The notes below the pieces were generated by a model, which had not been told where the DNA came from, made no database searches, and saw only the letters and a program-made list of their open reading frames with translations. From an uncultured Eubacteriales bacterium (GTDB taxonomy: Bacteria; Bacillota; Clostridia; Christensenellales; Aristaeellaceae), in NCBI GenBank assembly GCA_902790175.1, contig CADAQZ010000005.1:122173-186172 (forward strand): a stretch of 64,000 nt of DNA, written 5' to 3'. The translations under genes were made by a program, and so were the position numbers. Positions 1 through 64,000 of the stretch are shown piece by piece. Numbering within the stretch: position 1 is the stretch's first letter; each line of letters begins with the position of its first letter.

Positions 1-564
1 CGCGCCGGGCGTGGCCCGCAGGCTGACCGACCACGCGCCGTCCGCGCCGTGGCAATAGGACTCGTCGGCGTTCATCGCCGGGGGCTCGACGCTGTCCAGG
101 AGGTTCTGCGCGGCGTCAAACAGGTAGAGCGTCACGCCGCCCGACGACGGCAGGCTGTACGGGGCGTGCTGCGCGCCGGTGAGGCTGGCCTTGTCGCGCC
201 CATCGGCGTACACCAGCGCGAACTCGCCCGCGCCCAGCGCGATGTCCGGGAACACGAATTCCTTGTTCGGCTTGTCGCCGCGCGCCAGGCCCACGCCGTG
301 CAGCGAGACCGGCTGCGCGCCGGTGTTTTCGATCTCGATCCACGCCGGGGTCCCGCCGCTGTCCGTCGACAGCGTGAACACGTTGTTGTTCTGCACCTCG
401 CTGATGCGCAGCGCCGCCGTCGCATCGGACGTCACGGCGTTCAGCCTGCCCAGTCCGCTGCGGTCCAGCAGCAGCCCCACGCCCAGCGCCAAGACGCCCA
501 CCAGCGCCACCGGCCACAGCTGGTTCGCGCGGGATCTCGATTTCGCCCTTCCTGTCTTTGCCAT
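1..564 (-). CDS. Lamin-tail-domain (LTD) protein, N-terminal part, runs off window
   Basis: The frame opens at an ATG at 564 and stays open to base 1, so 188 codons are visible and the C-terminus lies outside. Residues about 15-32 form one hydrophobic segment (PVALVGVLALGVGLLL), which looks like a membrane anchor or signal sequence. From about residue 45 the sequence has the LTD pattern: RISEVQNNN, then WIEIENTG, a strand with GEFALVYADG, and near the visible end WSVSLRATPGA, which matches the usual family ending ATPGAPN. LTD domains in Firmicutes are extracytoplasmic and are often joined to CotH-like or nuclease domains, but nothing downstream can be seen here. It follows addA on the same strand after 65 bp. 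The domain call is good; the overall function is unknown. Confidence 0.75.
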   Translation of the reverse strand, partial: MAKTGRAKSRSRANQLWPVALVGVLALGVGLLLDRSGLGRLNAVTSDATAALRISEVQNNNVFTLSTDSGGTPAWIEIENTGAQPVSLHGVGLARGDKPNKEFVFPDIALGAGEFALVYADGRDKASLTGAQHAPYSLPSSGGVTLYLFDAAQNLLDSVEPPAMNADESYCHGADGAWSVSLRATPGA

Positions 565-629
565 CGCTCGTTCCCTCTGTTCGGTCTATAGTAAGGATTT
601 CGTTTGTATCTGAACTGCGGCGTCAGCCG

Positions 630-3600
630 CTACACCTCCAGCGTTCCCCCGCTCGAAAGCAGGCACAGCAGGCGCTGCTTCACCTTCATGCCGGTGACGC
701 GCTCGAGCGCGAGGGCGTAGACGCCAAGCTGCCGCGCGTAGTGCGCGCGCAGGGCGTCCATGTCGTCGGTGCGATCGGTCTTGTAGTCCAGCAGCACCCA
801 CGCGCCGTTCTCGACGAAGCAGCAGTCGATCGTGCCCTGCACCAGCAGGTCGCCGCCGCCGAAGCGCTCGGCTTCCTCGGGCGTGAGGGCGTTCTCGGCG
901 GGCAGCTTGGCGTTGAAGGGCCACTCGCGATGGACCTCCTTCGCGCCGCGCAGGCGAAGCCCCACGTCGCTCTCCAAAAACCGCGCAAGCCGCGCCGCGT
1001 CCACCGCCTCGCGCTGCCCGTCCATCAGCAGCCTGCGGTCGGCGCAGTCGTCCAGCTGCCGCGCCACAGCCGCCTTGAGTTCCCGCCCTGTAAGCCCCGC
1101 AAGGGCGTCCAGGTCCAGCAGCTGCATGCAGCGGTGGTACGCCGTGCCGCGCTCCGCGCCGGTCATGCGCCGCGCGTCCTCCGATAAAAATGCCGGTCGC
1201 TCCATCAGCGCGGGCAGCTCCTCCGGCCCCTCCAGCTCCCGAAGCAGCCCAGAGGCCGTCAGCTTCAGGGGCTTTTTCGCGTCCAGCGGGTTGGGATAGC
1301 GCCAGGAGAGCTGCGCGTCCAGCCGCGCGTCGGCGTACTTGGCGGGGTCCGCCATGATGTCGTCAAACAGCCGCCGCGCCGCGCTCTCGCCCTCCAGCGC
1401 GTCCGCGCGGATCTTCCCTGCCGGGATGATCTCCAAATCGGCGCGCGTGGGCAGGCCCTCGCGCTCGGCGGCACAGCGGGCCGACAGGATCAGGTCCAGG
1501 TGGCTCTGGGACGCGAACGGCGCGGCGGCCAGCGCCTGCCAGCGCTTCATCGCGCGCTCCGCACCCTTGACCGTGCCCACGAGCACCAGCTTCTCCTTCG
1601 CGCGGGTCAGCATCACGTAGAGTATGCGCATCTCCTCGGCGGCGTCCTCGCGCCGCTGGCGCGCCATGATGGCCGCCTGCGGCAGCGACAGCCTGCGGGT
1701 GCGCAGGTCCGGGTCGAAGTAGCTCATGCCCACGCCCAGCTCCCGGTGCGTCACCAGCGGGGCGTTGCTCTTCTCGATGCGGTACCTGCGCGCCAGCTGC
1801 GCCCCGAACACCACGCGGAACTCCAGCCCCTTGCTCTTGTGCACGGACATCATCCGCACCACGTCGTCGTTCTCGCCCAGCAGGTGCGCGACGTCGCCGT
1901 CGCCCTTCTGGCGCATGTGCTCGGTGTACTGTAAAAAGCGGGTCAGCGAGCCGGAGAACGCGCCGTCAAAGCCCGCGGCGCTGGACACGAACTGGTCCAA
2001 ATTGGCCTGCCGCTGCGCGCCGCCGGGCAGGGCCCCGGCGTAGGTGTAGAAGCCGCTTTCGTCCAAAATCAGCCGCACGAGGTCGCCCAGGCTCAGGCTT
2101 CCGGCCTTCAGCCGCCAGAGCGCCAGCTGGTCAAAGAACGCGCGCAGCCGCCTCGCGAGGTCGTCGTCCGCCTCGTCGGCGTACCTGGCCGCGGCGTCCA
2201 CATAGGCCCCGTCCCGGCATTGGATGCGGATCTGCGCCAGCTCATCGGCCGTCAGGCCCACCGCCGGGGAGCGCAGCATCGCGATCAGCTCCAGGTCGCT
2301 GCGCGCGTTCGCCACCAGCCGCAGCATCGACAGCGTCCAGCTGATCTCCACCGACTCAAAGTAGCCCGTCTGGCCGTCGGCGTAGGCGGGGATGCCCTGC
2401 GATAGCAGCACCGGCGTCATCGCCGTGAAGGCCGCGGCCCGGCTGCGCGTGAGGATGGCGAAGTCGCGGTAGCGCAGGGTCGCGTCCGCCGCCATCATCC
2501 TCCTGATCTCCGCAGCGATCAGCGCGCCCTCGCGCTCCATGGCCTGCATCCGCGCGATCTCCGCCTCGGCGTTATCCGCGCCGTCCCCGGCCTCGGCGTC
2601 CGCGTCGATCAGCTTGATGGACACGTCCGGCGCGTCGCCCTCCGGCGCATCCGCATCGCCCGGGTTCAGCCGCGCCAGGGCGTCGTAGGCGATCTCCGAA
2701 GGCCCGCCGGTCATACAGCGCTCAAACACGAGGTTCACGAAGTCCAGTATCCCCCGGCGAGATCGGAAGTTGCGCGTCAGCGGCAGAAGCGCGCCGCCCT
2801 CGCCCCGCCCGTAGGCCGCGTACTTCTCCAGGAACAGGCGCGGCTCGGCCAGCCGGAAGCGGTAGATGGACTGCTTCACGTCGCCGACCATGAACAGGTT
2901 GTCGCCCCGGCACAGCGCGCGCACCAGCGCCTCCTGCATGTCGGAGGTGTCCTGGTACTCGTCCACGAAGACGTAGTCGAAGCGCTCGCGCATCGTCCGG
3001 GCGACGTCCGGCTTTTGCAGCGCGCACAGCGTGCGGCGCTCCAGGTCGGAATAGGTCAGGCCGGACTGCTCCGCCTTGCCCGCCTCGTAGAGCTGAGACG
3101 CCCGCCGCGCGATATTGGCCAGCGTCTCGATCTGCCCGCCCAGCTTTCGCGCGTCCTCGCGGGCCACGTCCAGGCGCAGCTGGACGATGGCGGGCTTGGC
3201 CAGCGCGTCCTTTGCGGCGGCGCGCAGCTGCTTGACCGCCTCCAGCGCGTCCTCGTCCACCGCCGAATCCCGGCGTCCGCCCGTGGCGTGGGCGGCCTTG
3301 AAGCCGGACAGCGCGCGGTAGAGCGCGTCGTAGCCCTCGAGCGCGAGCATCTCCTCCAGCGCCGCGACGTCCTTTGCGATAGCTGAAGAATAGTTCGCGG
3401 GGCAGCCGGGCATCGACAGCGCCTGCTTCAGGTGCACCAGCGCCGTGCGCACGGCGCGGCGGGCATCCTCGATCAGCTCCTCCTGCCAGCGGCCCAGCGC
3501 CGCGTCGTCCACGCGCGCGGCGTCCGCGAGCCACGCCTCGGGGTCGGGCCGGTCCTGCATGCTCTCCAGCAGCAGCTCCGCCGCCGCCCGCACGCCCGCG

Positions 3601-4076
3601 GGGCCGCGGCCGTAGTCCAGCGCCAGCAGCGCCTCGCCGCCGGCCTCGTAGGCCTCCTCCAGCGCCTGGGTCATCGCCTCGTCCAGCAGGCGGGCGTTCA
3701 CGGCGTCGTCCAGCACGCGAAACGCCGGGTCGACCCCGGCGGATTCAAAGTTCACGCGCAAAAACTCCGCGCAGAAGGCATGGAGCGTGGAGATGGACGC
3801 CCGGTCCAGCTTCAGCAGCTGGTCGCGGCAGCGCGCGTCGCCCGCGGCGGCGCGCTCGCCCAGCTGGCGCGACAGCTTCGCGCGCATGTCCGAGGCGGCC
3901 GCGCGCGTGAACGTGACCACCAGCATGCGGTCCAGGTCCGCGCCCTCGTTCGCCACCAGCCGCAGCACGCGCTCCACCAGCACGGTGGTCTTGCCGGAGC
4001 CCGCCGCCGCGCTGAGCAGTATATTGCCGCCGCGTGCCTCGATGGCGCGGAGCTGTTCGTTGGTCCAGGTCGGCAT
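630..4076 (-). CDS. addA: ATP-dependent helicase/nuclease subunit A
   Basis: This is the UvrD-type helicase and nuclease subunit of the AddAB (RecBCD-like) complex, which resects double-strand breaks for recombination. The Walker A motif AAAGSGKTT is at residues 23-31, the helicase Walker B and box VFVDEYQDTSD follow near residue 370, QSIYRFRLAEP is motif III/IV-like, and VHKSKGLEF is the late helicase motif. The RecB-type nuclease signature WVLLDYKTD is near residue 1100. The length of 1148 aa is slightly below the roughly 1230 aa usual for the family. The addB partner normally lies just upstream but uppP occupies that place here, so addB must be elsewhere. The gene begins 10 bp after uppP ends, suggesting co-transcription. 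Confidence 0.95.
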   Translation of the reverse strand: MPTWTNEQLRAIEARGGNILLSAAAGSGKTTVLVERVLRLVANEGADLDRMLVVTFTRAAASDMRAKLSRQLGERAAAGDARCRDQLLKLDRASISTLHAFCAEFLRVNFESAGVDPAFRVLDDAVNARLLDEAMTQALEEAYEAGGEALLALDYGRGPAGVRAAAELLLESMQDRPDPEAWLADAARVDDAALGRWQEELIEDARRAVRTALVHLKQALSMPGCPANYSSAIAKDVAALEEMLALEGYDALYRALSGFKAAHATGGRRDSAVDEDALEAVKQLRAAAKDALAKPAIVQLRLDVAREDARKLGGQIETLANIARRASQLYEAGKAEQSGLTYSDLERRTLCALQKPDVARTMRERFDYVFVDEYQDTSDMQEALVRALCRGDNLFMVGDVKQSIYRFRLAEPRLFLEKYAAYGRGEGGALLPLTRNFRSRRGILDFVNLVFERCMTGGPSEIAYDALARLNPGDADAPEGDAPDVSIKLIDADAEAGDGADNAEAEIARMQAMEREGALIAAEIRRMMAADATLRYRDFAILTRSRAAAFTAMTPVLLSQGIPAYADGQTGYFESVEISWTLSMLRLVANARSDLELIAMLRSPAVGLTADELAQIRIQCRDGAYVDAAARYADEADDDLARRLRAFFDQLALWRLKAGSLSLGDLVRLILDESGFYTYAGALPGGAQRQANLDQFVSSAAGFDGAFSGSLTRFLQYTEHMRQKGDGDVAHLLGENDDVVRMMSVHKSKGLEFRVVFGAQLARRYRIEKSNAPLVTHRELGVGMSYFDPDLRTRRLSLPQAAIMARQRREDAAEEMRILYVMLTRAKEKLVLVGTVKGAERAMKRWQALAAAPFASQSHLDLILSARCAAEREGLPTRADLEIIPAGKIRADALEGESAARRLFDDIMADPAKYADARLDAQLSWRYPNPLDAKKPLKLTASGLLRELEGPEELPALMERPAFLSEDARRMTGAERGTAYHRCMQLLDLDALAGLTGRELKAAVARQLDDCADRRLLMDGQREAVDAARLARFLESDVGLRLRGAKEVHREWPFNAKLPAENALTPEEAERFGGGDLLVQGTIDCCFVENGAWVLLDYKTDRTDDMDALRAHYARQLGVYALALERVTGMKVKQRLLCLLSSGGTLEV

Positions 4077-4085
4077 ACGGCCTCC

Positions 4086-4949
4086 TTATCCCCGCATCCT
4101 CAGCGTAAAGAACACCAGCACCACGATGCCCAGCGCGATGCGATACCAGCCGAAGGACTTGAAATCGTGCTTCTTGATGTAGTCGATCAGCCGTCGAACC
4201 ACCACCGCCGAGACGAGGTAGGCCGTCAGCATGCCCACGGCCAGCAGCACGAACTCGCCCCGCGTGATCAGCGCGTCGTACTTCACCAGCTTCAACAGGC
4301 TCGCGCCGAACATCACCGGGATGGCGAGGTAGAACGTGAACTCCACCGCCACGGCGCGGGAGACGCCCAGCATCAGCGCGCCGACGATCGTGGCCCCGGA
4401 GCGGGACGTGCCGGGAAATATGGCGGCCAGCAGCTGGAACAGGCCGATCAGCGCCACGGTGCGCGCGTCCAGCGCGTCCAGGCTGCGGATGGCGGGGCGA
4501 TGGCCCGCGCGCAGATTCTCCACCAGTATGAACGCCACGCCGAACACGATCAGCGCCACGCTCACGCACACGTAGTTGTGAAACAGCCGGTCGAACACGT
4601 CGTCAAACAAGAGGCCCACCATCGCCGCGGGCACGCAGGCCAGCGCGATCTTCAGCCACAGCCGGATCTTGTCCATCTTCACCCACGCCAGCGGGCCGCT
4701 GCGCGCGGCGGGCTCGGGGTTGTTCCGGCGGCCGAACGGCCAGATCCTGTCCCAGAACACCGCCAGCACAGCCATGATCGCGCCCAGCTGGATGACCACC
4801 TCGTACAGGCCGTAAAACTGCTCCGACACGTTCAGCGGCATGATCTCGTTCAGGATCAGCATGTGGCCGGTGCTGGACACGGGCAGCCACTCCGCCACGC
4901 CCTCCACCACGCCGAACAGCGCGGCCTTCAATATCTCGATGATGTTCAT
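4086..4949 (-). CDS. uppP: Undecaprenyl-diphosphatase
   Basis: This integral membrane enzyme dephosphorylates undecaprenyl diphosphate to recycle the lipid carrier for peptidoglycan and polysaccharides, and gives bacitracin tolerance. Both BacA/UppP signatures are present: EGVAEWLPVSSTGH near the N-terminus and PGTSRSGATI in the second half, with about seven hydrophobic segments. I chose the ATG at 4949 (protein MNIIEIL, 287 aa), which is preceded by GGAGGGGGA; an in-frame TTG at 4976 gives nine further residues with no homology. Its position downstream of lipid-linked sugar genes fits its role in carrier recycling. Confidence 0.95.
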   Translation of the reverse strand: MNIIEILKAALFGVVEGVAEWLPVSSTGHMLILNEIMPLNVSEQFYGLYEVVIQLGAIMAVLAVFWDRIWPFGRRNNPEPAARSGPLAWVKMDKIRLWLKIALACVPAAMVGLLFDDVFDRLFHNYVCVSVALIVFGVAFILVENLRAGHRPAIRSLDALDARTVALIGLFQLLAAIFPGTSRSGATIVGALMLGVSRAVAVEFTFYLAIPVMFGASLLKLVKYDALITRGEFVLLAVGMLTAYLVSAVVVRRLIDYIKKHDFKSFGWYRIALGIVVLVFFTLRMRG

Positions 4950-5021
4950 GGGCGGTTCCCCCTCCGTTTCGCACAAGCATAAGACAGGTTATTCGCGGGA
5001 TTGGCAGTTCATCACGGGCGG

Positions 5022-5873
5022 TCAATATGCGCTCAGCTTCTCAAATTCCTTCCCGTGCTCGTACTCGTAGATCTTCGCGTCCACCACGAAGCGATACCAG
5101 AACGAGGAGAGCACGTGGTAGATGAAGCCCTCCTTGCCGTCCAGGAAGCCGCCGCGCAGGAAGTAGTTGAAATTGAACCACAGCAGCGCCCGCAAAAACT
5201 TCGGAAATTTGTAGTACACGCCGTACTTCTTCTTGCGCTTGCCCTCGATCCGCGCGTCGTTCACGCTGGCGTCCTTCCTGCCCCGCTTCCAGTCCATGTA
5301 GTCCATGGCCTCGCGGGTGGCGTACCAGTTGTAGCGGCCGATGAAGTTGTCCAGGTCCTTGAAATCGTAGTGCAGAAAGCGGTTCTTGAGCGCGATGCTC
5401 TCGCCGCGGGAGAGGATCGTGTGCGCGTCGCGGCGGCGGTCCTCGATGCGGCCGATGCCCCTCTTGAACACCATCAGCTTGCGCTTCTTGCTGCCGTGCG
5501 TCAGCGCGCGGCCCAGGAAGAAGTAGGTGGCTTCCAGCGTAAAGCCGTTCACGTCGTCGGCGTCGTGCCGCGCCATTTCGCGCTCGATCTCCGCGCACAG
5601 CTCGGGCGGGAACTGCTCGTCGGCATCGATGCGGATGACCCACTTCGTGTCGATCTTGCCGTTGTCCAGGCCCCAGTTGAACTGGCGGGCGTAGTATTCA
5701 AACTCGTGGTAGAGCACCTGGGCCCCGCAGGCCTCGGCCAGCGCGACGGTTGTGTCGGTGCTGCCGCAGTCCACCACCACCATCCGGCGGCACAGCCCGC
5801 GGATCGAGTTCAGGCAGCGCTCGATGTTCTTCTCCTCGTTCTTCGTCAGCACGATGGCGGTGACATCAGCCAT
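5022..5873 (-). CDS. Glycosyltransferase family 2
   Basis: This is a GT-A glycosyltransferase of family 2, probably adding a sugar to a lipid-linked glycan or lipid acceptor at the cytoplasmic face. The N-terminus TAIVLTKNEEKNIERCL is the nucleotide-binding strand and helix, VVDCGSTDTT follows, and RIDADEQ carries the DXD-like metal site near residue 85. The C-terminal half is basic and aromatic and resembles the WaaE/KdtX subgroup. It has no clear membrane segments, unlike processive family 2 enzymes. It lies between the epimerase/ATP-grasp gene and uppP, all on the same strand. The sugar donor and acceptor cannot be told from sequence. Confidence 0.85.
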   Translation of the reverse strand: MADVTAIVLTKNEEKNIERCLNSIRGLCRRMVVVDCGSTDTTVALAEACGAQVLYHEFEYYARQFNWGLDNGKIDTKWVIRIDADEQFPPELCAEIEREMARHDADDVNGFTLEATYFFLGRALTHGSKKRKLMVFKRGIGRIEDRRRDAHTILSRGESIALKNRFLHYDFKDLDNFIGRYNWYATREAMDYMDWKRGRKDASVNDARIEGKRKKKYGVYYKFPKFLRALLWFNFNYFLRGGFLDGKEGFIYHVLSSFWYRFVVDAKIYEYEHGKEFEKLSAY

Positions 5874-5904
5874 ACATAACGTCCTCTCATTTCAATATCC
5901 AGTC

Positions 5905-6012
5905 CAGAGAGTTTAGAGTTCAGAGTTTAGAGTTTAGCGAATAGCCAGCACACTCTTATCTCCACTCTTCACTCTTCACTCTTCACTCTTCACTCTCCAC
6001 TCTCAACTCTCA
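5905..6012. repeat. Heptamer repeat block with opposed purine and pyrimidine arms
   Basis: The 136-bp gap holds a purine-rich arm of AGAGTTTAGAGTTCAGAG type at about 5909-5938, then a pyrimidine-rich arm of repeated CACTCTT units at about 5950-6010. The two arms could pair imperfectly as a hairpin. The TGA stop of the upstream epimerase/ATP-grasp gene (6010-6012) lies in the first bases of the repeat. The same unit recurs in other gaps of this window. Confidence 0.8.
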
Positions 6013-8085
6013 TCGTTTCCTCTTCTCCATCTCCGCCTTGCGCTTCCGGAAGCCTTGTATCGTGTACGTGAACCAGGGCCAGGGGTCGCGGGGGTTGAAG
6101 ATCTGGTCGGTGGTGCGGCGGAAGTCGAACCAGCCGGGCTTCGTGTTGAAGCGGTTGGGCGACTGCAAGAACCAGAGCAGGTCCGTATGCATGTAGCGCA
6201 GGCGGACGCCCTCGCGGTAGTCGTCGTAGGCGGTCACGGGCTGGCCCGTGCCCAGCTCCACCACCTGCCGCGCGAAATCCACGCCCGCGGCGAAGCACAC
6301 CTTCACGCTGGCGGTGATGCGCGGGTTGATCTCCATCACGCGGCAGACGCCGTCGCGCGGGTCCTCGATCAGGTCCACGTCGCCATAGCCGCGCCAGCCG
6401 ATGCTCTGAAGCAATCTGATCGAGTCTGCGGCGATGTCGGGCCGCTTCACGCTGGTCGAGCAGCAGGTGCTGCCGCCGTCCACCGGATACCAGCGCGTCT
6501 TGTCGAACACGCACGCGCTCTTCGGCTGGCCGTCGGCGTCCAAAAACACCTCGCACTTGTACTGCGTGCCCGTCTGGGGAACGTAGTCCTGCACCACCAT
6601 CGGGCCAAAGCGCGCCACGGCGCCGTCAAACACCGCGCGCAGCTGCGCCTCGTCGCGGATCACGTGAAAGCCGATGGAGCCGTAGCCCACGCGGGGCTTG
6701 ATGATGAACGGGAACGGCATGCCCGCGGCGAGGATGTCGTCGGCGCAGGTCATGTCGTAGAGCGTGTGCGGGCAGGGCACGCCCGCCGCGTCGCAGGCGC
6801 GCATCGTCTCCTGCTTGTCCGCGGCGCGCCTGAACACCTCCGGCTCGTTCACCGCCGGATACGCCAGCGCGCGCACCTCGTCGATGTGGTCCGAAAGCAG
6901 CGTAGCGGAGAAGTCCGTCATCGGGATCACCACATCGTAGTGGCCCTCCCGGAGCACGTCCATCAGCGCCGCGAACGAGGCGTCCGCGTTCTCGCGGTCC
7001 CAGAAGCGGATCAGCTTCACGTCCGGGTACTTCGAGGCGTAGCCCACGTCCAGCTTGCTGGCGTTATAGGTGGTCAGGTGGCAGCCCAGCGCCTTCAGCG
7101 CAGGCATCAGCGCCATGTTCTGCCGCGCGAAGCCCTCCAGCAACAGCACCCGCACGCCGCGCAGGTCCGCGGGGTCCGGAACGAACGGCTCGCCCCCGCC
7201 GCCTTCGAAGAAGCGCGCCGCCGCGCCGCCCTCAAAGCGATAGGGATTGAGGATCTTGTTCACGTTCAGCCGAAGCCCCGGCGGGCAGAGCTTGGAAAAC
7301 GCCAGCGCGCACTTCCCCATCCAGCGGGGCACATGCAGCGCGATCTTCGCCCGTCCCCAGCGCTTCTCGTCCTTCACCATGCGGCGGGAGTTGAACGGCC
7401 TATCGTCCGTGAAGTTCACGACGCCCCGCGGCGTATTCTCCCGGCCCGCCCACTCGCAGAGGATCGCCTCCACGCGCTCGATGTTCAAAAAGGCGTAGTC
7501 GATGCCCTTCCCCACCACGAAGGCGACCTTCGGGTACTTGAGGTAGTAGCGCTTTCGGATGTCGTGCTGGTCCTCGTCGGTGTAGACCGGCGCGAAGCGC
7601 GCGATGAAGTACGGCGTCTCACCCATCAGCGCTGCGAGCCGACGCTCGGCCTCGCGCTTCGAGCGCGCGTAGCCGCCCACGGGCGCGGGCCGCGTCGCCT
7701 CGGTGATCGGACCGTCCGGGATGCCGTACACGTCCACGGTGCTGGCGAAGAACACGGGGATGCCGCGCTTCGCCGCGCCCTCGAACACGTGCTGGCTCGC
7801 CAGCACATTCAGCATGAAGTAGCGGTTCCAGCTCAGGTCCGCCTCGCCGGTCACGTGCGCCAGCGCGGCCAGGTGGATCACCCGGTCCGCCGGATGCGCG
7901 TCGAACAGCGCCTCGACGGCGATGGGATCGGTCAGGTCGCACGTCGCGTGGGTGTAGTTCGGGTGCGCGAACGCCGCCTTAGCGACGTCCACGCCGATCA
8001 CCCTGTGCCCGCACTCGCACAGCGCCAGCGCCGCGCGGCGGCCCAGCATACCGGAAGCCCCGGTGAGCAGTATCGCGTGCGTCAC
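6010..8085 (-). CDS. NAD-dependent epimerase/dehydratase fused to an ATP-grasp ligase domain
   Basis: The first part (about residues 1-300) is an extended SDR of the nucleotide-sugar epimerase type: LLTGASGMLG binds NAD near the N-terminus, HLAAL and STVDVYG follow, and GYARSKREAE holds the Tyr-x3-Lys pair. The second part (about 315-650) is an ATP-grasp domain with a preATP-grasp fold start VRVLLLEGF, PFIIKPRVGYGS as the ATP-binding lysine strand, and VMEINPRITAS as the metal-binding end. At 691 aa it is about the sum of two ordinary proteins. Translation starts at GTG 8085, overlapping the deacetylase stop by four bases, so coupling is likely. ATP-grasp enzymes join a carboxylate to an amine or thiol, so an amide decoration on a sugar is an inference only. 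Confidence 0.85.
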   Translation of the reverse strand: MTHAILLTGASGMLGRRAALALCECGHRVIGVDVAKAAFAHPNYTHATCDLTDPIAVEALFDAHPADRVIHLAALAHVTGEADLSWNRYFMLNVLASQHVFEGAAKRGIPVFFASTVDVYGIPDGPITEATRPAPVGGYARSKREAERRLAALMGETPYFIARFAPVYTDEDQHDIRKRYYLKYPKVAFVVGKGIDYAFLNIERVEAILCEWAGRENTPRGVVNFTDDRPFNSRRMVKDEKRWGRAKIALHVPRWMGKCALAFSKLCPPGLRLNVNKILNPYRFEGGAAARFFEGGGGEPFVPDPADLRGVRVLLLEGFARQNMALMPALKALGCHLTTYNASKLDVGYASKYPDVKLIRFWDRENADASFAALMDVLREGHYDVVIPMTDFSATLLSDHIDEVRALAYPAVNEPEVFRRAADKQETMRACDAAGVPCPHTLYDMTCADDILAAGMPFPFIIKPRVGYGSIGFHVIRDEAQLRAVFDGAVARFGPMVVQDYVPQTGTQYKCEVFLDADGQPKSACVFDKTRWYPVDGGSTCCSTSVKRPDIAADSIRLLQSIGWRGYGDVDLIEDPRDGVCRVMEINPRITASVKVCFAAGVDFARQVVELGTGQPVTAYDDYREGVRLRYMHTDLLWFLQSPNRFNTKPGWFDFRRTTDQIFNPRDPWPWFTYTIQGFRKRKAEMEKRKR

Positions 8086-8930
8086 GCCAGGCCACGCTCC
8101 CTTCTGTCGTCCTCCAGCGTCGTGAAGCGCGCGCCGCGCTTCTTCAGCCAGCGGATGACCTTTCTCAGCTTCTTCAGGTTCCGCTTCCGGCCCACCAGGC
8201 AGCGAAAGCGCGTCACGCGGCCCAGGCCCTGCGGCAGCGGCAGCGGCATGTCCGTCAGCTCGAACGGATGCGCGTAGATCGTGAAGTTCTCGTGCTTCTT
8301 CGCGTACAGCGAAAGCAGGATTTTGAGCAGCCAGAACGGGAACAGGCGCAGGTAGCCGCCGCCGGAGATGGGGATGGAGTAGCCGAATATCTCCAGCGTC
8401 GGGATCTCGTACTCGGTGAAGTCGCCCTCGCGGTACACCAAATCCTCCGGCTGCTCGAAGCCCGCCAGGTCCAGGTTGCGGTACAGCGGATGCTGCGCGA
8501 AGCGGATCTTGCTGCTGTCATAGGTGAAGCCCAGCGCGCGGATCGCCTCCAGCTTGTCGCGCTCCATCGTGAAGCAGGGCGCGCGATAGCCGGTGACGGG
8601 CGCGCCGGCGGCGGCCTCGATCGTCGCCTTCGCCGCGCGCGTCTCCTCCTCAAACTGCTCCAGATCCTTGTTCGTCAGCAGCTCGTGGTCCAGCCCGTGG
8701 CAGCCCAGCGCGTGGCCCCGGCGCAGGATCTCGCGCAGGATGCCCGCGTTCTCTTTGGCGATCTCCGCCACGCAGAAGAACGTGACCTTCACGCCCTCCT
8801 CGTCCAGCATGTCCAGAAAATCGAAGATCCGGGGCAGCACCCGCACGCCGCTCTCGCGGCAGGGGTAGCCTTTCAGGTAATCGAGGTGATACCATTCCTC
8901 CAGATCGACGGTCAGCCAAGCGTGTTTCAT
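8082..8930 (-). CDS. Polysaccharide deacetylase family protein
   Basis: This is a NodB-fold carbohydrate esterase expected to remove N-acetyl groups from a sugar of a surface polysaccharide. The first motif LTVDLEEW supplies the catalytic and metal aspartates, VTFFCVAEIA is the conserved strand, GHALGCHGLDHE holds the metal histidines, and GYRAPCFTM is the third motif. The overall pattern with EEWYH and the 282-aa length resembles the deacetylases found in PEP-CTERM/exosortase polysaccharide loci, although no exosortase is visible here. It overlaps both neighbours by four bases (ATGA and GTGA), so the three genes form a coupled operon. Confidence 0.88.
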   Translation of the reverse strand: MKHAWLTVDLEEWYHLDYLKGYPCRESGVRVLPRIFDFLDMLDEEGVKVTFFCVAEIAKENAGILREILRRGHALGCHGLDHELLTNKDLEQFEEETRAAKATIEAAAGAPVTGYRAPCFTMERDKLEAIRALGFTYDSSKIRFAQHPLYRNLDLAGFEQPEDLVYREGDFTEYEIPTLEIFGYSIPISGGGYLRLFPFWLLKILLSLYAKKHENFTIYAHPFELTDMPLPLPQGLGRVTRFRCLVGRKRNLKKLRKVIRWLKKRGARFTTLEDDRRERGLA

Positions 8931-9538
8931 TTCTTTTTGGAATCTCCCTTTCGGTTTTGCGCGCCCTCCACGACGCCCTCGGCCCGCGCGACGCTGAACA
9001 CCGTGCCCACGACGCAGCGCACGTCAAACGCAAAGTTCATGCGCCGCACGTACTCGCCGTCCAGGCGCGCCTTCACGTCGATGGGCAGCTCGTCGCGCCC
9101 GTTGATCTGGGCCCAGCCCGTCAGCCCCGGGCGCAGCGCGTTCGCGCCGTACTTGTCGCGCTCGGCGATCAGGTCGTACTGGTTCCACAGCGCCGGTCGC
9201 GGCCCCACCACCGCCATCTCGCCCTTGAAGATGTTGATCAGCTGCGGCAGCTCGTCCAGGCTGGACTTGCGCAGGAACCGGCCGATGGGCGTGATGAACG
9301 CCTCCGGGTTCTGCAGCATATGGGTGGGCATGTCCTTGGGCGCGTCGGTGCGCATGGTGCGGAATTTATAGATCATGAAGTGGGTCTTGTTCCTCCCCAC
9401 CCGCTTTTGGCGAAAGAACACCGGCCCCGGCGACGTGACCTTGATGATCACCGCCAGCGCCAGCATCAGCGGCGAGAGGACCGCCATCGCCAGTGCGGAG
9501 AGCGCGAAATCCAGGATTCGCTTCACATGGTTGTACAT
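8927..9538 (-). CDS. Undecaprenyl-phosphate sugar phosphotransferase (monotopic phosphoglycosyl transferase)
   Basis: This enzyme starts glycan assembly by moving a sugar-1-phosphate from a UDP-sugar onto undecaprenyl phosphate at the membrane. The N-terminal hydrophobic segment at residues 10-35 is the reentrant helix, followed by PGPVFFRQKRVG, YKFRTM, the LDELPQL active-site region and VGPRPALW, which are the hallmarks of the PglC/WbaP catalytic domain. Length of 203 aa fits the small PglC-like form without the long WbaP extension. It is the first gene of the polysaccharide operon and has a well-formed promoter at 9557-9585 and an SD-like GGAGGC just before the ATG at 9538. Confidence 0.92.
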   Translation of the reverse strand: MYNHVKRILDFALSALAMAVLSPLMLALAVIIKVTSPGPVFFRQKRVGRNKTHFMIYKFRTMRTDAPKDMPTHMLQNPEAFITPIGRFLRKSSLDELPQLINIFKGEMAVVGPRPALWNQYDLIAERDKYGANALRPGLTGWAQINGRDELPIDVKARLDGEYVRRMNFAFDVRCVVGTVFSVARAEGVVEGAQNRKGDSKKK

Positions 9539-9556
9539 ACATCAGCCTCCAGTATA

Positions 9557-9585
9557 ATTATACCACACATCGCGCCGCGGTTCAA
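9557..9585 (-). promoter_or_regulatory. Promoter of the polysaccharide operon
   Basis: On the minus strand TTGAAC (9585-9580) is followed after 17 bp by TATAAT (9562-9557). It drives the phosphoglycosyl transferase gene starting at 9538. Confidence 0.85.
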
Positions 9586-9610
9586 TGGAGAAATGCGTTT
9601 CGTACAACCG

Positions 9611-9639
9611 TTGCAAAAGTCGCCCAAATCCCGTATAAT
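9611..9639 (+). promoter_or_regulatory. Promoter of the acyltransferase gene
   Basis: TTGCAA (9611-9616), a 17-bp spacer and TATAAT (9634-9639) precede the acyltransferase start at 9669. It stands back to back with the polysaccharide promoter 25 bp away, so the two units are divergent and could share regulation. Confidence 0.85.
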
Positions 9640-9668
9640 AGAGCCATTCCATACGACGGAGATGACCT

Positions 9669-10649
9669 ATGAAACCGACGAATAAGCGCGTGCTCTGGGT
9701 GGAGCGCACGCAGGTGATCGGCATGCTGCTGGTGGTGCTGCACCACTGCGTGCCCCACGGCTACGACGGCCCCGGCTGGCTCTTGAACCTGCTGAACGGC
9801 ATACAGTACCCGGCACTGGTGTGCTTCTTCCTCGCCAGCGGCCTGTTCGCGCCGCGCTGGCGGCGGGACGGGTACGGCGCGTACATGAAAAAGCGTGCGC
9901 TGCGGCTGCTGACGCCCTGGCTGTGCGTGAACCTTCTGATGCTGGCCCCGCGCTACGTCGCGGCGCTGGCGATGGGCGTGAAGGCGAAGATCACGCCGCT
10001 GTGGCTGCTGATGTCGTTTCTCGACCCCCACGGCCAGGGCGTCACGCCCCACCTGTGGTTTTTGCCCGCGCTGATGCTGATGGCGGCGCTTGCGCCGCTG
10101 CTGGATCGCGCACTGCGGGCGAGAACGCCGCGCGCCATCACCCTCGCGGCGCTGCTGATCCTGTCGGCGCTGCCGGTGAAGCTGCCGACGCTTATGTGCC
10201 TGAACGAGCTCAGGCTGTACCTTGCCTGGTACGCGATCGGCTACGCGCTGTCCGTGACCCGGGGCGACGCGCCGCCGCTGCGCGGCGCGGCGGGACTGGC
10301 GGCAGGGCTGGCGGGGCTGATCGCCTTCGCGCTGACGCTGGTCTTCCCCGGCCTGACGATGGCGACGTTTATGCAGATGCTGGGCGCGGCGGCGCTGCTG
10401 GCCTGCGCGGGCCGCTGCGAACGCGACGACGCGCTCACCGCGTTCTTCCGCGGCAAGACCTACTGCGTCTATATCCTCTCGATGTGCGCGCAGAACCTCA
10501 TCGAGGTGCTGGGCTACGCCGCGCGCTGGCCGTGGATCATAACGTCGCTTCTGATGCTGGCCGCCGGTCTGGCCGTGCCGCTGCTGGTATGCGCGTGGCA
10601 CGAAAAAAGGCCGCTGCCCCGGTGGCTGCGGCTGGTGGTGGGATTATAA
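9669..10649 (+). CDS. Acyltransferase 3 family membrane protein
   Basis: This is a multi-pass membrane acyltransferase of the OafA/Acyl_transf_3 family, which moves acyl groups onto extracytoplasmic sugars or peptidoglycan. The catalytic-type histidine region is MLLVVLHHCVPHG at residues 17-29, and the later FFLASGLFAPRW and RALRLLTPWL segments match the family. About nine or ten hydrophobic helices span the 326 residues. It is transcribed away from the polysaccharide operon, and a role in O-acylating that polymer is plausible but inferred. GGAG sits at 9658-9661 before the ATG. The gene ends directly at a palindromic repeat. Confidence 0.85.
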   Translation: MKPTNKRVLWVERTQVIGMLLVVLHHCVPHGYDGPGWLLNLLNGIQYPALVCFFLASGLFAPRWRRDGYGAYMKKRALRLLTPWLCVNLLMLAPRYVAALAMGVKAKITPLWLLMSFLDPHGQGVTPHLWFLPALMLMAALAPLLDRALRARTPRAITLAALLILSALPVKLPTLMCLNELRLYLAWYAIGYALSVTRGDAPPLRGAAGLAAGLAGLIAFALTLVFPGLTMATFMQMLGAAALLACAGRCERDDALTAFFRGKTYCVYILSMCAQNLIEVLGYAARWPWIITSLLMLAAGLAVPLLVCAWHEKRPLPRWLRLVVGL

Positions 10650-10809
10650 AAGATCCTTCGACTTCGCCTTGCTCTGCAAGGCTTCGCTCAGGATGACAAC
10701 GGACGATGATCTGTCATCCAAAGCGAAGCCTTGGCAGGATGACAACAGACAATCACCTGTCATCCTGAGCGGAGCCCCGCGCGCGGGGCGCAGTCGAAGG
10801 ATCTTTATA
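10650..10809. repeat. Palindromic repeat element (GATCCTTCG...CTCAGGATGAC family), compound copy
   Basis: The whole gap between two converging genes is filled by this element. It opens with AAAGATCCTTCG and closes with CGAAGGATCTTT, with internal copies of CAGGATGACAAC and TGTCATCCTGAGCGGAG in both orientations. It can fold as a long hairpin and could act as a two-way terminator. Related copies lie at 17733-17989, 33121-33201 and 63601-63676. Confidence 0.85.
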
Positions 10810-12273
10810 TCATTCGTAGATGAAATTGTACAGCTGGATCGCGTTGGCGTTGAAGTCGCAGTCGTACAGCATCGACTGCTCCTTGCGCGTCTCCTCCTTG
10901 TAGGTGCCGTTCATCGGCAGGTGGATGGACTTGATGTCGCCCAGGCCGCTGCCGGTCACCTGCAGCGCGATCTTCACGATGTCGTCCAGCGGCAGGTTCG
11001 TCTTCACCTGGCCGAACATCTCCGTGGCCAGCGTGGCGAGCTGGATGGCGTCCAGCCCCTTCAGCTTCTCCATCAGCTTCTGCAGCACCTTGCGCTGGCG
11101 CTCGGTGCGCATGGCGTCGCCGCCGGTCAGCTTTCGGATGCGGGCGTAGGCCAGCGTCTGGCGGCCGTTCAGGTGGGTGTTCTCGCCGTAGGTCTCCAGG
11201 TACACGTTCTCCTGGTCGCTCTCGTCGATGCCCTCGTTGTAGGCGGCCTTGGCCTGCTGGACGATCATGATGTTGATCTTGTCCATCTCTTCCTTGGTGA
11301 TGTCCATTTCCACGCCGCCCAGGCGCTGCGCGATCTTCTGGAAGCCGAAGAAGTTGACCATCACGTAGTACTGGATGTTCATGCCGAACTTCTCGTTGAT
11401 CGTGCGCATGGCCAGCTTCGGCCCGCCGAAGTAGTTGGCGGCGTTGATGCGGTAGGTGCCGTTCCACTCGCCGATGTCGGTGAACTCGATGGCCAGATCG
11501 CGCATGATTGAGGACAGCTTCACCTCGCCGGTGTTGCGGTTGATGGAGCAGATGATCATGCTGTCGGTGCGGGCGCTCTCACTGAGCGTGCGCTCGTCGG
11601 TGCCCAGCAGCAGTATGTTCAGCCACTCCTCGGGCAGGCTGGTGTTCATGCGCAGGTCGCTGACCTGCGCCATCTGCTCGGCGGAGAGGCTGCCCACGTT
11701 GTACTCCGAATCCGCCAGCTTGTCCTGGAGGTTGTCGTACTGAGGGACCTGCTCCACGGCGGTCTCGGGCGCGTTCACCAGCGGATCGAGCGTCGCCTCC
11801 ACCACCGGGTTCACCGCCGGCACGGCGGGGCCGTCCGTGACGGGATCGTTGGCGCGGCGTCCGAAGGGCTTGGCAATGATCAGCACCAGCGCCACCAGCA
11901 GCACCACGGCCAGCGCCGCGATGGCGGCCGGCCCGCGGCTGGGCTGCCTGCGCCGACTGCCGCCCGTCCTGCGGGGCTGCGCGCCGGAGCGCTGGGGCGG
12001 CCTCTGGGCGTAGCGCTGCGAGGATGCCCGGGACCCGGAATAGCCCGGGCGGGCGGACGCGCCGCGCGGCGCGCCGCTTCTGGAGGGCGCACTGCCCCTT
12101 GAGGACGCGCTGCTGCGAGGGGGCACATTGCCCCGGGAGGGCGCGCTGCCCCTGGGGGACGCACCGCCCCGGCTGGAGCGGCTGATGCCCGGCTCCACGC
12201 GGCCGCGGCCGTCGTAATCAGAAGGATATCTGCTGGCCAATTGAATCGTACCTGCCTTCCTGTATATCTTCAT
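10810..12273 (-). CDS. LytR-CpsA-Psr (LCP) family cell-wall glycopolymer ligase
   Basis: LCP proteins transfer undecaprenyl-linked polymers such as teichoic acids or capsule onto peptidoglycan outside the membrane. The N-terminal 100 residues are cytoplasmic and very rich in Ser, Arg, Gly and Pro, with loose repeats of the SSRGSAPSR kind. One membrane helix follows (AIAALAVVLLVALVLIIA). The LCP domain then carries WLNILLLGTDER, RTDSMIICSINR and SIMRDL with the conserved arginines and aspartates. I chose ATG 12273 (487 aa) over an in-frame TTG at 12294, although neither has a strong ribosome site. A promoter lies at 12315-12343. It likely finishes export of the polymer made by the neighbouring operon, which is an inference. 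Confidence 0.9.
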   Translation of the reverse strand: MKIYRKAGTIQLASRYPSDYDGRGRVEPGISRSSRGGASPRGSAPSRGNVPPRSSASSRGSAPSRSGAPRGASARPGYSGSRASSQRYAQRPPQRSGAQPRRTGGSRRRQPSRGPAAIAALAVVLLVALVLIIAKPFGRRANDPVTDGPAVPAVNPVVEATLDPLVNAPETAVEQVPQYDNLQDKLADSEYNVGSLSAEQMAQVSDLRMNTSLPEEWLNILLLGTDERTLSESARTDSMIICSINRNTGEVKLSSIMRDLAIEFTDIGEWNGTYRINAANYFGGPKLAMRTINEKFGMNIQYYVMVNFFGFQKIAQRLGGVEMDITKEEMDKINIMIVQQAKAAYNEGIDESDQENVYLETYGENTHLNGRQTLAYARIRKLTGGDAMRTERQRKVLQKLMEKLKGLDAIQLATLATEMFGQVKTNLPLDDIVKIALQVTGSGLGDIKSIHLPMNGTYKEETRKEQSMLYDCDFNANAIQLYNFIYE

Positions 12274-12314
12274 TGTATGCGCCGTTTCCGGCAATTATGA
12301 AACATATTCACGTT

Positions 12315-12343
12315 ATTATACCGATAATGCGTATCTTCTGCAA
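12315..12343 (-). promoter_or_regulatory. Promoter of the LCP gene
   Basis: Minus-strand TTGCAG (12343-12338), 17 bp, TATAAT (12320-12315). The rest of the 12295-12604 gap holds this promoter, the greA promoter and no further signal that I can see. Confidence 0.8.
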
Positions 12344-12477
12344 CCGCATTCCCGTCGAAAGCGCGGCTAAAACGTGACAATATCGTGAATTTACCGCAAT
12401 TTGTCGCGCAATTCATCATCGCTTGCGCCCGGCTTCGTCCTCATATTAATATCCTGAAAAATTGCGCATTTTGCCGG

Positions 12478-12506
12478 TTGACATCCATGCCCCTTTGATG
12501 TATAAT
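12478..12506 (+). promoter_or_regulatory. Consensus promoter of greA-lysS
   Basis: TTGACA (12478-12483), a 17-bp spacer and TATAAT (12501-12506) form an exact housekeeping consensus, leaving a leader of roughly 90 bases before the greA ATG. Confidence 0.92.
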
Positions 12507-12604
12507 AGCCACGGTCCGAATAAGCAGACACTGTCGCAATGGGCGCAGGGTCTTTTTATTCGGCTAAATTCGTATATCGCACCATCACCCAGGAGGCAGT
12601 CATC

Positions 12605-13099
12605 ATGGCAGAAAGTCGCATACTCACATTTACAGATAAGAAAAAGCTGGAGGAACAGCTGGCCCAGTTGAACGAGGAAAAGAAGCGCGTGGCCGAGGAG
12701 ATCCAGGTGGCCCGCGGCTTCGGCGATCTCAGCGAGAACGCCGAGTATGACGCGGCCAAGGCCAAGGAGGCCGAGGTCTACGGCAACATCGCCCGCATCG
12801 AGGCCGAGCTGCGCACCGCCACGTTCGTGGACGACAGCGTGGTGGACACCACCGCCGCCGCGCTGGGCACCGTCGTGCGCGTGCTGGACATGGAGTACAA
12901 CGAGGAGGACGAGTATACGCTCGTGGGCTTCACCGAGGCCGATCCCTCCAAGCTCTACATCTCCAACGAGTCCCCCATCGGCATCGCCCTGTGCGACACC
13001 GATGGCAAGGGCACCGGCGCGAAGGTCGGCGACATCGTCGAGGCCAACACCCCCGGCGGCGTCGTGAGGCTGAAGGTCCTGGCGATCCGCAAGCGCTGA
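12605..13099 (+). CDS. greA: Transcription elongation factor GreA
   Basis: GreA enters the RNA polymerase secondary channel and stimulates cleavage of backtracked transcripts. The N-terminal coiled coil runs from about residue 8 to 75 and includes the tip motif GDLSENAEYDAAK with the acidic pair. The C-terminal FKBP-like domain ends with TPGGVVRLKVLAI. I chose ATG 12605 because AGGAGG (12591-12596) is 8 bp upstream; this gives 164 aa, close to the usual 158. An in-frame earlier start at 12539 would include the leader. It is followed by lysS after 27 bp, an arrangement common in Firmicutes. Confidence 0.96.
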   Translation: MAESRILTFTDKKKLEEQLAQLNEEKKRVAEEIQVARGFGDLSENAEYDAAKAKEAEVYGNIARIEAELRTATFVDDSVVDTTAAALGTVVRVLDMEYNEEDEYTLVGFTEADPSKLYISNESPIGIALCDTDGKGTGAKVGDIVEANTPGGVVRLKVLAIRKR

Positions 13100-13126
13100 T
13101 ACTTTTTTAGTGAGGAGTACACCGAT

Positions 13127-14611
13127 ATGGCTCACGTCTACCAGGCCCCCGCGGGCTACACCGAGCAGGACACCATTCGCCTGAACAAGCTGAACGCGCT
13201 GATCGAGGAGGGCCGCAACCCCTACGAGATCACCACCTATGACCGCACCCACACCTCCGGCCAGATCCGCGCCGACTACGACGCGCTGGCGGAGCAGACT
13301 GTGCGCATCGCGGGCCGCATCCTCGGCAAGCACATCATGGGCAAGGCCAGCTTCGCGCGCATCCAGGACCCGGACGGCACGATGCAGATCTACGTCAAGC
13401 GCGACGACATCGGCGAGGACGCCTACAAGGACTTCAAGGCCCTCGACATCGGCGACATCATCGGCGTTCAGGGCCATGTGTTCACCACCAAGACCGGCGA
13501 GATCTCCGTGCACACCGAGAAGCTCACGCTGCTAACCAAGAGCCTGCACCCGCTGCCGGAGAAGTTCCACGGTCTGACGGACACCGACACCCGATATCGC
13601 CAGCGCTACGTGGACCTGATCGTGAACCCCGAGGTGAAGGACACGTTCGTCAAGCGCAGCCTCATCCTGCGCGAGCTGCGCGCGTTCCTGGACAATCGCG
13701 GCTACCTGGAGGTGGACACGCCCATCCTCACGCCGTTTGAGATCGGCGCCTCCGCCCGCCCGTTCTACACCCACCACAACACGCTGGACATGGACATGGT
13801 GCTGCGCATCGAGACGGAGCTCTACCTGAAGCGCCTGATCGTCGGCGGGCTGGACCGCGTCTATGAGGTGGGCCGCATCTTCCGCAACGAGGGCATGGAC
13901 ACCAAGCACAACCCCGAGTTCACCACCATCGAGCTCTATGAGGCCTACACCGACTTCCATGGGATGATGGACCTCGTCGAGGACATGATGAAGACCGTGA
14001 CGCAGAAGGTCTGCGGGTCGCTGGTCGTGCCCTACCAGGGCCACGACATCGACATCGGCCACTGGGAGCGCCTGACGATGATCGAGGCCGTGAAGAAGTA
14101 CAGCGGCGTGGACTTCGCCGACTGGAAGACGGACGAGGACGCCGTCGCCGCCGCCAAGGCCCACCACGTGGAGCTGCCCGAGGTGCCCACCAAAGGCGCG
14201 ATCCTGGCCGAGTTCTTCGACGCCTTCGTCGAGGACAAGCTGATCCAGCCCACGTTCATCTACGACTATCCCGTGGAGATCAGCCCGCTGGCCAAGCGCA
14301 AGCCCGACGACCCGGCCTTCACCGAGCGCTTCGAATACTTCATCAACGCCACCGAGTTCGGCAACGCCTTCTCGGAGCTGAACGACCCGCTGGACCAGCG
14401 CGAGCGCTTCGAGAAGCAGGTCGCCACCCGCAAGGCCCTCGACCCCACCAGCCGCGCCCAGGTGGACTACGACTTCGTCAACGCCCTCGAGTACGGCATG
14501 CCCCCCACCGGCGGCCTCGGCTTCGGCGTCGATCGCCTCGTCATGCTCCTCACCGGCAGCGATTCTATAAGGGATGTGCTGCTGTTCCCCACGATGAAGC
14601 CGCTGGAGTAA
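13127..14611 (+). CDS. lysS: Lysyl-tRNA synthetase, class II
   Basis: This cytoplasmic enzyme charges tRNA-Lys. The anticodon-binding OB fold covers about residues 60-165 (VRIAGRI, FARIQDPDG). The class II catalytic domain follows with motif 1 around RYVDLIVNPE and FLEVDTPIL-like sequence, motif 2 VYEVGRIFRNEG, and motif 3 GLGFGVDRLVMLLTGSDSIRD at the C-terminus. The length of 494 aa is typical. It starts at ATG 13127 behind GAGGAG and is in an operon with greA. Confidence 0.97.
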   Translation: MAHVYQAPAGYTEQDTIRLNKLNALIEEGRNPYEITTYDRTHTSGQIRADYDALAEQTVRIAGRILGKHIMGKASFARIQDPDGTMQIYVKRDDIGEDAYKDFKALDIGDIIGVQGHVFTTKTGEISVHTEKLTLLTKSLHPLPEKFHGLTDTDTRYRQRYVDLIVNPEVKDTFVKRSLILRELRAFLDNRGYLEVDTPILTPFEIGASARPFYTHHNTLDMDMVLRIETELYLKRLIVGGLDRVYEVGRIFRNEGMDTKHNPEFTTIELYEAYTDFHGMMDLVEDMMKTVTQKVCGSLVVPYQGHDIDIGHWERLTMIEAVKKYSGVDFADWKTDEDAVAAAKAHHVELPEVPTKGAILAEFFDAFVEDKLIQPTFIYDYPVEISPLAKRKPDDPAFTERFEYFINATEFGNAFSELNDPLDQRERFEKQVATRKALDPTSRAQVDYDFVNALEYGMPPTGGLGFGVDRLVMLLTGSDSIRDVLLFPTMKPLE

Positions 14612-14624
14612 AAGGACAAATGTT

Positions 14625-14656
14625 AAGGAGCCGTCGCTATGCGTCGGCTCCTTTTT
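14625..14656 (+). terminator. Intrinsic terminator of greA-lysS
   Basis: AAGGAGCCG pairs with CGGCTCCTT (14625-14633 and 14645-14653), followed by a T tract. It overlaps the 3' end of the converging HEPN pseudogene, whose last codons are read from the stem. Confidence 0.85.
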
Positions 14657-15057
14657 CTTTCCAATCTATCGGGACTGTTACGCCTTGCGAAACCATGTAT
14701 TTCGCTATGTCTCGTATGAATATGGCGGCGTTGTCGATCTGACGGTCAACATCTTCCCTTGCCACGATGTAGAAATCGTCGTAGTCGCTGGCGTTTCGCA
14801 CTTCAAAGGCCTGTGTAATGATCGTAGACAACCTTCTGTCCAGGATCTCGGTTTTCAGATAGCGCTCCGCTGTGTTTGCTCATATCGACTTCCTCCAGCG
14901 CGAGGACGGCTCGCATAGCGTGGAAGACGGCATAGTAAGAGCGATTGGCGGCAGCGCGATAATCGCCGATGTCGCGATTGGCTCGCGCTGTTTTCAGGCA
15001 ATCGCAGGCGCGATCCAGGCGCGCCCTCGACAGATCCCGTCTCTCTTCGATGGTCAT
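14637..15057 (-). pseudogene. HEPN-domain protein (HepT-like toxin), frameshifted
   Basis: The reading frame starts at ATG 15057 (MTIEERRDLSRARL) and has the HEPN core YRAAANRSYYAVFHAMRAVL and SKHSGA, then leaves frame near 14861-14875. A second frame picks up ERYLKTEILDRRLSTIITQAF and continues with RNASDYDDFYIVAR to a stop at 14637. Compared with family members, about five residues (the ISxFR segment) and the frame are lost, consistent with a short deletion of about 16 bp. The first half alone ends at 14803. HEPN partners of MNT proteins are RNase-like toxins with an Rx4-6H motif, and the missing C-terminal half normally completes the fold. It overlaps mntA by four bases. A sequencing error is the main alternative. 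Confidence 0.75.
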
Positions 15058-15398
15058 GCGCTGACGCCTCCAACGTTGTATCGGATTCCCTCCGTTACAA
15101 TGTTCCTGTGATACGGCAGGGATTGGGGTTTGAATTGATCCTTGGAGCGAACGCTCACGGAAATCGTCACGTCGTGGTCGATGCACATATCCCCAACGAT
15201 CTCGGAGATCCGCATGTTCCGCGCCCGGATTTCCTTGTCCGGAAGGGTTGATATGAGCATGATATCCACGTCCGAATACGGGCGATAGTCGCCGCGCGCA
15301 TAGGAGCCATACAGATAGGCATCGCTGATCGGCAGGATTGCAGAACAGCGCTCGTAAACCTCGCCAAGAATGGACAGGGCTTCGTTTTTATCGCACAT
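15054..15398 (-). CDS. mntA: MNT-type minimal nucleotidyltransferase (MntA-like antitoxin)
   Basis: This small protein has the nucleotidyltransferase beta-fold signature YLYGSYARGDYRPYSDVDIM, giving GSx10DxD with both catalytic aspartates intact. In HEPN-MNT modules the MNT protein adds AMP to the HEPN toxin and neutralises it. It is complete at 114 aa from ATG 15398, which follows a GGGGGG-rich ribosome site; an upstream GTG at 15404 would add two residues. The HEPN gene begins within its last codons (ATGA overlap), the usual toxin-antitoxin coupling, but that partner is broken here. Confidence 0.85.
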   Translation of the reverse strand: MCDKNEALSILGEVYERCSAILPISDAYLYGSYARGDYRPYSDVDIMLISTLPDKEIRARNMRISEIVGDMCIDHDVTISVSVRSKDQFKPQSLPYHRNIVTEGIRYNVGGVSA

Positions 15399-15421
15399 GA
15401 CCACACCCCCCTTTCACCCCT

Positions 15422-15450
15422 ATCATACCATAGGATATGGAGAAACGCAA
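15422..15450 (-). promoter_or_regulatory. Promoter of the mntA/HEPN module with a possible operator
   Basis: Minus-strand TTGCGT (15450-15445), 17 bp, TATGAT (15427-15422). The spacer contains the inverted repeat CCATAGGATATGG (15428-15440), well placed for autoregulation. Confidence 0.7.
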
Positions 15451-15487
15451 GGATCATTCCAAACCGGAAATGGTCGCATCGACGCGC

Positions 15488-15931
15488 TCATCTCTCCAGC
15501 CGTATCCTCCGCCGCGCCTCGGCGGCCTCGTACTCCCGGCGCTCCTCGGCAGTCTCGGGCGTGAAGGGCGGCACGGGCCTAGGCTTGTCGTTCTCATCCA
15601 GCGCCACGAACACCAGGTACGCCCGATTCACGCGCTCACGGCCGCCGTCCAGGCGCTCCACGTAGCTGTCCACGCGCACCTCCAGCGACGTGCGGCCCGT
15701 CCACGTGACGACCGCCTCCTGCACCACGGTGTCGTTCAGGAACGCGGGGTTGAGGAAGTTCAGGTTGTCCACGCACACGGTGGTAACGGCGCTGTGGGTG
15801 TAGCGGCGCGCGGCCACGGCCCCCACGACGTCGATCCAGGCCATGATCTGCCCGCCGAACAGGCGCGGGCGCTCGTATCCGTTGCAGTGCTGCGGCAGCA
15901 CGATCTGCACGCTGGTGGTCTTGTCCGCCAT
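15488..15931 (-). CDS. Acyl-CoA thioesterase, hot-dog fold (YciA/BFIT type)
   Basis: The protein should hydrolyse acyl-CoA thioesters in the cytoplasm. The hot-dog core is seen in RLFGGQIMAWIDVVGAVAA, with the conserved GGxxxxxxD helix, and in the strand VDNLNFLNPAFLND. ATG 15931 (147 aa) is chosen because GGAGG lies 8 bp upstream; an earlier in-frame start at 15955 adds eight poorly conserved residues. It ends next to the mntA promoter and stands alone on its strand. Substrate preference is unknown. Confidence 0.85.
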   Translation of the reverse strand: MADKTTSVQIVLPQHCNGYERPRLFGGQIMAWIDVVGAVAARRYTHSAVTTVCVDNLNFLNPAFLNDTVVQEAVVTWTGRTSLEVRVDSYVERLDGGRERVNRAYLVFVALDENDKPRPVPPFTPETAEERREYEAAEARRRIRLER

Positions 15932-16054
15932 AGGGTCAGCCTCCTCGCCGATCAATATTGATCCATTTTAGAACAGTATAGACCATTTCCCGGCCGTTTG
16001 CAAACACATTTTTGTACCCTTCACCACTCACCGGTGTTTCCAGGGCGCGGGGGT

Positions 16055-16083
16055 TTGCTTTTTCGGCGGCGCTGTGCTATCAT
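16055..16083 (+). promoter_or_regulatory. Promoter of the dipeptidase/GTPase pair
   Basis: TTGCTT (16055-16060), 17 bp, TATCAT (16078-16083), about 40 bp before the dipeptidase ATG. Confidence 0.7.
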
Positions 16084-16122
16084 TGCGTTGGATGAAATCC
16101 ACCTTGAAAGGACGCGATTTGT

Positions 16123-17043
16123 ATGTTCATCGCCGACGCCCACTGCGACACGCTCTACGCCATCGCCATCGAGGGCACCAAGCCCGCGGACTGCGTGGTC
16201 ACGCCCGCGCGTCTTAAGCAGGGCGGCGTGGGGCTTCAGACCTACGCGCTGTTCTGCGGCAAGCACGGTCCCGCCCCCGCCGGCCATCCCCGCGCCGACG
16301 CCCTGGCCATGCTGAAGGCCGTGGAGCAGGCCGGCGTGCCGATCTTGACCGGCGACCTGCCCGACGCCCCGCCGGAAGTGCCCACGGGCGTCTTCTCCTG
16401 CGAGGGCGGCGAGATGTTCGAGGGGTCGCTCGCGCGGCTGGAGGAGTTCCAGCAGCGCCTGCGCCTCAGGATGATCGCGCTGACCTGGAACTTTGAAAAC
16501 GAGATCGGCCACCCCGCGGCCGAGGGCCCCGACGGCGGCCTGAAGCCTTTTGGGTTCGAGCTGCTCAGGGCCATGGACCGCGAGGGCATACTGCCGGACG
16601 TGTCCCACCTGAACGAGGCGGGCTTCTGGGACGTTTGCGAGCGCGCGGCGCTGCCGCCGATCGCCAGCCACTCCGACTGCCGCTGGCTTTGCGACGTACC
16701 CCGCAACCTGAGGAAAGAGCAGGTGCGCGCCATCGTGGAGCGCGGCGGCTTCATCGGCGTGAACTTCTACAGCGACTTCCTGCGCGAGGACGCGCACGCC
16801 ACGCTGGACGACGTCGTGCGCCACGTGGACGCGCTGATGGAGATGGGCGCGGAGAAGGTCGTGGGCTTCGGCTCGGACTTCGACGGCATCGAGCACTGGC
16901 CGGAGGGCCTCGCCCACCCCGGCGAGTTCCCCAACGCGCTGGACGCGCTGCGCCGCCGCGGCTACAGTGAGGACACGCTGCGGGACCTCGCCGGGCTCAA
17001 CCTGTGGCGCGTGCTCAAGCGGGCGGAGGCCGCGCGGGGATGA
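16123..17043 (+). CDS. Membrane dipeptidase family (peptidase M19)
   Basis: M19 enzymes are zinc-dependent dipeptidases with a TIM-barrel fold. The metal ligands are seen as DAHCDTL at residues 5-11, the bridging glutamate in SCEGGEM, the histidines in DVSHLN and ASHSD, and the late aspartate in GFGSDFDGIE. The length of 306 aa is normal for the short bacterial form, and no signal peptide is present, so a cytoplasmic site is likely. The stop TGA overlaps the ATG of the next gene (ATGA, 17040-17043), so translation is coupled to the GTPase. Confidence 0.92.
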   Translation: MFIADAHCDTLYAIAIEGTKPADCVVTPARLKQGGVGLQTYALFCGKHGPAPAGHPRADALAMLKAVEQAGVPILTGDLPDAPPEVPTGVFSCEGGEMFEGSLARLEEFQQRLRLRMIALTWNFENEIGHPAAEGPDGGLKPFGFELLRAMDREGILPDVSHLNEAGFWDVCERAALPPIASHSDCRWLCDVPRNLRKEQVRAIVERGGFIGVNFYSDFLREDAHATLDDVVRHVDALMEMGAEKVVGFGSDFDGIEHWPEGLAHPGEFPNALDALRRRGYSEDTLRDLAGLNLWRVLKRAEAARG

Positions 17044-19223
17044 ACCGCGTCGTCGGCATACTCGCCCACGTGGACGCGGGCAAGACCACGCTCTCCGAGC
17101 ATCTGCTCTGCCACGCCGGCGTGCTGCGCGCGGCGGGACGCGTGGATCACGGGGACACGCTGCTGGACGCGCATCCGCTGGAGAGGCGGCGCGGCATCAC
17201 CATCTTCTCCGACCAGGCGGTGTTCGAGCGCGGCGGCACGCGCTTCTTCTGGGTGGACACCCCCGGCCACGCGGACTTTTCCGCCGAGATGGAGCGCGCG
17301 CTGTCGATCCTCGACATGGCCGTGCTGGTCGTCAACGGCGCGGAGGGCATCCAGAGCCACACGGAAACGCTCTGGGGGCTGCTGGAAGCCTACAACGTGC
17401 CCACGCTGCTGTTCATCAACAAGACCGACCGGCCCGCCTGCGACGCGGACGCGGTGCTCGCGCAGCTGAAAAAGCGGCTGAGCGCGGACGTCGTCGACGC
17501 GGCGGGCTGGGATGGCGGCGAATTGCCCGCGGGATTGATCGAGGCCGCCTGCGAGCGCGACGAGGCGCTGCTGGAGCGCTTCATCGCCGGGGAGTACGAC
17601 CGCGGGGCGTGGCTGGACGCGCTGCGCGCGCAGGTGAAAGGTCGCGCGCTGTTCCCCGTATGGCGCGGCTCGGCGCTCAACGATGTCGGCGTGGCCGCGC
17701 TGCTGGACGCGCTGGCGGCGCTGGCGGGAGGAGAAAGATCCTTCGCTTCGCTCAGGATGACAACAGATGCGGGCGCCAATTATGGCGTCCCTACGGGCGA
17801 CGTCGCTTCGCTCAGGATGACACAGGATGCGGACGCCAATTATGGCGTCCCTACGGGCGACGTCGCTTCGTTCGGGATGACACCCGATGCGGCATCCTGT
17901 CATTCTGAGCGGAGCGTCGCCGCAGGCGGCGCGCAGTCGAAGAATCTTTCCCCCGCGAACGCCACCTATGGCGTCCCTACAGGCGCTGACGCCCCCTTCT
18001 CCGCCCTCGTCTACAAGGTCCGCCGCGACGCGCAGGGCAACCGCCTTTGCTTCTTCAAGGTGCTCTCCGGCGGCGTGGCCGCGCGGGAAGCCGTCGCCGT
18101 GCCCGGCGGCAGCGCCAAGCTGAACGAGCTGCGGCTGTACAGCGGCGCGAAGTTCACGCCCTTGCCGCGCGCCGAGGCGGGCATGCTCTGCGCCGCCGCG
18201 GGCCTTTCCGGCGTCCGCCCCGGGGACTACATCGGCGCGGACGCCGGAAGGCGCAACGCATTCCACACCGAGCCGATGATGACCGCCAGCGTGCTGTGCG
18301 ACGCGCCCGCGAACCGCGTGTTGGAGGCGCTCCGGCAGCTGGAGGACGAGGACCCGTCGCTGGGCGTCGCCTACAACGAGGCCGCCGGGAGCGTCGAGCT
18401 GCGCGTGATGGGCGCGATCCAGCTGGAGGTGCTCCAGCAGCTGGCGCTGGACCGCTTCGACCTCGAAATCGAGTTCGGCCCGCTGCGCGTACTGTACATG
18501 GAGACCATCGCCGCGCCCGCCGTCGGCGTGGGGCACTACGAGCCGCTGCGCCACTACGCGGAGGTGCAGCTGCGGCTCGCGCCCGGCCCGCGGGGCAGCG
18601 GCGTGCGGTTTGAATCGCTGTGCCACGTGGACGAGCTGGCGCTGAACTGGCAGCGGCTGATCGAGACGCACGTGTTCGAGAAGGCCCACAAGGGCGTGCT
18701 CACCGGCGCGCCGCTGACGGACGTCGTCGTGCAGCTGCTGCACGGCCGCGCGCACCTGAAACACACCGAGGGCGGCGACTTTCGCCAGAGCACCTACCGC
18801 GCCATCCGCAACGCGCTGATGTACGCCGAAAGCGTGCTGCTGGAGCCGATTTGCCGCTTTTCGCTGCGCGCGCCGCAGGACAGCTACGGCAGGGTGATGG
18901 GCGATCTGACGCGGATGCACGCGCAGCTGGACCCGCCGCAGATGGAGGGCGACGCCTTCACGCTGACCGGCGAGGCCGCGTTCGCATCCTTCGCCGCCTA
19001 CAACGCCGACTTCCTCGCCGCCACCCGCGGCCGCGGCCTGCTCAGCTACCGGCTGGACCACTACGCGCCCTGCCGCGACGCCGAGGCCGTGATCGCCGCG
19101 GCGCACTACAACCCGCTGGCGGACGACACGCCAGACTCCGTGTTCTGCTCGCACGGCGCGGGCTACACCGTGCCCTGGGACGAGGTGAAGGCGCACGCGC
19201 ACTGCCCGGTCGAAACAGGCTAA
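17040..19223 (+). CDS. Tet(M)-like ribosomal-protection translation GTPase carrying a translated repeat insert
   Basis: The protein is an EF-G relative of the Tet(M)/Tet(W) kind. G motifs are clear: AHVDAGKTT at residues 8-16, RRRGITIFS in switch I, DTPGH, and NKTD for guanine. Domains II to V follow, ending in a Tet-like C-terminal region (SYGRVMGDL, FTLTGEAAF). Between the G domain and domain II, residues about 232-318 are read entirely from intergenic-type repeats (RSFASLRMT, NYGVPTGDVAS twice), yet the frame stays open. Whether it confers tetracycline resistance cannot be said; many Clostridia carry chromosomal members of uncertain function. ATG 17040 gives 727 aa, about 90 more than Tet(M), which matches the insert size. 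Confidence 0.87.
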   Translation: MNRVVGILAHVDAGKTTLSEHLLCHAGVLRAAGRVDHGDTLLDAHPLERRRGITIFSDQAVFERGGTRFFWVDTPGHADFSAEMERALSILDMAVLVVNGAEGIQSHTETLWGLLEAYNVPTLLFINKTDRPACDADAVLAQLKKRLSADVVDAAGWDGGELPAGLIEAACERDEALLERFIAGEYDRGAWLDALRAQVKGRALFPVWRGSALNDVGVAALLDALAALAGGERSFASLRMTTDAGANYGVPTGDVASLRMTQDADANYGVPTGDVASFGMTPDAASCHSERSVAAGGAQSKNLSPANATYGVPTGADAPFSALVYKVRRDAQGNRLCFFKVLSGGVAAREAVAVPGGSAKLNELRLYSGAKFTPLPRAEAGMLCAAAGLSGVRPGDYIGADAGRRNAFHTEPMMTASVLCDAPANRVLEALRQLEDEDPSLGVAYNEAAGSVELRVMGAIQLEVLQQLALDRFDLEIEFGPLRVLYMETIAAPAVGVGHYEPLRHYAEVQLRLAPGPRGSGVRFESLCHVDELALNWQRLIETHVFEKAHKGVLTGAPLTDVVVQLLHGRAHLKHTEGGDFRQSTYRAIRNALMYAESVLLEPICRFSLRAPQDSYGRVMGDLTRMHAQLDPPQMEGDAFTLTGEAAFASFAAYNADFLAATRGRGLLSYRLDHYAPCRDAEAVIAAAHYNPLADDTPDSVFCSHGAGYTVPWDEVKAHAHCPVETG
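17733..17989 (+). repeat. Repeat cluster inserted in the GTPase coding sequence
   Basis: About 257 bp made of AAAGATCCTTCGCTTCGC-type palindrome halves, a tandem unit of about 63 bp containing ATGGCGTCCCTACGGGCGA in two copies plus a third partial, and a closing TGTCATTCTGAGCGGAG...AGTCGAAGAATCTTT half. Its net length preserves the reading frame. The parts match elements elsewhere found between genes. Confidence 0.88.
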
Positions 19224-19231
19224 ACGAATAG

Positions 19232-19270
19232 ACGCGGCGGCGGCCGAATGGCCGCCGCCGCGTTTGTTTT
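19232..19270 (+). terminator. Strong intrinsic terminator of the dipeptidase/GTPase operon
   Basis: A perfect 14-bp GC stem (19232-19245 with 19250-19263) around the loop GAAT is followed by TTTGTTTT. It runs up to the stop of the converging MATE gene. Confidence 0.92.
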
Positions 19271-20621
19271 ACACCCCGTACTTCTTCTTTTTCACCCTGA
19301 AATAGCACACCATGTGCACGATGAACGTGATGGTCCAGGAGATCGGATAGGAGACGTACAGCATCGTCAGCGTGGGGTTCAGCGGGAAGATGCCGAGGAT
19401 CCAGATCACGCGCAGCACGCACACGCCCACGATGGACACCACCATCGGCATGACGGAGCTGCCCATGCCGCGCAGCAGGCCCACAGCCGTGTCCATCATG
19501 CCGCACATGAAGTAGGTCGGCGCGATGATGCCCGTGCGCATGCCCGCCGCGGCCACGACGGCGTCATCGTCGGTGTAGATGTGAAACAGCGTCCCCTTGA
19601 ACAGCATCAGCAGCCCGCCCATCACCGCGCCGATGGCGAACACCGCCATCAGCGAATCGCGCGCCACGCGGGCGATCCGCTCGTAGCGCCGCGCGCCCAC
19701 GTTCTGGCCGGTGAAGGTGATGGCGCCCTGGTAAATGCTGTTCATGGCCACGTAGATGTAGCCCTCCAGATTGCTGGCGGTGGTGTTGCCCGCCACGACG
19801 GTCTTGCCGAAGCTGTTGACGGTGGACTGGATCAGCACGTTGGAGATGGAGAACACGATGCCCTGCAGGCCCGCCGGCAGGCCGACCTTCGCGATCTGCC
19901 CCACCTTGGCCATGTCCAGCCGCAGCTTTCTAAGCTCCAGCTTGATGGCCCCGTCGCTGCGCATCAGGCACAGCAGCACCAGCACCGCCGAGATGATCTG
20001 CGAGATGATCGTGGCCAGCGCCACGCCGGACACGCCCATGCCGAACGCGATCACGAACAGCAGGTTCAAGAGCACGTTCGCCACGCCCGCGATGGTCAGG
20101 TAGGCCAGCGGGCGGCGCGTGTCGCCCACGGCGCGCAGGATCGCCGCGCCGAAGTTGTAGAGCATGTTCGCCGGCATGCCCAGGAAGTAGATGCGCATGT
20201 AGGCCGTCGCCAGGGGCAGCACCTCTCCGGGCGTGTTCATCAGGCCCAGGAACGTGCCCGCCAGGATAAAGCCCACGACGCCGACCAGCACGCCGCTGAT
20301 CAGGCTCATCGCCACCGACGTGTGCACCGCGTCGCGCGTCTGCTGGTAGTCCCCCGCGCCCCGGCACTGGGCCACCACCACGTTCGCGCCCACCGACAGC
20401 CCCAGAAACAGGTTCACCAGCAAATTGATCAGCGGCCCCGGCGCGCCCACCGCTGCCAGCGCGGCGTCGCCCTCGAAGCGCCCGACCACGATCACGTCCG
20501 CGGCGTTGAAGGTAAGCTGCAGCATGCTGGACAGCATCAGCGGCAGCGCAAAGCTGAGCAGCTTCGGCATCACCGGGCCGTTAAGCATGTCGATTTCATA
20601 GTGCTTGTTGCGAAGGCGCAT
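19269..20621 (-). CDS. MATE family efflux transporter
   Basis: This inner-membrane protein exports drugs or metabolites in exchange for sodium or protons. Twelve hydrophobic segments are arranged in two MatE halves; the N-terminal half holds LPLMLSSMLQLTFNAADVIV, with the family's conserved polar and acidic pattern, and LRAVGDTRRP and the LRGMGSS repeat the same feature in each half. ATG 20621 (450 aa) follows GGGGAG, while an in-frame TTG at 20642 does not. It stands alone with its own -10 element at 20684-20689. Substrate unknown. Confidence 0.92.
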   Translation of the reverse strand: MRLRNKHYEIDMLNGPVMPKLLSFALPLMLSSMLQLTFNAADVIVVGRFEGDAALAAVGAPGPLINLLVNLFLGLSVGANVVVAQCRGAGDYQQTRDAVHTSVAMSLISGVLVGVVGFILAGTFLGLMNTPGEVLPLATAYMRIYFLGMPANMLYNFGAAILRAVGDTRRPLAYLTIAGVANVLLNLLFVIAFGMGVSGVALATIISQIISAVLVLLCLMRSDGAIKLELRKLRLDMAKVGQIAKVGLPAGLQGIVFSISNVLIQSTVNSFGKTVVAGNTTASNLEGYIYVAMNSIYQGAITFTGQNVGARRYERIARVARDSLMAVFAIGAVMGGLLMLFKGTLFHIYTDDDAVVAAAGMRTGIIAPTYFMCGMMDTAVGLLRGMGSSVMPMVVSIVGVCVLRVIWILGIFPLNPTLTMLYVSYPISWTITFIVHMVCYFRVKKKKYGV

Positions 20622-20683
20622 GGCGTGTATCTCCCCGGGCAAGCCCGAATCGAATCCATCGTGAAACGAATGTGGTATTGCGC

Positions 20684-20689
20684 ATTATA
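20684..20689 (-). promoter_or_regulatory. -10 element for the MATE gene
   Basis: TATAAT on the minus strand about 65 bp before the ATG. No good -35 is visible at 17 bp, so the call rests on the -10 alone. Confidence 0.45.
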
Positions 20690-20765
20690 GCAGACCAACA
20701 TTGCCTTTGTGTTACCTTCCGGGCCGCACCGATGCAAATCGCAGATTTCTTTTTCGAATCCCTTG

Positions 20766-22157
20766 TTATTTCAGTTTTTTCCTCACCAGACGCTTATAGG
20801 CCGCCTTTTGCAGCATCTTGTTGACCGGCGTGGACAGGACGATCGCCAGCACGACGTAGATCCACAGGTACTTCGCGTTGATGAACCGAAAGAGAATGCC
20901 CGCCAGGAGGATCGTAAAGAGGCTGTAGCCGACCTGCAAGCCGAGATTGACCCGGTTCAGGTCTCGGATGACGTCCACGCCGTCGGAGGCGTGCGGGGCG
21001 CTCTCGATGAAGTCCGCCGCCCCCTTCACGCCCGGGCACTTCCGGAAATCGTCGCAGCATTCCCGCGCCGCGTTTCGATAGGACGGCGTATCCAAAATCT
21101 TCCGGACCGCGTCCCGGATCCCAGCAACCGAATCGTCCTTCAGGTCGATTCCCGCGCCCATCTCGCGCACCCTTCGCGCGACCGCCTGCTGTTCGTTCGT
21201 CTGAGGAAACAAGACCATCGGCGTCGCCATGTAGAGGCTCTCCGAAACGCTGTTCATGCCACAGTGCGTGATGAATACATTCGCCCTTGAGAGGACATCC
21301 AGCTGATCGACGCACTCATAAATCCTGACGTTTTCCGGGATTTCCCCGAGGCTCGCTCTGTCCACCGACTTTCCGCACGACAGGATCACGTCCACGTTCT
21401 CTCCCCGGAGCGCCTCGATGCACTTGCCGTAAAAGTCCGGGCGATCGTTGATGACCGTGCCGAGCGATATATACACGAGCGGGCGTTCGTGCGCCTTGTT
21501 CGGCTTTTGATCGGTCAGCAGCGAAGGCCCCACAAAGATGTAGTGGTCGGAAAAGCTCTCCACACAGGGCTGGAAGCGCCTTGAGGTATAGACGATGGAA
21601 TCCGTCTGGTTGTCGCTTAGAATGAGGGAGAACAGTCCCTTTATCTTGTAGCCGCGGGCCTTCAGCTTGTTCAGCTCCCCGGAGACCCTCGGCAGGCCAA
21701 GGATCAGCCCGGCGATCTCCGCAGGCGAATTCTTCATATATGTAGAGGACACCTGGTTGAACGCGAAGGTGCTCGTGGAGACGACCATCGGAACGTCGTA
21801 TTTCCAGGCGTTCAGCTTTCCCCAGAAGCACACGGAATCCGTGTAGACGACGTCCGGCTTGAAGGCCGTGAACTCGCCCTGCAGAAATGCGTCCATCGCG
21901 GCTGTGATCCGGATGTCCTGAATGGCCATCTCCGTGGTGGAGACCTTTTTCAGGTTCTCTTCCTCCTTCGCGCTCAGCTCCGGAAGATACCCGTCGCAGC
22001 TCACAAACGCGGCGCCCGTGCGCTCGATCTTCTCCCGAAAATCGCCAAAGGAATAGAAGCGCACCTCATCGCCCCGCGCGACCAGCTCCCGCACCACCGC
22101 CAGCATCGGATTGGTGTGGCCGTGCGCGGGAATGCAAAATACAGCGACTCTCTTCAT
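20766..22157 (-). CDS. GT1/MGT-type glycosyltransferase with C-terminal membrane segments
   Basis: The protein belongs to the UDP-glycosyltransferase superfamily (macrolide glycosyltransferase type). The N-terminal AHGHTNPML is the acceptor-side histidine loop, and the C-terminal donor domain shows VYISLGTV, then FITHCGMNSVSESLY and the FPQTNEQ pair typical of the family. Residues after about 400 are unusual: LQVGYSLFTILLAGILFRFI and WIYVVLAIVLSTPV form two hydrophobic helices that would tether the enzyme to the membrane. Base use looks less GC-biased than the neighbours, which could mean recent gain. It starts 3 bp after the AbrB-like gene and must be co-transcribed with it. Acceptor unknown. 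Confidence 0.87.
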   Translation of the reverse strand: MKRVAVFCIPAHGHTNPMLAVVRELVARGDEVRFYSFGDFREKIERTGAAFVSCDGYLPELSAKEEENLKKVSTTEMAIQDIRITAAMDAFLQGEFTAFKPDVVYTDSVCFWGKLNAWKYDVPMVVSTSTFAFNQVSSTYMKNSPAEIAGLILGLPRVSGELNKLKARGYKIKGLFSLILSDNQTDSIVYTSRRFQPCVESFSDHYIFVGPSLLTDQKPNKAHERPLVYISLGTVINDRPDFYGKCIEALRGENVDVILSCGKSVDRASLGEIPENVRIYECVDQLDVLSRANVFITHCGMNSVSESLYMATPMVLFPQTNEQQAVARRVREMGAGIDLKDDSVAGIRDAVRKILDTPSYRNAARECCDDFRKCPGVKGAADFIESAPHASDGVDVIRDLNRVNLGLQVGYSLFTILLAGILFRFINAKYLWIYVVLAIVLSTPVNKMLQKAAYKRLVRKKLK

Positions 22158-22160
22158 CGG

Positions 22161-22373
22161 TCAGCCCTCGCTATTCTCGGAAAATGCCTTGCTGTACCAC
22201 TCGGCAAAGGCCGCCTTGGGCGGGATGGCGATGCCGCGCTCCTCGTCGCCCAGCAGGATCAGCGTGTCGCCCGGCTTGATGCCAAACACTTCGCGCGCCT
22301 GCTTGGGGATCACAATCTGCCCCTTCTCCCCCACCGTGGCCGTCCAGGCGTATTTTCCCTTCGGAGTATTCAT
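22161..22373 (-). CDS. AbrB/SpoVT-type DNA-binding regulator
   Basis: This is a small swapped-hairpin transcription factor. The AbrB signature VGEKGQIVIPKQAREVFGIKPGDTL covers residues about 12-36, and the remaining tail is short and amphipathic. ATG 22373 (70 aa) follows GAGGGTGG. It is the first gene of a two-gene operon with the glycosyltransferase, and a perfect inverted repeat overlaps its promoter, so autorepression is likely. Confidence 0.9.
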   Translation of the reverse strand: MNTPKGKYAWTATVGEKGQIVIPKQAREVFGIKPGDTLILLGDEERGIAIPPKAAFAEWYSKAFSENSEG

Positions 22374-22389
22374 GCTGTCCACCCTCTCT

Positions 22390-22423
22390 GTATAATAAGT
22401 ATGATTTGTATAACTTATTATAC
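22390..22423 (-). promoter_or_regulatory. Perfect inverted repeat (operator) over the AbrB-like promoter
   Basis: GTATAATAAGT (22390-22400) and its exact complement ACTTATTATAC (22413-22423) are separated by 12 bp. One arm contains the -10 hexamer. Confidence 0.85.
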
Positions 22424-22445
22424 TCACTTTGAATCGCTCTGTCAA
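22417..22445 (-). promoter_or_regulatory. Consensus promoter of the AbrB-like/glycosyltransferase operon
   Basis: Minus-strand TTGACA (22445-22440), 17 bp, TATAAT (22422-22417), an exact consensus. Confidence 0.92.
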
Positions 22446-22497
22446 GTAAAAAGTCCGACGCGCATCCAGCGGCAAGCCGCGGATTCAACGCGAGGGC

Positions 22498-22526
22498 TTG
22501 ACGAAAGCGACGTTTTGCGCTATGAT
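22498..22526 (+). promoter_or_regulatory. Promoter of the Mrp-like ATPase gene
   Basis: TTGACG (22498-22503), 17 bp, TATGAT (22521-22526), divergent from the AbrB-like promoter. Confidence 0.85.
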
Positions 22527-22562
22527 AGTTTCAATATCACTTCAAATTGGAGATGTTTGTCC

Positions 22563-23396
22563 ATGAGCGAGAACTGTACCCACGATTGCAGCACGTGCGG
22601 CGTGGATTGTCCCAGCCGCAACGCCGACCAGCAGCCCGATTTCTCCGCACCCGCCAACCCGAACAGCCACGTGAAGAAGGTCATCGGCGTGGTCAGCGGC
22701 AAGGGCGGCGTCGGCAAGAGCCTGGTCACCAGCCTGATGAGCGCGCTGATGCGCCGCCGCGGCCACAGCGTCGCGATCCTCGACGCGGACGTGACCGGCC
22801 CGTCCATCCCCAAGGTCTTTGGCGTCAAGAGCCAGCTGATGGGCTCCGACGAGGGCATCTACCCCGCCGTCAGCTCCACGGGCGTAAAGCTGGTGTCGCT
22901 GAACCTGCTTCTGAACAACGAGACCGACCCCGTCGTCTGGCGCGGCCCCGTCATCGCCGGGACCGTCAAGCAGTTCTGGACCGACGTGATGTGGGGCGAC
23001 GTGGACTTCATGTTCGTCGACATGCCTCCGGGAACGGGCGACGTGCCGCTGACGGTGTTCCAGTCGCTGCCGCTGGACGGCATACTGATCGTCACCAGCC
23101 CCCAGGAGCTGGTGGGCATGATCGTGGAAAAGGCCGCCAACATGGCCACCATGATGAACATCCCCGTGCTGGGCATCGTGGAGAACATGAGCTACTTCGT
23201 GTGCGACCAGTGCGGCAAGGAGCACCGCATCTTCGGCGAGAGCCACGTGGAGGAGATCGCCGAGCGCTACGGCGTGGAGAACATCGCCCGCCTGCCCATC
23301 GACCCGGCCATCGCCGCCGCTTGCGACACCGGCAATGTGGAAATGCTGCTGGCCCCGTGGCTGGAGGACATGGCCGCCGCGCTGGAACGGCTGTGA
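22563..23396 (+). CDS. Mrp/NBP35-type P-loop ATPase (Fe-S cluster carrier)
   Basis: The family binds and delivers iron-sulfur clusters in the cytoplasm. The N-terminus carries the cysteine cluster CTHDCSTCGVDC (residues 5-16), as in NBP35-like members. The deviant Walker A motif SGKGGVGKS is near residue 45, DADVTGPSIPK follows, FVDMPPGTGD is the Walker B/switch region, and the C-terminal CxxC pair is in FVCDQCGKE. ATG 22563 (277 aa) follows GGAG; a much longer in-frame extension has no support. A Nudix gene follows after 36 bp, probably in the same transcript. Confidence 0.92.
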   Translation: MSENCTHDCSTCGVDCPSRNADQQPDFSAPANPNSHVKKVIGVVSGKGGVGKSLVTSLMSALMRRRGHSVAILDADVTGPSIPKVFGVKSQLMGSDEGIYPAVSSTGVKLVSLNLLLNNETDPVVWRGPVIAGTVKQFWTDVMWGDVDFMFVDMPPGTGDVPLTVFQSLPLDGILIVTSPQELVGMIVEKAANMATMMNIPVLGIVENMSYFVCDQCGKEHRIFGESHVEEIAERYGVENIARLPIDPAIAAACDTGNVEMLLAPWLEDMAAALERL

Positions 23397-23432
23397 GCCG
23401 CACCTACTAATGAAACGACAACGGAGGCTGCC

Positions 23433-23852
23433 ATGAGATATGAAAAATCCTGCGGCGCCGTGATTTTCAGACAGGGCGAGGACGGCTGGAACGTGCTGCT
23501 GATCCGACACACCAAGGGGCGGCACATCTCCTTCCCCAAGGGCCACGTGGAGCCGGGCGAAACCGAGAGCCAGACCGCCGAGCGGGAAATTTTGGAGGAG
23601 ACCGGCCTGAAGGTGCGGGTGGACCGGCGCTTCCGCGCGGAGAACCGCTACAACATCCGCCCGGACACCCAGAAGCTGGTGGTGATCTTCGCCGCGACGA
23701 CGGCCGAGGAGAGCATCACCCCCCAGCCCGAGGAGATCGCCGAGGCCTTCTGGCTGCCCGTCGAGAAGGCCGCCGCGACGCTGACCTACGAGCGCGACCG
23801 CAAGATCATGCGGGACGCCTACGAGCACATACTGAAACATCACAGGGCGTAA
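23433..23852 (+). CDS. Nudix hydrolase
   Basis: The protein hydrolyses a nucleoside diphosphate linked to another group. The Nudix box GHVEPGETESQTAEREILEE lies at residues about 36-55 and fits GX5EX7REUXEEXGU. The overall shape (139 aa, SFPKGHVE) is close to bacterial Ap4A hydrolase-like and MutT-like enzymes, and the exact substrate is not clear. An AGGAGGCTGCC-like site (gGAGGct) lies just before the ATG. Confidence 0.9.
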   Translation: MRYEKSCGAVIFRQGEDGWNVLLIRHTKGRHISFPKGHVEPGETESQTAEREILEETGLKVRVDRRFRAENRYNIRPDTQKLVVIFAATTAEESITPQPEEIAEAFWLPVEKAAATLTYERDRKIMRDAYEHILKHHRA

Positions 23853-23861
23853 TATAAAAAT

Positions 23862-23889
23862 CGACCCCCCGGCTTTTGCCGGGGGGTCG
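23862..23889. terminator. Two-way intrinsic terminator
   Basis: A 12-bp stem CGACCCCCCGGC / GCCGGGGGGTCG with loop TTTT lies between two converging genes. On the minus strand the stem is followed by ATTTTTAT; on the plus strand by a weaker GTTGTTGT. Confidence 0.88.
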
Positions 23890-23898
23890 GTTGTTGTG

Positions 23899-25806
23899 TC
23901 AGGTCACGGTCTCTTCCGCCAACAGGAATTGCAGGTCCGCGTCCTTCATGTAGCCCTCGTGGCCCTCGAGGCGGATGTGGCTCCAGCCGTCCACGGTCTC
24001 GATGACCTCGACGCGCACGCCGTTCTCCAGGTGACCCAGCACGGCGGCGTCCTCGGAGTCCACGTCGAAGACCGGGGCCTTCTTGCCGTCGCGCGCCTTC
24101 ACCACCGCAGGCAGCACGGAGTTGTCCGCCTGCACGGTCGATTCGGCCGCCTCCTCCTCCACGGGCTCGCCGCCCCAGAACGTCAGGTACTGGTTCAGGA
24201 GGAACCCGTTGCGGCCCTCGTACTCCACGAAGGACCACTCCTTGCCGCGCAACAGCACGCGCAGCTGGGTGTCGCAGGGGAGCTCGGCGAGGATGGCGCT
24301 GTCCGTATTAGCCTGCTCGCGCAGGTTCAGCGTCACGCCGGGTCCGTCCGTGGTCACGCGGGCGTAGGTGGTCGTGCCCTCGTAGTTCTCCAGGCCGCCG
24401 TCGGTGGCCAGGTACGCCGCGAACACCTCCCACGGCATCGAGACGCCCGCCAGGTACTCCTTGGTGGTGTAGCCGATGGTGTAGCTCTGTTCGTCGCCCG
24501 CGCTGTAGGTCAGCGAGGACACGTCCTGGTTGTAGTACTCCAGGAAGTCGTCGCGCACATAGCCCACGTTGGTGCGGCGCTGTACGTGGCCCCAGCCCTT
24601 CACGCGGTCCAGCGCGATCACCACGTTGGAGGGCGTCAGGCTGGTGAGCGCCTGGGAACCGGAGTTGGGCTCGGCGCGCAGGCGGATGGACGCGCTGATG
24701 TTCGTGCGCGCCATCGTCAGCGTGCCTTCCTCGGTCGCAAGCTCGCAGCCGCCCTCGCCGAACAGGCCGCGCACCTTCCCCGCCTCGTACTCCAGCGCCT
24801 TCTGCATCTCGGGGATCAGCACGCCGTCGGTGGGATAGGCGTAGGCGCTCTGGAACTGCTTGACGGCGCTGAGCACGTCCACGTCGAACACGCCGTCGAT
24901 GGCGCTGTCGTAGAGCTTGAGGTCCGTCAGCTGCTTCTGCACGTTGCGCACCACGGGGCCGCTCATGCCCTCCTGGAGCGTCACGTTGGTGGCCGTAGGC
25001 GCCTCGTCGGAGTAGATCACCTGCAAGAACTCCTCGGTCGCCAGCCCGGTCTCCTCCACGCCCATCAGCTGCTGCGCGTCGCGCACGGCGTTGATGGTCG
25101 CGCCGCCGTAACGGCCGTCGATCCCGGCGCTGTAGATGCCCAGGTCGCGCAGGCGTGTCTGCAGATCGCGCACCTGGCTGCCCTTGGCGCCGCTGCCCAG
25201 CACACCCTCCTCCTTGGTCTTGGCGCAGAAGTAGTCGTAGGACTTGCCGTTTTCATTCGTATAGGACGAGCGCAGCAGCAGCGTGCGCGTGTTCTCGTCC
25301 TCCTTCTTGCTGGTGTAGATCTTCACGCGGGTGCCCGGCTCGCAGCACTTGGCGATGAACTCCGCATCCTGCCAGCGCAGCCGCAGGCAGCCGTGCGAGG
25401 CTTCCTTGCCCAGCGCCGCCACGCCGGAGGCGCTGATCGTGGCGTCGTCCATCAGCTTGCAGGGGATGGAGTGGAACAGCACGCCCTTGAAGATGCGCGT
25501 GGCGTAGTGGGCGTAGCAGTCGTAGGAGCGGAAGTAGTACCACAGCTCGCGCTCCTGCGCCTCCTGCTTCTTGGGCAGGTAGAACGTGCCGTGGGGCGTG
25601 GCGTTCTCCAGGCCCGACGAGCACAGCATCTGCCGAACGACGTTGTCTGTCTTGGTGCTGTAGATGGTGACGATCTGGTTGGTCAGGTCGGCCTTGATAT
25701 AGTAGGGCATGTCGTAGGCGGCCCGCGCCGACTGTTCCAGGGCGGGCAGCGTCATACATGCCATCAGCATCGCCAGTATCAGGGCGACCCTCTTGCGCAG
25801 TTTCAT
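23899..25806 (-). CDS. Secreted L,D-transpeptidase with peptidoglycan-binding and SH3-like repeats
   Basis: A signal peptide (KRVALILAMLMACMTLPAL) starts at ATG 25806, seven codons inside the longest frame. The YkuD domain follows and has the catalytic motif ASHGCLRLR with Cys at about residue 140, as expected for an enzyme that makes 3-3 crosslinks or attaches proteins to peptidoglycan. Two PG_binding_1 repeats come next (QVRDLQTRLRDLGIYSAGID and VVRNVQKQLTDLKLYDSAID), each ending in a DG-containing turn. The remaining half has three or more SH3-like segments (ISASIRLRAEP, VTLNLREQAN, GVRVEVIETVDGW). The total is 635 aa. It sits alone, facing the Nudix gene. Confidence 0.9.
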   Translation of the reverse strand: MKLRKRVALILAMLMACMTLPALEQSARAAYDMPYYIKADLTNQIVTIYSTKTDNVVRQMLCSSGLENATPHGTFYLPKKQEAQERELWYYFRSYDCYAHYATRIFKGVLFHSIPCKLMDDATISASGVAALGKEASHGCLRLRWQDAEFIAKCCEPGTRVKIYTSKKEDENTRTLLLRSSYTNENGKSYDYFCAKTKEEGVLGSGAKGSQVRDLQTRLRDLGIYSAGIDGRYGGATINAVRDAQQLMGVEETGLATEEFLQVIYSDEAPTATNVTLQEGMSGPVVRNVQKQLTDLKLYDSAIDGVFDVDVLSAVKQFQSAYAYPTDGVLIPEMQKALEYEAGKVRGLFGEGGCELATEEGTLTMARTNISASIRLRAEPNSGSQALTSLTPSNVVIALDRVKGWGHVQRRTNVGYVRDDFLEYYNQDVSSLTYSAGDEQSYTIGYTTKEYLAGVSMPWEVFAAYLATDGGLENYEGTTTYARVTTDGPGVTLNLREQANTDSAILAELPCDTQLRVLLRGKEWSFVEYEGRNGFLLNQYLTFWGGEPVEEEAAESTVQADNSVLPAVVKARDGKKAPVFDVDSEDAAVLGHLENGVRVEVIETVDGWSHIRLEGHEGYMKDADLQFLLAEETVT

Positions 25807-25841
25807 GGCAAAACCCCTATAAACCATACGGTATATCAGAA

Positions 25842-25864
25842 CCGCGCACCCAAAGGGTGCGCGG
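25842..25864 (-). terminator. Hairpin after rplA
   Basis: CCGCGCACCC and GGGTGCGCGG form a 10-bp stem with a 3-base loop 18 bp after the rplA stop. The following T content on the minus strand is low (TTCTGATAT), so termination strength is uncertain. Confidence 0.6.
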
Positions 25865-25881
25865 CACGATCACAGACGCGA

Positions 25882-26541
25882 TCAGAACTTCAGGGAATTC
25901 AGCTTGATGCCGGGGCCCATGGTGGTGGAGATCACGGCAGAGCGGATGTAGGTTCCCTTGGTGGCCGAGGGCTTGGCCTTGATGATGGCCTCCATCAGCA
26001 CGCGCAGGTTCTCGACCAGCTTCTGCTCGTCGAAGGACGCCTTGCCCACGGGGCAGTGGATGATGGCGGTCTTGTCCACGCGATACTCGACCTTACCGGC
26101 TTTGATATCGCTGATGGCCTGCGCCACGTTCATGGTCACGGTGCCGGCCTTCGGGGAAGGCATCAGGCCCTTGGGGCCCAGCACGCGGCCCAGGCGGCCA
26201 ACCTGGCCCATCATGTCGGGGGTGGCCACGACCACGTCGAAGTCGAACCAGCCGCCCTGGATCTTGGCGACCATGTCCTCAGCGCCCACGTAATCCGCGC
26301 CGGCGGCCTCGGCCTCGGCGGCCTTGTCGGCCTTGCAGATCACCAGCACGCGAACGGTCTTGCCGGTGCCGTTGGGCAGAACCACGGCGCCGCGGACCTG
26401 CTGGTCGGCGTGGCGGGGATCGACGCCCAGGCGGACGGAGATCTCCACGGTCTCATCGAACTTGGCCTTGGCGGTCTGCTTGACCAGCGCGATGGCCTCC
26501 TCGGGGTCATACTGCTTGGTGCGGTCGATCAGCTTATACAT
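25882..26541 (-). CDS. rplA: 50S ribosomal protein L1
   Basis: L1 forms the mobile stalk near the E site of the large subunit and in many bacteria represses its own operon. The sequence carries [26 protein letters not shown] and the C-terminal STTMGPGI with only ordinary variation. ATG 26541 lies a few bases after AAGGAGGA and gives 219 aa, about 10 residues short at the N-terminus compared with the usual MxKxGKKY start. An in-frame TTG at 26556 would add five. It follows rplK after 51 bp and is the last gene of this unit. Confidence 0.94.
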
Positions 26542-26592
26542 CCTCCTTGTGGTCAATCGGATTGAAAAATCCTCCCACGGTATTGCGGCTCG

Positions 26593-27018
26593 TTAGTCAA
26601 CCACCACGACGCCCATGGAGCGCGCGGTGCCGGCGATCATGCTCATCGCGGCCTCGAGGGACGCGGCGTTCAGATCGGGCATCTTCAGCTCGGCGATCTC
26701 TTTGATCTGGGCCTTGGTGATGTTCGCGACCTTGTCCCGATTGGGGCGGCCGGAAGCATGCTCGATGCCGCAGGCCTTCTTGATCAGGACGGCCGCCGGG
26801 GGCGTCTTGGTGATGAAGGTGAAGGAGCGATCCTGATACACGGTGATGACCACCGGGATGATCAGGCCGGCCTGCTTGCCGGTGCGATCGTTGAACTCCT
26901 TGCAGAAGCCGGGGATGTTCACGCCATGCTGACCGAGCGCGGGGCCGATGGGCGGGGCGGGCGTCGCCTTGCCGGCAGGCACCTGCAGCTTGATAAGCGC
27001 GGTAACTTTCTTTGCCAT
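26593..27018 (-). CDS. rplK: 50S ribosomal protein L11
   Basis: L11 binds 23S rRNA at the GTPase-associated centre. The signature [19 protein letters not shown] and the C-terminal [10 protein letters not shown] are intact, and the length of 141 aa is exactly typical. ATG 27018 follows AAGGAGGATACCCAA; a longer frame from 27081 runs into the leader. The 121-bp gap to nusG contains two GC-rich hairpins on the minus strand (27113-27130 and about 27083-27101). Confidence 0.97.
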
Positions 27019-27112
27019 TTGGGTATCCTCCTTAACATGTATGTGGTGAAGCGGGGTGCCTTCGCATCCCTCCCACTCCACTGAAACCCGCAGCGGGGTT
27101 CAGCCGGTACAA

Positions 27113-27130
27113 AGCCCTGCCGGGCAGGGC
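27113..27130 (-). promoter_or_regulatory. Hairpin between nusG and rplK
   Basis: GCCCTGCCCGGCAGGGC is a near-perfect palindrome 10 bp after the nusG stop, followed on the minus strand only by TTTG. It may attenuate or protect the transcript; no separate promoter for rplK is evident. Confidence 0.45.
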
Positions 27131-27139
27131 GGCGGGAGC

Positions 27140-27667
27140 TTACTCCTCCCGCACGACTTCGTCGTAGGCCAGCTCCACGGTGGTCTCCCGCTTGAGCATC
27201 GGCACGGTCACGGTCAGCACCTGGGTCTTCGGGTCGATGGCCGTCACCTTGCCGGTGAAGTTCTCGAACAGGCCCGTGAGGATGCGGACGTTGTCGCCCA
27301 CCACGATGTCCAGCCGCGTCTGCGGCACGGCATCGAAGATGGTGGCGAAGTCGCTCTCGGAAAGGGGCGTCGGCTTGTTGCCGGAGCCCACAAAGCCGGT
27401 CACGCCGCGGGTATTGCGAACCACGTACCACGTCTCGTTCGTCATTTCCATCTTGACGATCACGTAGCTGGGCAGCAGCTTGCGCTGCACCGTGCGGCGC
27501 TTGTTGTTCTTGATCTCTACGGCTTCTTCCACCGGTATGCGAACATCGACGATCTTGTCCTGCATGCCGTTGTTCTCCACGGCCTTGAGCAGGCTGTCGC
27601 GCACCTTGTTTTCATAGCCGGAATAGGTATGCACTACATACCATTTGATATCCGCATTTTCAGACAT
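27140..27667 (-). CDS. nusG: Transcription termination/antitermination protein NusG
   Basis: NusG binds RNA polymerase and links it to Rho or the ribosome. The NGN domain begins with KWYVVHTYSGYENKV and includes LLPSYVIVKM. The KOW motif is near the C-terminus in VGDNVRILTGLFENFTGKV. The length of 175 aa is normal. It lies 16 bp after secE and upstream of rplK, the usual order. Confidence 0.97.
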   Translation of the reverse strand: MSENADIKWYVVHTYSGYENKVRDSLLKAVENNGMQDKIVDVRIPVEEAVEIKNNKRRTVQRKLLPSYVIVKMEMTNETWYVVRNTRGVTGFVGSGNKPTPLSESDFATIFDAVPQTRLDIVVGDNVRILTGLFENFTGKVTAIDPKTQVLTVTVPMLKRETTVELAYDEVVREE

Positions 27668-27683
27668 ATTCGACTCCTGACGA

Positions 27684-27926
27684 TCAGCCGGTGATCAGCT
27701 TGATCAGAGCGCCGGCGCCCAGATCGAACACGCCGATGATCACGCCCATGACGATCATGAATACGAATACCACGACGGAATAGTTCAGCAGCTCCTTCTT
27801 GGTGGGCCAGGAGACCTTCTTCAGCTCGTGGAACATGTTCTTGAAGCTGCGGCCGATGCCCTTGAAGAAATTGACGATGCGCTGCACGAAGCCGGGCTTG
27901 GTATTCTTGTTCTCTTCCTTTGCCAT
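27684..27926 (-). CDS. secE: Preprotein translocase subunit SecE
   Basis: SecE is the small essential membrane subunit that stabilises SecY. The amphipathic segment ELKKVSWPTKKELLNYSVVV with the conserved KVSWP is followed by one membrane helix (VFVFMIVMGVIIGVF). The length of 80 aa is typical for Gram-positive SecE. It sits between rpmG and nusG, as in most Firmicutes. Confidence 0.96.
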   Translation of the reverse strand: MAKEENKNTKPGFVQRIVNFFKGIGRSFKNMFHELKKVSWPTKKELLNYSVVVFVFMIVMGVIIGVFDLGAGALIKLITG

Positions 27927-27973
27927 GCTTACAACTCCTCGCTAACTGTGGCATCCACAGGGGAAGGCCGGGA

Positions 27974-28135
27974 TTACTTGGTCTCCTTGTGGCTGGTGTG
28001 CTTCTTGCAGAAGCGGCAGTACTTGTTCATCTCCAGACGATCGGGATCGTTCTTCTTGTTCTTCATGGTATTGTAATTGCGCTGCTTGCACTCGCTGCAC
28101 GCCAGCGTCACCTTGATTCGCTTATCCGATGCCAT
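27974..28135 (-). CDS. rpmG: 50S ribosomal protein L33
   Basis: L33 is a small zinc-ribbon protein of the large subunit. The 53-residue protein has CSECKQRNY and [14 protein letters not shown], which keep both CxxC pairs, so it is the zinc-binding (C+) form. ATG 28135 follows GGGGAGG; the longer frame from 28279 contains the promoter. First gene of the rpmG-secE-nusG-rplK-rplA unit. Confidence 0.96.
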
Positions 28136-28250
28136 GCTTGACACCTCCCCATGTGTTTTTTCGGCACCCGCATACCACATGCGGCTGCCGATGCGCCCGC
28201 GGCAAAAATGCCGACGACAACAGCAGCCCACATCCGGGGCAGACTGATAC

Positions 28251-28279
28251 ATTATAAAATAGCTTTGCGCCAAATGCAA
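28251..28279 (-). promoter_or_regulatory. Promoter of rpmG-secE-nusG-rplKA
   Basis: Minus-strand TTGCAT (28279-28274), 17 bp, TATAAT (28256-28251), between the rplL terminator and rpmG. Confidence 0.85.
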
Positions 28280-28324
28280 GGGCTATTGGCGTTCACGGCT
28301 AAATTTTACAATTATACAAGGCTC

Positions 28325-28365
28325 CTCAAAAAGACCATGCGCTGTGCGCGCATGGTCTTTTTGAG
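28325..28365 (-). terminator. Terminator after rplL
   Basis: An 18-bp perfect stem (28325-28342 with 28348-28365) reads CTCAAAAAGACCATGCGC and its complement, giving a U-rich run on the minus strand (TCTTTTTGAG). It separates rplJL from the rpmG unit. Confidence 0.9.
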
Positions 28366-28375
28366 CGCGTCGAAA

Positions 28376-28756
28376 TTACTTGACCTCGATCTCGGCGCCG
28401 GCTTCCTCGAACTTCTTCTTGAGCTCTTCGGCCGCTTCCTTGGTGACGCCCTCGGCCAGGGTGGAGGGAGCGCCGTCCACCAGGTCCTTGGCTTCCTTCA
28501 GGCCCAGGCCGGGCTTGACTTCGCGGACGATCTTGATGACGTTCAGCTTCTTCGCGCCGGCAGACTTCAGGATCACGTCGAACTCGGTCTTCTCTTCCTC
28601 AGCCGCAGCGGCCTCGCCGCCGGCGACCGCGCCGCCCACGACCACGGGAGCCGCGGCAGACACGCCAAACTTCTCTTCCATTTCCTTGACCAGATCGGCC
28701 AGCTCCAGGATCGTCATGCTCTCGATCGCGGAGATGATTTCAGCATTGTTAGCCAT
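28376..28756 (-). CDS. rplL: 50S ribosomal protein L7/L12
   Basis: This stalk protein recruits translation factors. The N-terminal dimer domain ([17 protein letters not shown]), an Ala/Glu-rich hinge (about residues 33-56) and the C-terminal factor-binding domain with [20 protein letters not shown] are all present. The length of 126 aa is typical. It follows rplJ after 52 bp under control of the L10 leader. No rpoB follows, since the terminator and rpmG come next. Confidence 0.97.
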
Positions 28757-28808
28757 GATTATATCCTCCTAAATTATTCTGTGGATCGATGTTGGGGTCA
28801 GGCGGCGA

Positions 28809-29306
28809 TCAAGCCTCGCCGGCCTGCTTCTTGCGAATGGCCTCCAGCGCGTAGACGAACTTGGACACAGAGCTCATCATGCTGCCCATGATCTTCGCGA
28901 TGAGAACCTCGCGGCTGGGAGTGTTGGCCAGCGCCTGCACGCCCTTCTCGTCGATGTACGCGCCATCGCACATGCCGCACTTGATGGTGACGTTCTTGTT
29001 CTTCTTGGCGAACTCCGACAGGATCTTCGCCGGGGCCACGGCGTCCTCGTAGCCGAAGGCCACGGCCGTGGGGCCCTCCAGGTGGGGCTTCATGTCGTCA
29101 AGGTTCATATCCTTGACGGCCAGGTTGATCATCGTGTTCTTCAGAACCGCATACTCAACGCCCGCCTTGCGAAGCTGGTTGCGCAGCTCGGTGACTTCCG
29201 CCACGTTCAGGCCGCGATAGTCGACCAGGATGGCGGACTGGGCCTTCTCAAACTTCGCCTTGATGTCGGCCACGACGCCCTTCTTGATCTCTAAATTCTT
29301 GGACAT
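28809..29306 (-). CDS. rplJ: 50S ribosomal protein L10
   Basis: L10 anchors the L7/L12 dimers at the stalk and binds its own mRNA leader. The N-terminal part has VVADIKAKFEKAQSAILVDY RGL and TVLKNT-like sequence (AVLKNTMINLA), and the C-terminal helix binds L12 (SSVSKFVYALEAIRKKQ). The length of 165 aa is normal. The preceding leader RNA carries the L10-leader fold. Confidence 0.97.
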   Translation of the reverse strand: MSKNLEIKKGVVADIKAKFEKAQSAILVDYRGLNVAEVTELRNQLRKAGVEYAVLKNTMINLAVKDMNLDDMKPHLEGPTAVAFGYEDAVAPAKILSEFAKKNKNVTIKCGMCDGAYIDEKGVQALANTPSREVLIAKIMGSMMSSVSKFVYALEAIRKKQAGEA

Positions 29307-29365
29307 TTTCTTACACCTCGCATTCCGTCCGAAAGTCGACCGCCTTCCGCGGCCGCTGACGGCAA

Positions 29366-29480
29366 TTTAAAAACCCTTGCGCAAGACGCAAGGGCGGTGT
29401 GAATCCAACCATTGCGCCTCGGCGAGAAACCCGAAGGTAATCATGCTTACGCACTCGCTGTCTATGGCACAGAGCTTTCA
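29366..29480 (-). promoter_or_regulatory. L10 leader RNA with attenuator hairpin
   Basis: On the minus strand the 5' leader holds CATAGACAGCGAGTGCG, a central hairpin around ACCTTCGGG, and CTCGCCGAGG, which together match the Firmicute L10-binding leader with its conserved AGACAGC and GCCGAGG strands. It is followed by CCCTTGCGTCTTGCGCAAGGG and TTTTT, an intrinsic terminator-like stem (29374-29394). L10-L12 binding is expected to stop transcription into rplJL. Confidence 0.85.
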
Positions 29481-29493
29481 AAAGCCAAAGTTG

Positions 29494-29522
29494 ATTATAG
29501 CAATTCGGGGCCGCGATGTCAA
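29494..29522 (-). promoter_or_regulatory. Consensus promoter of rplJL
   Basis: Minus-strand TTGACA (29522-29517), 17 bp, TATAAT (29499-29494), exact consensus, just before the L10 leader. Confidence 0.92.
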
Positions 29523-29594
29523 GAAGCGCCGGGAAAGTTTAACATATCCGCCCGCCGGAGTACAATATTCTAAAGTGAAATTTACCTATCTTTG

Positions 29595-29623
29595 TTGCAA
29601 TCGGCGCCGCGCTGTGATAAACT
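29595..29623 (+). promoter_or_regulatory. Promoter of tig
   Basis: TTGCAA (29595-29600), 17 bp, TAAACT (29618-29623), divergent from rplJL. The 29307-29672 gap is fully explained by the two promoters and the L10 leader. Confidence 0.65.
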
Positions 29624-29672
29624 GAGGTTTGCGTTGTAAATATATAGAAGCAAAAAAACCAGGAGGAATAAC

Positions 29673-30956
29673 ATGACCACGACTTTTGAAAAGCTCTCTT
29701 CCAACAAGGTGAAGCTCGGCTTCGTCGTCGAGCCGGAGAAGTTCGAGGAGGGCCTGAAGAAGGCTTATAACAAGATGAAGGGCCGCATCAACATCCCCGG
29801 CTTCCGCAAGGGCAAGGCCCCGATGAAGGTGATCGAGAACCACTACGGCGAGGGCGTGTTCTATGAAGAGGCCTTCGACGCCATCTTCCCCGAGCTGTAT
29901 CAGGCCGCGCTGAAGGAGCACGACGTGCAGGTCGTCGACCGTCCGGAACTGGACGTGGAGCAGATCGGCCGCGGCAAGGAGCTCAAGTTCACCGTCGAGG
30001 TGTTCGTGCGCCCCGACGTGGAGCTGGGCGAGTACAAGCACCTGGGCCTGGTGAAGACCGTGGACGAGGTGACCGACGACGACGTGAACGCCGAGATCGA
30101 GCGCGCGCGCGACCGCTCCGCCCGCTGGGTGGAGATCGAGGATCGCCCCGCCAAGCTGGACGACCAGGTGAACATCGACTACGCCGGCTTCAACGGCGAC
30201 GAGCAGTTTGACGGCGGCACCGCGCAGGGCCACGAGCTCATCCTGGGCTCCGGCAGCTTCATCCCCGGCTTCGAGGACCAGCTGGTGGGCCACAAGGTGG
30301 GCGAGGAAGTGGAAGTGAACGTCACCTTCCCCGAGCAGTATCACGCCGAGGAGCTGGCGGGCAAGCCCGTGGTGTTCAAGGTGAAGATCAACGGCATCCG
30401 TGAGAAAGAAATGCCCGCGCTGGACGACGACTTCGTGACCGAGGTGTCCGAGACCGCCAACAACGTCGAGGAGTACAAGGCCGAGATCCGCGCGAACCTG
30501 GAGAAGGCCGCCGACGAGCGCGCCGAGGCCGCGTTTGAGAACGAGGTGCTGGAGAAGGTCTGCGAGAACGCGAAGGTGGACATCCCCGCCGCGATGATCG
30601 ACGAGCAGATCGACAACATGCTGCGCGACATGGAGATGCGCATGGCCTACCAGGGCATGAAGCTGGACGACTACTTCAAGTACACCGGCCAGACCCGTGA
30701 GCAGGTGCGCGACATGTACAAGCCCCAGGCCGAGGAGCGCGTGCTGGGCCAGCTGGTGATCGAGGCCGTGAAGAAGGCCGAGAACATCGAGGCCACCGAC
30801 GAGGAGACCGACGAAGAGATTTCCAAGTACGCCGAGCAGAACAAGAAGAGCCTCGAGGACTTCAAGAAGATGCTGTCCGACGGCGACAAGGAGTACTTCG
30901 CCGAGGCCGCCGCCGTGCGCAAGACCATCGACTTCCTGAAGGCGAACGCGGAATAA
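29673..30956 (+). CDS. tig: Trigger factor
   Basis: Trigger factor is the ribosome-bound chaperone with prolyl isomerase activity. The ribosome-docking signature is IPGFRKGKAP at about residues 46-55, the FKBP-like domain spans roughly 160-250 (VNIDYAGF, GSGSFIPGFEDQLVG), and the helical C-terminal chaperone arm follows. The length of 427 aa is normal. AGGAGGA lies 7 bp before the ATG. clpP and clpX follow, the common Firmicute order. Confidence 0.97.
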   Translation: MTTTFEKLSSNKVKLGFVVEPEKFEEGLKKAYNKMKGRINIPGFRKGKAPMKVIENHYGEGVFYEEAFDAIFPELYQAALKEHDVQVVDRPELDVEQIGRGKELKFTVEVFVRPDVELGEYKHLGLVKTVDEVTDDDVNAEIERARDRSARWVEIEDRPAKLDDQVNIDYAGFNGDEQFDGGTAQGHELILGSGSFIPGFEDQLVGHKVGEEVEVNVTFPEQYHAEELAGKPVVFKVKINGIREKEMPALDDDFVTEVSETANNVEEYKAEIRANLEKAADERAEAAFENEVLEKVCENAKVDIPAAMIDEQIDNMLRDMEMRMAYQGMKLDDYFKYTGQTREQVRDMYKPQAEERVLGQLVIEAVKKAENIEATDEETDEEISKYAEQNKKSLEDFKKMLSDGDKEYFAEAAAVRKTIDFLKANAE

Positions 30957-30974
30957 CGTCGTACAGCGACATTG

Positions 30975-31170
30975 TTCCGAATTAGGAATGAGAAATGAGG
31001 AATTAGGAATTGAGATTGCCCGGCAGCGTTCCTTCGCTGGATTTTGCCCGGGCCATCCGCTTCCGATTCCTCATTCCCTTCATTCCGAATAATCGGCCAA
31101 ACCGGCCACATACTAATGAGAAACGGGATTTTTCTTTCCTCATTCCTCATTCCAAATTCCTCATTGAAAA
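30975..31170. repeat. Repeat element with inverted GAATGAGGAATTAGG-type ends
   Basis: The tig-clpP gap contains a purine-rich arm (GAATTAGGAATGAGAAATGA and onward, about 30979-31014) and an opposed pyrimidine arm (CTTTCCTCATTCCTCATTCC, about 31132-31166) around a GC-rich centre. It resembles a small non-autonomous element or a long hairpin and has no coding signal. Confidence 0.75.
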
Positions 31171-31184
31171 AGGGGGTTGTGCCC

Positions 31185-31769
31185 ATGAACCTGGTGCCCT
31201 ATGTCATTGAACAGACCAACCGCGGCGAACGCTCCTACGATATCTACTCGCGCCTGCTGAAGGACCGCATCATCTTCCTGGGCGGCGAGATCGACGACGA
31301 CGTGGCCAACACCGTCGTCGCGCAGATGCTCTTCCTCGAGATGGAGGACCCGGACGCCGACATCATGCTCTACATCAACAGCCCCGGCGGCGCGGTGTCC
31401 GCGGGCATGGCGATCTACGACACGATGCAGTACCTGAAGTGCGAGGTGTCCACGCTGTGCGTGGGCCTGGCCGCCTCGATGGGCGCGTTCCTGCTGGCGG
31501 CGGGCGCGAAGGGCAAGCGCAAGGCCCTGCCCCACGCCGAGATCATGATCCACCAGCCGCTGGGCGGCGCGAAGGGCCAGGCCACCGACATCCAGATCCA
31601 GGCCGACCAGATCCTTCGCATCAAGAAGACGATGAACGAATTGCTGGCGAAGAACACCGGCAAGTCGCTCAAGACCATCGAGAAGGACACCGACCGCGAT
31701 CACTTCATGACCGCCGAGCAGGCGAAGGACTACGGGCTGATCGACGAGATCATCGCCCCGAGGAGATAA
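31185..31769 (+). CDS. clpP: ATP-dependent Clp protease proteolytic subunit
   Basis: ClpP forms the 14-subunit proteolytic barrel used with ClpX. The catalytic triad falls at the textbook positions: Ser98 in GLAASMGAF, His123 in IHQPLGG and Asp172 in DTDRDHF. The length of 194 aa is typical. ATG 31185 follows AGGGGG; the frame extends upstream through the repeat element but without homology. clpX begins 3 bp after its stop. Confidence 0.97.
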
Positions 31770-31772
31770 GCC

Positions 31773-33098
31773 ATGGCAAACAGCAAGGATTCTTTCAAGA
31801 AGCAGGTGCGCTGCTCGTTCTGCGGCAAGACCGCGGACCATGTGCGCCGCATGATCTCCGGCCCCAACAACACCTACATCTGCAATGAGTGCGTGCTGTT
31901 GTGCAACGAGATCGTGTCCGACGACGTGGAGTCGATCACCAGCACCGGCGAGCCCGACATCAAGAAGCCCCAGGAGATCAAGGAGATCCTGGATCAGTAT
32001 GTGGTGGGCCAGGAGCAGGCCAAGAAGGCGCTGTCCGTGGCCGTGTACAACCACTACAAGCGCATCCGCTGCATGGGCAACAAGAAGAGCGACGTGGAGC
32101 TGCAAAAGAGCAACATCGTCATGCTCGGCCCCACCGGCTGCGGCAAGACCTATCTGGCCCAGACGCTGGCCAAGATATTGAACGTGCCCTTCGCCATCGG
32201 CGACGCCACCAGCCTGACCGAGGCCGGCTACGTGGGCGAGGACGTGGAGAATATACTGCTCCGCCTGATCCAGAACGCCGACTTCGACGTGGAGCTGGCG
32301 CAGCGCGGCATCATCTACATCGATGAGATCGACAAGATCGCCCGCAAGAGCGAGAACCCGTCCATCACGCGCGATGTGTCCGGCGAGGGCGTGCAGCAGG
32401 CGCTTTTGAAGATCCTGGAGGGCACCATCGCGTCCGTTCCCCCGCAGGGCGGCCGCAAGCACCCGCTGCAGGAGTTCATCCAGATCGACACCAGCAACAT
32501 ACTGTTCATCTGCGGCGGCGCGTTCGACGGCATCGAGAAGATCGTCGAGAGCCGCATCGGCAAGAAGGTGATGGGCTTCGGCGCGGAGGTCAAGGGCAAG
32601 AACGACCAGACCAACGCCGAGATCATGTCCCAGGTGCGCCCGGAGGACCTGCTGCGCTTCGGCCTGATCCCGGAGTTCATCGGCAGGCTGCCGGTGCTGG
32701 TGACGCTGAACAGCCTGGACGAGGAGGCACTGGTGAAGATCCTCACCGAGCCGAAGAACGCGCTGGTGCGCCAGTACGCAAAGCTCTTGTCGTTCGACGA
32801 TGTGGAGCTGGAGTTCACCCCCGACGCGCTGCAGGCCATCGCCCAGCAGGCGCTGGGCCGCAAGAGCGGCGCGCGCGGCCTGCGCGCCATCATCGAGGGC
32901 GTGATGCTGGACACGATGTACGAGCTGCCGTCGCTGGAGAACGTGCGCAAGTGCATCATCACCAGGGAGGCCGTGCTCAACGGTGAGAAGCCCACGCTGA
33001 TCTACGGCGAGAGCGAGAAAGCCCTGCCCGAGCCCGCGGCCGCGCTTTCCGAAGTGTTTGAGGACGCGCCCCTCGCGGATGCCCCCACGGCGGGGTAA
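31773..33098 (+). CDS. clpX: ATP-dependent Clp protease ATP-binding subunit ClpX
   Basis: ClpX unfolds substrates and feeds ClpP. The N-terminal zinc-binding domain has CSFCGK and CNECVLLCN (residues about 14-44). The AAA+ core has the Walker A GPTGCGKT, Walker [11 protein letters not shown], the GYVGEDVE pore loop and the [13 protein letters not shown] region that contacts ClpP. Its ribosome site GAGGAG overlaps the end of clpP. The length of 441 aa is normal. A palindromic repeat with a T tail follows and probably terminates transcription. Confidence 0.97.
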
Positions 33099-33120
33099 TG
33101 CCCCGGGTTTGACCCTAAGA

Positions 33121-33203
33121 AAAGATCCTTCGCTTCGCTCAGGATGACACGATTGACGTCTGACACGTCGTTGTCATCCTGAGCGCAGCGAAGGATCTTT
33201 TTG
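33121..33203. repeat. Palindromic repeat element acting as the clpX terminator
   Basis: AAAGATCCTTCGCTTCGCTC (33121-) faces GAGCGCAGCGAAGGATCTTT (to 33200), with arms of about 29 bp and a T run at the end. Confidence 0.88.
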
Positions 33204-33204
33204 T

Positions 33205-33400
33205 ATGCACATGGGCGGGCGGTGGGACCGCGCCCCGCGGCGCAACGCCGTCCCTGCGGGAATGGTGAACGACCTCTCCCGCCTCACTTCGTTCGGCACC
33301 CTCCCCTAAAGGGGAAGGCTCTGGCGGGCGGCGCAACGCCGCCCCTACAACCCCTCCGGCCCTTCGGGCCACCTCCCCTTACACAGGGGAGGCAAGATGC
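33205..33400. repeat. GC-rich intergenic repeat cluster
   Basis: Contains GGCGCAACGCCGTCCCTGCG and GGCGGCGCAACGCCGCCCCT copies, then CTCCCCTAAAGGGGAAGG and CTCCCCTTACACAGGGGAGG hairpins. No coding signal is seen on either strand. Confidence 0.8.
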
Positions 33401-33411
33401 GGCAGCCGCCA

Positions 33412-33522
33412 TCAGCTCCTCACTCCTCACTCCTCACTCTTTCAACTCCACTCTCCACACTCCACACTCCACACTCAACTCTCAACTCTCCACTCTTCAC
33501 TCTTCACTCTTCACTCTCCCCC
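33412..33522. repeat. Heptamer repeat block overlapping a stop codon
   Basis: A run of CACTCCT, CACACTC and CACTCTT units. The last five or six codons of the next minus-strand gene (VKSEE and the stop at 33497) are read from this block. Confidence 0.85.
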
Positions 33523-34660
33523 GCAGCGCCGCGCCGAGCAGCGCAAGGATCACACCCCAGCGCAGGATGCCGCCCCAGAACTCCACCACGCGCAGCTCGC
33601 GGGTGCTCACGCGCACCAGCCGCGCCGCGTCGCCGGTCAGGCTCCAGAACACCTTGGTGATCGACGACCACGCCACGATGTTCTCCGGCACCCATTCCGT
33701 GAACACGTACAACGGCTGCGCCGAGAACAAGAGCAGCAGGTACGTCAGGCCGATCAGCACGCCGTAGCCCAGCAGGATCTGGAAGACAAGCCCGACGAGC
33801 CGCGGGATCAGCGCCTTGAAGTAGCTCTGGCGCAGCGCGCCGCGGAAGCGCTCGATCCACTTTGCCGCGATCGCGGTCATGCGCCTGAACAGGCCCACGA
33901 GCGCGTAGAGGCCCACCACGAGCAAGATCACCCGCGGCAATATCGTGCGCCGCATGGCCTCCTTTTTCAGATCGATCATCGTGCCGCCCGGCTGCCACTG
34001 GCCCGCCGCGTCCTCAAACAGCTGAGACGCGCCCCCGCCGTTCGAGTTCGGCACCGCCGACAGCGTCACGGCGTCCAGCTGGATCTCACAGGCCCCCGCC
34101 GCCAGCAGCGGCACGTAGATGTCGTACAATTCGCCGTCGCCCACGCCGCGCCCGCCCAGCAGGCTCCCGGCGTGGCGCACCGCGCCCACGACGCGAAATT
34201 CCGCATCGTTCAGCTTCACGGTCGCATCCGGCGGCAACTCCTCGCCGAACAGCTTGAAGGCCAGCTCCTCGTCCAGCATGGCCACCCGAGCGCCGTCCTG
34301 CAATTCGCTCTCGCCGATGCGCCGCCCCTGCGTGAGGAAGCGCGGGTAGACCTCCAGCCAGCCCTCGCTGATGGCCCAGAGCGCCGCGCTGGCGGAATGG
34401 TCCCCCGCCGACACGGCCGCGCTCTGTACCACGCCGCCCACGGCCGTCCAGGCCAGCGCGTCCTTCATGCCCTCGCCCAGCTTTTGGCCTTCCTTCGCCA
34501 GCTTGGCGTAGGCCTCGCCCTTCTCGCCGGGCGCGGGGGCGGCGGCGCAGTATTGCAGCGCGTTCGGGGTCTGAAGCAGCATCGCCAGCGCGCCGAGCGC
34601 CATCGCCACGCCCAGGAGCATCAGCACCCAGGGCAGCCTGCGCCTTCTTTCCTTCTTCAT
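33497..34660 (-). CDS. MacB-periplasmic-domain-like membrane protein
   Basis: A single N-terminal membrane helix (LPWVLMLLGVAMALGALAML) is followed by an extracytoplasmic region of about 200 residues (40-240) and three or four hydrophobic segments towards the C-terminus. The external part contains VAMLDEELAFKLFGEELPP and FRVVGAVRHAG, which resemble the MacB_PCD domain of FtsX-type ABC permeases, though no ATPase is encoded nearby. It is the last gene of the seven-gene operon and follows the second HlyD-like adaptor by 12 bp, so a role with that adaptor is inferred. Its C-terminal codons come from a heptamer repeat. Confidence 0.65.
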   Translation of the reverse strand: MKKERRRRLPWVLMLLGVAMALGALAMLLQTPNALQYCAAAPAPGEKGEAYAKLAKEGQKLGEGMKDALAWTAVGGVVQSAAVSAGDHSASAALWAISEGWLEVYPRFLTQGRRIGESELQDGARVAMLDEELAFKLFGEELPPDATVKLNDAEFRVVGAVRHAGSLLGGRGVGDGELYDIYVPLLAAGACEIQLDAVTLSAVPNSNGGGASQLFEDAAGQWQPGGTMIDLKKEAMRRTILPRVILLVVGLYALVGLFRRMTAIAAKWIERFRGALRQSYFKALIPRLVGLVFQILLGYGVLIGLTYLLLLFSAQPLYVFTEWVPENIVAWSSITKVFWSLTGDAARLVRVSTRELRVVEFWGGILRWGVILALLGAALRGRVKSEE

Positions 34661-34672
34661 GCGCGCCTCCCG

Positions 34673-36010
34673 CTATTTCAGATATTCCATCACGGCGTCG
34701 CCGTCGCCGATGGCGCGGTCCTCGCCGTAGGCGATCGTATAATAGCTGATGTCCTCCTTAATGGAGGTCGTGCCGCCGTACTCGCCCGCCACGCCGACCT
34801 CCATCTTGTGGATGCGCAGCGTGTTGCCGCCGAACGCGGCGGTGTTCTGCTCGGTGACGTACACGTAGCGGTCGTCGCCGCTGCCGCGCACGGCGCTGGT
34901 GGGCAGGAGGCTGGTGGCCTCGCGGGCGCGGTAGATCAGCGTCATCGTGGTCTCCTCCTGCATCATCGAGAACACGCTGCCGCGCGCCTTGATCAGCTGC
35001 TCCGTCAGCTGGATGTCGGCGTACTTCTTGCCGTCGGCATCGGTACCCACGGCCACGACCTGCGTATCGATGGCGTCGTAGCTGTCGGGGTTCAGCGAGG
35101 CGGTCATGCCCTCGGACACGACGCGCGTCAGGTTGGAGGTATCCGCCCGCAGCGTGGGCAGGACGCCCTCCTTCGTGATCGTCAGAAGCGCCTTCGAGCC
35201 GTCGTACACGTCGCCCTCCTTCACCTCGATGGCGGCCACGTAGCCGTCGTGCGGCGCGGCGATGGTCTTGGCCTGGTCGTTGAGCGCCACCAGCTTGCGC
35301 AGCTGGGCCTCGGCTTCGGCCTTCTTCTCCTGCTGCTCGCGCTGCTCGGTGATGTAGCTCCACACGTCGTCGGGCACGGTGTAGCGGGAGGCGTCGTCCA
35401 GTGCGGCCTGTGCGGCCTTCTGTGCGGCGGCGGCCTCGCGCCAGCTGTCGATCATCTGTCTGAGGGCGTCGCTGGCCCCCTCGGGATAGCCCGCGTCCAC
35501 GCGCTCCAGGCCCTCGCGGCTCAGCTGGGCCTCCATGCTCAATTCCAGCGCCACGGCGGTGCGACGGGCGTCGCGCAGCGCGAAGAAGGCGTCGGCATAA
35601 GCCTCGTCCCGCTTGTTCACGCGGATGCCGCGGTTCTTGTTCTCCAGCGTCATCAGCGCCTCGGACGCGCTGTCGTAGGCCTCCTGGGCGCTCTTGCGCT
35701 GCTGCTCGAAGTTCGCCACCTTCGCCTCCACCAGCACGTCGCCCTCCTTCACGGTGTAGCCCTCGCGGGTGTTCACCTTGATAATGGTCAGCGTGTTCTC
35801 GTCGTCGAGGGGGAAGGCGATCTCGTCCACCTCCGGGAAGGCGGGCTTGCAGGCGAGCTCCACGCGCTCTTCCAGCTTGCCGCGCTTGGCGGTGGTCAGG
35901 CGCACCTTGGGCGTGGTGATCGTGCGCACCGTGCCGGAAAAGAACATGCACAGCGCCACGCAGATCGCCAAAATCACAATGCCCCGTATGGCAAACTTCT
36001 TGAGATTCAT
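34673..36010 (-). CDS. HlyD/RND-type membrane fusion (adaptor) protein
   Basis: The protein starts with a membrane anchor (AIRGIVILAICVALCMFFSG) and continues outside the membrane. A split biotinyl-lipoyl-like motif is seen as REGYTVKEGDVLVEAKVA before, and APHDGYVAAIEVKEGDVY after, a long coiled-coil hairpin (about residues 105-265) rich in Ala, Glu, Arg and Gln. Beta-barrel and membrane-proximal parts follow (RYVYVTEQNTAAF). Length of 445 aa is typical of MFPs paired with MacB-like exporters. The next gene is MacB-like, which fits. Confidence 0.85.
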   Translation of the reverse strand: MNLKKFAIRGIVILAICVALCMFFSGTVRTITTPKVRLTTAKRGKLEERVELACKPAFPEVDEIAFPLDDENTLTIIKVNTREGYTVKEGDVLVEAKVANFEQQRKSAQEAYDSASEALMTLENKNRGIRVNKRDEAYADAFFALRDARRTAVALELSMEAQLSREGLERVDAGYPEGASDALRQMIDSWREAAAAQKAAQAALDDASRYTVPDDVWSYITEQREQQEKKAEAEAQLRKLVALNDQAKTIAAPHDGYVAAIEVKEGDVYDGSKALLTITKEGVLPTLRADTSNLTRVVSEGMTASLNPDSYDAIDTQVVAVGTDADGKKYADIQLTEQLIKARGSVFSMMQEETTMTLIYRAREATSLLPTSAVRGSGDDRYVYVTEQNTAAFGGNTLRIHKMEVGVAGEYGGTTSIKEDISYYTIAYGEDRAIGDGDAVMEYLK

Positions 36011-36083
36011 AGCAAGACCTCTTTATTACACGTTTCCCGGGCATATTTGCCGGGGGGATCGGGGGCGGCTCCCCCGTCCACAA

Positions 36084-36968
36084 TCATTTCAACTCCGTCA
36101 GCTGCACGCCCGCGAGGATGTCCTTGAGGAAGTACAGGTAGATGAACAGCGCCGGGAGGATGTAGATCGACGCGCCGGCGAACTCAATGCCGCTGGACGA
36201 GCTCGCCAGCTGGTTGAACATCACCGACAGCGGCTGCAAATCCATCCGCTGGCTGAGATACGTCATCGGCTGCTCCACCAAATTCCAACAGTCCGCGAAC
36301 GACAGCGCCACCGCCGCGCCGATGATTGGCCGGCACACGGGCAGCACGATCAAGCCATAGCAGCGCACGGGCCCCGCGCCGTCCACCTGCGCGGCCTCCA
36401 GCAGCTCGTTGGGCAGGCCCAGCATGAACTGTCGGATCAGGAAGATGTAAAACGGCGCGAACCACATCGGCAGCACCACCGCCCACACCGTGTTCAGAAG
36501 CCCCAGGCTGCGCAGCGTCAATACGTTCGGCACCATCGTCACCTGGAACGGCAGCAGCATCAGCATGATGATGCCGAAGAAGATGGCGTCGCGGCCGCGG
36601 AACTTGAACCGGCTCAGGCCGTAGGCCATCATCGGGATCACCGCCGCCTGCCCCAGCAGGATCAGCACCGTGTAGAGCGCGGAGTTGACGAACATGCGCA
36701 GGATCGATGTGTCGCGGATCAGGATCTCGTAGTACTGCGTCAGCGAGAACATCATCGGCGAAAGCTTCACTTCCATCCACTTCTCCGCGTCATAGCTGCC
36801 GCGGGTCTGCATGAAGGCCTTGATCTCCTCCGGCGAGAAGAACGAATACAGGAACGTCACCGCCACCGGGATCAGCATCAGCAGCGCCAGCGCCATCAGC
36901 AGCGCCCGGGTCAGCCACTTCGAGCCGCCCGGTTCGCGATATTTCAACGCTCTCTCCTGGTCCGTCAT
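36084..36968 (-). CDS. Carbohydrate ABC transporter permease, MalG type
   Basis: This is one of the two membrane subunits of a CUT1-type sugar importer. The EAA loop is clear in LEAAQVDGAGPVRCYGLIVL, and six hydrophobic segments are visible. The ATG at 36968 overlaps the stop of the MalF-type gene by four bases (ATGA), so the two are translationally coupled; the longer open frame to 37433 is out of phase with the true upstream gene. Length is 294 aa. No ATPase gene accompanies it, so a shared MsmK/UgpC-like ATPase elsewhere would be needed. Confidence 0.92.
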   Translation of the reverse strand: MTDQERALKYREPGGSKWLTRALLMALALLMLIPVAVTFLYSFFSPEEIKAFMQTRGSYDAEKWMEVKLSPMMFSLTQYYEILIRDTSILRMFVNSALYTVLILLGQAAVIPMMAYGLSRFKFRGRDAIFFGIIMLMLLPFQVTMVPNVLTLRSLGLLNTVWAVVLPMWFAPFYIFLIRQFMLGLPNELLEAAQVDGAGPVRCYGLIVLPVCRPIIGAAVALSFADCWNLVEQPMTYLSQRMDLQPLSVMFNQLASSSSGIEFAGASIYILPALFIYLYFLKDILAGVQLTELK

Positions 36969-37822
36969 CCGCTCAACCTCTTCAATAGCCTGCGCTGCGT
37001 CAGAAACAGCGCCCCAAACAGCGCGAACACGATCAGCGCGAAGCTGTAGGCCGCGGTGGTCACGTTCTGGTAGTTCAATTTGCCGTACATGTTGTTCATG
37101 TAGTTTTGCAGCGTGTACACGGCCTCGTCCGGGTACGCGCCGCCGATGAAGTAGACCTCCTTGAAGATCTTGAAGGCGTTGATCCACTCCAGTATGATGA
37201 CCAGGAAGGCCGTGGGCACGATCATCGGCAGCGTGATGCCGAACGTCTGCCGCCAGAAGCCCGCGCCCTCCAGCTTGGCGTAGTCGTAGAGGGGCTCGGG
37301 GATGGCCTGCAGCGCCGCCAGGAAGATGATCACCGCGAAGCCCAGGTTCTTCCAAACGAACATCAGTATGATCGGGAAGCGCAGCTGCACGCCCTGCAGC
37401 CAGATCACGCGCTGCAGGCCCAGCGCCGTCCAAAGCCGGTTGACGACGCCGCCGTAGTCAAACGCCACCAGCCAGATCAGCAGCATCGCCGACGAGGGCA
37501 TCAGGTAGGGCAGCAGCACGCTGTTGCGAAAGAACGCCCCCCGGGGCCGCAGCCGGTTCAGCAGCGACGCGATGGCGAACGAAAGCACCCACACCAGCGG
37601 GGCGCACACCAGCGAAAGCTGCATGGTGTTCTTCAGGCCCAGCAGGAACATGGGGTTCTTCCAGATGGCGACGTAGTTCGCCAGGCCGACGAAGGCGTTG
37701 CGGTAGCTGCCGTCGGTCAGGCTGTACCAGATGCCGCCCAGGAAGGGCACGATGTAAAACAGCATCAGCCCCAGCCCGCCCGGCAGCAGGAACAGCCATA
37801 CGGATTTCTTGCGCGTAAACAA
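36965..37822 (-). CDS. Carbohydrate ABC transporter permease, MalF type
   Basis: This is the partner membrane subunit of the sugar importer. The EAA-like loop is YDYAKLEGAGFWRQTFGITL and six membrane segments are visible. No ATG lies near the expected start. TTG 37822 is likely, following GGAGG at 37836-37840 inside the end of the binding-protein gene, and gives 285 aa beginning at the residues FTRKKSVWLF. The longer frame to 37960 overlaps the binding protein and lacks homology. Spacing to the ribosome site is slightly long at 13 bp. Confidence 0.88.
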   Translation of the reverse strand: MFTRKKSVWLFLLPGGLGLMLFYIVPFLGGIWYSLTDGSYRNAFVGLANYVAIWKNPMFLLGLKNTMQLSLVCAPLVWVLSFAIASLLNRLRPRGAFFRNSVLLPYLMPSSAMLLIWLVAFDYGGVVNRLWTALGLQRVIWLQGVQLRFPIILMFVWKNLGFAVIIFLAALQAIPEPLYDYAKLEGAGFWRQTFGITLPMIVPTAFLVIILEWINAFKIFKEVYFIGGAYPDEAVYTLQNYMNNMYGKLNYQNVTTAAYSFALIVFALFGALFLTQRRLLKRLSG

Positions 37823-37827
37823 TGGTT

Positions 37828-40089
37828 TCAGTTTCCCTCCAGCAGCATCATCTGCACCTTCCGGTCGATGCCGGTGAGCATCTCGTCGAGGGAGATCTGG
37901 TGGTCGCGGTACTGGCTGATCAGCTCCCAGGCCTCGCCGGAATCGTCGGCGTAGAGCCACTCCACGCCCGCCAGGGCGATGTGCTCATCGTGGCCGCGAT
38001 ACCAGTCCAGCTCCTTCTGGCCGACATCCCAGCCGTACTCCTCCCAATACGCGAGGTTCTCCTCGGCCTGGGCGAGGCTCTCCTCCAGCATCTGCCGGTC
38101 GACCTCGTCGGCCTCGTCCAGCTGGGCCCGGGTCTCGTCCACCCACTTCTGCGCCTCGCGCAGGTTCTCCTCGTTCTGCGCGCCGCGGATCACCTCATTC
38201 AGGCTGGGATCGACGCAGTAGCGCACGCCGACAGGCAGGCTGTCCGCCAGCGTCTCCATGAACTCCAGCGCCTGCTGGGGATGCTTGGTGAAGGGATTGA
38301 CGACGGCCACGTCCGCGTTCAGCACCAGCGGCATCGGCGTATCGGCGTCCAGGCCCATCAACAGCGGCGTGAAGCCGCCGTAGAAGTTGCCGAACGTGCA
38401 GCCCACGCCGGTCTGCATCAGGATACTGTCCTCGCTGTAGCTGCCGGAGACAGAGCGGCCGTTCTCATCGTCCTCCACCGGCTCGGGCAGACCCAGCGCC
38501 GCGAAGTCGATGTTCTCCAGCTTCGTCAGCAGCCCGCGCAGCAGGTCCGTGTTGTAGCCCATCGCGGGGTCCACGGCGTTCACGTAGCGCTGGTACGCCT
38601 CGAAGATGGCGTAGAACAGGTCGTTCCTGGCATCCTCGGTGGTGTAGCCCTCGTAGAACAGGTGCACCTTGCCCTCGCTGAGCGGCTCCTCCAGCCCGGC
38701 CAGGAAGTCCAAAAAGTCCATCCAGTTGGTCGGCACGTCCTCCAGCGTCATGCCCAGCGCCTCCAGCGCCTTCTCGCTGACGCCGGGCACCCAGCTGTTC
38801 AGGGACACCGGCAGGGCCACCAGGCGCCCGTTCGTGGAGATCGCCTCGCGGATGTCGGGATACATGGTCTCGGCGAAGGCCGCCAGCTTTTCGCTGCCGT
38901 CCAGCTCCATCAGGTAGCCGCGCTTGTACAGGGCGTCGAAGATGGTCGTGCTCGTGTTCAGCACGTAGACGTCGATGCTGTCGTCGCGGTTCATCATGCC
39001 CTCCAGCAGGTTCTGGGTCTCGTTCCAGTCGCGGGAGAGCGCGCAGCTCACGTCGCCGTGGGCGTTGGAGAAGCGGTAGTAGGCGGTGTTGACGCAGTCG
39101 TTCCAGCCGCTGTCGTTCACCTTCAGGCGGATCTCTGCGCGCTGGCCGGGGTCCAGGTTGCGCACGAGCACGCCCTCGGAGCAGGCGACGTAGTAGCCGC
39201 CCGGCAGCACGAACGCGACGGAGCTGCCGTAGTTCTCGAGGGGCATGTCGGTCACGCCCGCGCCGATCTGGCCGGCTTGCACATCCACCGGGCAGATCTC
39301 GCCGCCCTTGGCGCAGTAGATCGTGTCGGTCGCCGCGTCGTAGGCGAGGCTGTTCATCGGGCTGTACTGCGCCACGGCGATCTCCCCCAGCGGCTGCACG
39401 CTGTCGTCCGAGGGATCGTACACCGCCAGGCGCGCGGCCTCCGGCTGGTCGTAGTTGTACTGCTCCACCAGCAGCGTGTCGTCCCGGTAGAGGGTCACGG
39501 CGTAGAAGTCGGTCAATCCATCGACCCGCTCCAGGCTGCCCGTGGACAGGTCCAGCGCGTAGGCACAGTTCGTTCCCGTGTTGTCATAGACGCGCAGCAG
39601 CGCCTTGCCGGATACACCGACGATGGCGTCCGGCCGCGAGGCGTAGGAATCCTGGTCGTAGTAGTCCACCAGGTCGTCCCAATCCACGTCGCACACCTTC
39701 TCGCATGCCAGCTCCTCGCCGTCGCCCGTCAGCTTGTACAGCGTGGCGCCGACGAACTGCGAGTTTTCGCCGTAGCTGGTCAACAGGTCGAGCGCGTAGA
39801 GCTGCCCGTCGGCGGCGAAGGTCAGCAGGTCGTCGCCGTAGCTCGCGCCGTTCTCGCGCTCCGGCAGCACGATCGTGTGCTCCGTCAGATCCTCGTCGCC
39901 CGCCCGGCAGGAGTACAGGGCAGTGCTGCCGCTGCTGAACCAGGCCTCGTCGCCCAGCGGGAAGCCGTAGCTGAAGTAGAGGCTGGCGCCGTCCGGATCC
40001 TTGCCGTAGACGGCGTCGCCCTCCGCGGCCAGCGCCGGCAGCGCCGAAAGCGCCAGCGCGAATATCAGGATAAAGCATATCTTTTTCAT
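37828..40089 (-). CDS. Solute-binding protein with an N-terminal propeller-like domain
   Basis: A signal peptide (KKICFILIFALALSALPALA) has no lipobox cysteine. Residues about 30-320 contain repeated beta-strand patterns (LYALDLLTSYG, LLRVYDNTGTNCAYALDLST, ARLAVYDPSDDSVQPLG), which suggests a propeller. Residues about 330-750 look like a family 1 extracellular sugar-binding protein, with WNETQNLLEGMMNRDDSIDVYVLN, the hinge segment LVALPVSLNSWVPGVS and NPFTKHPQQALEFME near the end. At 753 aa it is about twice the usual size. It precedes the two sugar permeases, which agrees with a transport role, but sensing is equally possible. Confidence 0.75.
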   Translation of the reverse strand: MKKICFILIFALALSALPALAAEGDAVYGKDPDGASLYFSYGFPLGDEAWFSSGSTALYSCRAGDEDLTEHTIVLPERENGASYGDDLLTFAADGQLYALDLLTSYGENSQFVGATLYKLTGDGEELACEKVCDVDWDDLVDYYDQDSYASRPDAIVGVSGKALLRVYDNTGTNCAYALDLSTGSLERVDGLTDFYAVTLYRDDTLLVEQYNYDQPEAARLAVYDPSDDSVQPLGEIAVAQYSPMNSLAYDAATDTIYCAKGGEICPVDVQAGQIGAGVTDMPLENYGSSVAFVLPGGYYVACSEGVLVRNLDPGQRAEIRLKVNDSGWNDCVNTAYYRFSNAHGDVSCALSRDWNETQNLLEGMMNRDDSIDVYVLNTSTTIFDALYKRGYLMELDGSEKLAAFAETMYPDIREAISTNGRLVALPVSLNSWVPGVSEKALEALGMTLEDVPTNWMDFLDFLAGLEEPLSEGKVHLFYEGYTTEDARNDLFYAIFEAYQRYVNAVDPAMGYNTDLLRGLLTKLENIDFAALGLPEPVEDDENGRSVSGSYSEDSILMQTGVGCTFGNFYGGFTPLLMGLDADTPMPLVLNADVAVVNPFTKHPQQALEFMETLADSLPVGVRYCVDPSLNEVIRGAQNEENLREAQKWVDETRAQLDEADEVDRQMLEESLAQAEENLAYWEEYGWDVGQKELDWYRGHDEHIALAGVEWLYADDSGEAWELISQYRDHQISLDEMLTGIDRKVQMMLLEGN

Positions 40090-40139
40090 TGCGTTTTTCT
40101 CCTGTCGATGGTTTTGTCAGACCGCCATGCCGCGGGCGC

Positions 40140-41270
40140 TTATTCCCCGTCCCCGGCGTCGCCGGCGTCCTCCGCGTCCTGTACGTACACGATCACGGAC
40201 ATGTTCAGGCGCACCGAGTCGACGGGCGTGAAGTCCACATAGGCGCTGTACTGCGCGTCGGAGGAGGACTTCTCCTCCTTCTCGTCGCCGACGCTGGAGA
40301 TGCCGGAGACGACGCCGTCCAGCTGCAAAGTGCCGTCCGCGTCCCACTCGAATTCGATGGACACGCGGTCGCCCTCGTGGATCTCGTTCAGGTCGAGCTC
40401 CGAGACCTTCATCTCGATCTGCATCGCGTCCTTGGGATACACCGTGATCAGCTTGCCGCCCTTCTCCACGGCGCTGCCCTGCGCGGCCTCCACGGTGGCG
40501 ACGAAGCCGTCCAGCGGGGAGTAGATCGTGTTGTCCACGGCGTAGAGCCCGTCCAGCACGCCCTCCACCGTCTCAAACAGCACTTCGCCGCGCTCCACGC
40601 GGTCGCCCACCTGCACGTGCAGCTTCAATACGCTGCCGGTGCCCTTTACGGGCACGGCGGCGTTCTGCTGGATGGTGCCGCGGCCGATGCGGCTGGCGGA
40701 GGAGTGGGCGCTGTCGCGGTAGATGCCCACGGTCTCGCCCATGTAAAACTCGCCGCCCACGACCTCCAGCGTGTAGGGCGTGTTGCCGTTCTCGTCCACC
40801 TCGGACACCTTCGTGACCACCGCTGTGCCCACGTGGGTGCCGTCCTTGGTACAGGACAGGTACACGCGCTCGCCGATGTGCACGTACTTGGTGTCGCTGC
40901 TGTTGTAGGCCTTCTCGGTGGTGGCCGAGACGACGTACTTGTTGATGGGCTCCAGGTACATCACGCCGCCGTAGCGCTCGGTGATGCCCTCGGTCTGGTC
41001 GCCCTCCTTGGCGAATATGCCGCTGACGACGCCGTCCATCTCCGCGTAGACCTTCGTGGTCTTGATCGTGGCCACCGGATCGCCCACGCAGATCTTGTCG
41101 CCCTTGCGCAGGGAGAGCTCGTCGACCAGCCCGCCGAACGGCGCGCTGACCGTGATGGTCTCCCGGGAGATCACGGTGCCCTGGAAGGTCACCTGCGCCA
41201 GCGCCGGAGCGCCCAGCGCGAGGATCAGCAGCGCCGCCATCGCGGCGGTGAGGAGCTTGCCTTTGTTCAT
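40140..41270 (-). CDS. HlyD-like adaptor protein (secreted)
   Basis: A signal peptide (LLTAAMAALLILALGAPALA) starts at ATG 41270 with GGGAGG in front; a longer frame to 41288 is not needed. Two lipoyl-like motifs are present: APFGGLVDELSLRKGDKICV and SPLDGFVATVEAAQGSAVEKG, linked by beta strands and lacking a long coiled coil. The C-terminus is an acidic tail (QDAEDAGDAGDGE). It resembles membrane fusion proteins but without a membrane anchor, at 376 aa. It lies between the repeat-rich surface protein and the binding protein. Confidence 0.75.
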   Translation of the reverse strand: MNKGKLLTAAMAALLILALGAPALAQVTFQGTVISRETITVSAPFGGLVDELSLRKGDKICVGDPVATIKTTKVYAEMDGVVSGIFAKEGDQTEGITERYGGVMYLEPINKYVVSATTEKAYNSSDTKYVHIGERVYLSCTKDGTHVGTAVVTKVSEVDENGNTPYTLEVVGGEFYMGETVGIYRDSAHSSASRIGRGTIQQNAAVPVKGTGSVLKLHVQVGDRVERGEVLFETVEGVLDGLYAVDNTIYSPLDGFVATVEAAQGSAVEKGGKLITVYPKDAMQIEMKVSELDLNEIHEGDRVSIEFEWDADGTLQLDGVVSGISSVGDEKEEKSSSDAQYSAYVDFTPVDSVRLNMSVIVYVQDAEDAGDAGDGE

Positions 41271-41292
41271 GTGAAAACCTCCCATCATCGAA

Positions 41293-43584
41293 TCAAGCTG
41301 TATACGTCCCGAACGGCACGTTCAGCATGTCCTCCGGGCCGAGGTATACATTGTAGAAGTACATCACGCTGTTGGTGGAGCTGGACAGCTCGTAGGCCAT
41401 GTTCTCCACCACCGCGCGGATGGACAGGTCGCAGTCGCGGGAGAAGTCGCTGTCGCTCATCGCCGACACGAAGCCGGGATCGCGGTTCACCCGCATTGTC
41501 AGCGTGTAGTCAAACTTGCGCGTGGAGACGCCCAGCATCTTCAGCTCCGTGTACTTGGTGCCGCCGGTGAAGCCCTCCGTCGGGAAGGCGGCGACGTCGT
41601 CGCCCACCTTCAGCGCCACGTAGCGGATGCCGCTGTTGGCCAGCAGCCGGTACACCTCGCCGTTGAAGCGCCAGGCGTAGGTGAATTCGTCGCCCAGCGA
41701 AGGATCGAGCTCGGCCTCCAGCACCAGCGTGTCCTGCGCGGGCCGGTTCGTGTCCGCCAGCACGTTCTCGTGCGCGTCCGCGTCCGACGGCGCGGGGGCC
41801 CAGCTGCGCAGATGCGCCGTGAAGGGCTGCGCCTGGCCCACGGGAGCCTCCGCCTCGGGGGCGGAATCCAGCACCAGCTCGAGCGGCATCTCCTCGCCGC
41901 CCACGGTCAGCTGGGTCATCGGCTCCGCGGGGAGCTCCAGCTCCAGGCTCTCGTAGTCGGCGCGCTCCTCGCCGTCGCCGCTGGCGTGGGACGGGGCGGG
42001 CTTCTTCTCGCCTCCGCCGCCGCCACCGCCGCCGCCGCCACCGCCGCCGCCCGGCTTGGGCTCGACGCTGACGGTCTCGATGACGGATTGCGAGCGCCAG
42101 ACGTTCCCCGCCGCGTCCCTCACCTGGATCGCGCCCGGGGAGAAGCTCTCAGCCGCCGCCCCCGCATAGGTAAACACTTCGTCGTTTGCAAGGTCGGCCC
42201 AGTTCGCGCCGCCGTCCATCGAAACGCCCGCGACGCCGCTGAGGGCGTCGGAGGCCTGGATGTGCAGCGCGAAGCTCACGGCCTCGTCCTGCCAGACGCG
42301 CACGCCCTCCGGCGCGGTGCAGTCGTACCAGATCTGGTAGCTGTCGGACAGGCTGACGATATCGCCGATGCCGTCCACCATCGCGAAACGCACGTTGTAC
42401 TGGCCCTCCGCGTCCGGCGAGAACGCGTTGCCGGAGAGGGGCGCGATGCGCTCGTCGTAGATGATGGCGGCGTAGCTGTACTTCGCGCCTTCGGGAATGC
42501 CCGAGAGCGTGAAGGCGGGGACCTCGTTGCTCCAGGCGGCGGGCGTGTAGCGCTCCGCGGCCACGGCCAGCACCGGCGCGGGGGCCTCGGAGGGCTCCGG
42601 CTGGGGCTCGGGCTCGGGCTCCGGCTGGTCGTACTTGCCCTTCCGGTCTACCCAGAAGTACAGCGCGGCCACTTCCTCCGGGGCCGCCTCGGCGTACTGC
42701 GCCGGGTCAATCAGCGCGGGCGCGGCGTTGCCCCTGGGGTCGTCGGAGGCGATGTAGACGACGTTCTCGCCGTCCGGGAAGACCTCCTTGTCCGGCTCGA
42801 GCGTCAGCTGCGACAGTTTCTTCAGCGGCGCCCTCTCGAGGAACACGCGATGGTCGAGATCGACCCGCAGGTAGACCGTGCCGGAGCCCTCGACCTGCGT
42901 GAGCAGGTCCTCCAGCGTGCCGGAAGCGGACTCGAAGCGCGCCTCCGCGGGCGTCTCCTCCGCGGGCTGATCCCCGGCGGGCTGCTCCTCGGCAGGCTGT
43001 TCCTCGCCGGGCTGCTCCTCGCCGGGCTGCTCCCCGGCGGGCGCGTCTTCAGCGGACGCTGCCGCGGCGTTCTCGCCGTCGATCTGCTCGCCGGATTGCT
43101 CGCCGGATTGTTCGCCGGACTGTTCGCCGGATTGATCCGCCGCCTGTTCAACAGTTTGATCAGCGGTCTGTTCAGCGCCCTGCTCGACCGTCTGATCTGC
43201 GGGTTGCTCGACCTTCTGCTCGGCAGCTTGTTCACCGGTCTGTTCCGTGCCCTGCTCGGCGCTCTGCTCGACGGTCTGTTCCGTGCCCTGTTCGGCGCTC
43301 TGCTCGACGGTCTGTTCCGCGCCCTGTTCGACCGTCTGCTCACCGGTCTGTTCGACCGTCTGCTCGACCGTCTGCTCGGCGCTCTGCTCCGCGGGCTGTT
43401 CGGCGACCTGCTCCTGCGCGGGCTCGGCCTGCGTCTCGGGCTCACCTTCTCCCGCGGGCTCCGCCTGTTCCACGCCCTCGACCTGGTCGACGGGCGCGTC
43501 CGGGGGCGCGGCCTCCCCTTCCGCCATGGCGGCCATACCGTTCAGGCACAGGCAGAGCGCCAGGAAATATATCAGTTTCTTCAT
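41293..43584 (-). CDS. Large secreted protein with four-residue EQ repeats and Ig-like region
   Basis: A signal peptide (LIYFLALCLCLNGMAAMA) is followed by about 150 residues of a Glu/Gln-rich tract with a period of four (TVEQ, SAEQ, GTEQ, TGEQ and related), then a Pro/Glu/Gly-rich stretch. Later a region with YTPAAWSNEVPAFTLSG and GVSMDGGANWADL looks like an Ig-like or FlgD-like domain, followed by an uninterrupted run of 14 glycines near residue 525. The C-terminal 200 residues are beta-rich with no clear family. No LPXTG motif or membrane anchor is visible. It is the first gene of the operon and faces the sigma factor gene. Function unknown; a cell-surface stalk is an inference. Confidence 0.7.
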   Translation of the reverse strand: MKKLIYFLALCLCLNGMAAMAEGEAAPPDAPVDQVEGVEQAEPAGEGEPETQAEPAQEQVAEQPAEQSAEQTVEQTVEQTGEQTVEQGAEQTVEQSAEQGTEQTVEQSAEQGTEQTGEQAAEQKVEQPADQTVEQGAEQTADQTVEQAADQSGEQSGEQSGEQSGEQIDGENAAAASAEDAPAGEQPGEEQPGEEQPAEEQPAGDQPAEETPAEARFESASGTLEDLLTQVEGSGTVYLRVDLDHRVFLERAPLKKLSQLTLEPDKEVFPDGENVVYIASDDPRGNAAPALIDPAQYAEAAPEEVAALYFWVDRKGKYDQPEPEPEPQPEPSEAPAPVLAVAAERYTPAAWSNEVPAFTLSGIPEGAKYSYAAIIYDERIAPLSGNAFSPDAEGQYNVRFAMVDGIGDIVSLSDSYQIWYDCTAPEGVRVWQDEAVSFALHIQASDALSGVAGVSMDGGANWADLANDEVFTYAGAAAESFSPGAIQVRDAAGNVWRSQSVIETVSVEPKPGGGGGGGGGGGGGGEKKPAPSHASGDGEERADYESLELELPAEPMTQLTVGGEEMPLELVLDSAPEAEAPVGQAQPFTAHLRSWAPAPSDADAHENVLADTNRPAQDTLVLEAELDPSLGDEFTYAWRFNGEVYRLLANSGIRYVALKVGDDVAAFPTEGFTGGTKYTELKMLGVSTRKFDYTLTMRVNRDPGFVSAMSDSDFSRDCDLSIRAVVENMAYELSSSTNSVMYFYNVYLGPEDMLNVPFGTYTA

Positions 43585-43633
43585 CGCATTGGCTTCCTTT
43601 CAGCGGCGTCGCGCGTTTTTTGCGCACTCCAGT

Positions 43634-43645
43634 TTATTAGACGCC
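43634..43645 (-). promoter_or_regulatory. Candidate ECF promoter motif for the seven-gene operon
   Basis: On the minus strand GGCGTCTAATAA, 50 bp before the ATG at 43584. It is an exact match to the motif at 43786-43797, and the CGTC core resembles ECF -10 elements. Confidence 0.55.
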
Positions 43646-43785
43646 ACAAGACCCCAAAATGATGCACATTATTCAGTATTTAATGATAACATTACACTAT
43701 GGCGCTGTCAACGCGATTCCCCGGCGCAATTAGCGCGATATTTCTACAATTTTTAGACGGCGAAGCCAACCTTTCCGCCGTCTGC

Positions 43786-43797
43786 GGCGTCTAATAA
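43786..43797 (+). promoter_or_regulatory. Candidate ECF promoter motif for the sigma factor gene
   Basis: GGCGTCTAATAA, 29 bp before the sigma factor ATG. It is preceded by an inverted repeat AGACGGCG/CGCCGTCT (43755-43762 and 43776-43783) in the place of a -35. Confidence 0.55.
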
Positions 43798-43826
43798 GCG
43801 TACCGGTACTTTGGAGGGATTCACCA

Positions 43827-44297
43827 ATGCTGCAAGCCGACTTTATCCAGCGCGTACGGGCCTGCGAGCGCAGGCTCTACCGCGTCGCCCGCACGATGCT
43901 CCCCCAGGAGAGCGACTGCGAGGACGCGGTCCAGGAGGCGCTGCTGCGGGCATGGGACAGGCTGGACACGCTGCGCCAGGAGGCGTATTTCGAGACGTGG
44001 CTGATGCGCATACTCATCAACCAGTGCAAGACGTTCTATCGCCGCCGCCCGCCCGCGCCCGCCGAGCTCACGGAGGACATCCCCCAGCCGGAGCCCGGCA
44101 GGACGCCTCTATTGGACGCGCTGGACGCCTTGCCGCGCAAGCTGCGCGTGACGCTGGAGCTGCACTACATCGAGGGCTACGGCATCCGGGAGATCGCCCG
44201 CATCCTGGGCGTTCCGGAGGGCACGGTGAAGTGGCAGCTGAACCGCGGGCGCGCGCGCCTGAAACAGGAACTGAAGAGAGAGGAGGCCTGCCGATGA
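43827..44297 (+). CDS. ECF-like sigma-70 family RNA polymerase sigma factor
   Basis: Region 2 is at residues about 10-75 with RRLYRVARTMLPQESDCEDAVQEAL, matching the ECF helix pattern for -10 recognition. Region 4 follows at about 100-150 (LPRKLRVTLELHYIEGYGIREIARILGVPEGTVKWQL), the helix-turn-helix for the -35. The length of 156 aa is typical for ECF factors. Its TGA overlaps the ATG of the next gene (44294-44297), which encodes a membrane partner, the usual sigma/anti-sigma pairing. GGAGG lies 10 bp before the ATG. Confidence 0.92.
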   Translation: MLQADFIQRVRACERRLYRVARTMLPQESDCEDAVQEALLRAWDRLDTLRQEAYFETWLMRILINQCKTFYRRRPPAPAELTEDIPQPEPGRTPLLDALDALPRKLRVTLELHYIEGYGIREIARILGVPEGTVKWQLNRGRARLKQELKREEACR

Positions 44298-45886
44298 AGC
44301 GCTGGAAGGACCCGTTCCCCCCGACCCCACAGGCGTTCCACAACCGCGTGGAGCAGACGCTTCGCGGGCTGGAGGATACGGACATGAGAGAGAATCGACA
44401 TTATAAAAAGCTGACCGCCCTGCTCGTCGCCGCGCTGGTCGCGCTGCTGGCCATCGGCGCGGTGGCGGCGGTGATCGGCAGCAACCGGCTGAAGCAGGAC
44501 CTGACCGACGCGGGCGCGAACGACCTGGACCTGGTCGACGCCGCGGACGGCTTCGGCTTCTCCATCGACGAGGTGGTCTGGGAGGGGCAGGAGTTGTACC
44601 TATCTTACACCCTCGCCGTGCCGGACGACGGCAACACCTACCTGGTGGGACTGATGGAGCCGACCATCAACGGCGAACCCGTGAATTACCGGTCGAGCCG
44701 CTATTTGGACAGAAGCTTTGTCGCGATGGCAATGGGCGGCGATTACCCCGTCACGCACACATTTGTGCTGCCCGTGCTCGCCGATTCCCGCGAATTGGAG
44801 CTGAGGGACCTGAAGCTGGATGTGCGCGCCGCGTTTTTCAGGACCGACCGGCCGTTTGAGTACGTGCCCGACTTCTACGAGGAAGGGGGCATGTACGACA
44901 CCTCCGAGGCAATGACCCTCTGGACTGGCGGCATCGTGCAGCAGAGGGTGTTCCCCACTGCTGACACGCTGTACTACTGGGACGAGGACGACGGTGTGCC
45001 GCTGCTCGCGCTCGACATCTTCCAGCCGGTGCTGGAGGCCATGGCGGCGGAGGACGCCGAGGCGAAGGGCCACATCGCAATCACCTATGGTTCCGACGGT
45101 TGGCCCCAGATCGGCCTCGCCCCCGCGGGCCTGGACAGCACCGGCATCGCCAGCCTCGTGGCCGAGCGCAGCGTGGCACTGCCGCTGAACGCGGACATGG
45201 TGTCCCACGACCTGTACAACGGCCTGGCCGAGAATACCTTCCGCTACGACGGCATGACGATCACCGTCGAGAACTTCCGCATGACCCACTTCACGATCGA
45301 GGCCGACATCTGGATGCTGCCGGACGAGGGCGTGCCGGAGAACGACGGCGAGGTGGATTTTGACCGCTTCCCGACCCTCTGCGTCTGCGTCAACGGTGAG
45401 CTGATGCTCGGCAGCGCCTGGGGCGGGACCGATACGATGGCCGACGGCGTCCTGGCCTACTGTGAGGATTGCCTCTACGACGGCTACGTCCCGCTGGGCA
45501 ACCTCGAAAAGGTGGAGCTGGCAGTCTGTACCTACGACGCGGAGGTCGAGGACATCGTCATCGACGAAGTCGTGGCGAAGCTGACGCCCGTGCTGGACGA
45601 GACCGCCGCCGAGGAGGAGGCCGCCGCGCTCGTGATGCCGACATCACCGTCTGGGCCACCGGGAAGGGCACCTACTACCACCTCGACCCCAAGTGTTCCG
45701 GCATGCGCAACGCCGTCCAGTGGCACATCGCAAACGCCGTCGAGGCCGGCAAAAAGCCCTGCCCCGTCTGCGCCGGCGGCGAACCCGCCCCTACCCAGTG
45801 GGAGAAGGGCGAGGACATATCGTGCTTCGGAAACTGAGCGCGGGATAAGGGGCTGGGGGCTGACTAAAACGAGCAGCGGTGTATAA
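44294..45886 (+). CDS. Membrane partner of the sigma factor (DUF4179-like), frame disrupted near the C-terminus
   Basis: The first 40 residues are cytoplasmic (MKRWKDPFPPTPQAFHNRVEQTL), the usual sigma-binding region. One membrane helix follows (LTALLVAALVALLAIGAVAAVI), then a large external domain with SIDEVVWEGQELYLSYTLAV, the feature of the DUF4179 family found beside clostridial ECF factors. Near 45630-45645 the natural frame is lost: the following 60 residues look non-native, while the +2 frame (45640-45837) reads a convincing tail. The open frame as drawn ends at 45886. The sensor role is inferred from position. Confidence 0.75.
   Translation: MKRWKDPFPPTPQAFHNRVEQTLRGLEDTDMRENRHYKKLTALLVAALVALLAIGAVAAVIGSNRLKQDLTDAGANDLDLVDAADGFGFSIDEVVWEGQELYLSYTLAVPDDGNTYLVGLMEPTINGEPVNYRSSRYLDRSFVAMAMGGDYPVTHTFVLPVLADSRELELRDLKLDVRAAFFRTDRPFEYVPDFYEEGGMYDTSEAMTLWTGGIVQQRVFPTADTLYYWDEDDGVPLLALDIFQPVLEAMAAEDAEAKGHIAITYGSDGWPQIGLAPAGLDSTGIASLVAERSVALPLNADMVSHDLYNGLAENTFRYDGMTITVENFRMTHFTIEADIWMLPDEGVPENDGEVDFDRFPTLCVCVNGELMLGSAWGGTDTMADGVLAYCEDCLYDGYVPLGNLEKVELAVCTYDAEVEDIVIDEVVAKLTPVLDETAAEEEAAALVMPTSPSGPPGRAPTTTSTPSVPACATPSSGTSQTPSRPAKSPAPSAPAANPPLPSGRRARTYRASETERGIRGWGLTKTSSGV
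45640..45837 (+). other. Displaced C-terminal coding segment of the sigma-factor partner
   Basis: In the shifted frame the sequence reads ITVWATGKGTYYHLDPKCSG and later GKKPCPVCAGG, a cysteine pattern common at the ends of secreted clostridial proteins, ending at a TGA at 45835-45837. It is out of frame with the gene above by a net single-base change. Confidence 0.75.
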
Positions 45887-46099
45887 ACACAGTGTAGGGG
45901 CGCCGTTTCGGCGCCCGCCCCAGTCCAATCGTTGTACCTGGCGGGCGGCGCAACGCCGCCCCTACAACTCCTCACTCCTCACTCCTAACTCCTAACTTTT
46001 CACAAAGGCGGGCGGCGCAACGCCGCCCCTACGATTTCCGCGCGGCAGCGGCCGTCCATTCCTCATTCTCCACTCTCCACTTTTAACTCTCCACTCTCC
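45885..46099. repeat. Mixed repeat cluster
   Basis: Holds a GTAGGGGCGCCGTTTCGGCG hairpin, two copies of GGCGGGCGGCGCAACGCCGC (about 45940 and 46010) each followed by CCCTAC, and CACTCCT and CACTCTC heptamers that touch the YitT stop codon at 46100. No gene is evident. Confidence 0.82.
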
Positions 46100-46942
46100 T
46101 CACATCCTCTTGAACCCTTCGCCGAGGACCTCCTTGGCCTTGTTGGCGATCACGAAGGCCTTGGGGTCGATCTCGAACACGATGCGGCGAAGGCGGATGG
46201 TCTCGAAGCGGTTGACGACGCACAGCAGCACGCGCTTTTTCGTGTGGCTGTACATGCCCACGGCCTCCAGCGCGGTGACGCCGCGGTCCATGTCCCGGAG
46301 CACGCGCTCGGCAATCTCGTCGCTCTTGTCGGAGATGATGAAGTAGGAGTGGGCGGAGTCCGGGCCCTCCAGCACCAGGTCGATCAGCACGTTGCAGATG
46401 AAGGTGCTGATCAGGCCGTACATGGCGGCCTGCGGCTCGAAGGCGAATGCGCTGGCGATGATCACCAGGCCGTCGAAGAAGAAGATGCAGTAGCTGACCT
46501 TCAGCACCGACACCAGCCGGTGCAGAAGCGCCGCCAGCATGTCGGTGCCGCCGGTGGTGGCGCTGCCGCGCAGCACCAGGCCGAAGCCGATGCCGCTGAT
46601 CGCGCCGCCATAGACCGCGGCCAGCAGCATGTCGTCTGTGGCGGCGGGCAGGGGCAGGTGGTCGATCAGCAGCGACAATAGCACCATCGCCACCAGCGAG
46701 CGCACGCCGAAGCGAAAGCCCATCGACTTCATCGAGATCAGAAACAGCGGCACGTTCAGCAGAATGTTCACCGTGCCCACGCCGATGCCCGTCAGGTGGT
46801 TCAGCAGCTGGCCCACGCCCGTGAAACCCCCGCACACCACCTGGTTGGGGATCAGGTACATCCGGTAGGCCGCGGCCCCCGCCAGCAGCCCGACGACGAC
46901 CAGCAGGTCGTTTTTCAGTTCCGTGCGCAGTGCGTTTTTCAT
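46100..46942 (-). CDS. YitT family membrane protein (DUF161/DUF2179)
   Basis: The N-terminal half contains five or six membrane helices with the family motif PNQVVCGGFTGVGQLLNHLTG, and GLVLRGSATTGGTDMLAAL repeats the pattern. The C-terminal 90 residues form the soluble DUF2179 domain (SYFIISDKSDEIAERVL, FEIDPKAFVIANKAKEVLG). ATG 46942 (280 aa) follows GGGAGG. The family's molecular role is not known. Its promoter lies at 46969-46997. Confidence 0.92.
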   Translation of the reverse strand: MKNALRTELKNDLLVVVGLLAGAAAYRMYLIPNQVVCGGFTGVGQLLNHLTGIGVGTVNILLNVPLFLISMKSMGFRFGVRSLVAMVLLSLLIDHLPLPAATDDMLLAAVYGGAISGIGFGLVLRGSATTGGTDMLAALLHRLVSVLKVSYCIFFFDGLVIIASAFAFEPQAAMYGLISTFICNVLIDLVLEGPDSAHSYFIISDKSDEIAERVLRDMDRGVTALEAVGMYSHTKKRVLLCVVNRFETIRLRRIVFEIDPKAFVIANKAKEVLGEGFKRM

Positions 46943-46968
46943 GGCAAACCTCCCGTGACAGCCCACTC

Positions 46969-46997
46969 ATATTAGCACAAAACCGGCGCAAATTCAA
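46969..46997 (-). promoter_or_regulatory. Promoter of the YitT gene
   Basis: Minus-strand TTGAAT (46997-46992), 17 bp, TAATAT (46974-46969). Confidence 0.75.
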
Positions 46998-47095
46998 CAG
47001 GAACGCATCGCTTTCCAGTGGCATAGTGGTGATACAGACCGGCTCGTTCCGGCATGAACGCGGTGCACCCACCGCGAGAGAAAGGCGTGTGAAAT

Positions 47096-47473
47096 ATGTA
47101 TTATGAGACGATGCCGCTGTACCCCGCGCTGCGGCCCGACTGCGAGGCGCAGGGCTGCGTGCGCGTGCCCGTGTTCGACGGCGGGCGCGATCCCTGCCCC
47201 GACCTGTCCCGCCTGCGCTGCCAGCGCTGCGTGACGCTGGAAAACCCCTGCCGCCCCGGGGAGCGCGCGGAAGTGCTGCTGGGGCTGGACGAATGTGGCA
47301 ACCTGGTTGTGTGCGTGCGCCGCGAGCCGGAGCGCTGCTGCCGCCCCTGCCCGCCGCGACCGTGTCCGCCGCGCGAACCGGACCATTGCTGCCGCCCGCG
47401 CCCGCCGCGGCCCCTGCCGCCGCCCGAGCCCCGCTGTGGCGGAAGGGGCAGGCTGTACGGGACGTGGAGGTAG
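47096..47473 (+). CDS. Small Cys/Pro-rich protein of unknown function
   Basis: The 125-residue product has a folded-looking first part (CVRVPVFDGGRD, RCQRCVTLENPCRPGERAEV, LDECGNLVVCV) and a C-terminal tail of CCRPCPPRPCPP-type repeats rich in Cys, Pro and Arg. It has no signal peptide or membrane segment. Codon use and the AGAAAGG ribosome site support a real gene. I recognise no family; its composition and place just before spo0A suggest a spore-coat-like or metal-binding protein, which is only an inference. The stop TAG is followed at once by a palindrome. Confidence 0.6.
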   Translation: MYYETMPLYPALRPDCEAQGCVRVPVFDGGRDPCPDLSRLRCQRCVTLENPCRPGERAEVLLGLDECGNLVVCVRREPERCCRPCPPRPCPPREPDHCCRPRPPRPLPPPEPRCGGRGRLYGTWR

Positions 47474-47507
47474 ATTCAGAATTCTCGCTGTGCGAGAATT
47501 CTGAATC
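47473..47507. terminator. Perfect palindrome before spo0A
   Basis: GATTCAGAATTCTCGC and its exact complement form a 16-bp stem with loop TGT directly after the preceding stop codon. No T tract follows, so it may be an RNA-stability element or a protein site rather than a simple terminator. Confidence 0.6.
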
Positions 47508-47570
47508 ATAACCTGACTATTATTCGCATATATACCTTCCAGAGCGTTACAGAGCGAAAGGAAGGTAACT

Positions 47571-48344
47571 ATGGACAAGATACGTGTGATGCTGGCGGAC
47601 GACAACCTGAGCCTGTTGAAGCTGCTGTCGGACTTCCTCGGGCGCAAGGGGGATATCGAGCTGGTGGCGGCGGTGTCGGACGGCGTGGAGATCCCGGACG
47701 CCGTGCGCCAGTACGCGCCGCAGATCCTGGTGATGGACATCATCATGCCCCGGCGCGACGGCTTCATGACGCTGGAGGCGCTGGGGGCGATGGACGCCGC
47801 GCTCAGGCCGCGGGTGATCGTGCTCACAGGCCTGGCGCGCGACGACTTCATCATGCGGGCCATCGCGCTGGGGGCCAGCTACTACATGGTGAAGCCCTTT
47901 GACATGGAGCTGCTCTACGAGCGCATCCTGGAGGTGGCGCGCGAGCAGCCCGCCTCGATCCTGGCCACCAGCGCCCCGGCGGAGGGCGCGGAGGAGTCGG
48001 TGGACGAGCAGATCACGAACCTGTTTCTGACGCTGGGCATCCCCGCGCACATCAAGGGCTATCAATACCTGCGCGAGGCCGTGCGGATGGTGCTGGAGAA
48101 CCACGACGTGATCAACCGCATCACCAAGGAGCTGTACCCCGGCATTGCCCGCCGTTTCGACACCTCCGCCAGCAAGGTGGAGCGCGCCATGCGCCACGCC
48201 ATTGAGGTGGCCTGGACGCGCGGGCGGCTGGATGCCGTGAACCAGATGTACGGCTATCGCGTGTTCGCCCGCGAGGACAAGCCCACCAACGGCGAGTTCA
48301 TCGCGATGGTGTCCGACAAGCTGGCGGTGAAGAAGACGGCATAG
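47571..48344 (+). CDS. spo0A: Sporulation master regulator Spo0A
   Basis: Spo0A is the phosphorelay response regulator that switches cells to sporulation. The receiver domain starts IRVMLADDN with Asp56 in VMDIIMPRRDG and Lys in MVKPFD. The C-terminal DNA-binding domain has the diagnostic SASKVERAMRHAIEVAWTRG recognition region. The length of 257 aa is typical. AAGGAAGG lies before the ATG. The usual neighbour spoIVB is not present on this side; a Cys/Pro-rich gene is. Its presence marks the organism as a spore former or a recent descendant. Confidence 0.97.
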   Translation: MDKIRVMLADDNLSLLKLLSDFLGRKGDIELVAAVSDGVEIPDAVRQYAPQILVMDIIMPRRDGFMTLEALGAMDAALRPRVIVLTGLARDDFIMRAIALGASYYMVKPFDMELLYERILEVAREQPASILATSAPAEGAEESVDEQITNLFLTLGIPAHIKGYQYLREAVRMVLENHDVINRITKELYPGIARRFDTSASKVERAMRHAIEVAWTRGRLDAVNQMYGYRVFAREDKPTNGEFIAMVSDKLAVKKTA

Positions 48345-48385
48345 AGGAGAGTGGAGTGTGGAAAGTGGAGTGTGGAGTTTCAGAT
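48345..48385 (+). repeat. Short GAGAGTG/GAGTGTG repeat after spo0A
   Basis: AGGAGAGTGGAGTGTGGAAA and following GTGGAGTGTGGAG start immediately after the spo0A stop. Confidence 0.7.
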
Positions 48386-48405
48386 AGCGCCGGTGGTCGA
48401 TGCTT

Positions 48406-48439
48406 CGCGGGAGCGTTTGCTCCCGCGCCTTGCTTTTTT
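48406..48439 (+). terminator. Terminator after spo0A
   Basis: CGCGGGAGC (48406-48414) pairs with GCTCCCGCG (48419-48427), followed by CCTTGCTTTTTT. Confidence 0.75.
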
Positions 48440-48458
48440 GGGGCTCATCGCGTATAAT
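48430..48458 (+). promoter_or_regulatory. Promoter of the teichoic-acid-like gene group
   Basis: TTGCTT (48430-48435), 17 bp, TATAAT (48453-48458). Its -35 overlaps the tail of the spo0A terminator. Confidence 0.75.
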
Positions 48459-48495
48459 GATATTTATAGAAGTATGCTATTTGGAGAAAGATGCC

Positions 48496-49689
48496 ATGTC
48501 GACGCTGCGGACGATCAAGGTTGCCCTTCGCAAGAACCAGAAGCTGTTTGAACTGCTGCACCCGTTTCACAAGGCGTGGCGCACGGCGCTGATGCGCTGG
48601 GCCCAGGCCCATTACGGCATCAACCCCAAAAAGGTGATCTTCTCCAGCTTCGAGGGCCGCAGCTACAACGACAACCCGCGCTACATCTCCGAGCGCCTGC
48701 ACGCGCTGTGCCCCGAGGCCGAGATCGTGTGGCTGTTCCAGACGAAAACGATCGACCGGGTGCAGGTGCCGCCCTACGTGAAAAAGCAGTACCGCATCAC
48801 CCGCGCGGGGCTGATCGAACAGGCCACCGCCCGCTTCTGGGTGGACAACTTCCGCCACACCGAATCGCTCTACCTCGCCCCCGGCAAGCAGTTCTACATC
48901 CAGACCTGGCACGGCGACCGCGGCTTCAAGCGCGTGGGCGACGACAACGAAAAGCTGGACCACAAGGTGCTGCGCATGGAAAACCAGTGCGCGATGATGA
49001 TCGCGGGCTCCGAGTTCGGCAAGGGCACCTATCGCACGGCCTTCCACTTCGAGGGCGAGGTGCTGATGGACGGCTGCCCGCGCAACGACATCCTCCTGCG
49101 CAACGACCCGGACGAGGCTGCGGCCATCCGCCGGAAATTGGGTATCCCGGTGGGCGTGAAGCTGCTCATGTACGCGCCGACCTACCGCGACACGCTGGAG
49201 AGGTGCGCGCAGGACGCCGTATTGGACATCTCCGCCACGCTCGACCATCTGGAGAAGACCACGGGCGAGACCTGGCGCTGCCTCTACCGCGCGCACTACC
49301 TGAACACGGCGCTGAACGTGAAGGCGGACGAAAGGCTGATCGACGCCGGAAGCTACCCGGAGATGGCGGAGCTGTTGCTGGTGACGGACATGCTGATCAC
49401 TGACTACTCCTCCTGCGGCGGGGACTTCGCGCTGCTGCGCCGCCCGCTGTTCCTCTACCACGCGGACGCGGAGGAATACCTGCGCGAGAGCCGCAGCTTC
49501 TACTTTGACATCGAAAAATCCCCGTTCCTGGTGGCGCACGACCAGGCGGAGCTGGAGAAGCTGATCGACGAGACGGACGCCGAAAAGGCCCGCGAGAACT
49601 GCGAGGCGCTGGACGCCTTCTTCGGCACCACCGAGACCGGCCACGCCGCCGATGCGGTGTGCAAATACATCATGGACAGAATGAACTGA
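48496..49689 (+). CDS. TagF-like CDP-glycerol glycerophosphotransferase (first copy)
   Basis: The family links glycerol- or ribitol-phosphate units from CDP donors into a lipid-linked polymer at the inner face of the membrane. The catalytic C-terminal domain pattern is complete: WVDNFRHTE, FYIQTWHGDRGFKRVG, APTYRDTL, RCLYRAHYLNT and LLVTDMLITDYSSCGGDFALL, with the HG and DYSS motifs. ATG 48496 follows GGAGAAAG and gives 397 aa, about half the size of full TagF, lacking its N-terminal domain. The second copy starts 17 bp after its stop. Confidence 0.93.
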   Translation: MSTLRTIKVALRKNQKLFELLHPFHKAWRTALMRWAQAHYGINPKKVIFSSFEGRSYNDNPRYISERLHALCPEAEIVWLFQTKTIDRVQVPPYVKKQYRITRAGLIEQATARFWVDNFRHTESLYLAPGKQFYIQTWHGDRGFKRVGDDNEKLDHKVLRMENQCAMMIAGSEFGKGTYRTAFHFEGEVLMDGCPRNDILLRNDPDEAAAIRRKLGIPVGVKLLMYAPTYRDTLERCAQDAVLDISATLDHLEKTTGETWRCLYRAHYLNTALNVKADERLIDAGSYPEMAELLLVTDMLITDYSSCGGDFALLRRPLFLYHADAEEYLRESRSFYFDIEKSPFLVAHDQAELEKLIDETDAEKARENCEALDAFFGTTETGHAADAVCKYIMDRMN

Positions 49690-49705
49690 CACACGGAGGA
49701 TAGAT

Positions 49706-50878
49706 ATGGGCATCGACCGCTACACCCACCTGGCCAGCGCCTACCGCTATTTGCTGGTGCGCGCGGGCAGGCTCCTCAAGGGCATCGACCCGGACAAGGT
49801 CGTTTTCTGCTGCTTCCAGGGGCGCTCCTACGGCGACAACCCGCGGGTGATCTCCGAGCGGCTGCACGAATTGCGGCCCGAGGCGAAGATCGTCTGGCTG
49901 TTCACGCGCGACGCCGCCAGGCGCCTGAAGGGCGCGCTGCCGGACTACGTCCGGCCTGTGTTCTACAAGACCAAGGAGGCCTTTCTGGAGCAGGCCACGG
50001 CGCGCGTGTGGGTGGACAACTTCACCAAGCAGCGCTATCTGACGCTGGCGAAAGGCCGCCAGTTTTACGTGCAGACCTGGCACGGAGACCGCGCCATCAA
50101 GAAGATCTGCTACGATTTGAACCTGCCCGGCGACGGCCGCCGCGTCGAGGAGGACTGCGCGCGGGTGCTGACGGCCTCGACGTTCGGCGAGAAGATGTAC
50201 CGCACGGCGTTTCACTACAAGGGCGAGTACATCAAGGCCGGTTCCCCGCGCAACGACATCCTCGTGAAAAACGACCCGGACGAGATCCGCCGCGTGCGCG
50301 AAAAGCTGGGCGTGCCCCAGGGCGTGAAGCTGCTTCTGTACGCGCCGACCTACCGCGACAAGGGCGAGATCATCCCCCGGGACAAGCAGATGGACCTGGA
50401 GCGCACGCTGCGCCGCCTGGAGGAGAGGACCGGCGCAACCTGGCGCTGCCTGTACCGCACGCACTACCTGACGGGCGGCATCGACCTTCAGGCGCAGAAG
50501 GACCGCATCGTGGATGTGACGCAGTACGAGGACATGGCCGAGCTCTTGCTGGCGGCGGACATGGTGCTGACGGACTACTCGTCCTGCGCGCTGGACTTCA
50601 TCGTGCGCGACCTGCCCGCGCTGTTCTACATCCCCGACTGGGAGGACTACAAGGCTTCGCGCGGCGTCTACTTCGACATGCACGACGCGCCCTTTATGCT
50701 GGCGAAGAACCAGGATGAGCTGGAGGCGCTGATCGACGTCCTGACGCCGGAAAAGGCCGCGGCGAACTGCGCCGCCATCCGGGAGTACTTCGGCTACTAC
50801 GAGACGGGCCGCGCCACCGACGCCGCCTGCGAATACATCATCGGCAAGCTGGGAACCAAGGGTAAACAAAAGGATTAG
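49706..50878 (+). CDS. TagF-like CDP-glycerol glycerophosphotransferase (second copy)
   Basis: A paralogue of the preceding gene, sharing WVDNF, YVQTWHGDRAIKKI, SPRNDILVKNDPDE, APTYRDKGE, RCLYRTHYL and MVLTDYSSCALDF. It has 390 aa. The two copies differ enough that an old duplication is likely and they may perform primer and polymer steps respectively, which I infer from teichoic-acid systems rather than see. It is followed after 11 bp by the cytidylyltransferase gene, so all three form one operon. Confidence 0.93.
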   Translation: MGIDRYTHLASAYRYLLVRAGRLLKGIDPDKVVFCCFQGRSYGDNPRVISERLHELRPEAKIVWLFTRDAARRLKGALPDYVRPVFYKTKEAFLEQATARVWVDNFTKQRYLTLAKGRQFYVQTWHGDRAIKKICYDLNLPGDGRRVEEDCARVLTASTFGEKMYRTAFHYKGEYIKAGSPRNDILVKNDPDEIRRVREKLGVPQGVKLLLYAPTYRDKGEIIPRDKQMDLERTLRRLEERTGATWRCLYRTHYLTGGIDLQAQKDRIVDVTQYEDMAELLLAADMVLTDYSSCALDFIVRDLPALFYIPDWEDYKASRGVYFDMHDAPFMLAKNQDELEALIDVLTPEKAAANCAAIREYFGYYETGRATDAACEYIIGKLGTKGKQKD

Positions 50879-50889
50879 GAGAAAAGCGT

Positions 50890-51597
50890 ATGAACGTTGC
50901 GATCATCATCGCCGGCGGCGTGGGCAGCCGCATGAACATGGACATTCCCAAGCAGTTCATCCACATCTACGGCAAGCCCGTGATCATCTACACGCTGGAG
51001 GGCTTCCAGCGCCACCCGGAGATCGACGCCATCGAAGTGGTGTGCCTCGCGGGCTGGGAGGAGACGCTGAAGGAGTACGCCGCCCAGTACGGCATCACGA
51101 AACTCAAATGGATCACCACCGGCGGGGCCACGGGTCAGGAGTCCATACGCAACGGCGTCTACCATCTGGAAAAGGAACTCTCGGACGACGACATCGCCAT
51201 CGTCCACGACGGCATCCGCCCCATGGTGGATTCCAGCGTACTGTCGGACTGCCTGCGCGTGTGCCGCCTGCACGGCAACGGCGTCACCTCCACGCCCTAC
51301 AACGAGCAGATCTTCCGCAAGCTGGACGAGTTCTCCAGCCGCGAGTACATCCCTCGCGAGACGCTGCGCAAGGTCGCCACGCCCCAGGCCTACAAGTACG
51401 GCCTGCTGCTTCGCGCCTACCGCCGCGCCTTCGAGGAGCAGATCGGCATCTTCGGCTCCGCCTACACCAACACCATGATGGTGGACCTCGGCGAGACGCT
51501 GTGGTTTGCCGCCGGCTCCGACAAAAACATCAAGCTCACCAGCAAGGACGATCTCGAGCTGTTCAAGGCCTACCTGAGAATGGAGAGCGAAAACTGA
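50890..51597 (+). CDS. IspD/TarI-like cytidylyltransferase
   Basis: This enzyme makes a CDP-alditol from CTP and an alditol phosphate. The nucleotide-binding IIAGGVGSRMNMDIPKQFIH is at the N-terminus, TGGATGQESIRNG and VHDGIRPMV are the CTP/metal region, and TPQAYKYG follows. Being next to two TagF-like genes, the ribitol-5-phosphate (TarI) role is more likely than the isoprenoid IspD role, although the usual TarJ reductase is not adjacent. Length 235 aa. The ATG follows GGAGAAAAG. Confidence 0.88.
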   Translation: MNVAIIIAGGVGSRMNMDIPKQFIHIYGKPVIIYTLEGFQRHPEIDAIEVVCLAGWEETLKEYAAQYGITKLKWITTGGATGQESIRNGVYHLEKELSDDDIAIVHDGIRPMVDSSVLSDCLRVCRLHGNGVTSTPYNEQIFRKLDEFSSREYIPRETLRKVATPQAYKYGLLLRAYRRAFEEQIGIFGSAYTNTMMVDLGETLWFAAGSDKNIKLTSKDDLELFKAYLRMESEN

Positions 51598-51600
51598 AAC

Positions 51601-51644
51601 AGCGAGGAATGAGGGGTGGCGACCGCCACCCCTCATTCCTCGCT
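51601..51644. terminator. 20-bp palindrome between converging genes
   Basis: AGCGAGGAATGAGGGGTGGC (51601-51620) and its exact complement (51625-51644) with loop GACC. It contains the stop codon of the glucan-synthase-like gene and lacks a T tract on the plus strand. Confidence 0.7.
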
Positions 51645-54600
51645 CCTCTCTCCTCTCTCCGGAAAGACGGCCTCGTGCTCCCGCCCGTCGTCCACCATCG
51701 CGATAAATCCATCCTCGATCGCCCTGCCGTCCAGTGTCACGCGGACGGCCTTTTTGTCGCACACGAGGCGGTAGCGGCTCTTTCCGAAGGGCATGATCAC
51801 CGCCGCGCGCGGCCAGTCGCCCAGCAGCGCGCCCAGCCGGACGCGATCGCCCCGGCGCTCGTAGCCCAGCAGCGCCAGCACGCAGACGTGCATCCAACCC
51901 GCCGCCCCGGTGTACCAGGTCCAGCCGCCGCGCCCCGCCATGCCCGGCCGGTCGTACACGTCCGCGGCCATCACATAGGGCTCCACGCGATAGTTTTGCA
52001 CCTTTTCAGGCGTGTCGGCGTGGTTCGGCGGCAGCAGCATCCGAAGCGCGGCGTGCGCCCGCGCGCCGTCGCCCATGCAAATCAGCGCCAGCAGCAGCCA
52101 CAGCGCCCCGTGCGTGTACTGGCCGCCGTTCTCGCGCACGCCCGCCGGGTAGTCGCGGATGTAGCCGGGGTTCGCGCCGTGTCCGTCGAACGGCGGCGTC
52201 AGCAGCCGGATCAGCCCGCGCTCCCCGTCCACGAGGTTCTCCCACGCGGCGTCCATCGCCGTGCGGCAGCGGGCGGCGTCCAGCCCTGCCAGCACCGCCC
52301 AGGCCTGGCAGATCGCGTCGATGCGGCACTCGTCGCTTCGCGCGCTGCCCAGCGGAGCGCCGCCGTCGTCGTAGGCCCGCAGATACCACCCGCCGTCCCA
52401 GCCGTGCACCTCCAGCGCGATGCGCAGCCGCCGCGCCAGCGCCTCCAGCCACGCGCGATCCGCCTCCGCGGGCGCCACTTGCCGATAGGCGTCGGCACAG
52501 GCCACGGCGAACTGCGTCAGCCACACGCTCTCCCCCCGGCCCGCCGCGCCGACGCGGTTCATGCCGTCGTTCCAGTCGCCCGCGCCCATCAGCAACAGCC
52601 CGTGCCCGCCGGTCCTCGCGGCGCGCCGAAACGCCCGCATGCAGTGCCCGTGCAGCGTGTCCGACGCCGTCCCGGCCTTCATTTGAAGGTACACGTCCGC
52701 CTGCCCGGCGGGGATTTCCACGTCCTCCAGGAAGGGCACGACCTCGTCCAGCACGCCCGCGTCGCCGGTGTATTGCACATACTTCGCCGCCACATACGGC
52801 AGAAACAGCATATCGTCCGACACCCGCGTGCGCACGCCCGCGCACGGCTCGTGCCACCAGTGCAGCGCGTCCCCGGCCTCGAACTGCCTCGCCGCGCAGC
52901 GCAACAGGTGCGCCCGCACCCTCTCGGGCTCGTCGTGCAAAAGCGCCAGCATGTCCTGCAATTGGTCGCGGAAGCCGTAGGCCCCACCGGGCTGGTAGAA
53001 CCCGGTCCGGCCCTGCGCGCGGCTCGCGCGCACCTGGTGGATGAGGAAGTCGTTGAACAGGTGGTTGAGCGCCGCGTCCGGCGTCTCCAAGCTCAGCCGA
53101 GGCGCTTCCTTCGCCGCCTTTTCAGGCTCCGGACGCAGCGCCATGATGCGCGCCATCGCCGCGTCCACGTCCCGCGACCAACCCAGCACCAGCCGGACAC
53201 TCGCGTGCTCGCCCCGCGCCAGCTTCAGCGGCAGGCGCAGCGACCAGCCCTCGCCCCGCGCCGGCGCGTCGAGCCCCTCGGGAGCCTCGAAACCGCCGCG
53301 GCCCAGCAGCGCCGCGCGCCCCGGCCCGGACATCGCAGCGACCCCGGGCGCGGCCAGCCAGCCCACGCCCTCCATGCGCCCGCTGGCGAAGCAGGCCCCG
53401 CCCGCGTGCCACGTGTTCAGAGCCGCGGCGTCGCGGATGTCCGCGCCCATCAGCCAGTCCACGCAGGCGATCAGCTGGAAGTCCTCCCAACGCATATCCG
53501 TATTTTCAAGGTCAACGTCGATGTTCACCTCCGGGAGTTCGCCGTTCACGCAGAAGCGCACCTCCCCCGCCGCGCGCCGCGCCTGAAAGGCATAGGAAAT
53601 TGCGCCCGCGCCGTAGCGCGCGTGAAAGGGCAGGGCTGGCCGCTTCCCCGGCAGCAGCGGCAAGAGCGCGCCGCGCCCGTCCGTCAGCCAGAGCATGAGC
53701 CCCCAGCCCTCGTCCAGCGCGTCGCCCGTCCAGGGCGTGAGCCGCCCCATGCGGCTGTTGCCGCGCCAGAAGCAGCCGCCGCCGCGCTCGGTGAGCAGCA
53801 GCCCCGCCGCGTCGTTGGCCAGGATATCGCACCACGGCGCGGGCGGCAGGCATCCCGCGCGCACGTCGATGCCGTACCCGCCTTCGGGCAAAAATCCCCC
53901 GATGCCGTTGTCCGACAGCCGCGCGGCGGGCCGCATCGTGGACGCGCCGACCGCCATCATCCGCGGCGGCTCGCGACGGGGCATCTCCAGGCGCGCGAGC
54001 ATCGCGTAGACCTGCGCGTACAGATCCCGCCCACCGTCGAACGCCGCCGCCGCGCACCGCGCAAGCGCCCGCCGCTGTTCGTCCGTCAAATGCGCGCCGT
54101 CCAGCAGCCACGCGCCGCCGCGCTCGCCCCGCAGCGCGTTCAGGTGGCTGGCGGCGATGAGCGTCTCCAGGTCGTCCCGCACGGGCCGCCGATAGCCGTT
54201 CTCGCCGTCGTCGACGAGGATCAGGTCGACGTACACGCCCGCCGCCCGGTAGAACCCGTGCGCGCGGATCAGCTCCCGCGCGACGGGCAGCGCATCCTCT
54301 CCCCGCGCAAAAAACGCCAGCATGGGCGCGTCCCCGCCGATGCCCAGCGGCCACAGGCAGCGCATGACGACGGGACCCTCGCCGGGGCGCGGCCCCCGGA
54401 CCTGCGCCGCGAGGCGCGGGTCCGCGATCAATGCGGCGAAGCGCTGCAGCGCGTGGTGGCGGCTCGCGCTCAGGCCGATGAAACCCAGCATCGCCCGCGC
54501 CCGCGCCCCGGAGAGCGTCAGCGCGCGCTCCGCGTGGCCTGGCTGCCGCCAGCGCTCGGCCCACGCCCCGGCGGAGCATTCGCGCGGCAAGAGCGCCATC

Positions 54601-57600
54601 GCCGTGTGCAGCCGCGCGCGCTGGCCGGGCCTGAGCGCGACCGTCGCCTGGAGCGCGCTGACCGGGTTCAGCGTCGCGCCGAGCGTTCCCGGCCAGTCCC
54701 ACAGGATACCACCTGGACGGGCACTGTCGCCCTCGCGGCCCACGACGCGCTCGCAGTCCGCCTCATATCGAATCGGCCCCTCCGCCGCCAGCAGGTGCGT
54801 CAGCTTCGGCAATCGCTCCCCGCGCTCGCCTCGGCGCGCGAACAGCAGCGCGCCCTCCGCAATCAAACTGCCCTCCACAAACAGGTTCATGAACGCCGGG
54901 TGCGCGCGGTAGTCCTCCGGGCAGGCCAGCGCCAGCGGCGCGACGTCCGCCAGCGACAGCGTCAGCGTCCTCTCGCCCGCGTTGCGCAGCTCAATAAGCC
55001 GCACAAGCGTGCCGTCCTCCGGCGAGACGAGCGTCGCCATCTCCGCCTCCGCGCGGCCCAGCCGGGTCAGGCTGCGCGAAAGCCCCGGCTCGACCCACGT
55101 GCGGCTCCCCGCGCCGCCCAGCACCGCGCACTCGCCCGTCTCCTCGTCCCGCAGGTGCACGCATGCCGCGCCCGCGCGGCGCTGCAGATCGCCCGAAAAG
55201 CGCGTGGCGTCCACGCCGAATCGGCTGTAGTGGATCGCGCCGTCCGACGTAGAAAGCGCCGTCGCGCCCACGCCGAAGAGCAGGTGCGTTTCGGGCACGG
55301 CTCCATCCCGGGCGCGTCGGGCCAGCCTTGGCTGCGCCTCCCGGGCGGGCTTCCTGCGCGGGATTCGCCGGGGCTTCGGGGCGTCGCAGGGGCGCTCCTC
55401 CAGCAATAGCGACAGCGCCCGCGCCTCGGGCAGGTCCATGAAGTCGCGCCGCAGGGAATCGCCCGTCAGCGCGTTGCACAGCGCGCACAGCGCCATGCCC
55501 TGGTGGTGCGCCATGTGGCTCTTCACCAGCGCGGGAGCGCCGTCCGCGCCGGGGCGCAGGTAGTCCGCGGCCTCGTAGAAGCCCCAGGCCCCGCGCCAAC
55601 CGAGCGCCTCCATGCGGCGCAGGTTTTCGGCGGCGGCACGGGGCTCGACCATCGCGGTCAGCGCCGCGGCGTAGGGCGCGACGACGCCGTCCTCGCTCTC
55701 GCCGCTGAGCGCCAGCTCCGAGAGGCCGAACGCCCGGTACTGGTAGTTCAGCGCGGCGTCGAGGGCGCTGTACCCGCACTCCGACACGCCCCAGGGCCGC
55801 TTCATCCGCGCGCCCTGGCGCATCTGAGCCGCCACCGCCGCGCGCCGGCCCTCGCCCAGCAGCGTGTATGCCGGGGCGTCCATGAACAGCGCGGGCATCA
55901 GGTACTCGAACAGCGTGCCGCTCCACGACAGCGGGCAGCAGCGCCCCGCCACGCGCGCGCAGGGCCGCCCCAGGCGCGCCCAGTGGCGCACGGGCACCTG
56001 CCCCAGCATCATCGCCACGTAGCTGAGGATGCGCGCCTCGGAGGCCAGCAGGTCGTAGTGCGAGCGGCTCATCCGCTCCGCCTCGACGTCGAAGCCGATG
56101 GCGAACAGCTCCCGCTCGCCATCGTAGAGCGCCGCGAAGTCCATGCTTTCGGCCAGCGCACGCATCCGCGCGGCGAGTTCCCCGCTCGCCTCGCTTGCGC
56201 CCGCGCACAGCAATAGCGCCGCCGCCAGGTTGCCGCTGTCCACGGCGGACACGTAGCGGGGCTTCAGCGGGACGAGCGCGTCGATGTCCACCCAGTTGTA
56301 GACGTGGCCGCGCCACTTCTCCATGCGCTCGATCGCGCCGACGGCGGCGTCCAGCCGCGCACGGGCCTCGCCCACGCCGATGAAGCCCAGCCGCGACGCG
56401 CAGAGGCAGCTGAGCAGGTAGAGCGCGATGTTGGTGGGCGACGTGCGCCGCGCCGCGCCCGCGGGCGGGTCCAGCTGCACGTTGTCCGGCGGGATCGTCC
56501 CGCCCTCTAAGGGCACGGTCGCCTCGAAGAAGCGCCAGGTGTCGGCGGCGATCTCCAAAAACAGGCGTCGGTCGTCCGCGCGGAGGGGCTCCGTGAAGCC
56601 CACGGGCTCGTCCTCCATGTCGCCGATCCAACCGGGGCCGACCCAGAACAGCGCCGTCAGCGCGAGCGCCGCCGGGCCCCAGCCCGGCGCGAGTAGCCCG
56701 GGCAGCAGCAGAAGCGCCGCTACGCGCCCCGGCAGAACGACCTCCCGGCCCCTGCCGCGCCCATGCTCGGCGTCGGCGGCAGTGACCCACTGCAAAAGAT
56801 GCCTGCCGGAGACGTACACGCGCCAGAGCGTGCGGCCCGCGGCGTCCAGCGAACACCACGCCAGCGCCGGGAGGATGGACAGCTGCGCGGTGGCCCTGCG
56901 CCAGAGGCGGCCCTTCGCGCCGGGATTCAGAAGCGGCTCCAGATAGTTGATGAGCAGCGCCGCCAGCAGCGCCCCGCCGTTCCCGGACGCCACGGCGGCG
57001 ATCAGCAGCCCCAGCAACGCCGGCGCGCGCAGCGAGCGAACGAGGTTGTCCAGCATGCGAAAGCGGTCCGCGGACGTCAGCCCCGCCGTCTTCATCAGCG
57101 GCAGCAGCTGCCAGTCGCCGCGCGTCCAGCGGTGCAGGCGGCGCAAAAACGCCGAGAACGTGGTCGGGTAACCGTCGTAGAACGCGACGTCGCCCGCGAA
57201 GCCCGCCCCGGCCAGCGCGCCCTCGATCAAATCGTGGCTCAGCACGCGGCCCTCCGGCAGCGCCCCGTCCAGGCGGCGATGGAAGGCGGCCACGTCGTAG
57301 ATGCCCTTGCCAGCGTAGATGCCGCGGCCCGTCATATCCTGCCAGAGGTTCGACACCGACACGGGATAGGCGTTCAGGCCGCCCGGGCCGCAGAACAGGC
57401 GCACAAACCCGTTCACGCAGGCCGAGGGCAGCGGCTCCATGCGCGGCTGCAGCACGGCGAAGCCCCGGCCCCGGCCGGGGCGGTTCAGCGGGTGGGCCAT
57501 CGCGCCGATCAGCCGCCGCGCCTCGCCGGGCAGAAGCCGCGTGTCCGCGTCCAACGTCAGCACGTAGCGAAAACGCCCGCGCAGGCGCGCGCAGGCAGAG

Positions 57601-59225
57601 CCCTCCGCCGAGAAGGCCGACTCCGCGCCCGCCTCGCCCAGCAACAGCCGGTTCAGGTCCATCAGCGCGCCGCGCTTGCGGTCGCGGCCCATCCAGAGGC
57701 CGTCCGCCGCCAGCGGCGTCCGCGGCCGGTGCAAATAGGCGTACTTCTCCCGTCCCGCCCGCGCGTTCATCGCCGCGACGCCCTCCCGCGCGCGCGCGAG
57801 GATGGCCGCGTCCCCGGGCATGTCGCGCCGGGGCGCGTCCGCGAAGTCGCCCAGCAGCAGGTATTCGATGTTTTCGTCGCGCTCCAGGCACCCCAGCGTC
57901 TCCAGCCGGGGCAGGATCTCGTCCACGCGCGCCGCGTCCGAGAGCAGCACCGGCATCACGACCAGCGTGCGCATGTCGTCGGGGACGCGCTCCATCTCCA
58001 TTTTCAGCAGCCGCGCCGGAGGAAAGAACTTCGGGTAGAACCGGCCGATCAGCGCACCCGCGCCCGTCCAGCCGAGCAGCGCGCAGGGCAGGACGAGCCA
58101 CGCGCGGCCCGCCAGCAGCGAAAGCCCCGCCGCAAGGAGCGCGGCGAGGCCGACGTGCGCGGTCATCACGCCGCGGCCCGTCGGGTCGGGCACAATGCGC
58201 CGAAGTCGCGCGTTCTTTCGGTTCATCCGCGCAAGCAGCGCACGCCGCCCCTCGTCCTCGCACAGCCACCAGCAGACGTTCGCCCGGAGCCCCTCGCCCT
58301 GCCGCGCGGCGTCCACGGCCTGCCGCGCCACGACGGCCTCCGGTAGCCTTGCGCGCCGCGAGATGTAGGCCAGTGCGTCGCGGACCGCCGAGCGCGAGGC
58401 GTCGTCCATGTGCGGGTAAATGCCGGCGGGGTCGCCGCGAAGCGCCCGGTCTGCCTGCGAGAGCGCCTCGAAGCCGCGCTGCCAGTTCAGGCCGTCCAGC
58501 GCACGAAGCGACGCCAGAAGGTTTTCGAGCCTCAGCGCGTCGCGCGCGCGGGCCGCCTGCGCCTGGGGGATCACGCCTTCCGGGGACAGGCCGCGCCGCG
58601 CGAGAGCGTCCTCCAGACGCGCCCGCGCCCCGGGCAGGCCGTCCTCGCCCGCCCGCTTGGCGGCGTATTCGACAAAGGCAGCGTCGTCCTCGACGCGCCT
58701 ATATCCCTTCTGCACCCATCGCGCGGCGCGCGCGCAGGCCTCTCCGCGGCCCACGATGGACGCCGCCACCCGCACAAAAGAGCGCGAAAGGGCGACGTTC
58801 GCGGCCACCGGCGCAGACCAGAGCTCCGCCATGGTCAGGCCCTGGAGGCCGTCCAGCACCCCGAGCGCCGCCTTCAGCCGCACCGCGTCCAGCACAAAGT
58901 CGCCCCCTTCGAGCAGCGTCGACGCCGCCGCCTCGACGCGCGGCCTGCCCGAGCGCGCGGGCAGGCGATCCCCCGCCCCGGCGCGGGCCTGTCGGGCGCA
59001 GGCGGCGATCACGCGGGCCTCTCGGTTCAGCGACGAGAGCGCCTCGTCCTCGACGCCCGACGCCTCCAGCGCCTCCGCCGCGCGCAGCAGCGCCTCCAGC
59101 CGCCGCGCGTCGCCGCGCCCCAGGCGCAGCCGCGCAGAGCCCGCCGGAACCAGCCGCTCCGCCAATCGCCGCATCCGCGCCGCGTCGTCCGTGTGAAGTC
59201 GATTCGAGCCGTCGTTTCGATCCAT
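51633..59225 (-). CDS. Cyclic beta-1,2-glucan synthase-like protein (NdvB type, GT84-GH94)
   Basis: This is a very large membrane enzyme of 2530 aa. The N-terminal 400 residues are helical. Membrane segments flank a family 84-type transferase with LTLDADTRLLPGEARRLIGA, GKGIYDVAAFHRRL, LSHDLIEGALAG and RRLHRWTRGDWQLLP. A glucoamylase-like middle domain (about 900-1280) follows with YNWVDIDAL. The C-terminal half is a GH94 phosphorylase-like domain, with the catalytic-type motif LMGAGDWNDGMNRVG and GVRENGGQYTHGALW. Clostridia have such proteins of uncertain product. ATG 59225 follows AGGAGGGC. The last residues ERSEE are read from a repeat. Confidence 0.9.
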   Translation of the reverse strand: MDRNDGSNRLHTDDAARMRRLAERLVPAGSARLRLGRGDARRLEALLRAAEALEASGVEDEALSSLNREARVIAACARQARAGAGDRLPARSGRPRVEAAASTLLEGGDFVLDAVRLKAALGVLDGLQGLTMAELWSAPVAANVALSRSFVRVAASIVGRGEACARAARWVQKGYRRVEDDAAFVEYAAKRAGEDGLPGARARLEDALARRGLSPEGVIPQAQAARARDALRLENLLASLRALDGLNWQRGFEALSQADRALRGDPAGIYPHMDDASRSAVRDALAYISRRARLPEAVVARQAVDAARQGEGLRANVCWWLCEDEGRRALLARMNRKNARLRRIVPDPTGRGVMTAHVGLAALLAAGLSLLAGRAWLVLPCALLGWTGAGALIGRFYPKFFPPARLLKMEMERVPDDMRTLVVMPVLLSDAARVDEILPRLETLGCLERDENIEYLLLGDFADAPRRDMPGDAAILARAREGVAAMNARAGREKYAYLHRPRTPLAADGLWMGRDRKRGALMDLNRLLLGEAGAESAFSAEGSACARLRGRFRYVLTLDADTRLLPGEARRLIGAMAHPLNRPGRGRGFAVLQPRMEPLPSACVNGFVRLFCGPGGLNAYPVSVSNLWQDMTGRGIYAGKGIYDVAAFHRRLDGALPEGRVLSHDLIEGALAGAGFAGDVAFYDGYPTTFSAFLRRLHRWTRGDWQLLPLMKTAGLTSADRFRMLDNLVRSLRAPALLGLLIAAVASGNGGALLAALLINYLEPLLNPGAKGRLWRRATAQLSILPALAWCSLDAAGRTLWRVYVSGRHLLQWVTAADAEHGRGRGREVVLPGRVAALLLLPGLLAPGWGPAALALTALFWVGPGWIGDMEDEPVGFTEPLRADDRRLFLEIAADTWRFFEATVPLEGGTIPPDNVQLDPPAGAARRTSPTNIALYLLSCLCASRLGFIGVGEARARLDAAVGAIERMEKWRGHVYNWVDIDALVPLKPRYVSAVDSGNLAAALLLCAGASEASGELAARMRALAESMDFAALYDGERELFAIGFDVEAERMSRSHYDLLASEARILSYVAMMLGQVPVRHWARLGRPCARVAGRCCPLSWSGTLFEYLMPALFMDAPAYTLLGEGRRAAVAAQMRQGARMKRPWGVSECGYSALDAALNYQYRAFGLSELALSGESEDGVVAPYAAALTAMVEPRAAAENLRRMEALGWRGAWGFYEAADYLRPGADGAPALVKSHMAHHQGMALCALCNALTGDSLRRDFMDLPEARALSLLLEERPCDAPKPRRIPRRKPAREAQPRLARRARDGAVPETHLLFGVGATALSTSDGAIHYSRFGVDATRFSGDLQRRAGAACVHLRDEETGECAVLGGAGSRTWVEPGLSRSLTRLGRAEAEMATLVSPEDGTLVRLIELRNAGERTLTLSLADVAPLALACPEDYRAHPAFMNLFVEGSLIAEGALLFARRGERGERLPKLTHLLAAEGPIRYEADCERVVGREGDSARPGGILWDWPGTLGATLNPVSALQATVALRPGQRARLHTAMALLPRECSAGAWAERWRQPGHAERALTLSGARARAMLGFIGLSASRHHALQRFAALIADPRLAAQVRGPRPGEGPVVMRCLWPLGIGGDAPMLAFFARGEDALPVARELIRAHGFYRAAGVYVDLILVDDGENGYRRPVRDDLETLIAASHLNALRGERGGAWLLDGAHLTDEQRRALARCAAAAFDGGRDLYAQVYAMLARLEMPRREPPRMMAVGASTMRPAARLSDNGIGGFLPEGGYGIDVRAGCLPPAPWCDILANDAAGLLLTERGGGCFWRGNSRMGRLTPWTGDALDEGWGLMLWLTDGRGALLPLLPGKRPALPFHARYGAGAISYAFQARRAAGEVRFCVNGELPEVNIDVDLENTDMRWEDFQLIACVDWLMGADIRDAAALNTWHAGGACFASGRMEGVGWLAAPGVAAMSGPGRAALLGRGGFEAPEGLDAPARGEGWSLRLPLKLARGEHASVRLVLGWSRDVDAAMARIMALRPEPEKAAKEAPRLSLETPDAALNHLFNDFLIHQVRASRAQGRTGFYQPGGAYGFRDQLQDMLALLHDEPERVRAHLLRCAARQFEAGDALHWWHEPCAGVRTRVSDDMLFLPYVAAKYVQYTGDAGVLDEVVPFLEDVEIPAGQADVYLQMKAGTASDTLHGHCMRAFRRAARTGGHGLLLMGAGDWNDGMNRVGAAGRGESVWLTQFAVACADAYRQVAPAEADRAWLEALARRLRIALEVHGWDGGWYLRAYDDGGAPLGSARSDECRIDAICQAWAVLAGLDAARCRTAMDAAWENLVDGERGLIRLLTPPFDGHGANPGYIRDYPAGVRENGGQYTHGALWLLLALICMGDGARAHAALRMLLPPNHADTPEKVQNYRVEPYVMAADVYDRPGMAGRGGWTWYTGAAGWMHVCVLALLGYERRGDRVRLGALLGDWPRAAVIMPFGKSRYRLVCDKKAVRVTLDGRAIEDGFIAMVDDGREHEAVFPERGERSEE

Positions 59226-59286
59226 GTTGCCCTCCTGCAAAGCGTGGGTTACCTTACAGTATGGACAGATTCTAGCCAAAATATAA

Positions 59287-59320
59287 ATCACCGCCGGGAG
59301 GCGTGCCTCCCGGCGGTGAT
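59287..59320 (-). terminator. Terminator after the coiled-coil gene
   Basis: A 16-bp perfect stem (59287-59302 with 59305-59320), ATCACCGCCGGGAGGC type, followed on the minus strand by TTATATTTT. Confidence 0.88.
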
Positions 59321-59336
59321 GATGGTTCGATTCTCT

Positions 59337-59978
59337 TTACTCCTGCTCGTCGCCCAGCTCGGCGCGGCGGCGGCGGATGCTCTTCATGGCCTCGGTCATC
59401 TGATCCTCCACGCTGGCCAGCAGCTGGTAGGCGTCGTGCTGAGCCTTCAGGCGAAGCTCGCTGGCCTCCACCCGCGCATCGTTCTTGATGATGCGGGCTT
59501 CCTCCTGGGCCTGGCGCATGATCTCGCTCTCGTCGATCATGTGGTCGGCGCGCGCCTGCGCGTCCTCCAGGATGGCGCGGGCCTCGTTTTCGGCGTCCAG
59601 CACGCGCTGCTCGGCGTCCTCGCGGGCGCGCTCCAGGGCGGCGTTCACGCGCATCTCGGCGGAGCTGATGCGGTTCATGGCCTTGGTCTCGGCCTCGTTC
59701 ATGATGCGCTCCTGCTCGGAGTACATCTGCAGGCCGTACTGCACCGCGTCAGGCAGGTTCTTTTCCATATCGTCTATAATCATCAGGCATTTTTCCGCAT
59801 CGATGATCTTCTTGCCGGTCAGCGGCACGCTGGTCCCGGCGCTGATCGCCGCGCGAATGTGCTTGAGCAGCTCGAGGAAGTACCGCATATCGTTGACTTC
59901 TTCGTTGGGCTGCGCCTGCGGGGCTTCGCGCTTTTCCAGCTCCTCATCCTCGTAGAACTTATCCTGATCGCGATCCAT
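59337..59978 (-). CDS. Coiled-coil protein, DivIVA/ATPase-subunit-like
   Basis: The 213-residue protein begins with an acidic, disordered stretch and VNDMRYFLELLKHIRAAI, then a near-continuous helix from about residue 90 with Ala, Glu, Arg and Gln heptads (AEMRVNAALERAREDAEQRV). It resembles clostridial proteins of this locus that are annotated as ATP synthase B-like or DivIVA-like and sit by rsmD. No enzymatic motif is present. It follows rsmD by 92 bp on the same strand. Confidence 0.7.
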   Translation of the reverse strand: MDRDQDKFYEDEELEKREAPQAQPNEEVNDMRYFLELLKHIRAAISAGTSVPLTGKKIIDAEKCLMIIDDMEKNLPDAVQYGLQMYSEQERIMNEAETKAMNRISSAEMRVNAALERAREDAEQRVLDAENEARAILEDAQARADHMIDESEIMRQAQEEARIIKNDARVEASELRLKAQHDAYQLLASVEDQMTEAMKSIRRRRAELGDEQE

Positions 59979-60070
59979 GCTAAAGTCCTTCCTTTCCGCA
60001 TCCGGCGGGGCCCGATGCAGCTTAGTCTGCCCGGAGTATCCGGTTTAATCCAGTCGTGAAAATATCTCAG

Positions 60071-60637
60071 TCAAGCCTGCGCGGCGGCCATTTCCACAAA
60101 ATCCACCGCCGTGTCGCCGTAGTCGCGGGTGTCAAACACGTTGAACGCCTCCGGCAGCGCCACGCTCGCGCGCTTCATGCGCTCCAGCACGATCAGGCAC
60201 CCCGGCGCCAGCATGTCCCCGGCCAACAGCCGCTTCAGCGCGTCGCCGTAGGCCTCGGTCATCCGATAGGGCGGGTCCAGGAACACGAGGTCGAACATCC
60301 GGCCTTCCAGCGCGGAGATCGCGGCGCGATAATCCGAGCGAATGATCTGGGCGCGGAAGTCGAATTCGTCCTGGAGCACGCTGCGGGCGTTGCGCTCGAT
60401 CGCCTGCTGCGCGGCGCGGGCGTTGTCCGCGATGACGGCCGATTCCGCCCCGCGGCTGAGCGCCTCCAGCGCCAGCGCCCCCGTGCCGCCGAACAGATCC
60501 AGCACCCGCGCGTCCTGCACGCGCGAGGCGATGATGTTGAACAGCGAGCCCCGGATCTTGTCGGACGTGGGGCGCGTATCCGAGCCCTGCGGCGCGAAAA
60601 TCGTGCGTCCCCGGGCCTCTCCAGATATAATACGCAT
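60071..60637 (-). CDS. rsmD: 16S rRNA (guanine(966)-N2)-methyltransferase
   Basis: RsmD methylates G966 of 16S rRNA during 30S assembly. The N-terminal MRIISGEARGR is typical, DTRPTSDKIRGSLFNII follows, the S-adenosylmethionine motif is VLDLFGGTGALALEALSRGA, and the catalytic motif is FLDPPY. The length of 188 aa is standard. coaD normally follows but is absent here. Promoter at 60662-60690. Confidence 0.95.
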   Translation of the reverse strand: MRIISGEARGRTIFAPQGSDTRPTSDKIRGSLFNIIASRVQDARVLDLFGGTGALALEALSRGAESAVIADNARAAQQAIERNARSVLQDEFDFRAQIIRSDYRAAISALEGRMFDLVFLDPPYRMTEAYGDALKRLLAGDMLAPGCLIVLERMKRASVALPEAFNVFDTRDYGDTAVDFVEMAAAQA

Positions 60638-60661
60638 AACTCCACCTATGATATTGCCCCA

Positions 60662-60690
60662 ATTATATCATAATTGTGCAATATTTGCAA
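60662..60690 (-). promoter_or_regulatory. Promoter of rsmD
   Basis: Minus-strand TTGCAA (60690-60685), 17 bp, TATAAT (60667-60662). Confidence 0.82.
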
Positions 60691-60709
60691 TCGGTTTTTC
60701 GAAAAAATA

Positions 60710-61360
60710 TCAAATTTCAGGTTTTTGGGCCCTGGGCACCCGCTTTTTGCGCACCACGCGGGACTTTGCCTTGGCCCTGCGCTTGCCCTCGGCCATCGCT
60801 TTTTCCGATTTTGCCCACAGCTTCGGGCCCTGCATGTAGCCCGCGAAGGTCGCGGCCGGCAGTATGAACGGAGAGATCATCAGCACCGCCGCCACCGAGC
60901 CGGTCAGCCGGTCAAACGTATAGGTCCAGGCCAGCACGCACGGCCAGTAGGGCGCGGCCAGGATCCACGAGATCAGCCGCAGCGGCATCACCAGCGCCTC
61001 GACGTTCAAAAGCGAGCACACGATGTACGCGCAGCCGATCAGATACGCCGGCAGCGCGAACACCAGCGCGGCGCGCACGCCCGTGCGCACGCTCCAGGCG
61101 CGCCGGATCACCTTCTCGTCCAGCTGGCCGTGGGCGGGGCTCTCCGGGTCCTCGGCGCGCTTCACGCTCTCCAGCAGCCCGCAGGCCTCATGGCCGTAGG
61201 CCATGCCCTGCCGAAACGACAGATACAGCCCGCCCGCCAGGATCAACAAGCCCAGCACCAGCCAGGCCACGCGGTTCTCCAGCGAGAACAGGCCCAGGTT
61301 CAGGCAGATCATCAGAAACAGCGTTATCGCGTTCGTCCGCCACATTTCAGAAGTGCTCAT
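60710..61360 (-). CDS. Membrane protein of unknown function
   Basis: The 216-aa product has about five hydrophobic segments (AITLFLMICLNLGLF, VAWLVLGLLILAGGLYLSF, ALVFALPAYLIGCAYIVCSL, WILAAPYWPCVLAWTYTF, SVAAVLMISPFILPAATFAGY). The C-terminal tail is strongly basic (KRRAKAKSRVVRKKRVPRAQ), which may bind nucleic acid or phospholipid. No known family is recognised. It starts 36 bp after alr ends, behind GAGGAG, so the two are probably one operon. Confidence 0.75.
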   Translation of the reverse strand: MSTSEMWRTNAITLFLMICLNLGLFSLENRVAWLVLGLLILAGGLYLSFRQGMAYGHEACGLLESVKRAEDPESPAHGQLDEKVIRRAWSVRTGVRAALVFALPAYLIGCAYIVCSLLNVEALVMPLRLISWILAAPYWPCVLAWTYTFDRLTGSVAAVLMISPFILPAATFAGYMQGPKLWAKSEKAMAEGKRRAKAKSRVVRKKRVPRAQKPEI

Positions 61361-61396
61361 GGATTCATACTCCTCATTTTACCAACGGAAGATGCG

Positions 61397-62494
61397 TCAG
61401 TCGATCACCTGCACCGGGATGCGCGCGCCGAAGCCCAGCATGATCTCGTAGGGGATCGTCTGGGCCAGCTCCGCCAGCTCGTCCGGCGTGATGCGCTCGT
61501 CGCCCTGCGCGCCCAGCAGCACCACCTCGTCGTCGAGGGAGACCTCCTGGATGTCGGTGACGTCCGCCATCACCATGTCCATGCACACGCGGCCCACCAG
61601 CGGCGCGCGCCTGCCGCACACCAGAACGCTTGCGCGGTTGCTGAGGATGCGGGGATAGCCGTCGCCGTAGCCGATCGGCAGCGTCATGATCAGGCTCTCG
61701 CGTTTGGCGGTGAACGTGCGGCCGTAGCCCACGGTGTCCCCCGCCTCGATGCGCTGGATGCGGATGGGATAGGTGGACAGCGTCTGGGCGTTCACCAGCT
61801 CCCCTTCCAGCTCCGGCACGCACGAGCCGTACAGCCCGATGCCCGGGCGCACCATGTCGTATTGCAGTTCCGTCTTGAACATCGCGCTGGTGGCCGCGGC
61901 GTGCGCGATGGGGTCGAAGCCAGCGTCCCGGATCACGTCCAGGCCCGCCTTGAAGCGCCGGTTTTGCAGCGCCGTGAACTCCGGGTCGCTGTCAGCGACG
62001 CAGAAGTGGGTGAACACGCCCTCCATCTGAACGTCCGGGCAGCGCTTCCAGTAGCACAGCAGGGCCCTCAGGTCCTCCTCGCCCCGCACGCCCACGCGCG
62101 ACATGCCGGTATCCAGCTTCAAATGCGCCTTCGCGGGCACGCCCGCGCGGACGGCCTCGTCCTGCAATATGTCCAGCATCCGGGGGGTGTACACCGCCTG
62201 CGACGCGCCGCAGCGCACCGCCTGGCGCAGCGATTCCTCCGACGCCCCGCCGAGGATCAGTATCATCTGGCCGATATCCGCCGCGCGCAGCGCCTCGGCC
62301 TCCTCCACGATGGCCACGGCAAAGGCGTCCGCCCCGGCCCCGATCAGCTTGCGGGCCGTGCGCACGGCGTCGTGGCCGTAGGCGTCGGCCTTCACCACGC
62401 ACATCATCTTCACCTGCGAAGGCAGGCGGCGGCGGATCGCCCTCGCGTTGGCGGCGACGGTCTCGGTGGAAACGCGCATGATCGTCGGTCGCAT
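61397..62494 (-). CDS. alr: Alanine racemase
   Basis: Alr supplies D-alanine for peptidoglycan. The pyridoxal-phosphate lysine is Lys35 in VVKADAYGHD, the catalytic tyrosine from the partner domain is in AGDTVGYGRTF (near residue 262), and IGYGDGYPR is the conserved C-terminal barrel segment. The length of 365 aa is standard. ATG 62494 follows GGGGGAG. A membrane-protein gene follows in the same operon. Confidence 0.96.
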   Translation of the reverse strand: MRPTIMRVSTETVAANARAIRRRLPSQVKMMCVVKADAYGHDAVRTARKLIGAGADAFAVAIVEEAEALRAADIGQMILILGGASEESLRQAVRCGASQAVYTPRMLDILQDEAVRAGVPAKAHLKLDTGMSRVGVRGEEDLRALLCYWKRCPDVQMEGVFTHFCVADSDPEFTALQNRRFKAGLDVIRDAGFDPIAHAAATSAMFKTELQYDMVRPGIGLYGSCVPELEGELVNAQTLSTYPIRIQRIEAGDTVGYGRTFTAKRESLIMTLPIGYGDGYPRILSNRASVLVCGRRAPLVGRVCMDMVMADVTDIQEVSLDDEVVLLGAQGDERITPDELAELAQTIPYEIMLGFGARIPVQVID

Positions 62495-62541
62495 GGCGCT
62501 CTCCCCCTCTCAAAACGGGCATTTGGTTCCAACAAAACCAT

Positions 62542-62570
62542 ATTATATCGTATTCCCGTCAAAATTGCAA
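62542..62570 (-). promoter_or_regulatory. Promoter of alr
   Basis: Minus-strand TTGCAA (62570-62565), 17 bp, TATAAT (62547-62542). Confidence 0.82.
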
Positions 62571-62609
62571 CATGAATGTCCAAATACGGTCATTTTTAAT
62601 AGAAGCGTA

Positions 62610-62638
62610 TTGCAAAAGGCCCCCGCGGAGTGTATACT
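62610..62638 (+). promoter_or_regulatory. Promoter of the DUF624-like gene
   Basis: TTGCAA (62610-62615), 17 bp, TATACT (62633-62638), divergent from the alr promoter. Confidence 0.75.
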
Positions 62639-62677
62639 GTAGGGGATATCCGCATCACGCGCGAGGGAGGTTTACCG

Positions 62678-63517
62678 ATGGGTCTTCGGAATTTGATGAA
62701 CAACTACTACTACGGCAAACAGGGTCAGGCCGATTACACGATCGAGAACATGCCCCAGAACCGCCGCCAGCTGTTCGCGGAGGTGTTCAAGGTGCGCTGG
62801 AGCGCGCTGTTCGGCGTGAACCTGCTGTACATGATCGCCTGGATCCCGGCCATCGCGTGGACGGCCATCAACTTCATCGCGCTCTTCAACGGTGCCCAGG
62901 CGCTGACCGGCGAGCAGATCTACGGCCTGTTCTTCACGTGGCTGCTGGTGATGGTGCCCTGCGTGGCGATCACCGGGCCGTTCAACGCGGGCGTCAGCTA
63001 CGTGCTGCGCAACTGGGCGCGCGACGAGCACAGCTTCGTGCTCAGCGACTTCAAGGACGCGGTCAAGGCCAACTGGAAGCAGGCGCTGGTGATCTCGCTG
63101 ATCGACGGGCTGATGCCGTTTATACTGTTCACCGGCTGGCGCTTCTACAGCAGCATGCTGCAGCAGAGCATGCTGTTCGTGGTGCCCGCGGGCATGGTGC
63201 TGCTGGTGGCTATACTGTGGACGCTGGCCAGCATGCTGGCCTACCCCATGCTGATCACCTATGACCTGAAGATCAAGGACGTGATCCGCAACGCCGTGCT
63301 GCTGTCGATCGCGAAGCTGCCGTTCTCGGTGCTGATCAAGCTGCTGACGCTGGCGGTGCCGGCAGTGGCGGTCGGGCTGGGGCTCGTGGCCAGCTACGCC
63401 AACTGGCTGTTCGAGACCTACCTGAATACCCGCATCGAGGGCGCGCGCACGAACATCGGCCTGCGTCCGGACGACTGGGACGACGTGACGTACATCCCGG
63501 AGGACGACGAGGACTGA
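62678..63517 (+). CDS. DUF624 (YesL-like) membrane protein
   Basis: The 279-aa product has five or six membrane segments and the YesL/DUF624 pattern VAITGPFNAGVSYVLRNWAR followed by DFKDAVKANWKQAL. Its N-terminal 40 residues are soluble (NNYYYGKQGQADYTIENMP). YesL-like proteins often accompany sugar ABC transporters, but none is adjacent here. ATG 62678 follows GGGAGG. The TGA is directly followed by a heptamer repeat. Confidence 0.82.
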   Translation: MGLRNLMNNYYYGKQGQADYTIENMPQNRRQLFAEVFKVRWSALFGVNLLYMIAWIPAIAWTAINFIALFNGAQALTGEQIYGLFFTWLLVMVPCVAITGPFNAGVSYVLRNWARDEHSFVLSDFKDAVKANWKQALVISLIDGLMPFILFTGWRFYSSMLQQSMLFVVPAGMVLLVAILWTLASMLAYPMLITYDLKIKDVIRNAVLLSIAKLPFSVLIKLLTLAVPAVAVGLGLVASYANWLFETYLNTRIEGARTNIGLRPDDWDDVTYIPEDDED

Positions 63518-63778
63518 AGAGAGTGAGGAGTGAGGAGTTGAAAAGCGGCTGGCGCCATATTATAACTATTACTCCACTCGAAGCGTAACTCTCATACAAT
63601 CGTACAGATCCTTCGCTTCGCTCAGGATGACAACGACGCGAGTCTGTCATCCTGAGCGAAGCGAAGGATCTGTACGTTGCGAATAGTTAAGTTATCGGGC
63701 CAGAAGTCAAGCGAATCGAATCTGTCACTATTAACTCCATACTCCACTCTCCACACTCCACACTTTTTCTCACTCTCA
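63518..63778. repeat. Composite repeat region: heptamers flanking the palindromic element
   Basis: AGAGTGAGGAGTGAGGAG starts right after the stop, and CTCCACTCTCCACACTCC lies before the U32 gene. Between them is the 32-bp palindrome listed separately. No gene is evident. Confidence 0.85.
63601..63676. repeat. Palindromic repeat, best-preserved copy
   Basis: Two 32-bp arms (63601-63632 and 63645-63676) pair without mismatch around a 12-base loop. The core reads AGATCCTTCGCTTCGCTCAG. Confidence 0.92.
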
Positions 63779-63799
63779 TTCCCCATCAGGAGGTCATCC

Positions 63800-64000
63800 A
63801 TGCGACAAATCGAACTCCTCTCCCCGGCAGGGTCGATGGAGGCGCTGCGGGCGGCGCTGCGCTTCGGCGCGGACGCGGTTTACGCGGGCGGGCCGCAGTT
63901 GCAGCTGCGCGCGGGCTCGGCGGGCTTCTCGATGGACATGCTCGCGGACGCGGCCAGGGAGGTCCACGCTCGCGGCAAGAAGCTCTACGTGACCGTGAAC
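63800..64000 (+). CDS. U32 family peptidase, N-terminal part, runs off window
   Basis: The 67 visible residues start MRQIELLSPAGSMEALRAAL and continue with FGADAVYAGG and KKLYVTVN, which match the conserved beginning of U32 proteins (collagenase-like, RlhA/YhbU/YegQ). Members act in peptide breakdown or 23S rRNA and tRNA hydroxylation; which applies cannot be told here. AGGAGG is 8 bp before the ATG. The frame is open to the window end. Confidence 0.88.
   Translation, partial: MRQIELLSPAGSMEALRAALRFGADAVYAGGPQLQLRAGSAGFSMDMLADAAREVHARGKKLYVTVN

What the first reader, a model, noticed from the sequence alone, without database searches (positions are those of the whole stretch)
17733..17989. 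Intergenic repeats translated inside a Tet(M)-like GTPase
About 257 bp of palindromic and tandem repeat, of the same families that fill gaps between genes here, lie between the G domain and domain II, and the reading frame continues through them. The protein is longer than Tet(M) by just this amount. This recalls palindromic elements that insert in Rickettsia genes. The peptide encoded (RSFASLRMT, NYGVPTGDVAS) is likely an exposed linker.
Basis: seen in the sequence. Interest (0 to 1): 0.74.

Follow-up and report, generated by a model that had tools for sequence, protein, structure and literature searches.

The report
Translated intergenic repeats in protein linkers
Short mobile-looking DNA repeats that normally sit between genes have repeatedly landed in the joint between two domains of a translation-factor-like GTPase in a group of gut bacteria, where they are part of the reading frame and seem to be tolerated as spacer.

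Summary
Window 17733-17989 consists of two families of interspersed palindromic repeats and is in frame inside a 727-aa EF-G/Tet(M)-superfamily GTPase, between the G domain and domain II. The repeat core occurs 236 times in the genome (up to 2 mismatches; reversed control 0).

Of 27 same-genus orthologues, 17 have 36-39 aa in this segment and 10 have 49-117. Seven of the 10 long linkers are clearly multi-copy in their own genome, G008 weakly so; two were too short to test. Sister species differ in having the insert, and one clade is rejected (AU p 4e-66). Flanks of insert-bearing pairs have dN/dS 0.07-0.37; three shared linkers 0.79-0.97 (21-49 codons) with lower GC3.

A U32 peptidase linker (window genome included) and a sensor kinase show the same. 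One genome has a REP-associated-type transposase gene flanked by arrays of the GTAG-tagged repeats found in its linkers.

Best reading: REP/MITE-type elements insert widely; in-frame, stop-free copies survive at interdomain linkers and drift almost neutrally. It works like Rickettsia palindromic elements, in another lineage. The GTPase is not shown to be a resistance protein.

The parts
17040..19223 (+). EF-G/Tet(M)-superfamily GTPase, 727 aa, open throughout; GTPase motif residues invariant or nearly so across 42 aligned homologues
17733..17989 (+). in-frame repeat insert in the linker between G domain and domain II (about residues 232-316)
17734..17762 (+). left arm of the palindromic family A (AGATCCTTCG...CTCAGGATGACA), encodes RSFASLRMT; identical to the intergenic copy at 33121-33149
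17743..17862 (+). 60-bp (20-codon) in-frame tandem repeat, two copies 93% identical, third copy degenerate
17769..17795 (+). family B hairpin ending in CTAC (GTAG on the other strand), encodes ANYGVPT; further copies at 17829-17855 and 17955-17981
17898..17949 (+). inverted right arm of family A (TGTCATTCTGAGCG...CGAAGAATCTTT), encodes CHSERSVAAGGAQSKNL
10647..10806 (.). further copy of family A in the window, outside the main reading frames as read from the ORF list
33117..33204 (.). further copy of family A in the window, outside the main reading frames as read from the ORF list
63601..63678 (.). further copy of family A in the window (32-nt perfect inverted arms)
45893..46034 (.). CTAC/GTAG-ended hairpins (GGCGGGCGGCGCAACGCCGCCCCTAC type), related in form to family B

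Best explanation
The 257 bp are interspersed palindromic repeats (a MITE-like unit with inverted arms, family A, plus small hairpins ending in GTAG, family B) that inserted into the gene of an EF-G/Tet(M)-superfamily GTPase and are translated as a flexible spacer between the G domain and domain II. Such repeats sit at many places in the genomes of this genus; copies in phase, stop-free and at an interdomain linker leave both neighbouring domains working, so they are kept, drift almost neutrally, and can grow by in-frame tandem duplication (60 bp here, about 39 bp in G021). The same linker has taken repeats several times in the genus, from different families, and a linker of a U32 peptidase has taken repeats too. 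Shown: the repeat nature, the open frame, the recurrence at one site, the selection pattern. Inferred: that the peptide is made, that it is exposed, and that transposition (by a REP-associated transposase for the GTAG repeats) rather than recombination put the copies there.
For: Repeat nature: 56 genome matches for the insert against 2 for a coding control, each counting itself; core 17-mer 236 against 0. Recurrence: 10 of 27 same-genus orthologues have 49-117 aa where 17 have 36-39. Linker DNA matches in its own genome, the linker itself counted: G021 36, G002 15, G025 46, and G010 75 with the G025 query, G017 26 with the G008 query, G026 7 with its own 75-bp insert. In these searches at most 40 candidates per genome were scored. 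Insertions over 13 aa occur only in the linker. Several origins: sister pairs G002/G018 and G026/G014 differ (support 100/99 and 100/98); all 10 long rows as one clade is rejected, AU p 3.8e-66, and the tree needs at least 7-8 changes. Function kept: dN/dS of both flanks 0.07-0.37 in six pairs with a long linker on one or both sides, against 0.79 (49 codons), 0.97 (39) and 0.94 (21) in three linkers long in both species; GC3 of eight long linkers 0.57-0.71 against 0.81-0.96 in their flanks. For 53 units of family A, 17 have a length divisible by 3 and 99 of 318 frame readings are open, so an unselected insertion would be in phase and open about one time in ten; the 10 long linkers lie in one open frame without stops. 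Generality: U32 peptidase linker long in 11 of 25 same-genus rows; sensor kinase in G010 carries the REP twice, in the frame used in the GTPase. Machinery: Y1_Tnp in 16 of 28 genomes; in G010 such a gene lies between two arrays of the GTAG repeats found in the linkers, and its product matches NCBIfam REP_Tyr_transpos at E 2.1e-20, 73.1 bits, a little under the cut-off of 80.
Against: No proteomics and no structure model. The genomes are drafts of 50-470 contigs and several matching records are titled MAG, so a single insert could be mis-assembled. No mobilising enzyme was found for family A: the one Y1_Tnp gene found in the window's genome has another repeat beside it. The G010 transposase scores only just over Pfam's cut-off (24.6 against 23) and under NCBIfam's. 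G008's linker has only one other match in its own genome. G000 and G002 carry the same kind of unit, so that pair may descend from one older insertion with losses. In the window's genome, of 182 distinct family-A sites examined, only the sites in this gene have coding composition in frame on both sides, so in-gene copies of this family are rare. Linker dN/dS rests on few codons, and short linkers are fast too (1.17 over 10 codons in G022/G027, 0.39 over 8 in G004/G003), so weak constraint is a property of the site, not of the inserts alone.
Confidence: 0.88

Rival explanations
1. The inserts are selected, not just tolerated: a longer or more flexible G-II linker changes how the GTPase works, and repeats are the raw material.
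For: Repeated change at one place in one genus; in-frame tandem growth.
Against: 17 of 27 relatives keep the short linker; linker dN/dS 0.79-0.97 in three pairs, no clear sign of constraint or of excess change; the same occurs in an unrelated U32 peptidase.
Confidence: 0.1
2. The insert is DNA only: removed from the message or skipped by the ribosome, like a mini-intron or a translational bypass.
For: The stretch is palindromic and could fold; in-gene palindromes are unusual.
Against: In 16900-19400 Rfam showed only two chance-level matches (E 0.27 and 0.28), both outside the insert and below their gathering scores. The 10 long linkers are in phase and free of stops, which a skipped segment would not need.
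Confidence: 0.03
3. Assembly artefact: repeats were joined into the gene by the assembler.
For: Repeats are classic assembly hazards and the genomes are drafts.
Against: Ten genomes show long linkers at the same place with different content, in frame; pairs such as G008/G017 and G010/G025 share homologous inserts that have diverged at synonymous and non-synonymous sites.
Confidence: 0.04
4. The gene is a decaying pseudogene that has only just taken the insert.
For: One relative, G011, shows no match at E 1e-60 in an 86%-complete genome.
Against: Open frame over 727 codons, motif residues kept, both flanks under purifying selection in pairs with insert-bearing species.
Confidence: 0.02

Closest known systems
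Rickettsia palindromic elements (RPE)
   Same: Palindromic repeats (about 150 bp) inserted in frame in unrelated genes with a translational fusion (review PMC10969869, passages seen).
   Different: Other lineage (records of relatives are titled Clostridiales or Clostridia); several unrelated repeat families share one insertion site; in-gene copies are a small minority of family A here. No Rickettsia repeat was compared.
Intragenic GTAG/CGTC-tagged REPs
   Same: GTAG-ended hairpins, single or grouped, inside ORFs, clusters encoding 43-82 aa; tie of GTAG repeats to RAYT genes; different REPs at about the same site of recB in X. campestris and X. oryzae; suggestion that inserts sit in flexible linkers or loops (PMC3733652, section 15 read, other passages).
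   Different: The words Clostridi- and Firmicutes do not occur in the main text of that paper. Here one linker changed again and again across a genus, also by repeats that are not GTAG-tagged.
REP-RAYT systems
   Same: G010 has a gene matching REP_Tyr_transpos (73.1 of 80 bits) between two arrays of inverted GTAG hairpins.
   Different: Copies of the same kind of repeat lie in open frame inside three proteins of that genome. Family A is not tied to such a gene here.
Tet(M)/Tet(O) ribosomal protection proteins
   Same: EF-G-like domain plan and GTPase motifs.
   Different: Far below the curated resistance cut-off (396 of 775 bits); found in 27 of 28 genomes of the genus, which suggests a core gene rather than acquired resistance.

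Membership tests
Rickettsia palindromic elements | palindromic repeat in frame inside unrelated genes | tested here: met
   GTPase, U32 peptidase, sensor kinase; that the protein is made is not shown
Rickettsia palindromic elements | belongs to the repeat families described in Rickettsia | not tested
   No Rickettsia repeat was compared; filed as 'works like' only
GTAG-tagged REP (G010/G025 linker repeats) | short hairpin with GTAG at one end, interspersed in many copies | tested here: met
   GTAGCGGCGACTATCAGTCGCC and GTAGCGGCGGCAATCTGCCGCC; 75 matches in G010, 46 in G025 with the G025 linker
GTAG-tagged REP (G010/G025 linker repeats) | next to a REP-associated tyrosine transposase (RAYT) gene | tested here: met
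   G010:C53 gene between two arrays; Y1_Tnp 24.6 against 23 bits; REP_Tyr_transpos 73.1 against 80 bits, E 2.1e-20
GTAG-tagged REP (family B in the window insert) | hairpin with GTAG at one end, interspersed | tested here: met
   4 further exact GGCGTCCCTAC sites outside the gene in 401,613 fetched bases, overlaps included
GTAG-tagged REP (family B in the window insert) | next to a RAYT gene | tested here: not met
   The only Y1_Tnp match in G000 has another repeat beside it; genome 87.8% complete
MITE (family A) | inverted terminal arms, many copies | tested here: met
   53 distinct units with both arms, 236 core sites
MITE (family A) | target-site duplication and a parent transposase | not tested
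   No parent element was looked for beyond PF01797
Tet ribosomal protection protein | reaches the curated family cut-off | tested here: not met
   396.2 against 775 bits
EF-G-like translational GTPase | GTP_EFTU domain followed by domains III, IV and V | tested here: met
   All four over their Pfam cut-offs; domain II below it

The most novel reading that the evidence does not exclude
In this genus, mobile intergenic repeats are a standing supply of linker sequence: unrelated REP and MITE families repeatedly colonise the same interdomain joints of several conserved proteins, changing linker length from about 36 to over 100 residues between related species, as a general route of protein change not described for this group in the papers searched.
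Probability: 0.4. Interest if true: 0.68.

Novelty: new variant of a known kind. Interest (0 to 1): 0.55.

Why it matters
It gives a natural experiment in which one protein joint holds different repeat peptides in related species while both neighbours stay under selection, so tolerance of linkers to new sequence becomes measurable. It also extends in-gene palindromes to Clostridia-type gut genomes, ties them in one genome to a REP-associated-type transposase flanked by the same repeats, and warns that repeat peptides of the HSERSVAAGGAQSKN kind in predicted proteins need not be spurious.

Tried and rejected
Skipped-segment and RNA-element readings: with an E-value threshold, Rfam showed two weak matches (E 0.27, 0.28), both outside the insert and below gathering score.

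'Repeats invade all genes of the window's genome': rejected for family A. Of 182 distinct sites (up to 3 mismatches) in 91 fetched sources, 41 site/frame rows had a spanning open frame, and only the 4 sites in this gene had coding composition in frame on both sides. Three look-alikes (L179, L158, L164) were checked by their flanking frames and lie between different genes. The test is a GC-by-codon-position heuristic, covers one family, and did not see the U32 insert of the same genome, found later.

In G010, 3 of 36 merged sites in 34 loci passed (GTPase, U32 peptidase, sensor kinase). In G021, 2 of 11 sites in 10 loci passed; one is this GTPase, the other (L280 925-946) is a 22-nt match in a 152-aa frame that I do not count. 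These loci were chosen because they hold matches.

Outside the genus the linker segment is 35-43 aa in 68 of 71 rows. The exceptions are L063 (55), L068 (51) and L098 (55, whose segment looks misaligned); none was followed up. Counted as outside: L036-L038, L050, L051, L053-L118; L050 (72% identity) may in fact be a close relative. One search kept the best 80 of 152 relatives.

G023 and G016 (49 and 50 aa): inserts under 60 bases could not be searched, so their origin is open. U32 linkers: G003, G011 and G024 had only fragments and were left out, hence 25 of 28 rows. Of the 11 long ones only those of G010 and G000 (four matches of 20-48 nt in three other loci) were tested for repeats; the other nine were not.

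Literature: six exact DNA or peptide strings of family A were found in 0 papers. Searches on Rickettsia palindromic elements, repeat elements with Wolbachia, RAYT/REP with Clostridia and Faecalibacterium with intergenic repeats listed no paper that describes this, judged from titles and abstract starts only. PMC3733652: passages and section 15 read. PMC10969869: passages read. The original Rickettsia papers were not read.

Full report
What was checked. The gene at 17040-19223 (+) reads open for 727 codons. Pfam places GTP_EFTU at residues 3-227 and EF-G domain II at 319-396, the latter below its cut-off (20.3 against 27 bits); domains III, IV and V follow. NCBIfam's tet_protect model matches at 396 bits against a curated cut-off of 775, so the protein belongs to the EF-G/Tet(M) superfamily and is not shown to be a resistance protein. 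Motif residues are invariant or nearly so across 42 aligned homologues. Between the G domain and domain II lie some 90 residues, most of them encoded by the 257 bp of the finding.

What the 257 bp are. A left arm AAAGATCCTTCGCTTCGCTCAGGATGACA at 17734-17762, identical to a copy at 33121-33149, and an inverted right arm ending CGAAGAATCTTT at 17949 bracket a 60-bp tandem repeat with hairpins of the form GCGGACGCCAATTATGGCGTCCCTACGG; a third such hairpin follows the right arm. The insert as a query gives 56 matches in the genome (40 of 166 candidates scored), against 2 for a 257-bp coding control from the same gene (40 of 182 scored), each counting itself. The core 17-mer occurs 117+119 times with up to two mismatches, the reversed control 0+0. 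The other repeat clusters of the window at 10647-10806, 33117-33519, 45893-46098 and 63601-63761 lie outside the main reading frames as I read the ORF list; they were not annotated gene by gene.

Relatives. The genus is held as 28 genomes, 27 with the gene. In the segment from residue 214 to 330, 17 of 27 have 36-39 aa and 10 have 49-117: G000 117, G021 110, G025 84, G008 77, G017 77, G010 67, G002 63, G026 52, G016 50, G023 49. Outside the genus 68 of 71 rows have 35-43 aa. Measured against G018 as reference, insertions over 13 aa occur only in the linker; elsewhere there are 7 aa at one place in two rows, up to 5 aa at another in two rows, two of 13 aa in one row (L032), and steps of 1-2 aa. 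The long linkers consist of repeats of their own genomes: G021 36 matches, G002 15, G025 46, and G010 75 with the G025 query, G017 26 with the G008 query, G026 7 with its own insert; the linker itself is counted in each. G008 has one match besides itself, and G023 and G016 were not tested. At least three kinds of repeat are involved: the family A palindrome (G000, G002), GTAG-tagged hairpin pairs (G010, G025), and a CTCCCTC/GAGGGAG hairpin kind (G021, G008, G017, G026), plus the family B hairpins in G000.

History. A tree of the C-terminal part alone (29 rows, two of them outside the genus) puts G002 (long) with G018 (short) at support 100/99 and G026 (long) with G014 (short) at 100/98. The data reject the 10 long rows as one clade (AU p 3.8e-66), and also G000 with G002 (8.5e-8) and the four CTCCCTC rows (2.4e-50) as clades. 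The fewest changes are 7 for long/short and 8 with repeat kinds; which are gains and which losses is not settled. G000 and G002 carry the same kind of unit, which could be one old insertion with losses.

Selection. In pairs that are both long, linker dN/dS is 0.79 (G008/G017, 49 codons), 0.97 (G010/G025, 39) and 0.94 (G023/G016, 21). Over the eight pairs examined, N and C parts lie at 0.07-0.43; over the six pairs with at least one long linker, at 0.07-0.37. Short linkers are also fast (1.17 over 10 codons in G022/G027) or not (0.39 over 8 in G004/G003), and for G000/G018 the alignable linker gives 0.37 over 10 codons; these are too few codons to weigh. GC3 is 0.57-0.71 in eight long linkers and 0.81-0.96 in their flanks. 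So both neighbouring domains are kept while the insert drifts. Of 53 family A units with both arms, 17 have a length divisible by three and 99 of 318 frame readings are open, so roughly one unselected insertion in ten would be in phase and open; the ten long linkers are. That is a rough estimate from one family.

How general. Family A is almost always between genes in the window's genome: among 182 sites only the four in this gene passed. In G010, 3 of 36 merged sites passed: this GTPase, a U32 peptidase and a sensor histidine kinase. The kinase reads TRSGGNLPPQ twice, in the frame used in the GTPase linker; the U32 protein reads VAADCRRY, close to VATDSRRY of the G025 GTPase linker. The U32 linker is long (52-108 aa against 43-44) in 11 of 25 same-genus rows, the window's genome included at 70 aa. 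The G000 stretch has four matches of 20-48 nt in three other loci and the G010 one is a REP; the other nine long U32 linkers were not tested for repeats.

Machinery. Y1_Tnp genes are found in 16 of 28 genomes. In G010 one lies between two arrays of the GTAG hairpins that fill the G010 and G025 linkers. Its product is weak in Pfam's Y1_Tnp (24.6 against 23 bits) but matches NCBIfam's REP-associated tyrosine transposase at E 2.1e-20, 73.1 bits, under the cut-off of 80. The single such gene found in the window's genome (63.7 of 80 bits in the same model) has another repeat beside it, so how family A moves is unknown.

Known and new. In-gene palindromes are known as Rickettsia palindromic elements (review passages) and as intragenic GTAG/CGTC REPs, with a case of different REPs at about the same site in recB of two Xanthomonas species (PMC3733652 section 15). 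That precedent makes this a variant, not a new kind. New here, as far as the paper searches show (listings only), are the host group, the recurrence across a genus by unrelated repeat families at one joint, the measured drift, and the tie to a REP-associated-type transposase flanked by the same repeats. No structure model could be made, so exposure of the linker is inferred from domain boundaries and drift.

Noticed in passing
L290 (G000:C14), U32 peptidase linker: A second protein of the window's genome carries an in-frame repeat (CTTCCCC...GGGGAAGG hairpin kind) in a linker.
   Followed up: partly
L275 1904-1994 (G010): Sensor histidine kinase with two in-frame GTAG REPs upstream of its HisKA domain, encoding TRSGGNLPPQ twice.
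   Followed up: partly
L233 1180-2420 (G010:C53): REP-associated-type transposase gene between two arrays of alternating inverted GTAG hairpins.
   Followed up: partly
L232 1100-1990 (G000:C44): Transposase gene of the same kind with a GGGACGGTTCTCTTTTCAC repeat on both sides; not the insert's families.
   Followed up: no
window 43053-43461: About 22 overlapping copies of a 12-bp period repeat, apparently inside a coding region.
   Followed up: no
window 5949-6018, 33407-33532, 46043-46119, 63724-63779: Runs of a 7-bp unit (CACTCTT/CACTCTC), shared with other contigs.
   Followed up: no
window 48400-50878: Neighbouring ORFs share diverged repeats at 1168-bp spacing, probably a tandem paralogous gene pair.
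   Followed up: no
L064, L072, L084: Homologues of the GTPase outside the genus have open frames about 200 residues longer at the C-terminal end.
   Followed up: no
G011: The only one of 28 same-genus genomes without a close match to the GTPase (86% complete), yet with about as many first-look candidates as the window's genome.
   Followed up: no
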